Assembly: GCF_014697195.1 (NCBI RefSeq)
Contig: NZ_JACJRJ010000045.1
Location: forward strand, 1-51,654
DNA length: 51,654 bases
From: Cylindrospermum sp. FACHB-282
GTDB taxonomy: Bacteria; Cyanobacteriota; Cyanobacteriia; Cyanobacteriales; Nostocaceae
Direction of reading: 5' to 3'
A program made the position numbers and the translations under genes. This document shows, one piece after another, positions 1-51,654 of the stretch; within the stretch, counting starts at the first letter, position 1; each line of letters begins with the position of its first letter. Below the pieces are notes generated by a model that was not told the origin of the DNA, made no database searches, and was given only the letters and a program-made list of their open reading frames with translations.

Positions 1-112
1 TGGGTAATGGGTAATGGGTAATGGGTAATGGGTAATGGGTAATGGGTAATGGGTAATGGGTAATGGGTAATGGGTAATGGGTAATGGGTAATGGGTAATG
101 GGTAATGGGTAA
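1..112. repeat. Heptamer tandem array, 16 perfect TGGGTAA units
   Basis: Sixteen uninterrupted copies of TGGGTAA (112 = 16 x 7) run from the window edge, so the true array may be longer. This is the class of short tandemly repeated heptamers typical of filamentous cyanobacteria. It lies upstream of the helicase gene, and a second decayed array of related heptamers follows. Confidence 0.95.
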
Positions 113-182
113 TAGAAATCAATCACCTCTTAGACAATCCCTAATCACCAGTTAGCAAGCCCTAATCCCCTTTTGCCCAATT

Positions 183-301
183 GCCTATCATCTATCACCC
201 ATCACCTATCACCCATCACCAATTACCTATCACCCATCACCTATCACCAATTACCAATTACCAATTACCAATTACCAATTACCTATTACCTATTACCAAT
301 A
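183..301. repeat. Degenerate heptamer array (CCTATCA/CCAATTA class)
   Basis: Imperfect heptamers built on CCATCAC, CCTATCA, CCAATTA and CCTATTA fill the stretch directly before the helicase ATG at 305. In the plus strand they stay open, so an ORF starting at TTG 173 reads through them as a Pro/Ile/Thr/Tyr-rich repeat peptide. That peptide is probably not a natural N-terminus. Confidence 0.85.
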
Positions 302-304
302 CTT

Positions 305-1786
305 ATGTACTTGACATCAAAACCAGTGCAACAACTGCCCGCTTTCAAGCTCAAGTTACCATTTGTGGGGGAAAGTAAGGGTAGTTATCGGACTCAGCAA
401 CCATTACCAGGATGCCCGATTATGCCCCCATGTCTGCAATTGCGCCAGTATCAGCAACAAGCGATCGCAGGCTGGTTTGCTAATAACGGCAGAGGAACGC
501 TAAAAATGGCTACTGGTAGTGGTAAAACTATCACTGCACTGGCGATCGCTTGTGAATTGTACCAACAGATAGGCTTACAAGTTTTATTGGTGGTGTGTCC
601 CTATCGTCATCTTGTCAGCCAGTGGGCGCGAGAATGTGATAAATTTAACTTGCAGCCAATTTTAGCCTTCGAGAATTTACGCAATTGGCAAAGTCAACTT
701 TCCACCCAAATCTATAATCTGCGTTCTGGTTCTCAAGAGTTTGTGACGGTGATAACCACCAACTCTACTTTAATTGGCGATGGCTTTGGTTCACAACTCA
801 AGTATTTTCCCGCCAAGACTTTAATTATCGGTGATGAAGCCCATAACTTAGGCGCACCAAGGTTAGAGGAAAGTTTACCCCGCCGTGTTGGGTTGCGACT
901 AGCTTTGTCAGCGACACCGGAGAGGTATTTTGATGATGGCGGTACTCAATCATTATTTGATTATTTCGGCCCGGTGCTACAACCAGAGTTTACCTTGCGG
1001 GATGCGATCGCACAAAATGCTTTGGTACACTATCTCTATTATCCCGTGCTTGTGGAGTTGACAGAGGCTGAAAGCATTGCTTACTTAAAGTTAACCAAAA
1101 AAATCGGCCGTTCTCTACTTTATCGAGAAAGAGAAAATGGCAATGGTGGAGACTTTGAAGACAACGAAGATATCAAATCGTTATTGATGCAACGCGCCAG
1201 GTTAATTGGTGCAGCAGCCAATAAATTAACCGCTTTGCGGGAATTAATGGCAAATCGCCGCCAAACCACTCACACCCTTTTTTATTGTAGCGATGGTTCA
1301 CAAGATGCAGGACAACGTTCATCTTTGCGTCAACTCAAAGCCGTTGCTAAAATTTTGGGAATAGAATTGGGATACAAAGTCAGCACCTACACCGCTCATA
1401 CCTCTTTACAAGAAAGGGAAGCTTTGCGCCTGCAATTTGAAAGCGGCGAGTTACAAGGTTTAGTAGCGATTCGCTGTTTAGATGAAGGTGTTGATATTCC
1501 GGCAATTCAAACAGCTGTCATTTTATCAAGTTCTGGTAATCCCCGTCAATTTATTCAGCGCCGGGGACGAGTTTTGCGCCCTCACCCTGGTAAAGAACGC
1601 GCCACCATCTTTGACATGATTGTTTTACCACCAGACTTAGACAGAGAAACCATTGAAGTAGAACGCAACTTGTTAAAAAAGGAATTGCGGCGCTTTGTGG
1701 AGTTTGCTGATTTAGCCGATAACGCCGGCGAAGCAAGGATGAAGTTGCTAGATTTGCAGAAGCGCTATGGGCTATTGGATCTTTAA
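305..1786 (+). CDS. DEAH-box helicase, Dnd-associated restriction protein
   Basis: This is a superfamily 2 DNA helicase/translocase of the type found in restriction systems. The RecA-like domain 1 carries Walker A (ATGSGKT), the DEAH box (GDEAHN) and motif III (SATPE). Domain 2 carries EGVDIP and motif VI (QRRGRVLRP). Length from ATG 305 is 493 aa. An in-frame TTG at 173 would add 44 residues encoded by heptamer repeats, so I prefer ATG 305; ATG 422 is also possible. Helicases of this kind are known from cyanobacterial Dnd loci as candidate phosphorothioation-dependent restriction enzymes. I infer that role from similarity and from the dnd genes downstream. No nuclease domain is obvious, so cleavage may need a partner such as the SMC-like ATPase that follows. 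Confidence 0.8.
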   Translation: MYLTSKPVQQLPAFKLKLPFVGESKGSYRTQQPLPGCPIMPPCLQLRQYQQQAIAGWFANNGRGTLKMATGSGKTITALAIACELYQQIGLQVLLVVCPYRHLVSQWARECDKFNLQPILAFENLRNWQSQLSTQIYNLRSGSQEFVTVITTNSTLIGDGFGSQLKYFPAKTLIIGDEAHNLGAPRLEESLPRRVGLRLALSATPERYFDDGGTQSLFDYFGPVLQPEFTLRDAIAQNALVHYLYYPVLVELTEAESIAYLKLTKKIGRSLLYRERENGNGGDFEDNEDIKSLLMQRARLIGAAANKLTALRELMANRRQTTHTLFYCSDGSQDAGQRSSLRQLKAVAKILGIELGYKVSTYTAHTSLQEREALRLQFESGELQGLVAIRCLDEGVDIPAIQTAVILSSSGNPRQFIQRRGRVLRPHPGKERATIFDMIVLPPDLDRETIEVERNLLKKELRRFVEFADLADNAGEARMKLLDLQKRYGLLDL

Positions 1787-2135
1787 TATAGAATTTAGAT
1801 TGCAGAAAAAGAAACGGCGTTTATCTACATCTATAGGTGGTTAGAAACATCCGATTTTATATTTTTTTTTGTAAAATTACTTCTAAAGTTAGAGCAGAAG
1901 ATGCGCTGATATGAAATAATAGACAATATAGAACAGTCAATATAATGGGGGCTAAGTCAAATTTTATTGAAAGCACAACTTCCCATTATAAAGCTTGACA
2001 ACAAGCATAACATAGCGCCTCCAAAAAATAAAGCTTTTTCTAGCAAAAAATTTTCAATTTACCAACTACAATTTGCCAAATCTCCTGCTGACTAAAAACG
2101 GTTAAAATAGGGAAAACATATATCTAAAAACCGAG
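1787..2135. other. AT-rich intergenic stretch before the 57-aa gene
   Basis: About 350 bp with no convincing ORF or hairpin. It is AT-rich with long T and A runs and presumably holds the promoter for the 57-aa/SMC pair, but I cannot place one with confidence. Confidence 0.5.
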
Positions 2136-2309
2136 ATGTCACAAGAGGCAATCATCGATGATGTGCAAGAACCAATTACCAGCGCACCGCCAGAAGTAAG
2201 ACAAATAATTGAGAAGGTGTGGAGAGTAGAGAAAAGACGACTAGATCGCAAACTCAAAAGTCCTATTATTGATGAGATTTTAGATATAGTGAAGGAAGCG
2301 GTACAATGA
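2136..2309 (+). CDS. 57-aa small protein coupled to the SMC-like ATPase
   Basis: A short ORF of 57 codons starts MSQEAIIDDVQ and ends in VKEAVQ. Its stop codon overlaps the ATG of the SMC-like gene (ATGA, 2306-2309), the arrangement of translationally coupled partners. The N-terminal third is acidic; residues 20-40 are rich in Arg/Lys with a predicted helix (EVRQIIEKVWRVEKRR), and the end is a second likely helix. I do not recognise a family. From position I infer an accessory subunit of the ATPase encoded next. Confidence 0.65.
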   Translation: MSQEAIIDDVQEPITSAPPEVRQIIEKVWRVEKRRLDRKLKSPIIDEILDIVKEAVQ

Positions 2310-4378
2310 AGCTGACTTCAATTAAATTATGTAATTTTCGCTCTTTTTATGGCAGAACTCCAGAGATAAATCTGGCTGGTGGCAATGAACGCAACACCAC
2401 AATTATTCACGGCAATAATGGAGCCGGAAAAACCAGTCTATTGAATGCCTTTACTTGGGTGTTATATGAAAAATTTAGTGCAGCTTTTGCATCAACAGAG
2501 CAGCTAGTAAATAAAAGAGCGATCGCCGAATCTCAACCAGGACAACCGGTAGAATGTTCAGTAGAACTTGGTTGGGAACATGAAAACACCCGCTACCGAG
2601 CTAAACGCGCCTGTCGAGTTTATAAAAATACTCATGAAATAGAAGCTGGGAAAACGCAGCTAACTTTGTGGGTAGGTGGAGATGATGGTAAATGGAATAT
2701 TCCCAATCAGTTACCAGACGAAATCATCACCCAGATTTTACCAGCGAGTTTACATCAATATTTTTTCTTTGACGGCGAGAGGATTGAAGAAATAGTCCGT
2801 TCTGATCAAAAAGCCGAAATTGCCGAAGCAATCAGAACTTTTTTAGGTGTAGAAGTAATTGAACTTTCAATCAAACACTTGAAAGATGCCAAGAAAAATT
2901 TAGAAGCAGACTTAAAAAACATCGGTGATGCGGAAACAAAACAGTTATTGATTCAGCAAGAAAAGCTAGAAATTGACATTGAAATTATCACCCAGCGCCA
3001 AACGGAAATCAAACAAGACTTAGAACATCAACAGACATTTAAAAAAGAAGTCAGTAACCGATTGCGAGAACTTAGCGCCGTCAAAGAATTGCAAGAAAGA
3101 CGTCAGAGTTTGGAATCTCAGAGAGATGCCAATCGGGAAGAACGGAAGAAAACAAAGGAAACTTTGAAAAAAGTCATCTCTGCGCGAGGTTACACAGTTC
3201 TGTTATCAGAAACTACAACCCAGTTTCGGGAGATATTCACAGATTTAAAACAGCGCGGTGAATTAACAGCGGGAATTTCGCGGGAATTTGTGAATGAGTT
3301 GCTAAAATCCGAACGTTGTATTTGTGGTGCAGATTTACAAGACGGTAGTCATTCCCATCTGAACGTCAAAACATTGCTAGATAAAGCAGGTTCTTCAACA
3401 GTAGAAGAAACAGCAATTCGCATGAGTGCCCAAGTAGATGAAATTGATAAGCAAGCAACATCGTTTTGGGAAGAAGTAGATAGAGAACAAAGGAGAATTA
3501 AGCAGTTATCAGAAAATATAAATCAAGTTGAAATTGAATTAGATGGCATTCAAGAACAACTGCGAAAAAATCCCAATGAAGAAATCAGCAACTTACAGAA
3601 ACGCTTAGACGAAATTGAAGCAAAAATTGATGAATTAAATCGAGAACAGGGTGGAAATCAACAGGAAATCGCTCACCTAAAAACAGAAATTGATGACTTA
3701 GTCAAAAAAATCGCCAAGCAAAAACAAAATGAAACAAAGCAATCGTTAGCACAACGACGCATCAATGCTACTCAAGACGCTATCGAACGTTTATCAGAAA
3801 TCAAAAATCGTCAAGAAAAACAGTTTCGTGTGCAATTAGAAAAGCGGGTGCAGGAAATCTTCTCAGAAATTTCTTTTACTCCCTACCTTCCCAAAATCAG
3901 CGAGAAATATGAACTGAGTTTGGTAGAAAGTACGACGGGTATCGAAGCACCAGTTGCAGCTTCCACGGGAGAAAATCAAATTCTCAGTTTATCTTTTATC
4001 GCCAGCATCATTGATAAAGTGCGGGAATGGAGTGAGAAACGAAAAATGATTATGGTTCCTGATAGTAGCACTTTCCCTATTGTGATGGATTCACCTTTTG
4101 GTAGTTTGGATGCAAATTCTCGCCGACACATTGCCAGAACAATCCCTAAATTAGCAAATCAGTTAATTGTGTTAGTGACTAAGACGCAATGGCGGGGTGA
4201 GGTGGAGGAGGAAATAGCAGCGAAAATTGGTAGAGAATATGTGTTAACTTACTATTCTTCTAAGCCTGATTGCGAACAGGATTATATTCAGTTAGGTGGA
4301 GAGAGATACCCTTTGGTGCGTCAAAGTCCAAATGGATTTGAGTATACTGAAATTATTGAAGTTGAACGGAATAGGTAA
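2306..4378 (+). CDS. DndD-like SMC/Rad50-type ATPase
   Basis: A 690-aa ABC-type ATPase with split head and long coiled coil. Walker A is GNNGAGKTS (residues 36-44). A YFFFDGERIEE block lies near 150-160, matching the equivalent FLFDGEQV block of the true DndD further down. A long charged coiled coil (about 200-550) is interrupted near 338-340 by a CxC motif (CICG) at the hinge, where Rad50-type hooks have CxxC. The signature is STGENQILSLS and Walker B is IVMDSPFGSLD near 592-602. The ATG overlaps the stop of the 57-aa gene. It sits between the helicase and the dnd genes, so I infer a DNA-end or lesion-sensing ATPase in the restriction arm. It is a paralogue of DndD rather than DndD itself. 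Confidence 0.8.
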   Translation: MKLTSIKLCNFRSFYGRTPEINLAGGNERNTTIIHGNNGAGKTSLLNAFTWVLYEKFSAAFASTEQLVNKRAIAESQPGQPVECSVELGWEHENTRYRAKRACRVYKNTHEIEAGKTQLTLWVGGDDGKWNIPNQLPDEIITQILPASLHQYFFFDGERIEEIVRSDQKAEIAEAIRTFLGVEVIELSIKHLKDAKKNLEADLKNIGDAETKQLLIQQEKLEIDIEIITQRQTEIKQDLEHQQTFKKEVSNRLRELSAVKELQERRQSLESQRDANREERKKTKETLKKVISARGYTVLLSETTTQFREIFTDLKQRGELTAGISREFVNELLKSERCICGADLQDGSHSHLNVKTLLDKAGSSTVEETAIRMSAQVDEIDKQATSFWEEVDREQRRIKQLSENINQVEIELDGIQEQLRKNPNEEISNLQKRLDEIEAKIDELNREQGGNQQEIAHLKTEIDDLVKKIAKQKQNETKQSLAQRRINATQDAIERLSEIKNRQEKQFRVQLEKRVQEIFSEISFTPYLPKISEKYELSLVESTTGIEAPVAASTGENQILSLSFIASIIDKVREWSEKRKMIMVPDSSTFPIVMDSPFGSLDANSRRHIARTIPKLANQLIVLVTKTQWRGEVEEEIAAKIGREYVLTYYSSKPDCEQDYIQLGGERYPLVRQSPNGFEYTEIIEVERNR

Positions 4379-4404
4379 ACTCAGATTTTGCACCAATTGC
4401 TAAA

Positions 4405-4454
4405 AGCCGTGAACTAAAGTTCCGGCTGTAAGCATAAACCAGTTAAAACTGGTT
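4405..4454. repeat. REP-like double hairpin
   Basis: Two adjacent imperfect or perfect palindromes lie just after the SMC gene: AGCCG...CGGCT around an AACTAAAGTT core, then AACCAGTT-AA-AACTGGTT (4437-4454). The two-hairpin layout resembles REP units mobilised by IS200-like transposases. They may also end the upstream transcript. Confidence 0.7.
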
Positions 4455-4544
4455 AAAAGTTTTGTTTTAGTTAGCTTAAGCTTTCAGGGCTAAATTTATT
4501 TAAGGGCTAATTGACAAAGGCAGTTTTTCCCACAGGAGGAAGTT

Positions 4545-4937
4545 ATGGTTGCTAGTCCAGACAAAAATTATCTGACTCCCCAGGAATACCTGGAATAACT
4601 ATATCTGAAAAGGGGCCGTTTCACTACCCGGATGTTCTAGTAAGTTGTCATCCGAAGGACAAACAAGCAATTAAATTTATTCAATATCCTTGTTTAATTG
4701 TCGAAGTCCTTTCTCCTAGTAACGTAAGTTGCTAGTTAGGAAAACTGTCAGAATCAGGATGTCCAGGATTAAAGGATGAACAGGATGAAAACTGGGATTT
4801 AATCACCAATTACCTATTGCCCATTACCTATTACCAGCAACTTGGGTTATATTGAGGGGGATGAAGTGCATTTAACTAGTGTTGATTTCCGCTTTCCTAT
4901 ATCTTTGGTTTATGAGGATGTGCTGTTGTCGATCTAA
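4545..4937 (+). pseudogene. Uma2-family (DUF820) nuclease-like gene, decayed
   Basis: Fragments in the same strand read as a Uma2 protein. An N-terminus MVASPDKNYLTPQEYLE begins after a good ribosome site (AGGAGGA) and hits a stop. A middle block reads YPDVLVSCHPKD followed by QYPCLIVEVLSPS, the conserved catalytic-core region. A C-terminus EGDEVHLTSVDF runs to LVYEDVLLSI with a stop at 4935. The reading frame is broken by stops and by loss of part of the middle. A non-homologous stretch with heptamer units sits between the second and third fragments. Uma2 genes are abundant and often decayed in cyanobacteria. This copy cannot make a full protein. Confidence 0.8.
4801..4837. repeat. Short heptamer cluster inside the Uma2 relic
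   Basis: About five imperfect heptamers (CCAATTA, CCTATTG, CCCATTA, CCTATTA) lie within the decayed Uma2 gene, of the same class as the arrays at 183-301 and 35598-35639. Confidence 0.7.
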
Positions 4938-5048
4938 TACCGCTATATAATTAACAGTTTTCATATCAATAGCTGAACCCGCAGTAAGTAAGTAGGCGAA
5001 AAGAAATCAAACTATGTTAAGCAAAGTAAAAACTATTGAAATTTGCTC

Positions 5049-5074
5049 GTAGTGAGGGCTTCAGCCCTCACTAC
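5049..5074. repeat. Perfect 12-bp-stem palindrome
   Basis: GTAGTGAGGGCT, a 2-nt TC loop, then AGCCCTCACTAC form a perfect hairpin upstream of the Dnd-associated gene. A related half-degenerate copy is visible near 30455-30483. It is probably a dispersed palindromic repeat rather than a specific regulator. Confidence 0.8.
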
Positions 5075-5235
5075 CAACCTTGAATTATTTACGCCAACCT
5101 ACTTTGCAGGATGGTTGGTGGCGGTGGATAATTTGTTTGTTTAGGCGATCGGATTTTCTGGTTGGTATATTGCGCTTGAATGTGCGATCGCTTTTCGTTT
5201 TCGGTTATGATAGCAACAACGTAGATATTAACATC

Positions 5236-5706
5236 ATGGCTGCAAACAGGATCAAAATTGCTAAAGATAAGGCTGAGTTGGTGAAATCGCTAGTAGCATC
5301 CAAAGAAACAACTGGCCCTTTTCAGACTTATGTAGAGGTAATGGTGTTTGCAGCAGCATTAGGGGTCAAATATAAAAAACGTGTTCCTACTGGAGAAACT
5401 ACAAAAAAAGAACCTTCTCCAATTCCACAAGAAAATTTTGCTTCATTAGGGTATGACAAAATCATTAACTTATTAGGAATCACGGAGACACACGATATAG
5501 AAATACTTGCATCTAGAGAAGAAGAATATGAGGATAAACGCACTCAAATATTTGAAGAGTATGCTAATGGAGGACTGGAAATATTACAAAATGAATTGCG
5601 GGGAGTCCTGGACTACACAGCACAAATTCTAGTAATTTTGATTGCTGCAAGAGACAGTAAAGAAAACACAGAAGAGGAATTTGATTTAAGCAAATTCTTA
5701 AATTGA
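5236..5706 (+). CDS. Dnd system-associated small protein
   Basis: A 156-aa protein starting MAANRIKIAKDKAELVKSL. The open frame extends upstream to 5080, but those 52 residues run through AT-rich intergenic sequence, so I choose ATG 5236. The pattern RIKIAKDKAELVKSL..., GPFQTYVEVMVFAAALG and a C-terminal acidic EEEFDLSKFLN matches my memory of the family called dnd system-associated protein 4, whose biochemical role is unknown. There is no obvious catalytic motif or membrane segment; it looks helical and cytoplasmic. It lies 33 nt upstream of the HNH gene in the same direction, suggesting a shared transcript. Identification is by recalled family pattern plus context. Confidence 0.7.
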   Translation: MAANRIKIAKDKAELVKSLVASKETTGPFQTYVEVMVFAAALGVKYKKRVPTGETTKKEPSPIPQENFASLGYDKIINLLGITETHDIEILASREEEYEDKRTQIFEEYANGGLEILQNELRGVLDYTAQILVILIAARDSKENTEEEFDLSKFLN

Positions 5707-5739
5707 GATATTTTTGTTTAATTTTATAGTAAAAAAAAT

Positions 5740-6685
5740 ATGAATAATCTTAGAGAGTATTGTCAAAGGTTTTCTCAGTTAAATGTGAGTAGTAGTCGTA
5801 AGCGTGGTAGTGCTCAACACAAACCTATATTGCTTTTATCTGTAATCGATTTGATTGCACAAGGTATCATTACTAATAATAAAATTCCAGTTTCAGATGA
5901 TTTGATTCAAACCTTTGATAAATATTGGAATTTAATTGGGTCTCAATCTTACAAAGGGGGTTTGCACTATCCATTTTTCCATCTGCAAAATGAAGGTTTT
6001 TGGTACTTAAGTAAGATTTAAACATGGGTTCAATGGTTTACAGCCAAAAACACCTAACAAGTTAAAAGAGGCTGTCGAATACGCATATTTAGACAATGAA
6101 CTATTTATTTTTCTACAAAATGAAGCTTCTAGAAAAGAACTAATTGATGCACTTATTATGGCTTTTTTTTCTGATGATGAAAATAAAATTGAAGGAATTT
6201 TACAAGTAAATCAAAGCTGGCAAAATTACTCGGATAAGGAAGATAAACAAATTGATTATAGTAATTTAGACATTAATCCCAGATGGAGTTTTAGAAGAAC
6301 AATAGTTAGAAACGCTTTTTTCAGAATATCTGTTGTACGTATATATGAAAATAGATGTGCTTTTTGTGGACTAAAAGTTATTAAAAACGGCAATCAAAAT
6401 ATTGTAGATGGCGCACATATAAAGCCATTTTCACAATTCTATGATAGTAGAATTCACAATGGAATATCACTTTGTAAAAATCATCACTGGGCATTTGATA
6501 TGGGTTGGTTTTCTGTAGATAATCAATACAAAATTATAATTAGTAATGACTTGGAAGAAGTATCTCCCCACGCTAAACCTATGAAAGATTTCCACGGTGA
6601 AAAACTACTTCTACCCAAGACAGAGCAACTTTTTCCAGAAATGGAAGCGTTGGAATGGCATCGTCAGAACATATTTAAAGCATAA
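5740..6685 (+). pseudogene. Probable phosphorothioate-dependent HNH endonuclease, frameshifted
   Basis: The first frame (5740-6021, 93 aa) has HKPILLLSVIDLIAQG and HYPFFHLQNEGFWYLSK. This pattern matches sulfur-binding domains of type IV enzymes that read phosphorothioated DNA. The frame stops at TAA 6019. The +1 frame is open from 6011 and continues (VRFKHGFNGLQP...) through 6685. It carries the HNH domain: CAFCG, DGAHIKPF, NGISLCKNHHWAFD. Removing one base between 6010 and 6019 would restore about 314 aa, the usual size for such enzymes. An independent HNH-only product from ATG 6158 (175 aa) is possible. If intact, the enzyme would cut phosphorothioated DNA, in conflict with resident Dnd modification unless its recognition differs, which may explain inactivation. 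The stop abuts the convergent dndB stop with no gap. Confidence 0.75.
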
Positions 6686-8302
6686 TTATAGAACTGGTGG
6701 AAGTCCTACATCTTTCAATTCAACAAACTTCCCATCAAAACCTATAGTTTTATCTTCTATAGTCCTAGCATCAGCTAAATCCTTACGCAGTTTAGCAAGT
6801 TCCATCTGATCATTAATTCCACCCAAAATATAAATCAGTAACTTCGTTGCTAAATCCTTTCCAGCAACCTGCACCCGCTTCTTATTTGGGTCATACAAAA
6901 CGCCGTACCAAAGAGATTGAGGATACTCCATCCCACTAAATCCTCCTTGCTGGTCAAACTTCCGCAACTTCTTAAAAATAGCTGCTAGAGAAAACCCTTT
7001 TTTAAACACCAAAATTCCCAAAGCTTGGGCTAAAGCCACTTGAGAAACAGGACGGAAAAGCATATTTGCTTCACCTCCTTCCTTCTCAAAACTGAACCGA
7101 CGCAAAACAGGTGTATCCTCATGTTCCAGAATCTTAAAACTAGGAAGGCTGGCTAAATAATCAAAAAGCTGGGTAAATTCCTCAATTCCCTCCTCAAGTT
7201 CATCATCCTCTGGACGCATGGGAATTAGACCTTTTTCTAAAGGTTTCCAATGAGGGAATTTTTGCCCCAAATATCGCTCTGACATATCTTGCAAAGCTTG
7301 CAGCGTCGTTAAAACTGTAGAATTTGCTGCTACTGTTGCACTATTCCAATTAACGCGATCATTACGATCTCCCTTTTCTTTTAAAAGCGGATGAGTAACC
7401 GCGATTTTCCTCGCTACAATCGAAAAACCATCATCCTCATTTAGCTGTGCTAACTGACCTTTAGTTAAGGGTGCAGCCATGAGATTAACATGAACAAAAA
7501 TCGATCTCACCCGTCGCCTTGCTTCGTTGCGAGTTTCCCCAGGTGCAACCGCACAGATAAACTCAATACCAATTTTTTCTTTGGGTAAGCTTTGCAAATA
7601 AGCAGGGTCTACTTGGTACTTTTCTATCAAATCAGTTGCGGTAATAAAACTGTCGTCAGCCGATTTTTCTTTTTTATAGCGCTGAAGTTTGCCAGATTCG
7701 ATTAAGTCCATCAACCCCTGCACACCCATCAGTCGGTGTTGACCATCCAAAGCATATATAGTGATATCATCCTCAGAAATATTTAGCAGACCGACTTTAC
7801 CATCTTTGTCTAGAGGGGTGAAATCAGTAGTAGATTTGTTGGCGCGTCCATCTTTATCCCACTCAGCAGCTTTGGCATTATCCACCCAAGGTTGATTAAT
7901 CACCACCAGCACAGGGGGAAATTTATGATTTTTTCGAGCTGCTAAATACTGTACTAGAGGCGCTTGACGTGACCAGTCAAGGGGACGCTGGCGAATTTCA
8001 TCAATGCTATCTGCATCAATTTCGATATTGTCAGTCTCTGGATTATATTTCTTTTGAAGTAGGGGTAAACCAGAGGCGAAGTGTACCCGACTCGCAAACC
8101 ATTCTAGGGTAACAGAACCTACATAAGCCTCAGTACCACCCATCTCGGTTTTTTGAACGAGAATCTGATCTTTTTTACCTAGAAAGTTCTCCAGCAGCAA
8201 GGCCAGTGACTGTTTATCCTTGTTTTCTTGTTCTAGGTACTCTTTAGCGATTTTAGTAGTTTTGTCAGATGTACTGTCTTTCATGTTAATTTTTAAAAAC
8301 AA
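6686..8302 (-). CDS. dndB: DndB-like DGQHR-domain protein
   Basis: A 538-aa protein with the hallmark DGQHR motif at residues 186-190 (IYALDGQHRLMGVQ), defining the DGQHR/ParB-like family to which DndB belongs. DndB is not needed for phosphorothioation in studied systems; it modulates modification and represses dnd transcription. The protein is longer than the roughly 360 aa I recall for classic DndB, with an extended C-terminal half, so it could be a related DGQHR protein used in cyanobacterial Dnd loci. It diverges from dndC across 172 bp and converges on the HNH gene. The start at 8302 (MFLKIN) overlaps a TTTTTAAAAA palindrome; ATG 8284 (MKDSTSDK) would leave that site in the leader and is equally plausible. 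Confidence 0.75.
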   Translation of the reverse strand: MFLKINMKDSTSDKTTKIAKEYLEQENKDKQSLALLLENFLGKKDQILVQKTEMGGTEAYVGSVTLEWFASRVHFASGLPLLQKKYNPETDNIEIDADSIDEIRQRPLDWSRQAPLVQYLAARKNHKFPPVLVVINQPWVDNAKAAEWDKDGRANKSTTDFTPLDKDGKVGLLNISEDDITIYALDGQHRLMGVQGLMDLIESGKLQRYKKEKSADDSFITATDLIEKYQVDPAYLQSLPKEKIGIEFICAVAPGETRNEARRRVRSIFVHVNLMAAPLTKGQLAQLNEDDGFSIVARKIAVTHPLLKEKGDRNDRVNWNSATVAANSTVLTTLQALQDMSERYLGQKFPHWKPLEKGLIPMRPEDDELEEGIEEFTQLFDYLASLPSFKILEHEDTPVLRRFSFEKEGGEANMLFRPVSQVALAQALGILVFKKGFSLAAIFKKLRKFDQQGGFSGMEYPQSLWYGVLYDPNKKRVQVAGKDLATKLLIYILGGINDQMELAKLRKDLADARTIEDKTIGFDGKFVELKDVGLPPVL

Positions 8303-8474
8303 AATAGTGTAAGCTAGCTTAATCGTCTAAAGAAAGTTGCATATTAATAGTATAGTTTTTAAAAACTTTTTTTAGATCCGCGTAGGTAAGTTTTGCCTGT
8401 GTGGTTATGTGAATTCCATTGACTTAGATGGAACAAATGCAGTCACACCAATGTTTCCAGAGAGGTAGAGAGAA
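8303..8474. promoter_or_regulatory. Divergent dndB-dndC control region
   Basis: The 172-bp gap must hold promoters for both directions. It contains a perfect 14-bp palindrome AGTTTTTAAAAACT at 8354-8367, and a near copy ATTTTTAAAAAC lies at 8289-8300 at the start of dndB, 65 bp away. These two TTTTTAAAAA cores are candidate operators, possibly for DndB itself; that is inference. A weak REP-like segment (GTAGGTAAGTTTTGCCTGTG) sits near 8384-8403. The dndC start is preceded by AGAGGTAGAGAGA, a plausible ribosome site. Confidence 0.55.
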
Positions 8475-10124
8475 ATGACTACAGCACAACAACCAGAAAA
8501 TAAAGATCAGCAGAAACGTACTGTAGCAGAGTTAGTGGACTATATCCAAGCTCTCACCACTGAAATTCAAGAATTGTATTGTTTAGATGAGATACCTTGG
8601 GTTGTAGGCTATTCGGGTGGCAAAGATAGCACTGCTACTTTACAGCTTATCTGGAATGCGATCGCAGAACTACCACCTGAAAAGCGAATTAAGCCAATCC
8701 ATGTTATTACAACAGATACGCTAGTAGAAAACCCTGTAGTCTCTGTTTGGGTACGCAAATCTTTAGAGCAGATGAAAGTAGCTGCCAAAGAAAAGGGAAT
8801 GCCTATTGAACCCCATTTACTACAGCCAGAAATAAAAGAGACATTTTGGGTAAGTTTAATTGGTAAAGGTTATCCAGCACCACGAGGAAAATTTCGTTGG
8901 TGTACAGACCGCCTTAAGATTCATCCTTCTAACCGCTTTGTACGTGATGTAGTTAGAGTCAAGGGAGAAGTAATTCTTGTCTTGGGTACGCGCAAGGCTG
9001 AAAGTGTCAAACGTGCTATCTCAATGGAAAAACATCAAGTAGGTAGCTTAAAAGAACGTCTCAATTCTGATTCAAATTCGCTTAAAACCTTGCTTTATCA
9101 TAGTCCTAGCCTGCCTAATTCTTTAATTTATAGCCCTATCGAAGATTGGCGTACTGATGAAGTTTGGATTTACCTAAATCAGTGGGAAAACCCTTGGGGA
9201 TATAGTAACAAAGACTTATTCATCATGTATCGAGGCGCAACAGCAGATAATGAATGTCCTCTAGTTGTTGATACTTCTACCCCTAGTTGTGGTGATTCCC
9301 GATTTGGGTGCTGGGTTTGCACAATCGTTAATAAAGATAAATCAATGGCGGCAATGATTCAAAATGATGAAGAAAAAGAATGGATGCAGCCTTTATTGGA
9401 TATCCGCAATGAATTAGATATAAAAGATGATAGAGACAAGAGAGACTTCAGAAGAATTTGGGGAGAAGTTCAACTATTTGAGCGTGATTTTGAAGGTGAA
9501 AAATCCATTCAACCAATTCATGGCCCCTATACAAAATATTGGCGGGAACATTGGCTGAGACGAGTATTAGAAGCGCAAACACAAGCCCGTCACACAGCGC
9601 CAGACAATATGCGCGATATCACCCTCATTACTCTCGAAGAAATGAGCGAAATTCGCCGCATTTGGCTAGAAGATAAACACGAATTTGATGATAGTTTACC
9701 TACCATTTATGAAGAAGTAACTGGTGAAGTATTCCATGACCCCCGTCCTGGTGCTGATTCTAGCTTGCTAGGTCTTGATGAGTGGACGGTGCTAGAAGAA
9801 ATATGTGAAGGTGACGCCATGCACTTAGAACTGATGGCGAAATTGTTGGACACAGAACGCCAGTATCGTAAAAAAACTCGTCGTGTGGGTATCTATGAAA
9901 CCCTAGAAAAATGTTTTAATACAAGTTCCCGTTCGCCAGAAGATGCGATTAAAAACGCTCGTTTGAAACGGGAATTAAACGAAGCAGTTAATCAAGGTGA
10001 TGTTGCAAAAGTTAAGCAGCTAACTTTAGGGGATGTACCGGACAAAGAAGAGAATGAAGAGAGTAAACCCGACACTTGGGCAAATTTGAAGTTTGCAAAA
10101 AAGAAGTTAGATGATAGTGAATAA
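8475..10124 (+). CDS. dndC: DndC, PAPS-reductase-like sulfurtransferase
   Basis: DndC is the ATP-pyrophosphatase and Fe-S protein that activates the DNA backbone for sulfur insertion. This 549-aa protein has the PP-loop YSGGKDST (residues 46-53). A GKFRWCTDRLKI block has Cys143. A cysteine cluster, Cys261, Cys272, Cys279 and Cys282 (ECPLV...SCGDSRFGCWVC), fits a 4Fe-4S site. The C-terminal region is charged and helical. It starts at ATG 8475 after AGAGGTAGAGAGA. In typical operons dndC is directly followed by dndD; here an IS200-like gene and a repeat array separate them (about 1.1 kb), so dndD and dndE may depend on read-through or a new promoter. Confidence 0.93.
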   Translation: MTTAQQPENKDQQKRTVAELVDYIQALTTEIQELYCLDEIPWVVGYSGGKDSTATLQLIWNAIAELPPEKRIKPIHVITTDTLVENPVVSVWVRKSLEQMKVAAKEKGMPIEPHLLQPEIKETFWVSLIGKGYPAPRGKFRWCTDRLKIHPSNRFVRDVVRVKGEVILVLGTRKAESVKRAISMEKHQVGSLKERLNSDSNSLKTLLYHSPSLPNSLIYSPIEDWRTDEVWIYLNQWENPWGYSNKDLFIMYRGATADNECPLVVDTSTPSCGDSRFGCWVCTIVNKDKSMAAMIQNDEEKEWMQPLLDIRNELDIKDDRDKRDFRRIWGEVQLFERDFEGEKSIQPIHGPYTKYWREHWLRRVLEAQTQARHTAPDNMRDITLITLEEMSEIRRIWLEDKHEFDDSLPTIYEEVTGEVFHDPRPGADSSLLGLDEWTVLEEICEGDAMHLELMAKLLDTERQYRKKTRRVGIYETLEKCFNTSSRSPEDAIKNARLKRELNEAVNQGDVAKVKQLTLGDVPDKEENEESKPDTWANLKFAKKKLDDSE

Positions 10125-10130
10125 TAGCCC

Positions 10131-10179
10131 CGGCGATTAGAAATCGCGGCTACACAAACAAAACCCACCTCCGTGGGTT
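10131..10179. repeat. REP-like unit upstream of the transposase
   Basis: Two hairpins occur in tandem: GCGATT-AGA-AATCGC (10133-10147) and AACCCAC...GTGGGTT (10162-10179). The identical pair forms the core of each unit in the array at 10765-11235, and a variant is at 46881-47001. It lies 7 nt after the dndC stop, so it may also end the dndC message. Confidence 0.9.
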
Positions 10180-10213
10180 AATGAAATATGGAATTTAAGG
10201 TATCAGAAAAAAT

Positions 10214-10630
10214 ATGAGGTCAAATTTCACGCAATTATATCTACATTGTGTATGGGCAACTTGGGATAGATTGCCTCTAATTAGGCCAGAAATTCAAAAG
10301 TTAGTTTATGCCTCAATTATTCAAGAATGTGAACAATTAAAATGTACTGTAATTGCAATCGGTGGTATTGAAGATCATGTTCATCTTCTAACAGGTTTTC
10401 CGTCAACTGTCAGCGTTGCTGAAGTGATTAAACAGATTAAAGGTAGTTCCTCCCATTTCATTAATCACGAAGTTAAACCAAGTGAGTTTTTCAAATGGCA
10501 AGGAAGCTATGCAGGTTTTACGGTCAGTCATGATGCCATTGACAATGTAGCTAATTATATCAGAAACCAGGCTACTCACCATCATCAAAAATCAACTATC
10601 CCCACATGGGAACTTGTTACAAACAAATGA
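10214..10630 (+). CDS. IS200-like tyrosine transposase (Y1, REP-associated type)
   Basis: A 138-aa Y1 HUH transposase. The HUH motif is DHVHLL (about residues 56-61), followed by the conserved IKGSSSHFIN, FKWQGSYAGFTVS and the candidate nucleophile tyrosine in NYIRNQ. The length is typical of IS200 TnpA. The gene is flanked on both sides by the same two-hairpin repeats, as expected for a REP-associated transposase (RAYT) that acts on them in trans. There is no tnpB beside it. It sits between dndC and dndD in the same direction. The catalytic residues look intact, so it may be active. Upstream sequence shows no clear ribosome site. Confidence 0.88.
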   Translation: MRSNFTQLYLHCVWATWDRLPLIRPEIQKLVYASIIQECEQLKCTVIAIGGIEDHVHLLTGFPSTVSVAEVIKQIKGSSSHFINHEVKPSEFFKWQGSYAGFTVSHDAIDNVANYIRNQATHHHQKSTIPTWELVTNK

Positions 10631-10657
10631 AAATATCAAAAAATTATATTATATTTA

Positions 10658-10743
10658 GCGTAGGCGGACTTCGCCTGTGTAGACGCGAATTCTATTCGCC
10701 CGGTGTTTTTTCTTCGCCTGTGTAACCATCAATTCTATTCGCC
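10658..10743. repeat. Degenerate REP-like hairpins after the transposase
   Basis: Two partial copies of a motif with TTCGCCTGTGTA and AATTCTATTCGCCC follow each other. GGCGGACTTCGCC forms a short hairpin. They share the CCTGTGTAG segment with the inverted half of the REP cluster at 46950-47001, so they look like rearranged ends of the same family. Confidence 0.65.
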
Positions 10744-10764
10744 CAATATTTAATAAAGATACCC

Positions 10765-11235
10765 GGCGATTAGAAATCGCGGCTACACAAACAAAACCCA
10801 CCTCCGTGGGTTGAATAAAATTTAGGTCAATGTTTCATCAATTTAGATACCTTAAGATACCTGGCGATTAGAAATCGCGTCTATACAAACAAAACCCACC
10901 TCTGTGGGTTGAATAAAATTTAGGTCAATGTTTCATCGATTTAGATACCTTAAGATACCCGGCGATTAGAAATCGCGGCTATACAAACAAAACCCACCTT
11001 CGTGGGTTGAAGAGAATTTAGGTCAATGTTTCATCGATTTAGATACCTTAAGATACCTGGCGATTAGAAATCGCGTCTATACAAACAAAACCCACCTTCG
11101 TGGGTTGAAGAGAATTTAGGTCAATGTTTCATCGATTTAGATACCTTAAGATACCTGGCGATTAGAAATCGCGTCTATACAAACAAAACCCACCTTCGTG
11201 GGTTGAAGAGAATTTAGGTCAATGTTTCATCAATT
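10765..11235. repeat. Five tandem 98-bp REP-containing units
   Basis: Units start at 10765, 10863, 10961, 11059 and 11157, each exactly 98 bp apart; the fifth ends early at about 11235. Each has the GCGATT-AGA-AATCGC hairpin, the ACCCACC...GTGGGT hairpin and about 50 bp of nearly invariant sequence (TTTAGGTCAATGTTTCAT then ATTTAGATACCTTAAGATAC). Changes between units fall mostly in hairpin loops and the joining segment. The period is not a multiple of three and no ORF spans it. It ends about 10 nt before the dndD ATG, so it forms the dndD leader. Confidence 0.95.
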
Positions 11236-11244
11236 AAAAAATTA

Positions 11245-13230
11245 ATGATTTTTCTTGAACTCGTTTTACAAAACTTCGGCCCTTACGCTGGGAAACAGAT
11301 AATCAATCTTAACCCAAACATTGATGAAGAAAACTCACGCCCAATTATCTTATTAGGTGGGATGAATGGCGGGGGAAAAACTACTTTGATGGATGCCATT
11401 CGTCTTGCGCTTTATGGACAACGCGCCCAATGTTCTACCCGTGGTAATTTAAGTTATTCCGATTTTCTCAGTCAATGTGTTAACAGCAAAATAGACCCAG
11501 CTAACGACACCCGGATTGAATTGCTTTTTGAACATATCGAAAACGATAAACCAATAAAGTACCGTGTTGTAAGAAGTTGGAGAAAAAATCCTAAAGATGG
11601 TAAAGATACATTAGGTATTTTGGGTGATAGTGACACATGGCCTGATGCTTTAGTTAATATCTGGGATGAGTATATAGAAAACCTTCTACCCTTGGGTATT
11701 TCTAATTTATTTCTCTTTGACGGTGAACAGGTTAAAGAACTCGCAGAACAGGAAACCCCACCACCGATTGTTGTTGAAGCGATTCGCGGACTTTTAGGAC
11801 TGGAGTTGGCAGACAGGTTAGCTGTTGATTTAGATATTTTAGTTAATCGAAAACTCAAAGAGGTTGCTAATACTAAAGATTTAGCAAATTTAGAGGAGAT
11901 TGAAACTAGGTTAACGCAGCAACAAGAAGATTATCAAAATACAGAAGAGGATTTAGAAACTTATAAACTTCAGGTAGCAGAATTAGGGAATCAGCAGCAG
12001 GAAGCTTTTGATAAATTCATTTCAGAAGGTGGTAAAATTGCCGCTGAACGTAATCAATTAGAATTACAGCAGCAGGCAAAAACTGGGGAAATTGAACAAG
12101 TGCGGCAGTCAATGGCTGAATTAGCTGCTGATGTTTTACCCCTGGCATTAATTCCTAATTTGCTGAATCAGGTGCAAGCACAGGGAGAAAAAGAATTTCG
12201 CCATCAACAGGTACAACTCGCTAGAGATTTATTACTTGAGCGAGATCAGCGGTTATTAAGTTGGCTAAAGCAAGCAGAAATTTCCTCAGCGCAAGTTGAA
12301 AAAATCCAATCTTTTCTAGTTCAAGATGTAGATAGTTTATATGCAAAATCTCTTCAGACAGAAGCACCTTGGCTTTTAGCTGATGAAGAAAGTTTGAGTC
12401 AATTAGATAATTTAATCTATCGCTTGCAGAATTCTCGAACTTCTGCACAACAGCAGTTAGCTATTATCAAAAATAAAGAAGAAGAAATTATTACCCTAGA
12501 GAGACAAGTGCAAACAGCCGCAGCACCAGAAGATTATAAAAAGTTGCTGAAGGCATTGGAAGAAGCACAAAATCAAGTTGCTGAAGCTAAAGCTAATTTA
12601 GAAACTACCCGCCGCCGTTTAGCTGAATTAGAAACTATTATTTCTAGGTCAAAAAAGGAGTTAAATACATATACTGTAGAAAATATCAAGCATAAAAATA
12701 GTGAACATATTATTAATGCTGCGGCTAAAGTTCAAAATACACTAAAGATTTTTCGCGATCGCCTAACCCTGCGAAAACTCAACAAACTAGAAGAAGAAGT
12801 AAAAAATTGTTTCCTCTATCTCCTGCACAAATCAGACTTAGTGCATCGCATCGCCATAGACACCAAGACTTTCAGCCTCTCCCTTTATGACCTCAATGGT
12901 AAACCCGTCCCCAAACACCGCCTTTCCGCCGGGGAAAAACAACTATTAGCGATCGCCTTTTTGTGGGGACTAGCCAAAGTCTCCGGGCGCAGATTACCAG
13001 TAGCCATCGACACACCCCTAGGCAGATTAGACTCATCCCACCGCAGCAACCTAGTTGAACGCTACTTCCCAGCCGCCAGCCATCAAGTCATCCTCCTCTC
13101 CACCGACACCGAAATCGGCAAACAGGAGGTAGAAAAACTACGAGACAACGAAGCGATCGCTCACGAATACCTTCTAGAATACAACTCCTCCACCCGCCAA
13201 ACCACCATCAAACAAGGTTACTTCTGGTAA
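11245..13230 (+). CDS. dndD: DndD, SMC-like ATPase
   Basis: DndD is the ATPase/nicking-associated subunit of the phosphorothioation complex, forming the modification core with DndC and DndE. The 661-aa protein has Walker A GGMNGGGKTT (38-47), FLFDGEQVKEL near 150-160, a coiled-coil middle (about 200-500), the ABC signature LSAGEKQ (560-566) and Walker B/D-loop AIDTPLGRLD (587-596). The N-terminal MIFLELVLQNFGPYAGKQ is typical. There is no zinc hook CxxC. The ATG at 11245 has no visible ribosome site and follows directly on the 98-bp array. The gene has a 9-nt gap to dndE. Confidence 0.93.
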   Translation: MIFLELVLQNFGPYAGKQIINLNPNIDEENSRPIILLGGMNGGGKTTLMDAIRLALYGQRAQCSTRGNLSYSDFLSQCVNSKIDPANDTRIELLFEHIENDKPIKYRVVRSWRKNPKDGKDTLGILGDSDTWPDALVNIWDEYIENLLPLGISNLFLFDGEQVKELAEQETPPPIVVEAIRGLLGLELADRLAVDLDILVNRKLKEVANTKDLANLEEIETRLTQQQEDYQNTEEDLETYKLQVAELGNQQQEAFDKFISEGGKIAAERNQLELQQQAKTGEIEQVRQSMAELAADVLPLALIPNLLNQVQAQGEKEFRHQQVQLARDLLLERDQRLLSWLKQAEISSAQVEKIQSFLVQDVDSLYAKSLQTEAPWLLADEESLSQLDNLIYRLQNSRTSAQQQLAIIKNKEEEIITLERQVQTAAAPEDYKKLLKALEEAQNQVAEAKANLETTRRRLAELETIISRSKKELNTYTVENIKHKNSEHIINAAAKVQNTLKIFRDRLTLRKLNKLEEEVKNCFLYLLHKSDLVHRIAIDTKTFSLSLYDLNGKPVPKHRLSAGEKQLLAIAFLWGLAKVSGRRLPVAIDTPLGRLDSSHRSNLVERYFPAASHQVILLSTDTEIGKQEVEKLRDNEAIAHEYLLEYNSSTRQTTIKQGYFW

Positions 13231-13239
13231 ACCCAAATT

Positions 13240-13626
13240 ATGGAATCCCCAATCGAACGGATCAAACTTTCCCAAACAGCCAAAGACCAACTACTAAAAC
13301 TCAAACGCAGCACCAAAATCGACCAATGGAATATCCTCTGTCGCTGGGCCTTTTGTCGTTCCCTAGCAGAACCAACCGCACCCTCCCCCGTACCAATTCC
13401 CCAAGATAGCAACATCGAAATGACTTGGCGCGTCTTTGGCGGCGAAATCTCAGATATCCTCCTCCTTGCCCTCAAGCAACGTTGCTACAACGACGGCTTA
13501 AGTACTGACAAAGAAACCCTTGTCCTGCAATTTCGCCTCCATTTGCATCGTGGCATTGGTTACTTAGCAGGAGATCAAAATATCAAAAAGATTGAGGATT
13601 TAGTTGAATTAGCGACGAAGAACTGA
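13240..13626 (+). CDS. dndE: DndE
   Basis: DndE is a small DNA-binding component of the phosphorothioation complex. This 128-aa protein starts MESPIERIKLSQTAKDQLLKLKRST and contains WNILCRWAFCRSL, then TWRVFGGEISDILLLALKQR and FRLHLHRGIGYLAG, the usual DndE pattern, at family length. The many Lys/Arg residues fit DNA contact. It lies 9 nt after dndD and closes the dnd operon. A different base composition (C-rich) begins near the end of dndD, consistent with mosaic origin. Confidence 0.93.
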   Translation: MESPIERIKLSQTAKDQLLKLKRSTKIDQWNILCRWAFCRSLAEPTAPSPVPIPQDSNIEMTWRVFGGEISDILLLALKQRCYNDGLSTDKETLVLQFRLHLHRGIGYLAGDQNIKKIEDLVELATKN

Positions 13627-13761
13627 AATGTCAGAACATCCTGGATTTCTATGTCAGCCCAGAAAGACTATCTGGTGAGAATTAGTGTATAAGTGCAGAA
13701 TCACGCAGTCAATATGGCAAGATAACTGCAATTCGCTCAGGTGGGGAAAAAAGTTGAAACG

Positions 13762-15273
13762 ATGAAAGAAATTCAAGCACTGCGACAAGCGGTTCAAAGC
13801 CGTAAGATGGGTGCTCTATTGCTGTTAGGTTTTGCATCCGGGTTACCCTTATTTCTAACCAGCAGAACCTTGCAACTATGGATGCAAGATGCCAAGGTTG
13901 ATATAGGTAAAATTACTCTATTTGGACTGCTGGCTTTGCCTTATTCCCTGAAGTTCTTGTGGTCACCGTTGTTAGATAGATTCATGCCACCAGTATTGGG
14001 AGCAAGGCGGGGTTGGCTAGTAGTCACTCAATTAGGATTAGTATTAGCGATCGCCTTTTTGGCATTGCAACAACCAGCCCAAAGCGACCAAGTGCTGCAA
14101 CTACTGGCAATCAACTGCCTAATCATCACCTTTTTGAGCGCTACCCAAGACATTGCAGGTGATGCCTACCGCACCGACATTTTAGAACCAATCCAATCCC
14201 AAGCAGGGGCATCAGTTTGGGTGCTAGGCTACCGCATAGCCCTATTTATCACCAGTTCCCTAGCTTTGGTGTTAGCAGATTATCTACCTTGGAATCTAGT
14301 TTATTTGCTGATGGCAGCCTTAATGGCAGGGAGTATATTCACAACCCTTTGGGCACCCCCAGAACCAAAATTACCCGCCAACACTCAAAAACTTTCACCC
14401 CTATCTATCAAAGACGTTATCTTCCTGGTCTTTATCACTGTCCTAGTAGCGGGGTTACTCGGAGGCGTATTTGTCGGCTTCATCCCCCTGCCTATATTCT
14501 ATTGGCTGTTGGCAGGTTTGATAGTAGCTTGGATTGGTGCATCTTTATTATTACCTACATCCCTACTAGGCGAAGTTAGAGAAGACAGTTCCCCTCAAAA
14601 CTTACAAGAAGCCATATTCCTACCATTTAAAGAATTTTTTCACAGATTTGGACTGACTCAAGCCAGTGTGGTACTAGTTTTTATATTGCTATATAAACTT
14701 GGCGATTCCCTGGTGGGCATTACAGCAAATTTATTTCTCCGAGAAATAGACTTTACCAAAACTGAAATTGGCGCAATTCAAGCGGGGATGGGCTTTATCG
14801 CCACCACTGTCGGCGTATTAGCTGGCGGTGTGATCTTGACTAAAATTGGCTTAAATCGTGGTCTTTGGATATTTGGTGTGCTGCAATTGTTGAGCAACTT
14901 AGGTTATTATGCCCTAGCAGTTGCCGGCAAAAATTACTCGCTTTTAGTGTTGGCAGTGAATATCGAAAACTTCTCTGCTGGACTAGTTACAGTTGCTACA
15001 GTGGCATTTTTAATGAATCTTTGTAATCACCGCTTTACAACTACTCAATTTGCTTTATTCTCTAGTTTGATGGCTATTAGTAGAGACGTTCTCTCGGCTC
15101 CAGCAGGAAATTGGGCAAAAGCCACAGGCTGGCCCTCATTCTTCTTGTTGACCATAGTAGCTGCCTTACCCGGATTGCTACTTTTGCCCTTTGTTGCCCC
15201 CTGGAACCCTCAACCAGTGGCACTAACCAGACCTGGATTTGACGAAGAAGAGGATATATGGGGAACCAAGTAG
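13762..15273 (+). CDS. AmpG-like major facilitator permease
   Basis: A polytopic inner-membrane protein of about 503 aa with roughly 12 hydrophobic segments. The N-terminal RKMGALLLLGFASGLPLFLTSRTLQLWMQD and PYSLKFLWSPLLDRF, plus SATQDIAGDAYRTD, match the AmpG/PAT family, which in proteobacteria imports muropeptides for cell-wall recycling. The cyanobacterial substrate is unknown. A GTG at 13741 would add seven residues; I prefer ATG 13762. Its 3' end overlaps the next small membrane gene by 16 nt, indicating co-translation. It follows the dnd operon in the same direction but is more likely core genome. Confidence 0.85.
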   Translation: MKEIQALRQAVQSRKMGALLLLGFASGLPLFLTSRTLQLWMQDAKVDIGKITLFGLLALPYSLKFLWSPLLDRFMPPVLGARRGWLVVTQLGLVLAIAFLALQQPAQSDQVLQLLAINCLIITFLSATQDIAGDAYRTDILEPIQSQAGASVWVLGYRIALFITSSLALVLADYLPWNLVYLLMAALMAGSIFTTLWAPPEPKLPANTQKLSPLSIKDVIFLVFITVLVAGLLGGVFVGFIPLPIFYWLLAGLIVAWIGASLLLPTSLLGEVREDSSPQNLQEAIFLPFKEFFHRFGLTQASVVLVFILLYKLGDSLVGITANLFLREIDFTKTEIGAIQAGMGFIATTVGVLAGGVILTKIGLNRGLWIFGVLQLLSNLGYYALAVAGKNYSLLVLAVNIENFSAGLVTVATVAFLMNLCNHRFTTTQFALFSSLMAISRDVLSAPAGNWAKATGWPSFFLLTIVAALPGLLLLPFVAPWNPQPVALTRPGFDEEEDIWGTK

Positions 15274-15659
15274 TTATTTTCGTCGGCACATTCATCCTCT
15301 TATTTACGGGTTTATTGCTAGGCTATGTTCTCTCGCAGCTAGTTCTGGGATTTTTAGGGTTTAACCTCCTCACCTTTCTCGGAACACTCAGCCTGATATT
15401 AATTTTTGGCACACTTTATTACGTGTTATTTTGGCAGTTGCGGCGAGAGCAGTCCCCATCATTGGGTGGCAGGATATCCAGCCAGCTAGATGAAGAAGTC
15501 ACTGATAGCTATCTCAAAAGTAGGCTGATTGCTAGGTTGTCCGGTGACACCGTTGCTGCTGAGAGGTTAATTGAGCAAGCAAAGCAGAATTATCCTGGTA
15601 TGCCGGAAAATTGGTATTGTGAGAGAGTTCTTGATGACTTGGATCGCGACCAACGGTAG
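15258..15659 (+). CDS. Small two-helix membrane protein
   Basis: A 133-aa protein with two hydrophobic segments (about residues 4-27 and 35-57) and a soluble, charged C-terminal half (RISSQLDEEVTDSYLKSRLIARLSGD...). I do not recognise a named family. The 16-nt overlap with the upstream permease gene suggests they work together, perhaps as a permease partner; that is inference. Confidence 0.75.
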   Translation: MGNQVVIFVGTFILLFTGLLLGYVLSQLVLGFLGFNLLTFLGTLSLILIFGTLYYVLFWQLRREQSPSLGGRISSQLDEEVTDSYLKSRLIARLSGDTVAAERLIEQAKQNYPGMPENWYCERVLDDLDRDQR

Positions 15660-15767
15660 CATTCTACTTACCGTTCCCCAAAAAATCGCTAAAATTAAGT
15701 CAAGAAAACTTTACAAATATTCAGCTAGTGACTTTTAGTTAAGTCCCTAGCTCTTTGCAACCCAGAT

Positions 15768-15935
15768 ATGAGTATATTTCGTCAATACATCGCCCCTTTG
15801 TTTGCCGTGTTGGTGTTTTTCTTAGCCCTTGTGGCAGTCAGCGCCCGCATTTTTTTGCCTTCCGACATGGCAGCACCCGCACCAATTGAAGAGGTAGGAA
15901 TAAGTCTTGTAACACCTGACACCTTCAATTTTTGA
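15768..15935 (+). CDS. 55-aa single-pass membrane peptide
   Basis: A short ORF starts at ATG 15768 (MSIFRQYIAPLFAVLVFF) with one hydrophobic helix at about residues 8-28, then FLPSDMAAPAPIEEVG. The composition and start are gene-like, and I recall similar small proteins in cyanobacteria, but no function. It ends 10 nt before the GNAT gene start. Confidence 0.6.
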   Translation: MSIFRQYIAPLFAVLVFFLALVAVSARIFLPSDMAAPAPIEEVGISLVTPDTFNF

Positions 15936-15945
15936 ATTTTGAATT

Positions 15946-16467
15946 TTGAATTCCTTACTACCAGGCTATCAAATTCGCCGTGGCTCCACCGTAGATCGGG
16001 CGCTATTGGTAAAGTTTATCCAACAAACATACCAAGATATGTTTCCCGACCAGGATTTTGCTCACCTAGCGCGGACAGTCGAGCAATATTTCTCCACTGA
16101 CACGCCCTTGTGGTGGGTGGATGGGGAAGATCAGGAAGATCAGGAAGTGGGGAGATTGAGTGGTGGAGAGAATTTATCCCCATCTTCCTCCCCAGTTGCT
16201 TGCCTGTGGGTGGGGAATGCTATAGATCAAGTGCAAGGCGATCGCCATGCTCATATCTTTCTCCTCTACGTTGTTCCAGAACATCGAAGACGGGGTATTG
16301 GTACAGCTTTGATGCACTATGTAGAAAAATGGGCAACTCAAAGAGGCGATCGCCAAATAGGACTGCAAGTATTTCAATCCAACAAACCCGCATTAAATCT
16401 TTATCATCAGCTTGGATATCAAACCCAATCCCTGTGGATGCTGAAATCACTCCATCCTGAAAAATAA
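15946..16467 (+). CDS. GNAT-family N-acetyltransferase
   Basis: A 173-aa protein. The acetyl-CoA site motif is PEHRRRGIGTALMHYVEKWA (about residues 112-131), followed by LQVFQSNKPALNLYHQLGYQ, the classic motif A and B pattern of GNAT acetyltransferases. The substrate cannot be read from sequence. The start is a TTG (15946) just after the small membrane gene stop; no ATG precedes the domain in frame. A region around residues 64-80 rich in Asp/Glu/Gly (DGEDQEDQEVGRLSGGE) looks like a loop insertion. Confidence 0.85.
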   Translation: MNSLLPGYQIRRGSTVDRALLVKFIQQTYQDMFPDQDFAHLARTVEQYFSTDTPLWWVDGEDQEDQEVGRLSGGENLSPSSSPVACLWVGNAIDQVQGDRHAHIFLLYVVPEHRRRGIGTALMHYVEKWATQRGDRQIGLQVFQSNKPALNLYHQLGYQTQSLWMLKSLHPEK

Positions 16468-16597
16468 ACTAATGCGACACGTTAAATAAGAAAGTGTACA
16501 ATAATTTAGCTAATACCTATTGGGGTTTTGCTTCTTGGCGTGGAGGGCTAATCAACATCTGTGTGTTGATCCCTAGCAGGGATGGAAACGAAATCAT

Positions 16598-17356
16598 ATG
16601 TATGACGAAGACGACCTAAGCCTACTCGATGTTGAAGTGGAGCTAGAAAGCCCCCTAGATCAAATAGAGCCGCTAACTGCTGAGTCAGAAGTGGCAAAAC
16701 CAGATCCAGAATTAATGCTATCCCTTCTGGAAAATCCTCAGCCCCAGCAACGGATGCTAGCAGCACGTGCCTTTTCTGACATTGAAGACCCACGCGCTAT
16801 TCCTCATCTGATTCGCCTGTTAACTGATAACTGCCCCTTGGTGCGAGTGAGCGCAGTCTATGGTATTGGACGCAATCCCAGTCAAGATGCAGTAGACCCG
16901 TTAATTGCCCAACTGAACCGGGACTGGAATGGCTATGTACGGAAAGGTGTAGTTTGGGCCTTAGGAAACTGCCGCGATCGCCGTTCCTTAGCACCCTTAG
17001 CAGACGCCTTAAAAACCGATATTTCCGCAGTGCGTTTGTGGGCTGCTAGTGCCCTAGCACAGATGGCAGAAGTCGGGTATGAAGCAGTTGTTGGGGCAAT
17101 CCCCCCGCTAATCGAAGCCTTAGTTCAAGACCCCGTAGCCGCAGTGCGGAGTAACTGCGCTTGGGCAATCGGACAGCTATGCCGCGAACTGCCCTCGAAC
17201 ATAGTATATGCCACAGCCATTGATGCCTTGATTCAAGCCTTTGCCGAAGACCAAGATTTGGGAGTACGAGAAGATGCCAAAGCTGCACTCTTAGGAGTGG
17301 GTGATCCCCGTGGCTTGCAGTTGATTGAGACCCTAGAACAAGAAGGATGGTTTTGA
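16598..17356 (+). CDS. HEAT-repeat (PBS lyase-like) protein
   Basis: A 252-aa protein with an acidic N-terminus (MYDEDDLSLLDVEVELES) and then about five HEAT-like repeats: DPRAIPHLIRLLTD, DAVDPLIAQLNRD, RRSLAPLADALKTD, GAIPPLIEALVQD, TAIDALIQAFAED. This is the armadillo-like scaffold seen in phycobilin lyases (CpcE type) and in many unrelated cyanobacterial proteins. No phycobiliprotein genes are nearby, so lyase activity is not supported; a protein-protein scaffold is the safer call. Confidence 0.88.
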   Translation: MYDEDDLSLLDVEVELESPLDQIEPLTAESEVAKPDPELMLSLLENPQPQQRMLAARAFSDIEDPRAIPHLIRLLTDNCPLVRVSAVYGIGRNPSQDAVDPLIAQLNRDWNGYVRKGVVWALGNCRDRRSLAPLADALKTDISAVRLWAASALAQMAEVGYEAVVGAIPPLIEALVQDPVAAVRSNCAWAIGQLCRELPSNIVYATAIDALIQAFAEDQDLGVREDAKAALLGVGDPRGLQLIETLEQEGWF

Positions 17357-17366
17357 TTTTTATTTG

Positions 17367-17392
17367 GGTGCGTTACACTGCATTAACGCACC
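17367..17392. repeat. GTGCGTTA hairpin
   Basis: GGTGCGTTA...TAACGCACC forms a 9-bp stem between the HEAT gene and the tnpB element. A related stem occurs at 19379-19396. It could end transcripts from either side. Confidence 0.7.
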
Positions 17393-17410
17393 ATTCGCAG
17401 AGGTAAAAAA

Positions 17411-18850
17411 GTGAACTACCACACACTCTACCCGCTTCGGGTAGAGTGTGGGCTTCTCCTTTCAACAACCACAGCCGCCACAGTAGTAGACTTACGCCCA
17501 TACTGTTTTGGTCTTACATAGCCTTCAGGAGCAATAACGCTGGTTCCCAACGCCAATACACGCAAGCCTTCATTTCTGATATTTTTCGCCGCATTAATGT
17601 CTCTGTCGTGTCGCTCTTTACAGTGGGGACAATCAAATTCACGCACAGACAAATCCATTTTTGGCAGTGGCTTCAAGGTATGGAAGCAAAGATGAGTTGA
17701 AGCAAAGAATCGACCTAGTTCTAGATAGACTTTGCCCACCATTTCGGCTTTGTACTTGAGCATGGTACAAAACATTTCCCAGCCAGCATCAGATATTGCC
17801 TTGGCTAGGCAGTGGTTCTTGACCATGTTTCTGACTGCCAAATTTTCTACCACTATGACTTGGTTTTCGTCTACTATCTTGCGCGATAGTTTGTGTAGAA
17901 AGTCTTCGCGGACTCTTTTGATTTTAGAATGAACCTTGGCTACCGCAAGCTTTGCTTTGCGACGATTATTGGTCGTTTTATCCTTCTTGCGAGACAGTTT
18001 TTTTTGCTTACGAGCTAGATTCCTTTCGTGCTTCTTTGTAGCTCTAGGGTGTTGATATTTTGAGCCAACAGATGTGACAGCGAAATCAGTTAGACCTAGA
18101 TCTATACCAATCACATTACCTTTACTACTAGACTCTGGGCATTCCATCCCATCATCTACTAACATCGAAGCAAAATATCTACTGTCAGGATTTTTGGATA
18201 AAGTCACAGTTTTAACTGTACCCTGAATATCCCTATGAACCTTGGCTTTAACAGTACCCAACTTGCCAGGGAATTTAATCTGACAATTGTTCAAGACTTT
18301 GACATTTTGAGGGTATTGGATTGACTGTTTTTCTTGGCGGTTCTTGAATGTGGGATACATTGCTCGACCATCAAAGAAGTTGCCAAATGCCACACCTAGA
18401 TTTAAAACAGACTGTTGAAGGCATTGGGAGTAGCACTCGGACAACCATTCAAATTCAGCCTTCCATAAAGGTATGGACTTCTTCATGGTCATGGCTGTAA
18501 CACCTTTGCCAGTCTCAAGGTATGTCGCTGTCATCGTAGCCAAAGACTGATTCCAAACCCAACGTACACAACCGAAAGCCTGAGCCAGATGAGCTTTCTG
18601 GGCTGCTGTTGGATAGATTCGGACTTTGACAGCTTTTAGCACAAGACTTAGATTGCTTCTTTGATTGCTCTAAGAGCATCTTAGGCGATAACACCAGAGA
18701 TTGCAAGGAATTTGTTCACCTACTCATACAAGCGCCCATCTGCCGCAGGCTGTGCCTTTGCATCTAGTGGACGGGTGGAATCGGCGGCTCACTCCCATTC
18801 ATCCCGACGCTCACTTGAGTATAGGTTGAGCGCTCTGATGAATGCTGTTT
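17411..18850 (-). mobile_element. IS605-family element with tnpB only
   Basis: The element reads on the minus strand. Its right end is at about 17411, marked by a strong hairpin (ACTCTACCCG / CGGGTAGAGT, 17424-17446) and the terminal GTGAACTACC. The element at 51436 has the same kind of end (hairpin followed by the same GAAGCCCACACTC segment). The left end is less certain, at about 18810-18850, where ACGCTCA...TGAGCGCT forms a hairpin. No tnpA is present, so movement needs a transposase in trans. The right end overlapping the tnpB 3' end is where the guide (omega) RNA of TnpB systems is normally encoded. Confidence 0.7.
17428..18642 (-). CDS. tnpB: TnpB, RNA-guided nuclease of IS605 type
   Basis: A 404-aa TnpB (OrfB). 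The N-terminal MLKAVKVRIYPTAAQKAHL and FGCVRWVWNQSL are typical. RuvC parts are visible: GIDLGLTDFA with Asp181, VVENLAV with Glu266 and HDRDINAAKN (345-354). The zinc ribbon is incomplete. The second knuckle CPHC (338-341) is present, but the first shows only Cys319 in LCFHTLKPL instead of CxxC. The length is normal and there is no frameshift, so it may be active. The C-terminus (RRSPHSTRSG) is encoded by the right-end hairpin. Confidence 0.92.
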   Translation of the reverse strand: MLKAVKVRIYPTAAQKAHLAQAFGCVRWVWNQSLATMTATYLETGKGVTAMTMKKSIPLWKAEFEWLSECYSQCLQQSVLNLGVAFGNFFDGRAMYPTFKNRQEKQSIQYPQNVKVLNNCQIKFPGKLGTVKAKVHRDIQGTVKTVTLSKNPDSRYFASMLVDDGMECPESSSKGNVIGIDLGLTDFAVTSVGSKYQHPRATKKHERNLARKQKKLSRKKDKTTNNRRKAKLAVAKVHSKIKRVREDFLHKLSRKIVDENQVIVVENLAVRNMVKNHCLAKAISDAGWEMFCTMLKYKAEMVGKVYLELGRFFASTHLCFHTLKPLPKMDLSVREFDCPHCKERHDRDINAAKNIRNEGLRVLALGTSVIAPEGYVRPKQYGRKSTTVAAVVVERRSPHSTRSG

Positions 18851-18853
18851 CAG

Positions 18854-19258
18854 CTAACTTTCAGCTAGAGATTTGACCACATTTAAGTCAAAAGGACGCT
18901 CAATATCATCCTCACCCAAATACTCACCATTTTGAATTTCTAGAATAACGAGGGGAATAAATCCAGGATTTTCTACCTTATGCAGGGTTGCGGCCGGAAC
19001 ATAGGTTGACTGGTTGCGATTCAGTAACACTTCATCATCGCCACAAGTGACTTTTGCTACACCAGAAACAACAACCCAATGTTCATTACGGTGATAATGA
19101 ATTTGGGGTTTAATACTGTGTCTAGGCTTGATTTCAATCCGACTAATTCTATAGTTTTCTCCCTCCTCTATCACCTCCACATTACCCCAGTAGCGTGTAC
19201 CTGAATGTGTTGAGGATGCATTGATATTTAACTGAGGATTATTTTCATTCTGAGTCAT
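18854..19258 (-). CDS. Cupin, mannose-6-phosphate isomerase-like
   Basis: A 134-aa single-domain cupin. The metal-site motif reads HYHRNEHWVVVSGVAKVTCGD, and the second motif is YVPAATLHKVENPG. This matches the type II phosphomannose isomerase/GDP-mannose pyrophosphorylase C-terminal domain, here stand-alone. A role in sugar-nucleotide or polysaccharide metabolism is likely but unproven. It converges on nothing and is flanked by the tnpB element left end. Confidence 0.88.
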   Translation of the reverse strand: MTQNENNPQLNINASSTHSGTRYWGNVEVIEEGENYRISRIEIKPRHSIKPQIHYHRNEHWVVVSGVAKVTCGDDEVLLNRNQSTYVPAATLHKVENPGFIPLVILEIQNGEYLGEDDIERPFDLNVVKSLAES

Positions 19259-19562
19259 AACTAATTTCTCGACCTCATGACTATTAATATTTTTAGTAAT
19301 TAGGACTTACTTTCCTTGACAAATTTACCCTCTTTTCAGGCTTTTTAGATGCGTCTCTTTACGCATCCTACCCGTAGTGTGCGTTCCCTAACGCACAATC
19401 TATAGGACTTTCAATGAATAAAACCGATATACATACTTATCGTTTTTTGTCAATGAGTAAGTTCTACTAATTTAGTCTAAATGGCACCAAGCTAGGCAAG
19501 AGCCAGCAAAATTAATCATAGCTTCTCTAAGTCTAACGCCATTACCTTTTCCCAATTACCAA
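19259..19562. other. Intergenic region with two palindromes
   Basis: About 300 bp. It contains GATGCGT-ctcttt-ACGCATC (19348-19367) and GTGCGTT-ccct-AACGCAC (19379-19396), paired hairpins of a dispersed repeat family also seen at 17367. The remainder is AT-rich without ORFs; degenerate CCAATTA heptamers are near 19550. Confidence 0.65.
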
Positions 19563-20897
19563 TTAGCCATTCCCTATTCCCCTATACTGAATCCGGTAAA
19601 TCCGATTATTAGCTTCTTCAGCTACCAAAAGACTGCCATCGGGCAACACAAGTAACCCCACCGGACGCCCCCAAGTGCTTGGAACAGACGGGTTAAGCAA
19701 AAATCCTGTGAGAAAGTCTTCATAGTAGCCTTGTGGACGACCCTGAGTATCGAAGGGGACAAACACAATCTTGTAACCAGTACCGCGATCGCGATTCCAA
19801 GAACCACGAAAAGCCACAAAAGCACCATTGCGGTATTTTTCAGGAAACCTGCGACCATCATAAAACTGCAAACCCAATGCCGCTGAGTGGGCCTGGAATA
19901 ACACCAATGGTGTGCGGGTAAGGGCTACCAAGTCAGGGCGTTTACTCTTGCCATTTTTTGTCTGACGTGGATCGAGGTTGTTTGGTGTCAGGTAAGCATA
20001 GGGCCAGCCGTAAAATTGTCCCTGCTGGATGCGTGTGAGGTAATCTGGTACTAAATCATCACCAATACCATCCCGTTCATTGATAGTGGCATAAAGTTCC
20101 TTAGTTATGGGGTGGAAGTCCAAGCCAACCGGATTACGCAAACCAGAGGCGAAAGTCTGTTGTTGAGAACCATCCAAATTCATCACCTGCACCGTAGCCC
20201 GTGGTAGTGGTTCTTCATCCACATTGGAACGGGAACCAACGGAAACATATAGCTTTTTGCCATCAGGTGAGACCACCACATTCCGCGTCCAATGCTGATT
20301 ATAGCCACCACCGGGAAGGTCAGCAATTTTTTTACCCGAACCAGTGAGTTGCTGTTTACCTTTAGTATAGGGAAACCGTAAAACTGCATTGGTGTTACCC
20401 AAAAAGAAGGAATTACCTGCAAAAGCCATGCCAAAGGGAATATTGAGTCCATTTGTGGCACTAGCAAAAGTCTGGCGGATATCAGCCACCCCATCGCCGT
20501 TAGTGTCACGCAACAGGCGAATACGGTTTTCCTTGGTTTCTGTCACCAACACATCACCATTGGGGGTTAAAGCCAGCCAGCGGGGAGCATCTAAACCTTC
20601 GGCAAAGACGTTTACTGTAAATCCTGGTGGTACTCGCAGCAAAGGGTTTTGCGGAATTGGCACCACCTGAGGTGGCTTAGAGGCACTTTCCGTAGCGAAA
20701 GGTGCTGGTAAATTCTTCTCTTTGATGCGGATGGGTGTGGGTGAAAGTGGTTCAGTACGGATAAGTTTTGGCGACTGTGTAGGATTCTGCCCCAGTTCAG
20801 GGGGAGGTGCAGTATCCAAAGAGGCACGAGTCTGGCTACAGCCAGCCGCTGTAGTTAGCAACAAAACTAGCAACAAGAAATGCCTGGAAAATTTCAT
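19563..20897 (-). CDS. PQQ-type sugar (sorbosone) dehydrogenase-like lipoprotein
   Basis: A 444-aa exported protein. From ATG 20897 the signal peptide MKFSRHFLLLVLLLTTAAGC ends in a lipobox, so it is likely lipid-anchored at Cys20. The rest is a beta-propeller with NPVGLDFHP, AYLTPNNLDP and FVAFRGSWNR, the pattern of soluble glucose/sorbosone dehydrogenases (L-sorbosone dehydrogenase family). The longer frame from 20918 adds seven residues and blurs the signal peptide. The Pro/Ser-rich linker (residues 21-70) follows the lipobox. Actual PQQ use in this organism is not shown. Confidence 0.88.
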   Translation of the reverse strand: MKFSRHFLLLVLLLTTAAGCSQTRASLDTAPPPELGQNPTQSPKLIRTEPLSPTPIRIKEKNLPAPFATESASKPPQVVPIPQNPLLRVPPGFTVNVFAEGLDAPRWLALTPNGDVLVTETKENRIRLLRDTNGDGVADIRQTFASATNGLNIPFGMAFAGNSFFLGNTNAVLRFPYTKGKQQLTGSGKKIADLPGGGYNQHWTRNVVVSPDGKKLYVSVGSRSNVDEEPLPRATVQVMNLDGSQQQTFASGLRNPVGLDFHPITKELYATINERDGIGDDLVPDYLTRIQQGQFYGWPYAYLTPNNLDPRQTKNGKSKRPDLVALTRTPLVLFQAHSAALGLQFYDGRRFPEKYRNGAFVAFRGSWNRDRGTGYKIVFVPFDTQGRPQGYYEDFLTGFLLNPSVPSTWGRPVGLLVLPDGSLLVAEEANNRIYRIQYRGIGNG

Positions 20898-21260
20898 AGC
20901 AGCAAAAGTGATAAACAACTTTCCGAGTTTAGGCTGGAAATTTGATGCTTGTCGCCAGCCTCAAGTTCGATTTTTTTTCAACTAAAAACAAACTTTTTTC
21001 TAGTGATATCACCAGCAATATTCAGGCAATCTGGTAGTAATTTGTGGGCATCACAGTATCTTTGCCCAAAACAATCAAAAAACAGAAAAGTTAGATTTTT
21101 TGAGTTTAATTAATCTTCAACTTATAAACAAGTGGCAATGCTTAACTAAATAATCATTAACCAGGCGAATGAATCATGAATTAGCAATAACTAGTATTTC
21201 CCCATGCCGGCTGTAAGATAGAAATCTTACACCTAAATTTTACTTTAGATAGGCAAGGAT
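20898..21260. other. Intergenic, no gene seen
   Basis: About 360 bp of AT-rich sequence between the lipoprotein start and the response-regulator stop. It must contain the lipoprotein promoter. I see no strong hairpin or ORF. Confidence 0.5.
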
Positions 21261-22457
21261 TTATTCCCCCAACAAGAACTTCTCAAATTCTGCGACTGGT
21301 AAAGGACGACTGAAGAGAAAACCTTGCATAGAATCACAGTTATTTTGGCGGAGAAATGATAGTTCTGCTTCCGTCTCGACGCCTTCAGCAACGATTTGTA
21401 GATTGAGATTGTGACCCATTTGAATTAATGCCTTTGTAATTGCTGACTTTTGGTAGTCATTGGCAACTTCATGGATAAAATAACGGTCAATTTTTAATGT
21501 ATTAATTGGCAATTTCTTTAGATAAATCAATGAAGAATAGCCTGTCCCAAAATCATCAATTGCAATTTTTACTCCCAGGGTTCGCAATTTATTCATCGTA
21601 GCAATTGTCGTATTAAAATCTCGCATAATCATGCTTTCAGTAAGTTCCAATTCTAGACAATGAGGTGCAACATTGTTAGCTTCTATGAAGTCAACTATCT
21701 TGTGAATAAAATCCGGCTGATTAAATTCAATCACCGACAAATTTACAGCGATAGTTAAGGCAGGAATTCCGGCATCGCGCCAGGCTTTAATTTGTTTACA
21801 AACATTATTCAATACCCATTTACCAATAGGAATAATTAACCCATTAGACTCTGCTAAAGGGATAAATTCTGTTGGAGAAACCATTCCCAATTCACAACTA
21901 TGCCAACGCAATAAACTTTCAACAGCAACTATTTTACCCGAAGCAATATTGATTATGGGTTGATAATAAACTTCAAATTCTTGGAAACTTTTTTCTTTGA
22001 TTGCCCTATGTAAAATAACTTCTAACATCTGCATTTTAGGTGTTAATTCATTAACAGCAGTTTGATTTGATAAATATTTCTTTAAAGTCGCGTGTTTTTC
22101 CAACCGATTCATGATGGCACTTAATAATTCAGCCCTAGTGAAGGGCTTAGTCAAATAGTCATCTGCACCCATATCCATACCTTGGCGAAAGTCAGCCTTA
22201 GCAGATTTAGCAGTCAAAAAGATAAAGGGAATGGTTGCTGTTGATGGATCTTGGCGTAATGCTGTTAGTACTCCATAGCCATCAACTTCTGGCATCATCA
22301 TGTCGCACAAAATTAAATCGGGAATCTCGGAGATAGCCAGATGTACGCCAATTCTGCCATTAGCAGCAGCAATAGTTTCAAAATCCTCAGCGGCTAGCAA
22401 ATCTAAAAGGTTTTCACGAACTGATTCTTCATCTTCAATTACTAAAATTTTAGGCAT
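21261..22457 (-). CDS. REC-EAL response regulator
   Basis: A 398-aa regulator. The N-terminal receiver domain has the acidic pocket (EDEES), phospho-acceptor Asp52 in LILCDMMMPEVDG, and FLTAKS and DYLTKPF. The C-terminal EAL domain shows VAVESLLRW (EAL reads ESL), LELTESMIM, IDDFGTGYSSL, KIDRYFI and EGVETE, so the key catalytic residues of a c-di-GMP phosphodiesterase look present. Its ATG overlaps the end of the big kinase gene by 8 nt, so phosphotransfer from that kinase to Asp52 is likely. Output: c-di-GMP breakdown controlled by the kinase. Confidence 0.92.
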   Translation of the reverse strand: MPKILVIEDEESVRENLLDLLAAEDFETIAAANGRIGVHLAISEIPDLILCDMMMPEVDGYGVLTALRQDPSTATIPFIFLTAKSAKADFRQGMDMGADDYLTKPFTRAELLSAIMNRLEKHATLKKYLSNQTAVNELTPKMQMLEVILHRAIKEKSFQEFEVYYQPIINIASGKIVAVESLLRWHSCELGMVSPTEFIPLAESNGLIIPIGKWVLNNVCKQIKAWRDAGIPALTIAVNLSVIEFNQPDFIHKIVDFIEANNVAPHCLELELTESMIMRDFNTTIATMNKLRTLGVKIAIDDFGTGYSSLIYLKKLPINTLKIDRYFIHEVANDYQKSAITKALIQMGHNLNLQIVAEGVETEAELSFLRQNNCDSMQGFLFSRPLPVAEFEKFLLGE

Positions 22458-25400
22458 AATTTACCTCATTTTGTATTGGGTTATTTAATGGTAGAGTGAC
22501 AGTAAACTTCGTACCAACTCCCAGGGTGCTGATAACAGAAATTTCACCTTTATGTATTTCTACACAGTTTTTTACTATCGATAGTCCTAATCCAGTTCCT
22601 AGGATATTACCGACGTTTCTGGCACGATGAAAAGATTCAAACAACCGCGGTAAGTCTTCTTCTGGAATGCCAATTCCCTGATCTTGAATTTCAAACACTG
22701 CTTGTTCACCCTGACAAGTAAGAGTAAATTTACCAGTATTGCCATTTGGGGAATATTTGATGGCATTCGAGAGTAAGTTGCTCAGAATGTGTCCCAGAAA
22801 TTTGTCATCCATGCAGCAGGGCAGAGATTCATATTCACTGGTAAAACAGATAAAATTCTGATTGCTCAGATTCATCTGCATTTCTTCCACTAATTGACGG
22901 CAATATTCGACTAAATCGAAGCAGGTTGGTCTGTACTCTAGTCTTCCCGCTTCTACCTTGCCGATGACCAAAATATCATTCAACATTTCAGTCATGCGCT
23001 TGACAGCAGTTTGAATGCGATGTAAGTGAGTGAGTTGTTTTTCTGCTGTCCATTTGTGGCTGTAGTGTTCTAGTAACTCAGAGGAAGAAAGTATAGTACT
23101 TAATGGCGTGCGGAATTCGTGGGAAGTCATGGAGACAAAGCGGGATTTAAGTTCGTTGAGTTCTTTTTCTTTTTCTAGTGCTACTCTCAGTTCTTGTTCT
23201 AATTGCTTGCGATTTGTGATGTCTGCCCAGTAGCCGACAAGTTCCAATGGGTTGCCAATTTCATCTCGCACTACTTTACCTTGATCATAAACCCAGCGAT
23301 AGGTATTATCTTGGTGTAAAAAGCGATATTCTAGACTGTAACTTCCTAACTCCAATACTTTTGAAAGTTTGTCCAGCACCTGTGGTGCGTCTTCTGGGTG
23401 GATGTGACTAAACCAAAAGCTAGAGTTTTCAACAAATTTCTGGGCTTCATAGCCCATCATTGCGGTGACATTTTTACTGATGAAGATAGCACCGAAATCG
23501 TTGGAACTCTTGCAGGTATAAATCACGGCAGGGCTGGAAGCGAGTAAGTATTGTAGCCGCTGCTGCATTTCTCTCAATGCTGCGGCTTCCTGTTGGCGCT
23601 GGGTAATGTCTCGACTCATGCCGCGATACCCACTCAATTTACCTTCAGAATCAAAAACTGGAACTCCACTGGTTTCTAGCACAACTAGATGACCATTTTT
23701 ATGAATTTGGAAGTTTTCCCGGCATTGGAATGGTTGCGGTGCCACAAAAATCGCGGCAAAATCCTGAGCAATACTGCCCCGCTTTGGTGGGGACATGAAG
23801 TCAAGGGGTGTTTTCCCTAGCACCTCTTCTGGTTCATAACCCAAGATGTCGCGTACCTTGGGGCTGACATAGGTATAGAGGCTATTAGCATCAACTTCCC
23901 ACACCCAATCGCTGCTGGCTTCGACCAAGTTGCGGAACCGTTCTTCGCTGTCTCGTAGCGCTTCTTCGGTTTGTTTGCGCTTAATGCCAATGGCGATCGC
24001 ATCGGCGGCAATTCCCAGGGCTTTAAAAGTAGATTCCGTGAGTATTTGACGGCAATACATAGCTATCACCCCTAGAGTCTCACCTTCAACAATCAAGGGA
24101 TAGCCAGCGAAGGCAATCATCCCTTCTTGATCACTGATGGGATCATCGTCTTGCAAAGAGTTTGTCAGATGGGGTTGGCCTGATTCGGCGATCAAACCTA
24201 TTTTCCATAGACCGACTGCTATACGGCTATCGGGCCCGTCAATATGGGTGTAGATCCCAGAACTGACTTGCAACTCCAGTACTTGATCGTCTTTGTTCAA
24301 CTTCCAGATGCGAGCAAAAGCTGCATTCAGATGTTTGACTAAAGCCTGGGTGCAGCCGCACATCATGGTTTCTAAGGTTCCATTCTGGGTGAGGACAGCG
24401 TCTACATCGGCACGAAAGTCTGCTAGACGTACCCGTTCTGCCAATGCTGCCTCTGCCCGTTGGCGATCGCATAATGCTGCTTGCTGTTGGCTAATGTCGG
24501 TGATCGTACCAATATAGGCAATGACTTCTCCTTGGTCTGTTAGTTCTGCCACTGCCTGACCAAAAACCCAACTAACACTAGCATCAGGACGCTGAAACCG
24601 ATATTCTGAGCGAAAGAGTAAGCCTTGTGACACAGCTTGATGCCACTCTGTGGCCACCCGTTCCTGGTCTTGAGGATGGATAGCCGCAAACCAGCCAAAT
24701 CCCGCTGCTTGGTGTTTTTTCAGTCCGGTAATTTCGCACCAGCGCTCATTGACATAGAGGCAATTTCCCACGGAATCTGTACGAAATAAACCAACTGGTG
24801 AGACTGTCGCCATTGTGTGATATCGCTGTTCACTTTCCCGCAGGGCAACTTCTGCTGATACGCGATCGTCAATATCAGTACTTGTCCCAAACCAATTTAA
24901 GATTTTTCCTTGGCGATCGCGCAATGGTAAAGCCCGGATTAGATGCCAACGATAGTTTTTGTCAGCACCTCTGAGCAAGCGACATTCTATTTCCAACGGT
25001 GTGCCTGTGACTATGGATTTTTGCCAGAGGGCCAGATACCTGGGCTGATCCTCTGGGTGTACCCATTCCTGCCATCCCCAGCCCAAGATTTGCTCTAGGT
25101 TGCAGCCAAAGAAGTCAAGACTACGTTGGTTAACATACTCGATGCTGCCATTTGCTTGAGTAATCCATACTTTTTGCGGGATAGATTCAGCCAAGAAGCG
25201 AAAGCGTTCTTCGCTTTTTTCTAAAGCCGCTTGCGCTTGTTTCCGTGCAGTGATATTTTCCAAAGTACCTAGCATACCCACCACATTACCTTCAGGATTA
25301 TGCAAAGGGACTTTGTTTGTCTCTAACCAAATTTGCTTACCATCGGCTTGCTGTTGAGGGGTGATGATTTGATATTGTGGTGTATTGGTCTTCATCACTT

Positions 25401-27324
25401 CGGCGTCACAAGAGTAATAAAAATGTGCTTCCTCCTGATTAAAAAGTAAATCGTAGTCTGTTTTGCCAACGATATCTTCTAGATTGTCAAAACCAGCCAT
25501 TTTAGCAAAGTTGCGATTACAACCCAAGAAGACAGAATTTATGTCTTTCCAGAAAATACTATGGGGGATAGTATCCATAATTAGCTGCAACATTTTCTGG
25601 GATTGCCGCAGTTGCTTTTCTACCATCTGGCGATCGCCTATTTCTGACACCAGCTGCTGATTGATTTGTTGTAAGGCAATCGTGCGTTCAACCACGCGCA
25701 TTTCTAGCTCTTGGTTAGCCTGTTGTAGGGCTGCTTGTGCTTGCACACGATCATTAATATCCACCGAAACTCCAATCAGACGATAAGGGCTGCCTGTGGT
25801 ATTGCTCAAAACTATCGCCCTTGTGAGAAACCATTTGTACTCAGATAGTTGCCCTTCTATGAGTACTCGATACTCTAGCTCCAAGGAACCAAGATTAGCA
25901 ATCGCCAACCGGTTAGCACTATCAACCTTTTGCCGATCATCTGGGTGTATGCCGATCAAGTATTCAGGGTAAGATATTTCTTGAGTTTTTCCTGGGCCAC
26001 CAACCATACTCAAAAATAATATCTGGTCATTTTCCAGATTCCGCTCCCAATAAATTGTATTAGTCGCTTCCAACGCCAATGTTAAACGGGTAGCGCTTTC
26101 CTGCAATGCCTCAAAAGCCTGCTGGTGTTCGGTGATATCTTCGGCAATCCCAGTGAAGCGGTAAACTTCGTCAAAATCATTGCTCACAGGAAAGGTTTTT
26201 TCAGAAATCCAGCGCAATTCGCCGTTGGGGCGGAAAATCCGATATACTTCGTTGAAAGATTCACCTAATTTTAGACTTTCTATCCCTTGTAGATAGCGAT
26301 CGCGGTCTAGGGGATGAATCGATACATAATAGTCCTGGGGATTTTCGTAGAGGCCAGCGGCGCTTTTACCCCAAATTTTTTCGTAAGCTGGGCTAATGTA
26401 ATATAAATTATGCTGTTTAGCATCTCGGACAAAAAAGACTTGGGGAATATTTTCTGTCAGTTGCTGAAATAGCTCTTCGCTCGAACGCAGCGCTGCTTCA
26501 TTTTGTTTGCTATTGCTAATGTCTCGCTGTATGGAAATAAAATGAGTGATTTTTCCAGCTTGATCTTTAATCGGGACTAAATTTATCTCCACCCAGTATG
26601 TAGAGCCGTTCTTGTGATAATTAATTAATTCCGTCCTAATCGGTAAACCAGCTTCCAGGGCGGCGCGAATTCTCGTAAGTTGGGTGCTAGAGGTTTGCTC
26701 ACCCTGTAAAATCCGCGGTGTTTTTCCCAGGACTTCATCCGCTGTGTAGCCACTCATGCAGCTAAAGGCAGCGTTGACATAGACTATCCGGGGGCCAAAA
26801 GGTTCATCTAGTGTCTCAGCTTCAGTAATCAGAATAGCATCGTTGGCATTGACCACAACTGACTCTAACAACCGTAGTCGTTGTTCAGTTTGGCTGAATT
26901 TACCGGAAATTTCCGCTGTTGCTTGTGCTATCCCTTGACAAATACTTTTAGCGGTGATTGTCCCCAGGAGTTGGCCTTGGTGATCGATCACTGGTACTAA
27001 CCGCAACTGATCTTGGTTGAACAGTGAAAGTATTGACGCCAGCTGATAAAAATCAGACACCTTAACCGTCATAGCTGAGGTAGTCATAACTTCAGAAATT
27101 TTGGCTGTAGTCAAGTCAGCCCCCGAAGCTACCAGCTGCACCATGTCTTGTGCTGTAAAACACCCCAATAACAGCGCCTCTGACCTTACCAAGACACCTT
27201 TGCCCCTTGTTGCCATCAGTGCGATCGCATCTAATACTGGCGTTTCCGGTGCAACCGTCAGCGGCGAAAAGTCAATCACTGACTCTAAGCTTTCTAGCGT
27301 GAGATGCTGAGGTAAGGCTTGCAT
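22450..27324 (-). CDS. CBS/multi-PAS/GAF sensor histidine kinase
   Basis: A 1624-aa cytoplasmic kinase with no membrane helix. It begins with two CBS units (about residues 15-140: IDFSPLTVAPETPVLDAIALMA and VPVIDHQGQLLGTITAKSI). Many PAS/PAC units follow (I count about nine, with repeated HPEDQ/HPDD and ITERK-like tails), with a GAF domain around 990-1130. The HisKA box is SMTSHEFRTPLS (His1402), then the N-box NLLSNAIKYSPNG and DQGIGIPEE...GTGLGLSIVKN. There is no receiver domain. It sits just upstream of the REC-EAL gene and overlaps it, forming a signalling operon. CBS modules often bind adenylates, so energy state may feed in along with PAS ligands or light. Confidence 0.93.
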   Translation of the reverse strand: MQALPQHLTLESLESVIDFSPLTVAPETPVLDAIALMATRGKGVLVRSEALLLGCFTAQDMVQLVASGADLTTAKISEVMTTSAMTVKVSDFYQLASILSLFNQDQLRLVPVIDHQGQLLGTITAKSICQGIAQATAEISGKFSQTEQRLRLLESVVVNANDAILITEAETLDEPFGPRIVYVNAAFSCMSGYTADEVLGKTPRILQGEQTSSTQLTRIRAALEAGLPIRTELINYHKNGSTYWVEINLVPIKDQAGKITHFISIQRDISNSKQNEAALRSSEELFQQLTENIPQVFFVRDAKQHNLYYISPAYEKIWGKSAAGLYENPQDYYVSIHPLDRDRYLQGIESLKLGESFNEVYRIFRPNGELRWISEKTFPVSNDFDEVYRFTGIAEDITEHQQAFEALQESATRLTLALEATNTIYWERNLENDQILFLSMVGGPGKTQEISYPEYLIGIHPDDRQKVDSANRLAIANLGSLELEYRVLIEGQLSEYKWFLTRAIVLSNTTGSPYRLIGVSVDINDRVQAQAALQQANQELEMRVVERTIALQQINQQLVSEIGDRQMVEKQLRQSQKMLQLIMDTIPHSIFWKDINSVFLGCNRNFAKMAGFDNLEDIVGKTDYDLLFNQEEAHFYYSCDAEVMKTNTPQYQIITPQQQADGKQIWLETNKVPLHNPEGNVVGMLGTLENITARKQAQAALEKSEERFRFLAESIPQKVWITQANGSIEYVNQRSLDFFGCNLEQILGWGWQEWVHPEDQPRYLALWQKSIVTGTPLEIECRLLRGADKNYRWHLIRALPLRDRQGKILNWFGTSTDIDDRVSAEVALRESEQRYHTMATVSPVGLFRTDSVGNCLYVNERWCEITGLKKHQAAGFGWFAAIHPQDQERVATEWHQAVSQGLLFRSEYRFQRPDASVSWVFGQAVAELTDQGEVIAYIGTITDISQQQAALCDRQRAEAALAERVRLADFRADVDAVLTQNGTLETMMCGCTQALVKHLNAAFARIWKLNKDDQVLELQVSSGIYTHIDGPDSRIAVGLWKIGLIAESGQPHLTNSLQDDDPISDQEGMIAFAGYPLIVEGETLGVIAMYCRQILTESTFKALGIAADAIAIGIKRKQTEEALRDSEERFRNLVEASSDWVWEVDANSLYTYVSPKVRDILGYEPEEVLGKTPLDFMSPPKRGSIAQDFAAIFVAPQPFQCRENFQIHKNGHLVVLETSGVPVFDSEGKLSGYRGMSRDITQRQQEAAALREMQQRLQYLLASSPAVIYTCKSSNDFGAIFISKNVTAMMGYEAQKFVENSSFWFSHIHPEDAPQVLDKLSKVLELGSYSLEYRFLHQDNTYRWVYDQGKVVRDEIGNPLELVGYWADITNRKQLEQELRVALEKEKELNELKSRFVSMTSHEFRTPLSTILSSSELLEHYSHKWTAEKQLTHLHRIQTAVKRMTEMLNDILVIGKVEAGRLEYRPTCFDLVEYCRQLVEEMQMNLSNQNFICFTSEYESLPCCMDDKFLGHILSNLLSNAIKYSPNGNTGKFTLTCQGEQAVFEIQDQGIGIPEEDLPRLFESFHRARNVGNILGTGLGLSIVKNCVEIHKGEISVISTLGVGTKFTVTLPLNNPIQNEVNYA

Positions 27325-27479
27325 AGTTTATGAGAATAGCTATTATCAAAAAATAGTTATCTTAAGCAGCTTATTGATTTAAATATCTTCTAATATTGTG
27401 GCGCAAAAATAAGTAATAGTATCTGAGTTAACACCCTCCCAGCGCTAATTCTCGAAATCTTTATGCTCTGAGTATTAAT

Positions 27480-30194
27480 CTAGGGATAGAAATTCAGCCG
27501 CCGTTCGCCGTAACGCAACAGCCTTTCTATAGTCACAAGACGATTTTCCCAAGCTTTGACTTGATAGGGATTGTCCACAGCTTGTTGGCGCATCCAGTCC
27601 CGAAATTCATACTGGAACCGATTCAGTGAAGCTCTTACCGCTATTAACTTACTAGGCGAAGGTTGAGCCGCAAGCTGATTTAAAGCAATTTGTAACGCTT
27701 CTGCCTGATTGTTAAAATTGGAAATTGTGGTTGCAGGTATTTGCAGTTGGTTATTTTGCCAAACAAACTGCCATTCTCGTTGCAAAGCAGCATAACGGAC
27801 AGCAGCACTTTGAAAAGGCTGGCGATGAGGAATCGGTTCACTGGTTAGGCGTTGCCCCCTACCTTGGGTACTGCTAAAAAGTCTATCTAACTCATCGTTC
27901 AAATTCTCAGCCGCAAACAATGCATAACCACTAGTCGGCAAATCCCTAACCAGTTGCAGTTGATCAAATACCCCGACTGTTGGCAAAGAAAGCAAGCGAA
28001 TGCCCGGCATTAACAAAGTAGAGCCTAATTTAGTGGAAATACTCCAAGGGTGGGCCAATCTTTGGAAGCGAGAAGTATCCAGAGCATAAGTCATGGGCAC
28101 AATTAAATCTATATCCCCCCGCCTAGACCAAACTTCCCAGTGCTGTTGGATTTTTTGAATCCGTTCTATTTCTGGCAAAGGAAATACAGCTACCGACAAA
28201 ATCAAATTAGATCGCTGTTGTCGCAACTGCTGGGATACTTCAGCCACAAAGGTATCAACTTGCTGGGTGCGAAATGCCGTCCATTTTTGCCATAAATCCC
28301 GGTCATTGGGAGAAATAGTCAGAGGATCTACACCAGTCAGTTGCTGAAATTGCTCTCTTGACGCTTTACCATAGCCATAAATTCGCCCTGCATAAGGGTC
28401 TTGGAAGGGATAGCGAATGTAGTCTAGGTGTAGACCATCTACCTGATAACGGCTGACAATTTCGGTGTACAGCTTTAGTAAATAGGAACGCAATTCTGGA
28501 TTCGCTGGATCAAAGAATGGCTTAGTCTGACCAACGGGAATCATTTTGCCATTTTGATCATAATTTGCCCAATCGGGATGAGCTGCCAGTACAGGCCCTG
28601 GATAATCTGGATTGACATTGATAATTTTATTGTGCCCCTGGTTACCAGCAGCAAAAGTCCAAACCCAAGCGTGTAACTCCATACCCCGCTCATGGGCTAG
28701 TTTGACGCCGGCTTCAAGTGGATCCCAGCCTTTAATTAGGGGGTTTTGCTGCGGTGCAACTTGGCTAGGATAAATTGGATAACTAGCATTAATAGTTTCA
28801 AAAAAAACGGTGTTAAACCCGGCTTTTGCCAGTCGATCAAATACCAAAGCCAGTCCTTCTTCGCTACCAGCTTTGACAATTGTTCCCCGGTCTAACCACA
28901 CTGAACGGATTTCTGGTGAAGCCAACCGCCGATTTATGGGCAACTGCTTCCACAAATTTGCCTTTGTTGCCAGCCACTGCTGACGTGCTAAGGCATAGTT
29001 TTTTTGGGCAACCAACAGCGGTATGTTTTTGGCAACTACCCTGGACTGCGCTAAGACTTGCTCTCTGCTGGCCGCTGATGCCCCTAGTTTGTTGGCAGCT
29101 AAGTGGGTTTGTTCTTCTTTAAGAGATTGGGGCATTTCACTAATGTTAGCAGCATAGGCTGATGCCGCTAAATGAGCGCTTTCCACACGCCCAATCAAAT
29201 TTTCTAGCTCTTGCTGAAGAGCTAGAGCTTCTTTCCTATCTATCGGCTGTTGAGAATTGGGGAGCACATCCAGACGCACCCCTTGTTCCAGTTGATCAAT
29301 TACCTCTTGGGAAGCTGGGGGTTTGACTTTGGGCAGAGGTTTGGGAGCAGTTGTCGGTGCTGGGTTTTGAGTGGGTGAGGATGACTGAATTTCTGGCCTT
29401 TTTGATGCTGTCACCACTGAGTTGTTGCAGCTTTGGGAACCTCCAGCTACTTTTTTATTCGTGCCATTTAAGGGTAATGTCAGATAACGATTGAGGGCTG
29501 CTTTTAACCAAGCACTATCTAAATCCGCTGTTGAAGCTGCATCTGTTCCCCAACGCCAGCCCAAAAAGGTGGAGCGTTCTGTTGTCAGCACGGCGACGGG
29601 ATGATCTTGGGAATTCCACACAGCAGCAGTTTGACTGGTCATGTCATTGGGAATCACAACACCGCCGCGAACTTTGCCAAAAAGCCCGTTTTGGGTTGCC
29701 CAATCTTGAATCTTGGTTTTGGCGGGTTGTAATTGTTGGCTACCATTCAAACTAAATCCCCAATAACCTCCGAGGATGGTTCGCAATAACTGCCGTACTC
29801 CCGGCGCTGACAGGCTACCGACGGGGCCACTAGCAATTAAGCGTCCTCCCTTGCTCATCCATTCTTCTAGAGCGATCGCTTGTACGGGGGTTAATTTCTC
29901 CACATTTGGCAAAAATAATACCTGTCGTTGGCCCCAATCTGCGGCACTTTGTACATCAGCTAGGGAAATCACACAATACTTCACCCCAACAGTCTGCAAG
30001 CGATTGGCGATCGCATTCCATTGATTAGCGTTTTCTTGGCTGTTGACTACGCTGAATACAGCTTCTTCTGCCGCCGCCCTAGCTGGCAAAACACCCAAGC
30101 AATTAAAAACTAAAAAATTAAAATTTAAAATGAATAATCCGGCTGTTTTAATGTTTAATTTGCTATTTTTAGGTTGATTTTCCCGATTCCTCAC
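27480..30194 (-). CDS. GH10-like (DUF187) glycoside hydrolase, exported
   Basis: A 904-aa protein with an N-terminal hydrophobic export segment (about residues 18-40: LFILNFNFLVFNCLGVLPARA). Residues 45-270 form a glutamine-amidotransferase/ThuA-like fold region. A Pro/Ser linker and a helical stretch follow. The GHL10 barrel has GFNTVFFETINASYPIYPS, HAWVWTFAAGN and VDGLHLDYIRYPF (Asp and Arg pattern of the family). The protein is likely periplasmic or envelope-bound and may act on cell-wall or exopolysaccharide glycans; the substrate is not known. Confidence 0.85.
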   Translation of the reverse strand: MRNRENQPKNSKLNIKTAGLFILNFNFLVFNCLGVLPARAAAEEAVFSVVNSQENANQWNAIANRLQTVGVKYCVISLADVQSAADWGQRQVLFLPNVEKLTPVQAIALEEWMSKGGRLIASGPVGSLSAPGVRQLLRTILGGYWGFSLNGSQQLQPAKTKIQDWATQNGLFGKVRGGVVIPNDMTSQTAAVWNSQDHPVAVLTTERSTFLGWRWGTDAASTADLDSAWLKAALNRYLTLPLNGTNKKVAGGSQSCNNSVVTASKRPEIQSSSPTQNPAPTTAPKPLPKVKPPASQEVIDQLEQGVRLDVLPNSQQPIDRKEALALQQELENLIGRVESAHLAASAYAANISEMPQSLKEEQTHLAANKLGASAASREQVLAQSRVVAKNIPLLVAQKNYALARQQWLATKANLWKQLPINRRLASPEIRSVWLDRGTIVKAGSEEGLALVFDRLAKAGFNTVFFETINASYPIYPSQVAPQQNPLIKGWDPLEAGVKLAHERGMELHAWVWTFAAGNQGHNKIINVNPDYPGPVLAAHPDWANYDQNGKMIPVGQTKPFFDPANPELRSYLLKLYTEIVSRYQVDGLHLDYIRYPFQDPYAGRIYGYGKASREQFQQLTGVDPLTISPNDRDLWQKWTAFRTQQVDTFVAEVSQQLRQQRSNLILSVAVFPLPEIERIQKIQQHWEVWSRRGDIDLIVPMTYALDTSRFQRLAHPWSISTKLGSTLLMPGIRLLSLPTVGVFDQLQLVRDLPTSGYALFAAENLNDELDRLFSSTQGRGQRLTSEPIPHRQPFQSAAVRYAALQREWQFVWQNNQLQIPATTISNFNNQAEALQIALNQLAAQPSPSKLIAVRASLNRFQYEFRDWMRQQAVDNPYQVKAWENRLVTIERLLRYGERRLNFYP

Positions 30195-30766
30195 TCCTTA
30201 CCCCTCATGTAATTTTAGATTTTAGATTTTGGATTTTAGATTAAAAATTTGGCAATTGATGCTGTTGATAATTTCTGATTTTTTCTAAATCTAAAATACC
30301 CTATTTAACATCTAAAATTATCACATTCATTGAGCATTTTACAAAACTCAGCACTGAAAAATCAGTAATAAACCTCTTGCAAAATAGCAATTTATTGATA
30401 TACGCACACAAATACACCCTGATTTATCTGTGTTTCTCTTGACCACCACAGGAGATAGAGAGGGCTAAAAGCCGCTCACTACGAACTAATTTCAACATTT
30501 GTTACTTTACTACGACTTAACGGACAGGAAACACTAAATATGAAGCATTGCTTAAGTCTGTTGTCGGGTGCGTCAGACCCAATAATTTGGCAATAATGAA
30601 CAGATTTTGGACATCTGACCCACCCTACAAAGCCATGTTCAAAAGCCGAAAATGACCAACTATCGTTGCTCCATATCGTGTTCAATTTGTATAGTGCGTA
30701 AGTTCTATTTACTTAAAATAGTTTGATTTCTTTTTGCATACTTATTGCCAGAAGTTGACAAAAAAC
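30195..30766. other. Repeat-bearing intergenic region
   Basis: About 570 bp. It contains AT-rich near-repeats of TTTTAGATT, a hairpin remnant with AGGGCTAAAAGCCGCTCACTAC (a relative of the palindrome at 5049) and the 63-bp inverted-repeat element at 30566-30628. Short minus-strand open frames here look accidental. Confidence 0.6.
30566..30628. repeat. 63-bp inverted-repeat element, copy 1
   Basis: The termini are GGGTGCGTCAGAC and its near complement (TCTGACCCACCC) around an AT-rich middle containing ACAGATTTTGGACATC. A second copy occurs at 38123-38186 with better terminal complementarity. This is a MITE-like or REP-like dispersed unit; its mobilising enzyme is not evident here. Confidence 0.8.
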
Positions 30767-32095
30767 TCAGCACTGAATACAGGTATTGATTAAATCCTCA
30801 ACTCCCGCAACAGGCAAGATTTTTGTATCCAGTTGGCGAGATACTTCCTGAATACTCATATCATCTAAAAATATCAATTCACCATGTTTCAGCATGACAT
30901 TTGGCAACAAAATTCCCTCGCCTAAATCTTGTCCCTGTAAGTTTAAAAGCAAATCATGACCAGTAAGTAATCCGGTAACACTAATACTTTGTCCCCAATA
31001 ATCGCTAGATAATGCCCGCATATTTACCTCTAAACCTTCAACAGCATTCAACTGTTTGACGATAGGTTGAAATGCTTGTTCAACCGCGTTTCCGACAACC
31101 CAAGTTAATTTTCTTTTGGGAGAAATTTTTGGCGGTAACAATTCGGCAGCGGCCTTGGCGAATTGCTTGATAAACAAACGAATGGAACCAACACCGTTAT
31201 CAATTTGGGGATATTCCTCATATTCAGCTTCACTGGGTAATTTCTCACCAGCAATCAAAAACCACTCATCGGCTAACCAAGCAAAGTTAGAACCGAATTG
31301 TTGACGAAATTGTTGCAAAAGCGAAAGCACTTGAGTAATCACTTCCTGTGCTTTTTCTGGCGTCACAGGTGTGAGTTCGTCTTCTTGGGGGCGAAACCGC
31401 GTCAAACCCACCGGCACAACTGCCACAGATGCCACGGCAGGTATTTCCCCAGTATGAAAAGATGCTAAATCTCGTAATGTTTTTTCTAGATGTTCGCCAT
31501 CGTTGATACCAGGACAAACTACTACTTGAGCATGAATTTGCAGTCTTCTTTCTCGGAACCACTGGAGTTGTTGCAAAATTTGTCCCCCACGGGGATTTTT
31601 TAGCAGTCTAGTTCTGACTTCCGGTTCCGTGGCATGAACAGAGACATACAAAGGAGACAGGCGCATTTGTTCAATCCGCTGCCATTCTTTTTCTGGTAAG
31701 TTAGTCAGGGTTAGGTAAGATCCATACAAAAAGCTCAGACGGTAATCGTCGTCTTTTAAGTACAAGCTAGAGCGCTTACCTGGTGGCTGTTGGTCAATAA
31801 AGCAAAATGGGCAACGGTTATTACACTGAATTAAACCATCAAATAGGGCAGTTTCAAACTCTAGCCCCAAGTCGTCGTCGTATTCTTTTTCGATTTCAAG
31901 ATGATGGATTTTACCAGCAGTGTCTAAAACTTCTAGCTCCAAAACTTCATCAGCACATAAAAATTGATAATCAATTAAATCACGGGGATGTGTGCCATTG
32001 ATGGCCACGATTGCATCCCCCACATCAAAGCCAATCTCTGCGGCTATGGAGTCTGGAAGGACTTTAGTAATTTTAGCAGGATGAATTGTAGTCAT
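30767..32095 (-). CDS. PDZ/radical-SAM FeS protein, cyanobacterial family
   Basis: A 442-aa protein. The N-terminal PDZ-like domain (about residues 1-75: VLPDSIAAEIGFDVGDAIVAING) is followed by a radical-SAM-type cysteine motif CNNRCPFC (Cys91, Cys95, Cys98) and a C-terminal DUF512 domain. It matches a cyanobacteria-specific oxidoreductase family of unknown reaction. The ATG at 32093-32095 lies within the first unit of a heptamer array (CATTGGT on the plus strand), so the leader of this gene is made of the repeat. Confidence 0.88.
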   Translation of the reverse strand: MTTIHPAKITKVLPDSIAAEIGFDVGDAIVAINGTHPRDLIDYQFLCADEVLELEVLDTAGKIHHLEIEKEYDDDLGLEFETALFDGLIQCNNRCPFCFIDQQPPGKRSSLYLKDDDYRLSFLYGSYLTLTNLPEKEWQRIEQMRLSPLYVSVHATEPEVRTRLLKNPRGGQILQQLQWFRERRLQIHAQVVVCPGINDGEHLEKTLRDLASFHTGEIPAVASVAVVPVGLTRFRPQEDELTPVTPEKAQEVITQVLSLLQQFRQQFGSNFAWLADEWFLIAGEKLPSEAEYEEYPQIDNGVGSIRLFIKQFAKAAAELLPPKISPKRKLTWVVGNAVEQAFQPIVKQLNAVEGLEVNMRALSSDYWGQSISVTGLLTGHDLLLNLQGQDLGEGILLPNVMLKHGELIFLDDMSIQEVSRQLDTKILPVAGVEDLINTCIQC

Positions 32096-32157
32096 TGGTC
32101 ATTGGTCATTGGTCATTGGTCATTGGTCATTGGTCATTGGTCATTGGTCATTGGTCA
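32093..32157. repeat. Heptamer array, nine CATTGGT units
   Basis: Nine perfect CATTGGT units (32093-32155) plus a partial one. The first unit contains the start codon of the PDZ/radical-SAM gene, read on the minus strand as ...ACCAATG. Confidence 0.95.
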
Positions 32158-32459
32158 AGAGTCTAAATATAAAATCTTGATTAATAACTAATAACTATTT
32201 TTTAACAGTTCTGCCCAGATCGCACAAAGGAAAATTTAACACCCTTGGGAAAAACCTGTCCAAAATTGGTAAGCCAATGCTAGTTGGCGGCTTTAATAAT
32301 CTCGTTTTCACACAAGATATTCGGTGATGCCGCCAAAAAGCTCCGAGTTTACCCATCTAACGAATAGATTTTGGATCAGGAACCGCTAATCAAAGGATAA
32401 CTTTAATGAAACCCTATATCTGGAGAGTCCATACCATAAAATTAATGCAATGACAAGTA
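32158..32459. other. Intergenic between uppP and the radical-SAM gene
   Basis: About 300 bp, AT-rich, no ORF and no strong hairpin. It presumably holds the promoter of the downstream minus-strand gene. Confidence 0.45.
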
Positions 32460-33398
32460 TTAATTATTCTGTAACAGTCCAAATGCGATCGCACTCAAGA
32501 TTGATGCCCCAAATGCCAAGCGATACCAGATAAATATTAAAGTATTCTGGGTTTGAAGATATCGCAACAGCCAGGCTATGGATAGATAAGAAAATACAAA
32601 GGATGATAATGTACCAACCAATACTAGTGCCAAGTCAATTTTGCCCAGAGCCTCTTTAAAAAATGCATACAAAGTAGCAATGGTAAGAGTGGGAATTCCT
32701 AGCAGAAAGGAAAATCTTGCCGCTGTGCTACGTTCCAAACCAATAAATAACGCCGTTGTCACAGTTGAGCCAGAACGGGAGGCACCAGGTACTAAAGCAA
32801 TCATCTGGCCTAGCCCAATTAAGACGCCATCACGAATTGTTAAGTTGTCGAAGTTCCGCTTGCGACTCCCCAACTTTTCCGCTGCTGCTAATAAAAGTGC
32901 CATCCCAATGGAAGTAATGGCAATGGTAGTCATGCTATTAATCGTAGATTTATCGTCATTAAGTGCTTTTTTTAGCAGAAATCCCCCCACCAGGGCAGGC
33001 AATGTGCCTACAGCTATCCCAACAAGCAATTGCCATTCTTCTCGTTGCCAGTCTTTTTGCTGAACAGCCGCCCATCCTCCAGCCAAAATCTTAGTAATAT
33101 CTGACCAAAAATAAATTAACACTGCGACGACGCTACCAAATTGAATCGTGGCCAAAAACGGCTTACCTGCCACTGCATCCCAGTGCAATGCTTTAGTAAA
33201 CACCTGAAGATGAGCAGTGCTGCTGATGGGTAGAAACTCTGTGATGCCTTGGACAATTCCCAGAATAAATGCCTGAATCAGTCCTTCGATCAAATTAACT
33301 CCACCAGTGGAGGCTTCACTAGGTACTCCCACCTGTAAAAGTTGCCCCCATAAAGGGAATAGCCAGTCTACACCGCTTGCTTCTAAGATTGTCGCCAT
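32460..33398 (-). CDS. uppP: Undecaprenyl-diphosphate phosphatase
   Basis: UppP (BacA) recycles the lipid carrier of cell-wall and polysaccharide synthesis by removing one phosphate from undecaprenyl diphosphate in the membrane. The 312-aa protein has the family motifs EFLPISSTAHL and PGASRSGSTVTTALFIGL, and about eight hydrophobic segments. The N-terminus is about 40 residues longer than in many homologues (MATILEASGVDWLFPLWGQL...). Later Met or alternative starts are possible, but no ribosome site decides it. It diverges from the DUF3120 gene. Confidence 0.93.
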   Translation of the reverse strand: MATILEASGVDWLFPLWGQLLQVGVPSEASTGGVNLIEGLIQAFILGIVQGITEFLPISSTAHLQVFTKALHWDAVAGKPFLATIQFGSVVAVLIYFWSDITKILAGGWAAVQQKDWQREEWQLLVGIAVGTLPALVGGFLLKKALNDDKSTINSMTTIAITSIGMALLLAAAEKLGSRKRNFDNLTIRDGVLIGLGQMIALVPGASRSGSTVTTALFIGLERSTAARFSFLLGIPTLTIATLYAFFKEALGKIDLALVLVGTLSSFVFSYLSIAWLLRYLQTQNTLIFIWYRLAFGASILSAIAFGLLQNN

Positions 33399-33571
33399 TA
33401 ACCCAACTCCTAAAAAGGATGCGTAATTTTAGCAAATTATCCCAGTTTACGGACTAGTAGTGATTCTTTCCGGGTGACGCAAAATTCAGGTAAGATAAGA
33501 ATGCCCAGGGGGGGGATTTTTGATTGTGATACTTTATGATAAGTAAAGTTTAGTAACAAATATTAAAAACT

Positions 33572-34351
33572 TTGATTAATAATACATTGTCTGCCTACAG
33601 TGCTTCTAATCCGTCTATTGATAAAGATTTGCGTTCAACTGACCCTGGACACAGGAGCGTTAAAGAATTAGAGTCTACACTCTCCTTCTCTCCTTCTCCA
33701 ACCCTGGGGATATCTTCCCCACAAGCTTGGTTAGTGTTTGCAGCGGCGGTGTTTTTGGTATCAGTGCCGGTGTTTGTAGAAGCGCCAATGGTGCGATCGC
33801 TCCCCACCCTGAGTTTAGCAATGACAGGATTTTGGCTGTGGCTGAGTTTTACCCTGATGTCACGTCCGCAAACTTATCTCTGGGGTGATTTGCTTTTAGG
33901 GTTCAGTTGGAGTTGGCTAGCAGGCTCCATTTACTGGGGCTGGTTGCGTTGGGAACCTGTGTGGCATTTGCCAGTAGAGTCCATTGGGCTGCCATTAGCC
34001 CTGTGGTGTTTGACCAGGAATTGGGGCAAAGTAGGTAGCTGGTTTTATTTAGGTTCTTTATTCGGTACCTTCTTAACCGATGTCTATTTCTACCTGGTAG
34101 ACTTGATGCCCTACTGGCGACAGATTATGAGAGTAGATGCAGATGGGGCGTCACAAATCTTACAAAATGCTTTGGTGCAAGTCGAAACCCCTTGGGGAGA
34201 AGCTTGGGCCCTAGTTCTTGCCCTAACGTTGTTGACAGTGGGAATTTTATCTTTAGGTGGAAAGCAACGACACTGGTACGCCTTTAGCGGAGCAGTTTTG
34301 AGTACAATTTTGGTAGACAGCCTATTTTTGCTAGCAGCGGCGATCGCCTAA
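33572..34351 (+). CDS. DUF3120 integral membrane protein
   Basis: A 259-aa protein with about six hydrophobic segments beginning near residue 55 (AWLVFAAAVFLVSVPVFVEAPMV). GSIYWGWLRWEPVWHLPVESIG and YFYLVDLMPYWRQIM match a conserved cyanobacterial family of unknown function. The start is a TTG with no ATG before the conserved region, so the N-terminal 50 residues are tentative. Confidence 0.8.
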   Translation: MINNTLSAYSASNPSIDKDLRSTDPGHRSVKELESTLSFSPSPTLGISSPQAWLVFAAAVFLVSVPVFVEAPMVRSLPTLSLAMTGFWLWLSFTLMSRPQTYLWGDLLLGFSWSWLAGSIYWGWLRWEPVWHLPVESIGLPLALWCLTRNWGKVGSWFYLGSLFGTFLTDVYFYLVDLMPYWRQIMRVDADGASQILQNALVQVETPWGEAWALVLALTLLTVGILSLGGKQRHWYAFSGAVLSTILVDSLFLLAAAIA

Positions 34352-35025
34352 ATTTCTCCTCCACTATCGGCAAAATCCCTGTAGGTAGAGTCAATATTGC
34401 TTGGGAGCAGTTAGAAGCCCCACGCCTCATCCGTAAGGGGAGCAGAGGATGTATCTCTGTTTTATCAATTATTCCAGAATCGTGCATAGTAAATGCTGTA
34501 CCATACAAATGGTCGTTGACCCACCCGCCAGCGAACAGATAGGTTTGGAATAAGTAGCGGTAAAACGCTTACCACAGAAAGCTCGGTAGACAGGGAAAAG
34601 AACATCACCATCTGGTGTGCTATTGCCATAAATCCAAGTGATGTTGTGCAAAAAAGAAATTAAACTGCCTGGGGAAGACGGGTGGCTGCCGGGGTCTAGG
34701 CTTTGACCTAGTAAACGCCTACTTGCGAGAGACGCTGTGTAAGACCAATTTGTACTTGTGCAATTCGGCAACGGCGAGTGAGACCGGAAGCCTAGACTGT
34801 ACCTTCAGTACAGTGTAGGTACTTCACTTTCTGATGACTGCTGTATGTTGATTAAGCTATCCGCTATCAACCCCAGGACGAAGTCAGAGGAAACAAGTCC
34901 TCTACCAGCCCCCAAATTTATCAGTGGGTTGAAATCAGACTTCAAACTTCTCACTTCAGCCAAGAGTTGACAGCTTTATGGCTTCAAGTTTTTATTTCTG
35001 TTTGATGGAAAGAGGGAGAAAAATC
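34352..35025. other. Long unexplained region upstream of psbU
   Basis: About 670 bp. It has a run of open frames on both strands, none convincing by codon use or conservation pattern. It contains several possible stems (CTAGGC...GCCTAG around 34697-34796; CTGTAC...GTACAG near 34796-34816) and a piece of a GCGAGAGACGCTG-type dispersed repeat near 34727. I could not match it to rnpB, tmRNA, 6S RNA or a riboswitch from memory. It may be a long psbU leader, an ncRNA or a decayed gene. Confidence 0.45.
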
Positions 35026-35454
35026 GTGAAAGGATTGGTGCGTTTATTAACAGTGTTTAGTTTGTTGCTTGGCTGCTGGGGATTACTGGGAACAACTCAG
35101 ATAGCCCAAGCTGCAAGTTTCAACAATTTTGCTATTCCTCAAGTCCCTATTCTGGCAATAGAACGGCAAAATCGGGCAGATGCCAAGCTAGGAACGGCAT
35201 TCGGTCAAAAAATTGATTTGAATAATACCAACGTGCGTGCTTTTCAACAGTTTCCAGGGCTGTACCCAACCCTGGCCAAGAAAATCATCACTCATGCTCC
35301 TTACCAAAAGGTTGATGATGTGTTGGATATTCCCGGATTGAGCGATCGCCAAAAACAAACCCTGCAAGCCAACTTCGATCACTTCACAGTGACAGAATAC
35401 GAGCCTGCCTTCAACGAGGGAGACGATCGCTTTAACAACGGCATCTATAGATAA
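35026..35454 (+). CDS. psbU: Photosystem II extrinsic protein PsbU
   Basis: PsbU is the 12-kDa lumenal subunit that stabilises the oxygen-evolving complex of photosystem II. From GTG 35026 the product is 142 aa: signal peptide [20 protein letters not shown]...AQA, then the mature domain with [26 protein letters not shown] and the helix-hairpin-helix-like [11 protein letters not shown], ending NNGIYR. The GTG is preceded at 7 nt by GGAG (AGAGGGAGAAAAATC). The longer frame from ATG 34978 would give an unusual N-terminus. It is cyanobacteria-specific. Confidence 0.94.
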
Positions 35455-35597
35455 CTAAATGGGACTGGGGACTGGGGACTGGGGAAAGCCAATTTTAGAT
35501 TTTAGATTTTAGATGGGGTTGGGTAAATATAGGTAGAAAATTCTGCCTAATTATCAAAATCTCACTGGAAATCCAAAATCCTTGCATCCAAAATTGA

Positions 35598-35639
35598 ATA
35601 CCCATTACCCATTACCCATTACCCATTACCCATTACCTA
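35598..35639. repeat. Heptamer array before nadB (CCATTAC)
   Basis: Five near-perfect CCATTAC units directly abut the nadB ATG (last unit CCTAATG), leaving no room for a ribosome site. Confidence 0.9.
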
Positions 35640-37328
35640 ATGTCGCAGATAGATATTCCTAGCCAATTTGATGTTTTAGTAGTCGGTGCTGGTGCTGCTG
35701 GACTATACACGGCGCTATGTCTGCCAGAGTCCTTGCGAGTCGGCTTGATTACCAAAGAAACTGTTGCTTTATCCGCCAGTGATTGGGCCCAAGGTGGCAT
35801 TGCCGCAGCTGTCGCCCCAGAAGATTCTCCCGCCCTGCATATTGACGACACATTACAGGCAGGGGCAGGTTTGTGCGATGTAGAAGCTGTAAAATTCCTT
35901 GCTGAACTTGCACCTAGCTGCATTCAAAACCTAGTTAACTTGGGAGTTGCTTTCGACCGTCATGGTAACGCCTTGTCCTTAACTTTGGAAGCTGCCCATT
36001 CTCGCCATCGTGTTCTCCACGCCGCTGACACCACAGGCAGAGAAGTTACCACCACCCTCACCGCCCAAGTACTACGCCGCCAAAATATTCAAGTTATCCA
36101 ACAGGCGTTAGCTTTGAGTCTATGGATAGAACCGCAAAGTGGGCGCTGTCAGGGAATTAGCCTATTTTATCAAGGTGAACTCCAATGGGTAAAAGCTGGT
36201 GCCGTGGTACTAGCAACAGGTGGTGGTGGACAAGTTTTTGCCCAAACTACCAACCCCGCAGTGAGTACAGGTGATGGGGTGGCGATCGCATATCGTGCAG
36301 GAGCAATCCTCCGTGATTTAGAATTTGTCCAATTTCATCCCACCGCCCTCACCAAAACCGGTGCAGATCGCTTTCTCATTAGCGAAGCTGTGCGCGGCGA
36401 AGGGGCCCACCTCGTCGATAACGAAGGGCATCGTTTTGCCTTTGATTACCACCCCGCAGGGGAACTCGCACCCAGAGATATAGTTAGTAGAGCCATTTTT
36501 AGCCATCTACAACATACCGCCCTCGATCCGGCCACTGCCCATGTCTGGCTAGATATGCGCCCCATCCCTGCTGACAAGATTCGTTACCGCTTTCCCAACA
36601 TCATCAAAGTTTGTCAGCGTTGGGGCATCGACGTCTTCAAGGAACCCATTCCCGTAGCCCCAGCTGCCCATTATTGGATGGGTGGCATTGTCGCCGATCT
36701 GCAAAATCGCACGAATATTCCTGGTTTGTATGCTGTGGGAGAAACTGCCAGCACCGGAGTCCATGGGGCAAATCGTCTAGCAAGTAATTCCCTGCTGGAA
36801 TGTATTGTTTTTGGGGCACAAATGGCTAATATTGCCCTAGAAGATGTGGGGCGGCTATCGACAATCCCAGTGCTGCCCTTGCGGAAATTTAGCGCTGATG
36901 TCCATGAGTTGCAGTCCCAACAAGGGCAGCTAGAAGCACTACGGCAGAAGTTGCCCCGTTTAGTATGGCAAAGTGCTGGTATTTGTCGGGAACAATCAGG
37001 TTTAGAACAAGCGATCGCCACTGTTGAATCTTGGCAACAGGATTTTTCTGCCTTACCTTTGAGTCAATTCCTGCTCGGTTTACGTCCCGCAGAACCAGCT
37101 AGTTTTGACCTCCCAGATGTGGAACGGCAATTGCGACTTTGGGCAGAAACCCGCAATTTATTAGATGTGGCTGATTTAATTCTCAAAAGTGCTGCTTTTA
37201 GAACCGAAAGCCGGGGTGGACACTACCGCCTAGATTACCCGCAACAAGACCCTGCATGGCTTGCCCACACACTTATACAAACAGGCTTGTGGTGGAAATA
37301 TCAGATTTTAATTTCAAATTCCAAATAA
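35640..37328 (+). CDS. nadB: L-aspartate oxidase
   Basis: NadB oxidises L-aspartate to iminoaspartate with FAD, the first step of de novo NAD synthesis. The 562-aa protein has the FAD motif VVGAGAAGLYTAL (residues 15-27), SDWAQGGIAA, SRHRVLHAADTTGRE and LEFVQFHPTAL. HYWMGGI and GETASTGVHGANRLASNSLLECIVFG are typical of fumarate-reductase/NadB flavoproteins. The length is normal. The start codon sits at the edge of a heptamer array with no Shine-Dalgarno. Confidence 0.95.
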   Translation: MSQIDIPSQFDVLVVGAGAAGLYTALCLPESLRVGLITKETVALSASDWAQGGIAAAVAPEDSPALHIDDTLQAGAGLCDVEAVKFLAELAPSCIQNLVNLGVAFDRHGNALSLTLEAAHSRHRVLHAADTTGREVTTTLTAQVLRRQNIQVIQQALALSLWIEPQSGRCQGISLFYQGELQWVKAGAVVLATGGGGQVFAQTTNPAVSTGDGVAIAYRAGAILRDLEFVQFHPTALTKTGADRFLISEAVRGEGAHLVDNEGHRFAFDYHPAGELAPRDIVSRAIFSHLQHTALDPATAHVWLDMRPIPADKIRYRFPNIIKVCQRWGIDVFKEPIPVAPAAHYWMGGIVADLQNRTNIPGLYAVGETASTGVHGANRLASNSLLECIVFGAQMANIALEDVGRLSTIPVLPLRKFSADVHELQSQQGQLEALRQKLPRLVWQSAGICREQSGLEQAIATVESWQQDFSALPLSQFLLGLRPAEPASFDLPDVERQLRLWAETRNLLDVADLILKSAAFRTESRGGHYRLDYPQQDPAWLAHTLIQTGLWWKYQILISNSK

Positions 37329-37343
37329 TTGGTAATTGCCTCT

Positions 37344-38114
37344 ATGAGAAGCATGATTTGTCTGAGTTTTGTAGTCTTGCTGTTAACTGCGTGTAAAACT
37401 CAAACTGAACTTATCAAAAATAAAGAATGTGTCGGCTGCAATTTAAGTGGGGCAAACCTTCAGGGCGCAGAACTTAGTGGGGCTAATTTAGTTTATTCCA
37501 ATCTCACACGGGCTAATCTCAGCCGTGCAAATCTAAGTGGAGCTAAACTTAGCAATCCCCCTTCACAGTTTAGAAGTGCTAGTGATGTCACTATCTTGAT
37601 TGAGGCCAACCTGAGTGACGCTAACTTAAGTCAGGCGGAAATTTATGATACCAGCCTCAAGGGAGCGAATTTACAGGGAGCTAATCTCAATCAAGCAGAT
37701 TTAAAAAATGCTGATTTGAGTGAGACTAATTTAAATAATGCCAACCTCCAAAACGCTAATTTAAGAGGTGCAAATATCAGAAATGCCAAACTGCAAAATG
37801 CTGATTTAAGCGGTGCCGTGATGGTGTCGGCAGCACTTCATAATAGTGACTTGAGCAACGCCAAGCTTAATAAAGTTCAGTTTGACTCAGGTTCGTTATT
37901 AGGAGCTAATTTGAGTGGCGCTGATTTGAGCTATGCCGATTTGAAGGCTGTTGATCTACGGACAGTGAATTGGCAAAAAGCTAATCTTAGTCATGCTGAT
38001 TTAAAAAATGCTGGTTTAGAAGGCCCTTATCAACCTGATAGGGATTTTGTAGGTGCTATTTTGTGCAATACCATTATGCCTAATGGACAGATTGAAAATC
38101 GAGACTGTAGTTAG
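37344..38114 (+). CDS. Pentapeptide-repeat lipoprotein
   Basis: A 256-aa protein. From ATG 37344 the signal peptide MRSMICLSFVVLLLTAC ends in a lipobox (LLTAC), predicting lipid attachment. The rest is A(N/D)LxX pentapeptide repeats (ANLSG, ADLKN, ANLQN...), forming a right-handed quadrilateral beta-helix. A four-Cys pair (CVGC near residue 29, and Cys near the end) may cap it. A TTG at 37329 starts five residues earlier, overlapping nadB's end; I prefer ATG. Function unknown. Confidence 0.9.
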   Translation: MRSMICLSFVVLLLTACKTQTELIKNKECVGCNLSGANLQGAELSGANLVYSNLTRANLSRANLSGAKLSNPPSQFRSASDVTILIEANLSDANLSQAEIYDTSLKGANLQGANLNQADLKNADLSETNLNNANLQNANLRGANIRNAKLQNADLSGAVMVSAALHNSDLSNAKLNKVQFDSGSLLGANLSGADLSYADLKAVDLRTVNWQKANLSHADLKNAGLEGPYQPDRDFVGAILCNTIMPNGQIENRDCS

Positions 38115-38122
38115 ATTCAGTG

Positions 38123-38186
38123 GGGTGCGTCAGACACAATAAATTGGTTAGTATCAACAGATTTTCGACATCTGACGCACCCTACA
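38123..38186. repeat. 63-bp inverted-repeat element, copy 2
   Basis: GGGTGCGTCAGAC at one end and TCTGACGCACCC at the other, with the AT-rich centre shared with 30566-30628. It lies between convergent genes and could act as a terminator in both directions. Confidence 0.85.
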
Positions 38187-38198
38187 AAAGACGTTGTT

Positions 38199-39182
38199 TT
38201 ATTTGAAATATTTAAAATTGCGATCGCCTGTATAACCAGAAATTTTTGCCAGTTCATTCAGGTTTTGCACACCACTATATTTCTGACCATTAATAATCCA
38301 AGAAGGATAACTTTCTATTTTTGCTGCTGCACAATCTGGAGTTTGCATCCTTGGATTATCGGCAGCAGCACACTCAAAGTGGGTGAGTTCTTTGTAGGCT
38401 TCTTTCCCAAACATAAGTTTTTGTTCATGGCAATGGGGACACCACCAAGCAACGTATTCTTTAGCGCCTATCTTTGTCAAATGCCGTGCTAGAGCTATTT
38501 CAGCCTCACCAGAAGTAGTGGTAATTTCCCAACCAATGCCGGGTTTAGGTTCCTCTTTAGGAGTGAAGGCAACTGATATAGGTTTACCAGGAGTAGATTC
38601 GCCTATTCCACCTTGTTGATTGACTCCAGCATAAACTCCTAAAGTGCCTATCAGCGTTACCATGCCCACAATCAGGGCAGTAAAGAAGATTTGCCCAATA
38701 TCCTCCCAATCACGACCGATAATGGTCAGCACCAACAGACTGAGGGAAAATAAAGCCGAGCCAATACAGTAAGGACATAAGGCTTTGATTTGGAATGCCA
38801 GCAGGTACATTAAATAGCTGCTGAAGACAGACATGGCGATCGCCCCAATCAACAGCCCCCACCAAGTCAAGTTTTCTAGTTGTTTGCGGCTATGGTTATT
38901 TTCTGCTGAGTTAAATGCTAAGGGAGCAAAAGCTAAAATCACCATACTGATGTAGGCCAAAAACCCAAATAAGGCTAATGGCTGACCCAAAACTGTTGCC
39001 CAAGGACTGGAAAGTACATCATTACAGCCTTTAACACCAGCTTGGGCCACACAAGCGGCACTGCCTCCGGTTAACTTTTCAAAGGTGAGATAACCTGTTG
39101 TCAGGGCACCACAGCCGGCGATCGCACCAATCAATGGACGCGACCATTTATGAATCCAAGGAGTAGAACGGCGGCGAATCAT
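38199..39182 (-). CDS. VKOR-thioredoxin fusion (disulfide-forming enzyme)
   Basis: A 327-aa membrane protein. The N-terminal VKOR domain has four or more hydrophobic segments, the loop pair Cys44 and Cys53 (SAACVAQAGVKGCND) and the CPYC redox motif near 135. The C-terminal thioredoxin-like domain has WWCPHCHEQ near residue 243. In cyanobacteria this fusion makes disulfide bonds in exported/lumenal proteins and supports photosystem II assembly. The upstream region carries a small CATTGGT/CATTAGT cluster (39193-39222). Confidence 0.93.
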   Translation of the reverse strand: MIRRRSTPWIHKWSRPLIGAIAGCGALTTGYLTFEKLTGGSAACVAQAGVKGCNDVLSSPWATVLGQPLALFGFLAYISMVILAFAPLAFNSAENNHSRKQLENLTWWGLLIGAIAMSVFSSYLMYLLAFQIKALCPYCIGSALFSLSLLVLTIIGRDWEDIGQIFFTALIVGMVTLIGTLGVYAGVNQQGGIGESTPGKPISVAFTPKEEPKPGIGWEITTTSGEAEIALARHLTKIGAKEYVAWWCPHCHEQKLMFGKEAYKELTHFECAAADNPRMQTPDCAAAKIESYPSWIINGQKYSGVQNLNELAKISGYTGDRNFKYFK

Positions 39183-39263
39183 AAGTATTTAGTCACTAGT
39201 CATTGGTCATTAGTCATTGAGGAGTCGGATTAATGATGGTCATTCTCACAGGCTCCCCAGTAC

Positions 39264-40112
39264 CTAAGAATGTAAACTAACAGAAGAAATTGATGTGCTT
39301 TCGCTTTTGGCTCTCCAACTCTGGCGTGCAGCTTCCACAAATTGACTGACGCGAATTGGATCAATTGGTTGCGAAATCTTTTCGTGGCGTTTTAGGGAAC
39401 TAGAAACAATTACACCATCTGCTGCCTGCATCAGGGTCGGAATATTTTCCCAATTAGCCCCACTACCAATGAATACTGGTGTGCCAGATGCTGCCCCACA
39501 AGCCAGTTCCAAATCTTCTTGGTTAGGAGGGCTACCAGTAGCCCAGCCAGATAAAATCACCGCATCTGCCAGACCCCTTTCAATGGTGTCTTTGACGGCG
39601 ACTGTGAGATTCGGAGAACTCAACGGACGAGCATGTTTCACCAAAACATCAGCAAAGATTTTGACATCGCAGCCTAATTCGCGTCGATAGCGGAGTAATT
39701 GATGAGCATCTCCCTCAATTAATCCCTGATCAGTTGCCATTACCCCTGTGAGGACATTAACGCGGATGAATTGTGCCCCCACGCAGCTAGCGATCGCGAT
39801 CGCACTTTTGCCATCGTTCCGCAAAACATTTAAGCCCACAGGCAAAGTTACTAAATTCTGGATTTGCTGCACCACCACAGTCATAGCACTGACAATTGCT
39901 GGATCGACTTGGTTTTTAGTAAACGGCGCGTCGAAAAAATTTTCCACAATAATACCGTCTACCCCTCCACTGGCCAGGGCTGTTGCTTCTTGTTCAGCGC
40001 GGTCAATTACCGCTTGCAGGCTACCTCCCCAACGGGGTGAAGTAGGCAGGGGTAGTAGGTGAACTACGCCAATAATCGGTGTTCGAGTTTTAAATAGCTG
40101 ATATAAGTCCAC
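39264..40112 (-). CDS. btpA: BtpA, photosystem I biogenesis protein
   Basis: A 282-aa TIM-barrel-like protein of the BtpA/SgcQ family. It begins MDLYQLFKTRTPIIGVVHLLPLPTSPRWGG and has VDGIIVENFFDAPF, VNVLTGVMATDQGLIEG and DVLVKHARPL. BtpA is required for stable photosystem I reaction-centre proteins in Synechocystis. Its length matches. It lies 81 bp upstream of the VKOR gene on the same strand. Confidence 0.93.
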   Translation of the reverse strand: MDLYQLFKTRTPIIGVVHLLPLPTSPRWGGSLQAVIDRAEQEATALASGGVDGIIVENFFDAPFTKNQVDPAIVSAMTVVVQQIQNLVTLPVGLNVLRNDGKSAIAIASCVGAQFIRVNVLTGVMATDQGLIEGDAHQLLRYRRELGCDVKIFADVLVKHARPLSSPNLTVAVKDTIERGLADAVILSGWATGSPPNQEDLELACGAASGTPVFIGSGANWENIPTLMQAADGVIVSSSLKRHEKISQPIDPIRVSQFVEAARQSWRAKSESTSISSVSLHS

Positions 40113-40837
40113 GTCTTTAATCCGCTTCGCGGAGTCCAGAGTCCAGAATTTTCTTGACTGTTGTATGGGCGGGTTTCATGAGATATTCCACCTACCCACA
40201 GAGTCAGCGGGTTTAACCCGCCCCTACAGACTCTTGACTTTTCACTCAACCAGTCACATTTGTTTTATCTTGGTCAGTTTGCTACCTCCCCCATAAGATG
40301 GAAATTGGCGTCAAACCTCCCCTAAGATATGTTAAGATAAAACCTGGCTACAAGAGGAGTTTGCCACTCACAAGACGCAACGCAGCTTTCCGTGGTTTAG
40401 GCGTCCCGCCCGCGCATCGTCGAGGGCCTTGCCTGACAGCCAGGGTAGCATTACTGCTTTATAGGCGTAGTCGCGAGCGCGATTTCCCTGAGGGTAGCGA
40501 CTTCTCACAACAAGCCCTTTGGGCGGCTTCCCGATGGGTAAATTAACAACGCACACGCTGCGGTAATGTAAAATACCAATAGGCGAATTGTTAGAAAAAG
40601 ATTACAAGTGTCAAATGTACCCAAAGACACTTCAATTTACCCTGGGAAACAGATTAATAAAAATATCATAGCATGACCTATATCTCCATCAGTGATTAGG
40701 GTCATCAGTCCACTTGTAGTCCCTAGCAGTGGGAATCTGCCACTGCTCCGTCCGGATAAGGGTGCGGGTAAAAAAAGCACCTAGCTAGTGCTTGAATGTT
40801 TGACAAAGAGAAAAAAAAGTGAAGATTTTTTCAAAAT
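40113..40837. other. Intergenic with GC-richer palindromic block
   Basis: About 725 bp. Positions 40350-40545 are richer in G and C than the flanks and full of short inverted segments (GCCCGCGC, TCGCGAGCGCGA, GCCCTTTGGGC, TCCCTGAGGG). Short ORFs there run on both strands and look accidental. It may be the remnant of a transposon end. The rest is AT-rich rimO leader. Confidence 0.5.
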
Positions 40838-42202
40838 ATGGGTGATAAGCCAACAATTGCCATTTCTCACCTGGGCTGCGAGAAAAATAGAATTGATACC
40901 GAACACATGTTAGGACTGCTAGTAGAAGCAGGCTACGGTGTAGATACGAATGAAGAGTTAGCCGATTATGTTATTGTCAACACCTGTAGTTTTATCGAAG
41001 CCGCCAGGGAAGAATCTGTCAGAACTTTAGTAGAACTGGCAGAAGCTAATAAAAAAATTGTGATCACCGGCTGCATGGCACAACACTTTCAAGAACAATT
41101 GTTGGAGGAGTTGCCCGAAGCAGTAGCCGTGATTGGTACAGGGGATTATCACAAAATCGTCAATGTCATTGAACGGGTAGAACAGGGAGAGCGGGTCAAG
41201 CAGGTTAGTGCCGAACCAACCTATATTGCCGATGAAAATACACCGCGCTACCGCACTACAACAGAAGGCGTTGCTTACCTGCGGGTTGCCGAAGGATGTG
41301 ATTATCGTTGTGCATTTTGTATTATTCCCTATCTACGAGGAAACCAGCGATCGCGTACTATTGAATCGATAGTCGCCGAAGCCAAACAGTTGGCTAGTCA
41401 AGGGGTAAAAGAAATTATTCTGATTTCCCAAATCACGACCAATTATGGTTTGGATATTTACGGAAAACCGAAGTTAGCCGAATTACTTCGCGCTTTGGGG
41501 GAAGTAGATGTACCGTGGATCAGAATGCATTACGCTTATCCCACCGGACTGACCCCAGAGGTGATAGCGGCGATCCAAGAAACACCAAATTTCTTGCCTT
41601 ACTTAGATTTGCCCTTGCAACATTCTCATCCAGAGATTCTCCGCGCCATGAACCGTCCCTGGCAAGGACGTGTGAATGACGGGATTATTGATCGCATCAA
41701 GACTGCGCTACCATCAGCTGTGCTGCGAACGACATTTATCGTTGGGTTCCCTGGAGAGACACAAGAGCATTTTGAGCATCTACTGGAATTTATCCAGCGA
41801 CATGAATTTGATCATGTTGGTGTCTTTACATTTTCGCCAGAGGAGGGAACCCCCGCCTACAATCTACCAAATCAGTTGCCAAAAGAAGTGATGGCAGATC
41901 GCCACCACAGAGTTATGGAACTCCAGCAACCAATATCGCAAAAGCAAAATCAACAGGAAGTAGGCAAAATTGTTGATGTCCTGATTGAGCAAGAAAACCC
42001 TGAAAGTGGTGAATTAATAGGTCGTTCAGGTAGATTTTCCCCAGAAGTCGATGGTCAAGTCTATGTTAAAGGCGTACTCCTTGAGAGAGGCAAGCTAGGC
42101 GAAGCGTCTCATAGAGAAGCAAAGTTAGGAACCATCGTGCCAGTAGCGATTCATAGTGCCGATGCATACGACCTCTATGGTCAAATTGTCGATAGTAATT
42201 AG
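40838..42202 (+). CDS. rimO: Ribosomal protein S12 methylthiotransferase RimO
   Basis: RimO adds a methylthio group to an Asp of ribosomal protein S12. The 454-aa protein has the N-terminal cluster cysteines Cys14, Cys50 and Cys79, the radical-SAM CDYRCAFC (Cys154, Cys158, Cys161), [29 protein letters not shown] and a C-terminal TRAM domain. In the TRAM domain about residues 417-430 ([15 protein letters not shown]) are encoded by a palindromic dispersed repeat (42085-42125). This looks like an in-frame insertion not expected in the family. Confidence 0.95.
42085..42125. repeat. Dispersed repeat inserted in frame in rimO
   Basis: The segment with GGCAAGCTAGGCGAAGCGTCTC and ATAGAGAAGCAAA matches a class of dispersed palindromic repeats common in Nostoc-type genomes (GCGTCTC...GAGAAGC). 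It keeps the rimO frame open. A related decayed copy (CTACGGCACGCTACGCGAAC) is at 44336-44355. Confidence 0.7.
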
Positions 42203-42356
42203 TCATTGGTGAGCCAGTGCAGTTTTAAAGGTTTCCTTTATGAGTAACTGGCAAACTCGGAGGGTGATCTTTCCATGCCCTATGCCCTATGTCCTGATTT
42301 ACAGATAAGTATCGGTATTACAAGTCCAAAAGTCAAAACAAAATCTAGGAGAGTTA

Positions 42357-43931
42357 ATGAATCTTTCGTTTCAAGAATTAGGTATTTCCCAACAACGTGT
42401 TGAGCAATTAGAAAAAATCGGCTTTACCGAACCCACCAATATTCAAGTCCAAGCTATTCCTCAATTGCTGGCGGGTCGTGATGTCGTAGGCCAATCCCAA
42501 ACTGGAACAGGTAAAACCGCAGCATTTTCGCTGCCAATTTTAGAGCGGCTGGATATTAATCAAAGAGCCGTGCAAGCCTTGGTTTTAACCCCGACTCGTG
42601 AATTAGCCATGCAAGTTCACGATGCGATCGCCCAATTTATCGGCGATGAAGGTTTACGGGTATTGGCAATTTACGGTGGTCAATCAATCGACCGCCAAAT
42701 GATGCAACTCAAACGCGGCGTTCACATGGTTGTGGGCACCCCAGGACGGGTAATCGATTTACTAGATCGCGGCTGTTTAAAGCTCGATCAAGTGAAGTGG
42801 TTTGTCTTAGATGAAGCCGATGAAATGTTGAGCATGGGCTTTATCGACGATGTAATTAAAATCCTGTCCCAAGCACCCGTAGATCGGCAAACAGCTTTAT
42901 TTTCGGCGACCATGCCGCCATCGATTCGCTCCTTGGTAAACAAGTTTTTGCGATCGCCTGCGACAGTTACCGTTGAACAACCCAAAGCCTCACCCAACAA
43001 AATCAATCAGGTAGCTTACCTGATTCCCCGTCACTGGACAAAAGCCAAAGCCTTACAGCCAATTCTGGAAATGGAAGATCCAGAAACAGCTTTAATCTTC
43101 GTCCGCACCAGACGTACAGCAGCAGAACTCACCAATCAATTGCAATCCGCTGGACACAGTGTTGATGAATACCACGGGGACTTGTCCCAACAAGCGCGGG
43201 AACGCTTATTAAGCCGATTCCGTAACCGTCAGGTACGCTGGGTGGTAGCAACTGATATTGCCGCACGGGGACTAGATGTTGATCAACTATCTCACGTGAT
43301 CAACTACGACTTACCCGATAGCGCCGAAACCTACGTCCACCGCATTGGTCGGACTGGTCGTGCTGGTAAAGAAGGAACAGCAATTTCTCTAGTCCAGCCA
43401 TTTGAACGGCGCAAGCAGCAGACATTTGAACGTCATAACCGCCAAACTTGGCAAGTGCTGACGATTCCCACAAGGGCACAGATTGAAGCTCGCCACATCC
43501 TGAAATTGCAAGGACAAGTGGCAGAAGCTTTAACTGGCGAACGTTTAGCTTCATTTTTACCCATCATCAGCGAATTGATTGAGAAATATGATGCTCAGGC
43601 GATCGCCGCTGCTGCATTGCAAATCGCTTATGATCAAACCCGTCCTGCTTGGCTGCAAACAGAAGATGCGCCTGTAGAGGATAATTCCCCAACTCCCAAA
43701 CCCAAATTGGGCAAGCGTCGTGAGTCCTCTGGTGAATATCCACGAGGTGGCGATCGCGAATACCCACGGGGTGGTGGAGGCGATCGTAATCGCTCTTGGT
43801 CTAAATCAGACAACAATGGTGATGACGACAGACGTGGTGGATCACCTAAACCCAAGTTACGGACAAGCCGTCGTGAATCTTCTCCTTCCCCTAGCAATCA
43901 AAAACTAGGTTCACCCACAGGTAGAGAATAG
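42357..43931 (+). CDS. DEAD-box RNA helicase, CrhR/DeaD-like
   Basis: A 524-aa RNA helicase. It shows the Q motif (FTEPTNIQVQAIP), GTGKT, PTRELA, TPGR, DEAD (LDEADEM), SAT, ATDIAARGLDVD and HRIGRTGRAG in order. The C-terminal extension (about 430-524) is rich in Arg/Gly/Ser/Pro, typical of RNA-binding tails. It resembles the cold- and redox-responsive CrhR of cyanobacteria. A clear ribosome site (AGGAG) lies 6 nt before ATG 42357. Confidence 0.93.
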   Translation: MNLSFQELGISQQRVEQLEKIGFTEPTNIQVQAIPQLLAGRDVVGQSQTGTGKTAAFSLPILERLDINQRAVQALVLTPTRELAMQVHDAIAQFIGDEGLRVLAIYGGQSIDRQMMQLKRGVHMVVGTPGRVIDLLDRGCLKLDQVKWFVLDEADEMLSMGFIDDVIKILSQAPVDRQTALFSATMPPSIRSLVNKFLRSPATVTVEQPKASPNKINQVAYLIPRHWTKAKALQPILEMEDPETALIFVRTRRTAAELTNQLQSAGHSVDEYHGDLSQQARERLLSRFRNRQVRWVVATDIAARGLDVDQLSHVINYDLPDSAETYVHRIGRTGRAGKEGTAISLVQPFERRKQQTFERHNRQTWQVLTIPTRAQIEARHILKLQGQVAEALTGERLASFLPIISELIEKYDAQAIAAAALQIAYDQTRPAWLQTEDAPVEDNSPTPKPKLGKRRESSGEYPRGGDREYPRGGGGDRNRSWSKSDNNGDDDRRGGSPKPKLRTSRRESSPSPSNQKLGSPTGRE

Positions 43932-44019
43932 TCCAAGCGCTGAGTACTTCATTAGTTCTGAGTATTTCCAAGCTAGACTCAGGACTTAGAACTCAAAACT
44001 GAGGACTTAAAGGGGCGGC

Positions 44020-44190
44020 TAACTTGTTCTAGCTCCCCCGTCTCATAATCCGAAATTTCCAGCCCAAAGCGCCGACATTCTGTTGTAACTGTGGGCTGAT
44101 TTTACTCCCGCAATGGCAATTAGTTCCCCTGAACAATTAACCAATTAAGCGCAACTTGTGCAGGGGTACAACCATATTTTTTATCAATCT
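44020..44190 (-). pseudogene. Decayed 3' fragment of an aldo/keto reductase
   Basis: On the minus strand this stretch is strongly similar to the 3' end of the intact reductase gene at 47029-47973 (plus-strand segment 47044-47225). Shared blocks include CCAACCCAAAGC/CAGCCCAAAGC, AATTAACCAATTAA and GCAACTTGTGCAGG. Stops and small indels disrupt the frame. It is probably a leftover of a local duplication about 3 kb apart. Confidence 0.8.
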
Positions 44191-44498
44191 TCTAGAATCA
44201 AGAAATTAATATATTAATTTTTTGCATTTACTCTTGGCTAAATAATAATTTAGTATTGATTCCCAAGATGATCGCAGTATTAACTGTTTCATCAAAGCAG
44301 GTGTATTAAACAATTAAAAATTCTCTCATAGAGCCTACGGCACGCTACGCGAACAAAATTCAAAATTGTAGGCTGTTACAGCATACGAAAGTCTATCGGG
44401 AATAAGTAGCTGCCCCAAATAAATATCGTCTGTGCAATGCTTTATTATGTAAAGTTTCTCTGCTTTTGTACGGTTTTCACTACCAAGCTATTGTTGTA

Positions 44499-44519
44499 TA
44501 CTCTTAGAAGAGTACTCTT
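44499..44519. promoter_or_regulatory. Overlapping palindromes upstream of small gene
   Basis: TACTCTT-AG-AAGAGTA (44499-44514) and AAGAGTACTCTT (44508-44519) overlap, forming a compact operator-like site about 90 bp before ATG 44609. The regulator is unknown. Confidence 0.5.
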
Positions 44520-44608
44520 ATAAATAAACATAGGCTTGGTAGTTGGTTGCTTATGTTTGTTGTGTTTCAGATTGTGTGTACTTTTTGATACCTTTGGAGA
44601 ACAACAAA

Positions 44609-44803
44609 ATGATAGCAGTAAATCAACAAGAATTGCATACTAATGCTGTAGCAAACCCAGATGATGATGATTTCATGACTGTTCAGCTTAAAGACGGTAG
44701 GGCTATCCAGGTAAAACTAGATGATCTAAAACAGTTTTTGGATGAAAACCGCAATAATGTGGTATTTGAAAAGCTGGCAAATGTGGGCAAAAGAAGAGTT
44801 TAG
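44609..44803 (+). CDS. Small acidic protein, unrecognised
   Basis: A 64-aa protein (MIAVNQQELHTNAVANPDDDD...). I choose ATG 44609 over the longer frame from 44543 because GGAGA lies 9-10 nt upstream and the earlier residues are Cys/Tyr-rich and unlikely. It has an Asp run, then MTVQLKDGRAIQVKLDDLKQFLDENR. It looks like a small beta-alpha fold; no family recognised. It converges on the next minus-strand ORF with a 3-nt gap. Confidence 0.65.
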   Translation: MIAVNQQELHTNAVANPDDDDFMTVQLKDGRAIQVKLDDLKQFLDENRNNVVFEKLANVGKRRV

Positions 44804-44806
44804 CTT

Positions 44807-45079
44807 CTAACACAATATTTTTACAAGGGGACAAAACTTGGGTCTGTCTATATAAATTCCTTTGTCTAAATCATCATCGTTTTCAGAATAGTGAACTGTG
44901 CAATTTCGGAAAAGTCTATATTCCGTATTTTCATCATCAGCTTTGGTTGGGTTGTAAGGTATTTCTTCTCCCAGAGAAATGTAAACAGAGAATCTGTGTT
45001 TCCGAATTACATAACCGTAAATGTATCCATTTGATTGAGCATTAAGGAATTCAGATTTATGACTTTTCACTTCTAGCAT
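44807..45079 (-). CDS. Hypothetical protein, 90 aa
   Basis: A 90-aa ORF (MLEVKSHKSEFLNAQSNGYIYGYVIRKH...) with a balanced, globular-looking composition and a C-terminal Cys pair. No motif recognised. Gene-like codon use and the tidy convergence with the plus-strand gene favour a real gene, but it lacks an obvious ribosome site. Confidence 0.45.
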   Translation of the reverse strand: MLEVKSHKSEFLNAQSNGYIYGYVIRKHRFSVYISLGEEIPYNPTKADDENTEYRLFRNCTVHYSENDDDLDKGIYIDRPKFCPLVKILC

Positions 45080-45211
45080 TCTTGCCCCTACTACCCTTGA
45101 TTGTTTCTTCAGTAGATATTTTGAATAGTCTGAACAAATAGTTCCGCCATGCTATTTAAAGAAATCTTAAGCTAATACTATACATAGTGTATTACTATGC
45201 ATATGGCTTTG

Positions 45212-45270
45212 TGGATGTCAGGGGAATCGAACCCCTTGGATCAGAGATTAGGAGTCAAGCCCAGCATCCA
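45212..45270 (-). pseudogene. tRNA-like relic lacking the D-arm
   Basis: Read on the minus strand, there is a canonical T-arm (AGGGG-TTCGATT-CCCCT) and an acceptor stem (GGATGCT with GACATCC, one mismatch). The anticodon-like loop CTCCTAA would give anticodon CCU (Arg). The D-arm is missing and the anticodon stem pairs poorly. It is therefore probably a tRNA remnant or an attachment-site scar rather than a working tRNA. Confidence 0.5.
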
Positions 45271-45320
45271 ACGCCGCCCTTGAAGCTATAAATAAGGCAG
45301 TGATATTACCAGTGCTTTAT

Positions 45321-46202
45321 TTATAAGCCATTACTGTCTAATGCCTGGTCAATAGTCAGCAATTCATCTAGGGCATTTGCTATCTGTCTGTTAGTTCCTT
45401 CTTTCAGTTCTTGCTCCAAATGAGCTATACGCTCTTGTTGCCCCAAAAACTTACTCTCTAGGTTTAATTTGAGGTGCGTATTTTCCTGTTTAAGTTGTTC
45501 TACTTCTTTGGTTAAACTGACAATGCGTTTAAAAAGTAGAGCCAAGGCTTTTTTTACATCTATTTCAGACGACTCTTTTAAATCTATTAATGAGTGTTGA
45601 TTTTTATCAACTAGTAAATCTTCAGAATTCCCTGAGTTTGTATATTGATCATTCTCTTCCAAATTATCTTGCAACTCAGTCGGACTACCGTTAACTTTTT
45701 CACCCATCAAATCCCTTTCAGGACGAACTTGAGAATCTGTGACTAATTCTATGTTACCTTGATCGTCAAAGTAAGGAATCGGCTTGCCATGTTTAAGAAA
45801 AAATTTGCTCAGAACTTTGTCGAAAGTTAGTCCACGCTTTGCATTTATTTCCCTAATAAGAGCGTATGGAATACGTGAATAGTGTAAATACTTTAATCCA
45901 TCTTTTTTGTATGCTAAAAAAGGAGTATCTGATCCTTCTAGCGGTTTTTCCCGTAAATTCCGTACACGGACTTGTAAAGCAGGGGAAGACATACACGTAT
46001 AGTCTAGCAGGTCTTCCATTACTGCTCCTCTACAATGTCTGTCGTTAACCCAGGCAACCCGTTCTATAATCAAAGAATGAATAGCATCCGCACCGTAAAC
46101 GTAATTAGCTAAATCCTCGGAGAATGAATATAGTTCATTGTCCAGAGTTGGCGGCGAAGCTTGACCTTTTGGTACTTTTCGGTTTAAAATGGAATTAGCC
46201 AT
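45321..46202 (-). CDS. Hypothetical coiled-coil protein
   Basis: A 293-aa protein. The N-terminal 140 residues look globular (ELYSFSEDLANYVYGADAIHSLIIERVAWVND...). A Ser/Asn/Asp-rich linker follows, and a coiled coil runs from about 225 to 285 (FKRIVSLTKEVEQLKQENTHLKLNLESK). No family recognised. It has a clear terminator-like hairpin near its start side (46337) and lies beside the tRNA-like relic, which would fit cargo of a decayed integrative element; that is inference. Confidence 0.7.
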   Translation of the reverse strand: MANSILNRKVPKGQASPPTLDNELYSFSEDLANYVYGADAIHSLIIERVAWVNDRHCRGAVMEDLLDYTCMSSPALQVRVRNLREKPLEGSDTPFLAYKKDGLKYLHYSRIPYALIREINAKRGLTFDKVLSKFFLKHGKPIPYFDDQGNIELVTDSQVRPERDLMGEKVNGSPTELQDNLEENDQYTNSGNSEDLLVDKNQHSLIDLKESSEIDVKKALALLFKRIVSLTKEVEQLKQENTHLKLNLESKFLGQQERIAHLEQELKEGTNRQIANALDELLTIDQALDSNGL

Positions 46203-46336
46203 AAATAAACTGCCTTCCTACTGGAAAGTTGTGGGGGTAGATAAATTAAGAAACGGTGACTGCGCTTCCATCCTGTTACTTAGTTGGCCGACTTAGGCAG
46301 GATTATAAAAAGCACAGTACACCAAATAAATAAGCA

Positions 46337-46370
46337 GAGGTAGCAAATTGAAGCTACCTCATTTATTTTA
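46337..46370. terminator. Bidirectional terminator-like hairpin
   Basis: GAGGTAGC, a short loop AAATTGAA, then GCTACCTC followed by ATTTATTTTA. On the other strand the stem is followed by TTATTTATTT, so it could work in both directions. Confidence 0.7.
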
Positions 46371-46649
46371 GAGCAATTTCTCTCGATTAGCAACAAAGAT
46401 TTTGTATTTATTGTATTTCAAGTAGATTAGCTTTATTTCATTTGCAATATTTATTTAATTTAAAATTATTAAAGTATCATTTGAAGCAAGAAGATAAAAT
46501 ATTTACTAGAAAATTCACTGTATAATATTCTCATCTTTTGTCGCCAGAATGTGTTGCATTCGATAGATTGCGGACTTCACTGACGGGACTTAGCTATGAA
46601 AATATGCACCTTACTTAATCAGTATTTGTAAATACGAAGTGGTAGCAGT

Positions 46650-46860
46650 TTAGTCTTTGATGATATAGTCGTATTTCAGTTTAGATGAATCTTTATCTTT
46701 ACCTTGCCATTCTTGAGGATAAATACTCAAACGTCCGGTTTGAGGAAAATTCCTCATATAGAAACCACTGACCAGTATTCTCTTCAACCCAGACCGTACC
46801 ATCTTGCTCTTGCCGGACTCGTACCACAATTCCTTATTCTCGTGCTAAGTCATAGTCATA
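46650..46860 (-). pseudogene. Frameshifted gene fragment, family unknown
   Basis: On the minus strand one frame reads VRVRQEQDGTVWVEENTGQ then WFLYEEFSS. A second frame continues GRLSIYPQEWQGKDKDSSK and ends YDYIIKD with a stop at 46650. The two pieces look like parts of one protein joined across a one-base shift near 46740. No start codon or family is recognisable. Confidence 0.55.
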
Positions 46861-46880
46861 GCACTAAACGAAAAAGAAAA

Positions 46881-47001
46881 AGCGATTAGAAATCGCGGCT
46901 ACACAAACTAAGTCCACCTTCGTGGACTAAGGAAAAACTAGCTGTTTGAAACCCACGCAGGTGGGTTTTGCCTGTGTAGTTGCGGTTTCTAACCGCTTAA
47001 G
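46881..47001. repeat. REP cluster of the RAYT-associated type
   Basis: It starts GCGATT-AGA-AATCGC, GGCTACACAAAC, then a GTCCACC...GTGGAC hairpin, followed by an inverted copy (AACCCACGCAGGTGGGTT, GCCTGTGTAG, GCGGTTTCTAACCGC). The first half is nearly identical to the units at 10131 and 10765-11235. The head-to-head arrangement is the usual BIME-like form. Confidence 0.88.
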
Positions 47002-47028
47002 TTGATACTCATGGACTAAGATAAATGA

Positions 47029-47973
47029 TTAATTTAGCCAAGGACGGGTAATTTGCTCTAACTCCCGAACTTCATCATCAGTCAATCTCCAACCCAAAGC
47101 ACCGACATTTTGTTTTACCTGTTCTGCGGTTTTGACTCCAGCAATGGGAATTACGTTACCCTGACAAATTAACCAATTAAGTGCAACTTGTGCAGGAGTG
47201 CGACTATATTTTTCACCAATACTCTGAAGCGAAGAAATTACAGGGTTAACTTTTTGTATTCCCTCTTGACTAAATTTAGTATCTATGGTTCTAGCTCCGG
47301 TGGGCTTGCTTGCTCCTGTATACTTACCTGTGAGCAATCCCTGGGCTAAAGGACTATAGGCCAAAATAGTCACACCCAACTCGCGAGCAGTTTGAAAAAT
47401 ACCGTTACTTTCAATTTGGCGATTTAGCAAAGAATAACGTACTTGGTTAACCGCTAGAGGTACACCCCGTTTTGCCAAAATTTGGTGTACATCTCGCATT
47501 TCTGCTGCTGAGTAATTACTTATACCAACTGCACCAATTCTACCCCGCTTCACCTCATCAGCGAGGGTATTCATTAAAGTTTCTTGACTCAAAAAGAAGG
47601 CAAATGGCCAATGCACTTGGTAAAGTTCAATTCGCTCTAGTTGTAGGCGTTTGAGGCTATCTGTTAAGGCATCAGAGACAGATTTCGCTGTACATCTCCA
47701 AGGTAAAGGGCCAAATTTCGTGGCAATTTGCACTTTTTGGGGTGTTTGTTTCATAAATTGCCCCAAAAATTCTTCGCTTTTTCCCATCCCGTAAACTTCC
47801 GCAGTGTCAAAGAAATTAACACCAGCTTCTAAAGCGGCTGTAAAAGCTGCTTGCAACTGTTCTGGCCCATAACCGTCGCCATAATTCCAAAAGAGTTTAT
47901 CACCCCAAGCCCAAGTACCAATGCAAAGGGGTGTAACCGCTGGGCCATTTTGCCCCAAGGTGATGGTTTCCAT
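47029..47973 (-). CDS. Aldo/keto reductase
   Basis: A 314-aa NADPH-dependent oxidoreductase. The tetrad parts are visible: DTAEVYG (Asp/Tyr), ATKFGP (Lys) and YQVHWPF (His). GISNYSAAEMRD, NQVRYSLLNRQIE and the cofactor region AYSPLAQGLLTGKY and ALNWLICQGNVIPIAGVKT are also present. The length is typical of the family. Substrate unknown. A decayed copy of its 3' end sits at 44020-44190. REP repeats lie just downstream. Confidence 0.92.
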   Translation of the reverse strand: METITLGQNGPAVTPLCIGTWAWGDKLFWNYGDGYGPEQLQAAFTAALEAGVNFFDTAEVYGMGKSEEFLGQFMKQTPQKVQIATKFGPLPWRCTAKSVSDALTDSLKRLQLERIELYQVHWPFAFFLSQETLMNTLADEVKRGRIGAVGISNYSAAEMRDVHQILAKRGVPLAVNQVRYSLLNRQIESNGIFQTARELGVTILAYSPLAQGLLTGKYTGASKPTGARTIDTKFSQEGIQKVNPVISSLQSIGEKYSRTPAQVALNWLICQGNVIPIAGVKTAEQVKQNVGALGWRLTDDEVRELEQITRPWLN

Positions 47974-48182
47974 GTTTGTAAGATTTATTTTATTTACATT
48001 TCTTTACTTTTATAGGTTATCGAAGTTTTGTATTTTTAGGTGTTTGGAGATGATTTTTTTGACAAACCGCTCCAGACACATAGGACACAGAGAAAATAAG
48101 GAATAAAGGAAAATTCGAGATGTGTTGGGAGTTTGGGTTTATCGTTATTTAAAGGAAAGTTCAATCTGATCAACAAGTAGCT

Positions 48183-49616
48183 ATGGCAAGCGGTGATGCT
48201 TTTGATACCCCAACCAAATCTCAAGCCGTGGCAAGGGTCAATGTGCTGACCATGTTTCGGCTGGGATTGTTTCAAATGGGATTGAGTATGATGTCCATTT
48301 TGACTCTGGGGGTACTCAACAGAGTCATGATTAAGGAAATAGCAATACCGGCAACGCTGGTTTCTCTGGTGCTAGCAATGCCGGCTTTTGTTTCTCCTTC
48401 CCGCATCTGGTTTGGTCAGATGTCAGATGCCAAGCCGTTATGGGGCTACCACCGCACAGCTTATGTTTGGGTGGGAGCAGCGATTTTTGCGATCGCCGCT
48501 TTTTTAGCGGTACAAGTAATGTGGCAGTTAAACGCCGCAACCAGTAACGCTGGTAGCTGGGTATGGACAACCCAAACCATCGGCTGGACAGCAGTTATGG
48601 GTTTAGTTTTCGCTGTCTATGGTCTAGCAATTTGTGCCAGTGGTACCGCCTTTGCAGCTTTGTTAGTTGATATCTCCGAAGAAGACAACCGCTCTAAAGT
48701 CGTCGGGATTGTTTGGTCAATGCTGATGGTGGGTATTATTGTGGGGGCAATTATCAGTTCCAGCTTGCTGAAGCAATTAACAGCAGGTGCACCCATAGAA
48801 ATCTTACAGGCAGCAATAAACAGGCTGTTTATGATCGTCCCGGCAACTGTTTTTGGGCTGGCCATTGTAGCTACATTCGGTGTAGAGAAAAAATATTCCT
48901 TTTTCGCTAACCGTTCTACACCAGCAAATCGGGAAGACAGCATTACTTTAGGTAAAGCTTGGGAAATCTTAACAGCTAGTCCGCAAACAGGTTTGTTTTT
49001 CACCTTTTTATTGGTGATGACCATCAGTTTGTTTATGCAAGATCCAATTTTGGAACCTTATGCGGGGGAAGTGTTTAAGATGCCCTTAGCCGAAAGTACC
49101 AGGCTGAATATTTTTTACGGTACTGGGATACTAATAGCCTATGGTGTCACCGGCTTTTTGATTGTGCCACGGTTGGGTAAGCGTAAAACTATCCGCCTGG
49201 GCTGTTTTTTGGTAGCATTTTGTGCAGTATTACTAGGTTTATCAGGATTTACCGCTAATCCAGCTTTCCTGAAACTAGGTTTGGTTTTGTTTGGGTTAGC
49301 TACTGGTTTTGTGACTACCGGAGCTGTTAGCTTGATGCTGGATCTCACAGTTGCAGAAGCTGCTGGCACATTTATTGGCGCTTGGGGATTAGCGCAGTCC
49401 ATATCTAGGGGAATTGCAGTGGTAATTGGCGGTGCTCTTTTGGATTTGGGGCGCAATCTGTTACCCAACTTGGTACTAGCCTATGGTCTAGTATTTGCTC
49501 TGGAAGCTTTAGGGATGGTGGTGTCGATTTGGTTTCTGAACCGGGTAAACGTGACAGAATTTCAAACCAGTACCAAAAATGCTTTAGCTTCTGTGTTGGA
49601 AAGTGATTTAGATTAA
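48183..49616 (+). CDS. PucC/BCD-type major facilitator permease
   Basis: A 477-aa membrane protein with about 12 hydrophobic segments. The N-terminal VNVLTMFRLGLFQMGLSMMSILTLGVLNRVMI and SPSRIWFGQMSDAKPLWGYHRTAYVW, and later RSKVVGIVWSMLMVGIIVGAI, match the PucC/BCD family linked to bacteriochlorophyll or chlorophyll delivery and antenna assembly. The exact role in cyanobacteria is uncertain. It is followed by a strong hairpin terminator at 49645. Confidence 0.88.
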   Translation: MASGDAFDTPTKSQAVARVNVLTMFRLGLFQMGLSMMSILTLGVLNRVMIKEIAIPATLVSLVLAMPAFVSPSRIWFGQMSDAKPLWGYHRTAYVWVGAAIFAIAAFLAVQVMWQLNAATSNAGSWVWTTQTIGWTAVMGLVFAVYGLAICASGTAFAALLVDISEEDNRSKVVGIVWSMLMVGIIVGAIISSSLLKQLTAGAPIEILQAAINRLFMIVPATVFGLAIVATFGVEKKYSFFANRSTPANREDSITLGKAWEILTASPQTGLFFTFLLVMTISLFMQDPILEPYAGEVFKMPLAESTRLNIFYGTGILIAYGVTGFLIVPRLGKRKTIRLGCFLVAFCAVLLGLSGFTANPAFLKLGLVLFGLATGFVTTGAVSLMLDLTVAEAAGTFIGAWGLAQSISRGIAVVIGGALLDLGRNLLPNLVLAYGLVFALEALGMVVSIWFLNRVNVTEFQTSTKNALASVLESDLD

Positions 49617-49644
49617 TTAAGTACATTTTATAGACTCAAAGATA

Positions 49645-49674
49645 TGTAGAGACTAGCCATGCTTAGTCTCTACA
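49645..49674. terminator. Hairpin between convergent genes
   Basis: TGTAGAGACTA, loop GCCATGCT, TAGTCTCTACA. An 11-bp perfect stem lies 29 bp after the permease stop and 35 bp before the PEP-CTERM stop, placed to end both transcripts. There is no long T tract. Confidence 0.75.
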
Positions 49675-49708
49675 ATGTGGTTTATATATAAATGCAAATT
49701 GCTGTAAA

Positions 49709-50326
49709 TTATGCTTTAACAACAGCTTCTAGCTGCTGTTTTGGTGACTTTTTCTTTTTCAGTAGTAAGCCTATACTGCCAACTAATAAAATACCACTAG
49801 TGGTAAATGGTTCTGGTACTGGCTGAACTTTCTCAACCTTTAATGATACTCCGCCAATGTTGTCAGCATAATAACTGTCACTAATAAAAAAATTAGCAGT
49901 TCCATCGTTAATCAAAGTGAATGAGGTGTTTGATAGTGCAGAATTTTGTCTTGCTAAAGATAGAGTTGAGAAGCGTCCATTTCCGTAGCCGAAACCATTA
50001 GCAGGTTGATTATTTAAGGAAATAGAATAACTATTGCCCCATCCTTTCTGACATTTGTTTCCTTCATTATTGCAACCTGCAATAATACCCCCCCAAGCAT
50101 TCCAACCATCATAAAGACCACCATCCGCAATTCCGATATAGCTAACATCATATTCCCCAGCACTCAAATTAAGAGTAATTGGATTATTAGGATTGTTAAT
50201 ATTGATTGGATTCAAATTAATAATTTGGCTAAAACTAGCAGCTTCAGCCGCATTACTTTGCATCATGGTTAAGCCAATTGCAGTACTTGTAATAGCAATT
50301 AGCGATTTCAGATTTAAGGTCTTCAT
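49709..50326 (-). CDS. PEP-CTERM exported protein
   Basis: A 205-aa protein. The signal peptide (MKTLNLKSLIAITSTAIGLTMMQSNAAEA) precedes a Gly/Asn-rich beta domain (YDVSYIGIADGGLYDGWNAWGG). The C-terminal sorting tail is VPEP followed by a hydrophobic segment (ILLVGSIGLLL) and a basic KKKK end. This is the exosortase target signature of cyanobacteria. One possible disulfide pair is Cys84/Cys91 (GCNNEGNKCQ). Function unknown; likely envelope or extracellular. Confidence 0.9.
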   Translation of the reverse strand: MKTLNLKSLIAITSTAIGLTMMQSNAAEAASFSQIINLNPININNPNNPITLNLSAGEYDVSYIGIADGGLYDGWNAWGGIIAGCNNEGNKCQKGWGNSYSISLNNQPANGFGYGNGRFSTLSLARQNSALSNTSFTLINDGTANFFISDSYYADNIGGVSLKVEKVQPVPEPFTTSGILLVGSIGLLLKKKKSPKQQLEAVVKA

Positions 50327-50559
50327 GAGTTGTGCCTATAAAATACCAATTAACTAAATATATAAATTATGTTGCTTTCTGTGTGGGAGAAAAGTTAGCG
50401 TTTTCAATGAAACTTAATTTTCCTTGAAATACTCTAGAAAAAAAATAAAATAAATTCAAGTAAAATAATATTTATGCTGATAAAGCAAGTAAATATTTAA
50501 CAGAATTGGGGATTGGGGATTGGGGACTGAAAATTCGGAAATAGGAAAAAATTCTGCTC

Positions 50560-50606
50560 TAATGACTAATGACCAATGACAAATGACCAAGGACTAATGA
50601 CCAATG
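50560..50606. repeat. Heptamer array before the phosphatase gene
   Basis: Units of the GACCAAT/GACTAAT type run up to and include the ATG at 50604 (ACCAATG), so the start codon is part of the repeat. Confidence 0.85.
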
Positions 50607-51413
50607 AATGATTTTTGGATAACGATTCTGGATTTTGCCCAAACCACCACTACCAGAGTGGGACAGCAACTGATGCAAGATTTTGGGCAGGTGCAAGCTT
50701 TGCAAAAAGCTGATGGCAGTTTGGTAACGAAAGCCGATAAATGGGCAGATCAAGAAATTCGGGATGCGATCGCTTCCACTTTTTCAGGTTACGGGATTTT
50801 AACCGAAGAAAGCGAACACACTTTCCCTGGTACAGAATGGTGTTGGGTAATTGACCCTTTAGATGGCACAACCAACTTTACACGGGGTATTCCCATTTGG
50901 TCAATTTCTCTGGGTTTACTTTATCAAGGCACACCGATTTTTGGTTATGTTTACGCACCCCCATTAAATCAAGCTTTTCACGGTTTTTGGGCGGGTACAT
51001 CAGGGTTAACAGTGCCAACGGGAGCATTTCTGAATCATCACCCCATCCACACCAGTAATGATGCTCCTAGCAACCATCAGTTTTTTAACGTCTGTTCCCG
51101 CAGTATTGGAGTTATTCAAAAAGACCTTCCCTGTAAAATTCGGATGTTGGGGGCTGCTAGTTATAACTTTCTGACAGTGGCATCTGGGGCAACTTTAGGC
51201 ACTATTGAGGCGACACCAAAAGTTTGGGATATCGCCGGGGCTTGGGTAATTGTCCAAGCTGCGGGCGGTGTTTGGTCATCACTAAATTCCCCGCCATTTC
51301 CTTTAAAGCCAGGAGAAGATTATGGCGATCGCTCTTTTCCCACTTTAGTAGTTAGTCGTCCAGAATTACTTCCGGTATTTACACCATTTCTCGAACGGTT
51401 AAAAAAGAATTAG
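50604..51413 (+). CDS. Inositol-monophosphatase-family phosphatase
   Basis: A 269-aa magnesium-dependent sugar-phosphatase-like protein. It has the metal motif WVIDPLDGTTNFTRGIP (about residues 82-98), an upstream EES (LTEESEH) and a second motif KVWDIAGAWVIVQAAGG. Members of this family cleave inositol, fructose bisphosphate, PAPs or histidinol phosphate, so the substrate cannot be assigned. The ATG is inside a heptamer array, with no ribosome site. Confidence 0.9.
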   Translation: MNDFWITILDFAQTTTTRVGQQLMQDFGQVQALQKADGSLVTKADKWADQEIRDAIASTFSGYGILTEESEHTFPGTEWCWVIDPLDGTTNFTRGIPIWSISLGLLYQGTPIFGYVYAPPLNQAFHGFWAGTSGLTVPTGAFLNHHPIHTSNDAPSNHQFFNVCSRSIGVIQKDLPCKIRMLGAASYNFLTVASGATLGTIEATPKVWDIAGAWVIVQAAGGVWSSLNSPPFPLKPGEDYGDRSFPTLVVSRPELLPVFTPFLERLKKN

Positions 51414-51435
51414 TGATGATACAAGCTTTACCCAT

Positions 51436-51654
51436 GTGACATACTCCACACACTCCCTTCCAGGTGAGTGTGGGCTTCTCAACGACTCCTCTATGAGGAC
51501 ATTAATTGAGCTTTAAGACCGTGTGTCCCACGGTTCTTGACATTTATAGCCGCGTTCAAATCCCTGCACAAACTCGCATGACATACAGGGCAGTTGTGCA
51601 TTCTTTGAGATAGCGGCTTTTTAACTTTGTGACCACCCTTCGGCAAGCTCAGGG
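51436..51654 (-). mobile_element. IS605-type element, right end (cut by window)
   Basis: The right end has the GTGACATACTCCACACACTC segment and a hairpin (CACTCACCT / AGGTGAGTG-like) closely matching the end at 17411-17450, including the shared GAAGCCCACACTC. The tnpB 3' end follows. The left part lies outside the window. Confidence 0.8.
51491..51654 (-). CDS. TnpB C-terminal part (partial)
   Basis: The last about 54 codons of a TnpB: GGHKVKKPLSQRMHNCPVC, then SLCRDLNAAINVKNRGTHG with the final RuvC Asp in RDLNAA. The stop is at 51491. The first zinc knuckle (CxxCG expected before GHKVKK) is replaced by LSLPKGG, encoded by a palindromic repeat (51636-51654). The gene is therefore either damaged or diverged. 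It continues beyond the window. Confidence 0.75.
   Translation of the reverse strand, partial: LSLPKGGHKVKKPLSQRMHNCPVCHASLCRDLNAAINVKNRGTHGLKAQLMSS

Follow-up and report, generated by a model that had tools for sequence, protein, structure and literature searches.

Coupled switching of PbeD and DndC in a Nostocaceae phosphorothioation locus with a nuclease-less PbeABCD-type restriction arm

RESULTS

A DndBCDE writer lies beside a PbeABCD-type restriction arm

The window, i.e. the entire 51,654-nucleotide stretch analyzed here, carries a DndBCDE phosphorothioation (PT) writer plus a PbeABCD-type restriction arm with a nuclease-less helicase, as seen from gene identities, gene order and co-occurrence. 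The locus has the following features (scores in bits).

1–112, no strand: TGGGTAA heptamer repeats; position 1 is the contig end, inside the repeats
305–1786, +: PbeA-type SF2 helicase, 493 aa, no N-terminal HKD nuclease domain (TIGR04095, 665; cut-off 600)
2136–2309, +: PbeB-type small protein, 57 aa, overlapping the pbeC start (conserved position in named loci)
2306–4378, +: PbeC, CxC-type ABC ATPase, 690 aa (PADLOC PbeC, 1150; CxC motif; tree)
5236–5706, +: PbeD, dnd_assoc_4, predicted DndE fold, 156 aa (TIGR04062, 196; cut-off 74)
5740–6685, +: SBD-HNH slot gene, frameshifted, in pieces 5740–6021 and 6158–6685 (PF13391)
6686–8302, −: DndB-family DGQHR protein, 538 aa (TIGR03187, 202; cut-off 59; PF14072, 45.5; cut-off 29.1)
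8475–10124, +: DndC sulfurtransferase (TIGR03183, 722; cut-off 290)
8883–8891, +: DndC specificity-loop triad Arg-Gly-Lys (RGK), residues 137–139 (loop as defined in PMC12193691)
10214–10630, +: transposase between dndC and dndD (same gene in 9/80 named loci)
11245–13230, +: DndD, ABC ATPase without CxC (TIGR03185, 750; cut-off 246; tree)
13240–13626, +: DndE (TIGR03184, 134; cut-off 72)

The initial annotation had recognized dndB, dndC, dndD and dndE, and these assignments hold: DndC, DndD and DndE all exceed curated cut-offs, and the minus-strand gene belongs to the DGQHR/DndB family, with TIGR03187 and PF14072 above cut-off instead of the DndB equivalog TIGR03233, for which no match is listed in the window. 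No DndA/IscS cysteine desulfurase gene was seen at the locus. The helicase gene had likewise been identified correctly; TIGR04095 is named 'DNA phosphorothioation system restriction enzyme'. Among the PADLOC PbeA models, the best (682 positions) matches this protein from position 242 onward only, and alignment with an HKD-bearing PbeA places the missing part at the HKD domain. Judged by these comparisons, the window helicase is a PbeA variant rather than a canonical PbeA, which usually has the HKD domain. Helicase length is 490–508 aa across the 63 sequences measured.

The 57-aa ORF had been proposed as a gene coupled to the second ATPase, and it is indeed a gene, since it is conserved upstream of PbeC in 80/80 named relatives (61–84% identity) with the same overlap: the PbeB/pbeC overlap is identical in 78/80 loci, is 15 bases off in one and lies 1.6 kb away in another (L063). 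A chance ORF is thereby ruled out. A gene of 48–63 aa occupies the same place in Ruegeria, Pontibrevibacter, Natrinema, Halorhabdus, L. plantarum and Pseudanabaena, so that position, overlap, similar length and a weak alignment identify the protein as PbeB; a profile search gave no library family above cut-off for it.

Both ATPases share the FxFDGE block, as previously read from the sequence. The description of the second one as DndD-like stands insofar as its clade lies beside DndD; with 186 bits, however, it falls below the DndD cut-off of 246 and is of the CxC/PbeC kind. The CxC motif is found at the apex in 92/92 PbeC versus 0/43 DndD sequences, the window included, where PbeC has CIC. In the tree, window PbeC groups with Ruegeria and haloarchaeal PbeC; of the sequences in this tree, the PbeC of Arthrobacter is a fragment (391 aa), and the DndD sequences of E. 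coli and Arthrobacter have additional residues ahead of the start. A generic Rad50/SbcC protein was rejected, as the corresponding models scored far below cut-off and the tree did not place the second ATPase with SbcC. PADLOC does not tell PbeC and DndD apart; its top score for the true DndD of the window comes from a PbeC model. A PDB sequence search with PbeC and dnd_assoc_4 gave no match.

The helicase, the 57-aa gene and the second ATPase are thus PbeA, PbeB and PbeC of an already published module. DndCDEA-PbeABCD was described in Haloterrigena jeotgali (Xiong 2019, PMC6459918), and PbeABCD is treated as a CxC ABC-ATPase system by Rakesh 2024 (PMC10853773); the suggestion of a distinct Dnd-linked defence type is therefore withdrawn. 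The earlier gene list for the arm was also incomplete, having overlooked pbeD. The AF2 model of PbeD has a pLDDT of 82.9, and its seven best matches among 350,542 PDB chains are all DndE (E 0.24–1.0, TM to target 0.56–0.62), a match that appears specific but weak. Sequence profiles linking dnd_assoc_4 to DndE, or to one canonical PbeD, were not significant. TIGR04062 and the fold search, at E values of only 0.24–1.0 and with negative sequence profiles, together mark PbeD as the arm's predicted own DndE cognate. With this fourth gene, the locus would therefore comprise two ATPase-DndE pairs, DndD-DndE and PbeC-PbeD.

A variable effector slot separates pbeD from dndB

The slot between pbeD and dndB holds SBD-HNH, DndB-like, GIY-YIG, AIPR or HNH genes. 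A sulfur-binding HNH enzyme had been noted in the window; an SBD-HNH gene is indeed present, but it is split over two frames by a frameshift, whereas the HNH gene is open in 22/25 relatives' copies. The window's pieces score 27 and 98 bits with NF045808, below its cut-off of 180, and open HNH relatives also stay below it (0/100 genomes above). The slot gene has the SBD + HNH architecture of the PT-dependent endonucleases of PMC7461809; fewer than 3.6% of those predicted enzymes are possibly tied to a dnd cluster according to that source, in contrast to 24/55 loci here that hold an SBD-HNH gene inside the dnd-pbe locus.

A Uma2-like remnant was noted by eye at about 4545–4960.

The HNH frameshift, this Uma2-like remnant, the inserted transposase, which we take to be IS200-like, and the position of the helicase at the contig edge could indicate a decayed locus whose arm is dead in this strain. 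We consider this very improbable: every other ORF at the locus has its full length, five of the other proteins are 92–97% identical in a same-genus relative, relatives have the IS-like and Uma2-like genes at the same sites, and a truly decayed case (G016, L145) looks different. As to the contig edge, lexA in the window's genome lies at the end of another contig (C110, 5,901 bp), which ends in the same TGGGTAA repeats.

PbeD and the N-terminal half of DndC switch together

Across 53 Nostocaceae loci, PbeD and DndC distances correlate given PbeC and DndB (partial r 0.56). The signal resides in DndC residues 31–250 (partial r 0.69, versus 0.19 for residues 331 to the end), i.e. in the half that carries the published specificity loop. 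PbeC and dndB track lineage. When the nearest PbeD is taken from another lineage (PbeC divergence >10%), it predicts the DndC triad in 42/53 cases, compared with an expectation of 13.1 (permutation p 0.0002, the lowest value that 5,000 shuffles allow), while the nearest PbeC and the nearest DndB do so in 18/53 and 16/53. These distance correlations share phylogeny, and the permutations are approximate.

The same pattern appears between congeners. One same-genus relative is 92–97% identical to the window in the helicase, PbeC, DndB, DndD and DndE and 84% in PbeB, but only 59% in PbeD and 74% in DndC. Another has the window's own RGK loop, yet its PbeD is only 63% identical; two RGK-rich PbeD clusters share triads in this way, and the triad therefore does not fix the PbeD type. 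In congener pairs, DndC divergence spans nearly the whole protein, not the N-terminal half alone. PbeD and DndC clusters were drawn by average linkage with analyst-chosen numbers (4 and 6), single linkage having given no useful groups.

Weak co-variation of PbeD with DndB, DndD, the helicase and PbeB was seen in subsets (partial 0.12–0.14, p 0.02–0.05), and DndC co-varies with DndD too (0.37). In a deeper set of 37 genomes across the order, no PbeD-DndC link emerged (partial r 0.08, p 0.19); there, PbeD tracks PbeC (r 0.80, partial 0.62 given gyrB). Outside the family, triads were predicted in 4/22 cases.

Because PbeD and the N-terminal half of DndC switch together while PbeC and dndB follow lineage, PbeD probably reads the target on behalf of the restriction arm and is matched to DndC as the writer. 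Contact between the two proteins, instead of a shared DNA motif, would yield identical co-variation, and the whole of residues 31–250 co-varies rather than the loop alone. We nevertheless deem contact unlikely, since the loop triad follows PbeD clusters 1 and 3 (RNQ 12/12 and RNR 6/6, respectively), and the DndC segment contacting the DndD head in a published model (433–482, E. coli numbering) lacks co-variation (0.02–0.08 in windows 391–520, the scan ending 29 residues before the C terminus). A single recombination tract carrying pbeD, the slot and dndC is quite improbable as well. Most of these loci have the genes within a few kb of one another, and PbeD clusters match slot type (HNH in 17/17 of cluster 2, 0/12 of cluster 1), but dndB, which sits between pbeD and dndC, does not co-vary with PbeD (partial 0.05, p 0.22 in 53 loci; 0.12, p 0.05 in a subset of 34) and instead follows PbeC (r 0.85).

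The system belongs to the core genome of Cyanobacteriales

Among 386 genomes of the phylum, 87 hold both PbeC and DndC, 3 PbeC only, 6 DndC only and 290 neither, so that the expected co-occurrence of the arm with dndC was borne out and wide occurrence of the arm without dnd genes was not found. As regards linkage of pbeC and dndC on a single long contig, we rely on the 13 distant pairs alone, because the list of 27 genomes missed close pairs (at least G013 and G049). The system is present in 88/104 genomes of Cyanobacteriales versus 2/282 elsewhere in the phylum and is thus core genome within its order. PbeC distances track gyrB (r 0.86), and PbeC correlates with DndC (r 0.65, partial 0.36 given gyrB; 37 cyanobacterial genomes); the 'mirror tree' for DndD is weak, covering 9 genomes plus the window. 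In 62/62 named loci holding lexA, this gene lies immediately upstream of the helicase, with a LexA-box-like site at most 300 bp ahead of lexA and, in the same 62 loci, no LexA box between lexA and the helicase. TIGR03237 (dnd_assoc_2), which we take to be DndH, matched in 0/100 relatives, but control genomes gave none either, and the result carries no weight for the replacement of DndFGH suggested at first. Jian 2021 (PMC8569181) reports dndFGH as absent in Nostocales.

Near-universality in the order, near-absence from the rest of the phylum, the lexA arrangement and the agreement with gyrB would also suit a house-keeping role, in which DndBCDE and the nuclease-less Pbe arm serve a core epigenetic or DNA-repair/antioxidant function rather than defence and the helicase, encoded downstream of lexA, would respond to damage. 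An antioxidant origin was proposed by Jian 2021 because restriction genes were thought to be absent in cyanobacteria. The coupled DndC/PbeD switching and the exchangeable slot, often with nuclease genes, resemble an arms race, however, and make a house-keeping role rather unlikely.

DISCUSSION

Taken as a whole, the data are probably best explained by a pairing of writer and reader, with DndD-DndE and PbeC-PbeD acting on one motif and PbeD holding target specificity. DndD-DndE would bring DndC to its motif, marking self DNA, while the CxC ATPase PbeC and its own DndE-like PbeD would scan for the same motif as DndC. A PbeD that holds specificity would have to change whenever the specificity half of DndC changes. 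At an unmarked motif, PbeC-PbeD would engage the PbeA helicase/translocase, and replication of the invader would be blocked; PbeB may couple or restrain PbeC. The slot gene would be an added, exchangeable effector, and as it is broken in this strain, restriction would have to depend on the helicase block only. A replication block by PbeA would agree with archaeal PbeABCD, for which a block without degradation has been reported and where, according to Xiong 2019, all four pbe genes and PT are needed and viral DNA stays uncut; Rakesh 2024 argues that Pbe systems cleave DNA, which counts against such a block. The earlier idea that one ATPase serves modification and the other restriction agrees with both accounts.

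As in H. jeotgali, a helicase, a small protein, an SMC-like ATPase and a second small protein lie beside dndCDE, but the 493-aa PbeA of the window has no HKD domain, PbeD and DndC are separated by dndB and a slot effector, and the system is inherited vertically as core genome. Xiong 2019 gives a DndCD-PbeAC correlation of 0.107, compared with the PbeC-DndC r of 0.65 here, obtained with another method and gene set. The CxC ABC-ATPase-DndE systems of Rakesh 2024 likewise combine a CxC ATPase and its own DndE with a small protein, an SF2 helicase and diverse linked nucleases (HNH with wHTH/SBD, URI/GIY-YIG, HEPN), but the vast majority are HKD-helicase fusions and their small protein evolves rapidly, whereas it is well conserved here. 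That study proposes DndE clade variability as target specificity; coupled PbeD-DndC switching was not found in it, the strings 'cyano' and 'covar' occurring 0 times in its main text. The gene order PbeA-small gene-PbeC-PbeD beside dndBCDE matches the annotated Ruegeria plasmid pTHAF33_d (NZ_CP045388.1), which likewise has dndBCDE, a restriction helicase, a 63-aa gene, an AAA ATPase, dnd_assoc_4 and a DGQHR protein, but differs in being plasmid-borne and in having a 694-aa helicase with HKD and a cysteine desulfurase gene in the locus.

More tentatively, and at close to even chances, we propose that PT defence in Nostocaceae resembles Type I R-M split over two ATPase-DndE pairs: on a fixed scaffold of PbeA, PbeB, PbeC, DndB, DndD and DndE, the N-terminal half of DndC (writer), PbeD (reader) and the slot effector would switch together, PbeD would be the target-recognition subunit of Pbe restriction, and the RNQ loop, which lies outside the three published loop patterns, would mark an undescribed PT motif.

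Provided that the Pbe arm is counted as PT restriction, cyanobacteria do have such genes, and the antioxidant-origin argument of Jian 2021 therefore needs revisiting. The findings also suggest that PT systems need not all be mobile islands and that some, beside lexA, form a stable part of the core genome. The coupled switch hints at the way in which self DNA is distinguished from foreign DNA, and points to one 156-aa protein for how a PT restriction arm picks the sites that it inspects.

The restriction side is a PbeABCD-type arm

The locus and the features around it are arranged as follows:

Window start: contig end inside TGGGTAA repeats
305-13626: in order, SF2 helicase (TIGR04095), 57-aa gene, CxC ATPase, dnd_assoc_4 (TIGR04062), frameshifted SBD-HNH, DndB-family gene (minus strand), dndC, a gene we take to be IS200-like, dndD and dndE
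4545-4960, between pbeC and pbeD: remnant of a Uma2-family-like gene
10640-11240, between the IS200-like gene and dndD: about five tandem copies (by eye) of a roughly 117-bp unit that holds a short palindrome, ACCCACC...GTGGGT (by eye)
11245-13230: dndD, without CxC
17428-18642, minus strand, downstream of the locus: 404-aa ORF, presumably TnpB-like

The Uma2-like ORF family, which we name after an annotated Pseudanabaena plasmid, recurs between pbeC and pbeD in 36 of 59 named loci.

In PADLOC, the helicase matched PbeA (535 bits, only from model position 242 onward) and the second ATPase matched PbeC (1150 bits). With the DndD model TIGR03185, the second ATPase reached 186 bits, under the cut-off of 246. 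The window DndD scored 975 bits with a PADLOC-DB 2.0.0 PbeC model versus 822 with the best DndD model. The PbeC models of this release are a mixture of true DndDs and CxC ATPases, so PADLOC "PbeC" assignments require a check for CxC, which was found at the coiled-coil apex of 92/92 PbeC read versus 0/43 DndD (window included). In a tree built with PbeC of Ruegeria, Pontibrevibacter and haloarchaea, DndD of cyanobacteria, Ruegeria, E. coli and Arthrobacter, and E. coli SbcC, the cyanobacterial, Ruegeria and haloarchaeal PbeC separated from the rest (support 0.99 at the split), the DndDs formed one clade (1.00) and SbcC was a long branch; the second SMC ATPase, described as DndD-like in the initial annotation, indeed does not group with SbcC. 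The L. plantarum ATPase was placed outside the PbeC group, as was the HKD-type PbeC of one relative (G087), so "PbeC" is not one clade.

In a PDB fold search with a structure model of dnd_assoc_4 (21 sequences, pLDDT 82.9), ranks 1-7 were all DndE (E 0.24-1.0, probability 0.54-0.87). The remaining hits among the 50 listed of 97 were unrelated proteins at probability ≤0.05. Sequence-profile comparison did not link dnd_assoc_4 to DndE or to one canonical PbeD.

PbeABCD was found beside archaeal dndCDEA, where it lowers infection by virus SNJ1 about 10^4-fold; this needs all four genes and phosphorothioation (PT) and leaves viral DNA uncut (Xiong 2019, PMC6459918). PbeA joins an HKD nuclease to an SF2 helicase, PbeB is small and disordered, PbeC belongs to the CxC ABC ATPases and PbeD is the DndE of PbeC (Rakesh 2024, PMC10853773). 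The window combination, first put forward as a possibly distinct Dnd-linked type, is thus of a kind that these two reports already describe. A Ruegeria plasmid is annotated in the order dndB, dndC, dndD, dndE, desulfurase, two other genes, restriction helicase, 63-aa gene, AAA ATPase and dnd_assoc_4. Its helicase has 694 aa and an HKD part, whereas the HKD part is absent from the window helicase in the alignment, as it is from those of Natrinema, Halorhabdus, L. plantarum and Pseudanabaena (457-477 aa). G087 holds both a nuclease-less cyanobacterial arm (locus L137, contig C145) and a second, HKD-bearing PbeA-PbeC-PbeD set (L140, C174), which adjoins SBD-HNH and dndC.

Distribution and inheritance of the arm

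Among 100 relatives, including the window's own genome (PbeC counted at E ≤ 0.001; DndC, helicase and DndE over their cut-offs), PbeC occurred in 90, DndC in 90, helicase in 86, DndE in 88 and dnd_assoc_4 in 89, with all five in 80 and none in 6. The 90 PbeC genomes include one with a stop-ridden fragment (G044) and one with a split gene (G049); another genome (G016) retains decayed remains of dndB, dndC, dndD, dndE and helicase. In an even sample of 386 genomes of the phylum, PbeC was present in 90 genomes and DndC in 93; the two occurred together in 87, PbeC only in 3, DndC only in 6 and neither in 290, in line with the earlier proposal of a Dnd-linked arm. The corresponding counts within the order (104 genomes) were 86, 2, 6 and 10 (Fisher p 2e-8, phylogeny not corrected for), and PbeC was found in 88/104 order members versus 2/282 other genomes of the phylum. 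Both genes are retained even in 13 genomes that have pbeC and dndC on one contig but 53 kb to 3.3 Mb apart.

Across 36 genomes plus the window (helicase, 34 plus the window), distances correlated with those of gyrB at r 0.86 for PbeC and 0.82 for helicase, and less for PbeD (0.66) and DndC (0.58). PbeC distances correlated with those of helicase (r 0.94, partial given gyrB 0.79), PbeD (0.80, 0.62) and DndC (0.65, 0.36; permutation p 0.0015). Jian 2021 (PMC8569181) describes dnd as enriched in Nostocales, DndD as partly congruent with the cyanobacterial tree and dndFGH as absent, and infers an antioxidant origin of dnd; "PbeA" does not appear in its main text. A Pseudanabaena galeata plasmid (L261) carries a rare mobile copy of the arm (helicase, small gene, ATPase, dnd_assoc_4) of cyanobacterial type beside type I-D cas genes, with no dndBCDE annotated within the 22 kb viewed.

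The arm lies behind lexA

A gene that we take to be lexA lies 45-302 bp upstream of the helicase, on the same strand, in 62/62 named loci with helicase, and a presumed ornithine carbamoyltransferase gene lies ≤3.5 kb upstream in 61 of these; both names are taken from the sequences. Among 57 genomes of the family with lexA and helicase, the two are ≤0.7 kb apart in 54 and 1.6 kb apart in one (by eye); in the remaining two they are split by contig ends. One of these is the window's genome, in which lexA and TGGGTAA repeats stand at the end of contig C110, and the same repeats open the window. Outside the family, the adjacency was seen in one genome (G076) only (by eye). By the pattern of Mazon et al. 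(quoted in PMC3091678), a LexA-box-like site precedes lexA within 300 bp in 62/62 loci and was found in none of the 62 lexA-helicase gaps. Transcription from the lexA promoter may therefore run on into the helicase gene. One genome (G015) has an open helicase (681 bits) directly behind lexA (L153, G015:C1:972000-988000) and no PbeC, DndC, PbeD or DndE matches; judging from this case, the helicase may have an independent role.

A variable effector slot

Between dnd_assoc_4 and dndB, the 55 named loci tallied hold:

SBD-HNH: 24
DndB-family gene: 18
Large DGQHR gene: 7, accompanied in five by a weak GIY-YIG-like gene (one scanned, E 0.0005) and in a sixth by a different GIY-YIG gene
AIPR: 4, two beside SBD-HNH
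Another HNH: 2
DGQHR gene with a HEPN-like gene (weak, E 0.0096): 1
Empty: 1

SBD-HNH, whose relatives cut PT-marked DNA, has an open frame in 22/25 copies inside PT-writing loci (L057-L136); the window copy is not open.

PbeD and DndC switch together

We compared the window and 52 of 80 named loci in which PbeC, PbeD, DndB and DndC were each >90% covered. PbeD distances followed those of DndC (r 0.58; PbeC 0.23, DndB 0.22), with a partial r of 0.56 given PbeC and DndB (p 0.0005), and 0.54 after thinning to 26 lineages; the value was 0.34 inside HNH loci versus 0.80 inside other loci. Given PbeC, DndC gave -0.00 with helicase and -0.04 with PbeB; PbeD gave 0.12-0.14 with helicase, PbeB, DndB and DndD in subsets holding those genes (p 0.02-0.05), and DndC with DndD gave 0.37. 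One congener illustrates the switch: relative to the window its helicase is 97% identical, PbeC 92%, DndB 97%, DndD 94%, DndE 97% and PbeB 84%, its PbeD just 59% and its DndC 74%, the DndC differences spanning nearly the whole length. A search of open-licence papers for the names of the arm's genes turned up no report of such coupled switching.

The covariation was concentrated in DndC residues 31-250 (partial 0.69) versus 331-end (0.19) and peaked in PbeD residues 43-114. That it reflects a contact between the two proteins seems less likely to us than a shared motif. The DndC specificity loop (in E. coli GYPAPTRSFRW, residues 135-145) lies inside this N-terminal half, and an Arg-Xxx-Lys/Arg triad marks the G-PS-GCC type (Fu 2025, PMC12193691). 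The window triad, Arg-Gly-Lys (RGK), points to G-PS-GCC as the predicted PT motif. PbeD cluster 1 carried RNQ in 12/12 loci and cluster 3 RNR in 6/6, clusters 2 and 4 being mostly RGK (10/17 and 13/16). Adjusted mutual information with the triad was 0.64 for PbeD cluster, 0.06 for PbeC and 0.09 for DndB, and the nearest PbeD from another lineage predicted the triad in 42/53 loci (13.1 expected; p 0.0002), the nearest PbeC in 18 and the nearest DndB in 16. Since two PbeD clusters are rich in RGK, and a second congener shares the window's RGK loop with a PbeD only 63% identical, the triad does not alone fix PbeD.

Reach of the link and a proposed division of labor

Across the order (37 genomes), the PbeD-DndC link was not seen (partial 0.08, p 0.19) and PbeD followed PbeC (0.55, p 0.001). 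The partial was 0.11 (p 0.30) in 12 genomes with pbeD and dndC not in one fetched stretch, and the nearest PbeD predicted the triad in only 4/22 genomes outside the family. Either PbeD has diverged too far outside the family, or the link is confined to Nostocaceae.

On balance, we think it rather probable that two ATPase-DndE pairs act on one motif in these loci. DndD-DndE with DndC would write the motif and PbeC-PbeD would read it, with PbeA acting without a nuclease and a replaceable slot effector assisting.
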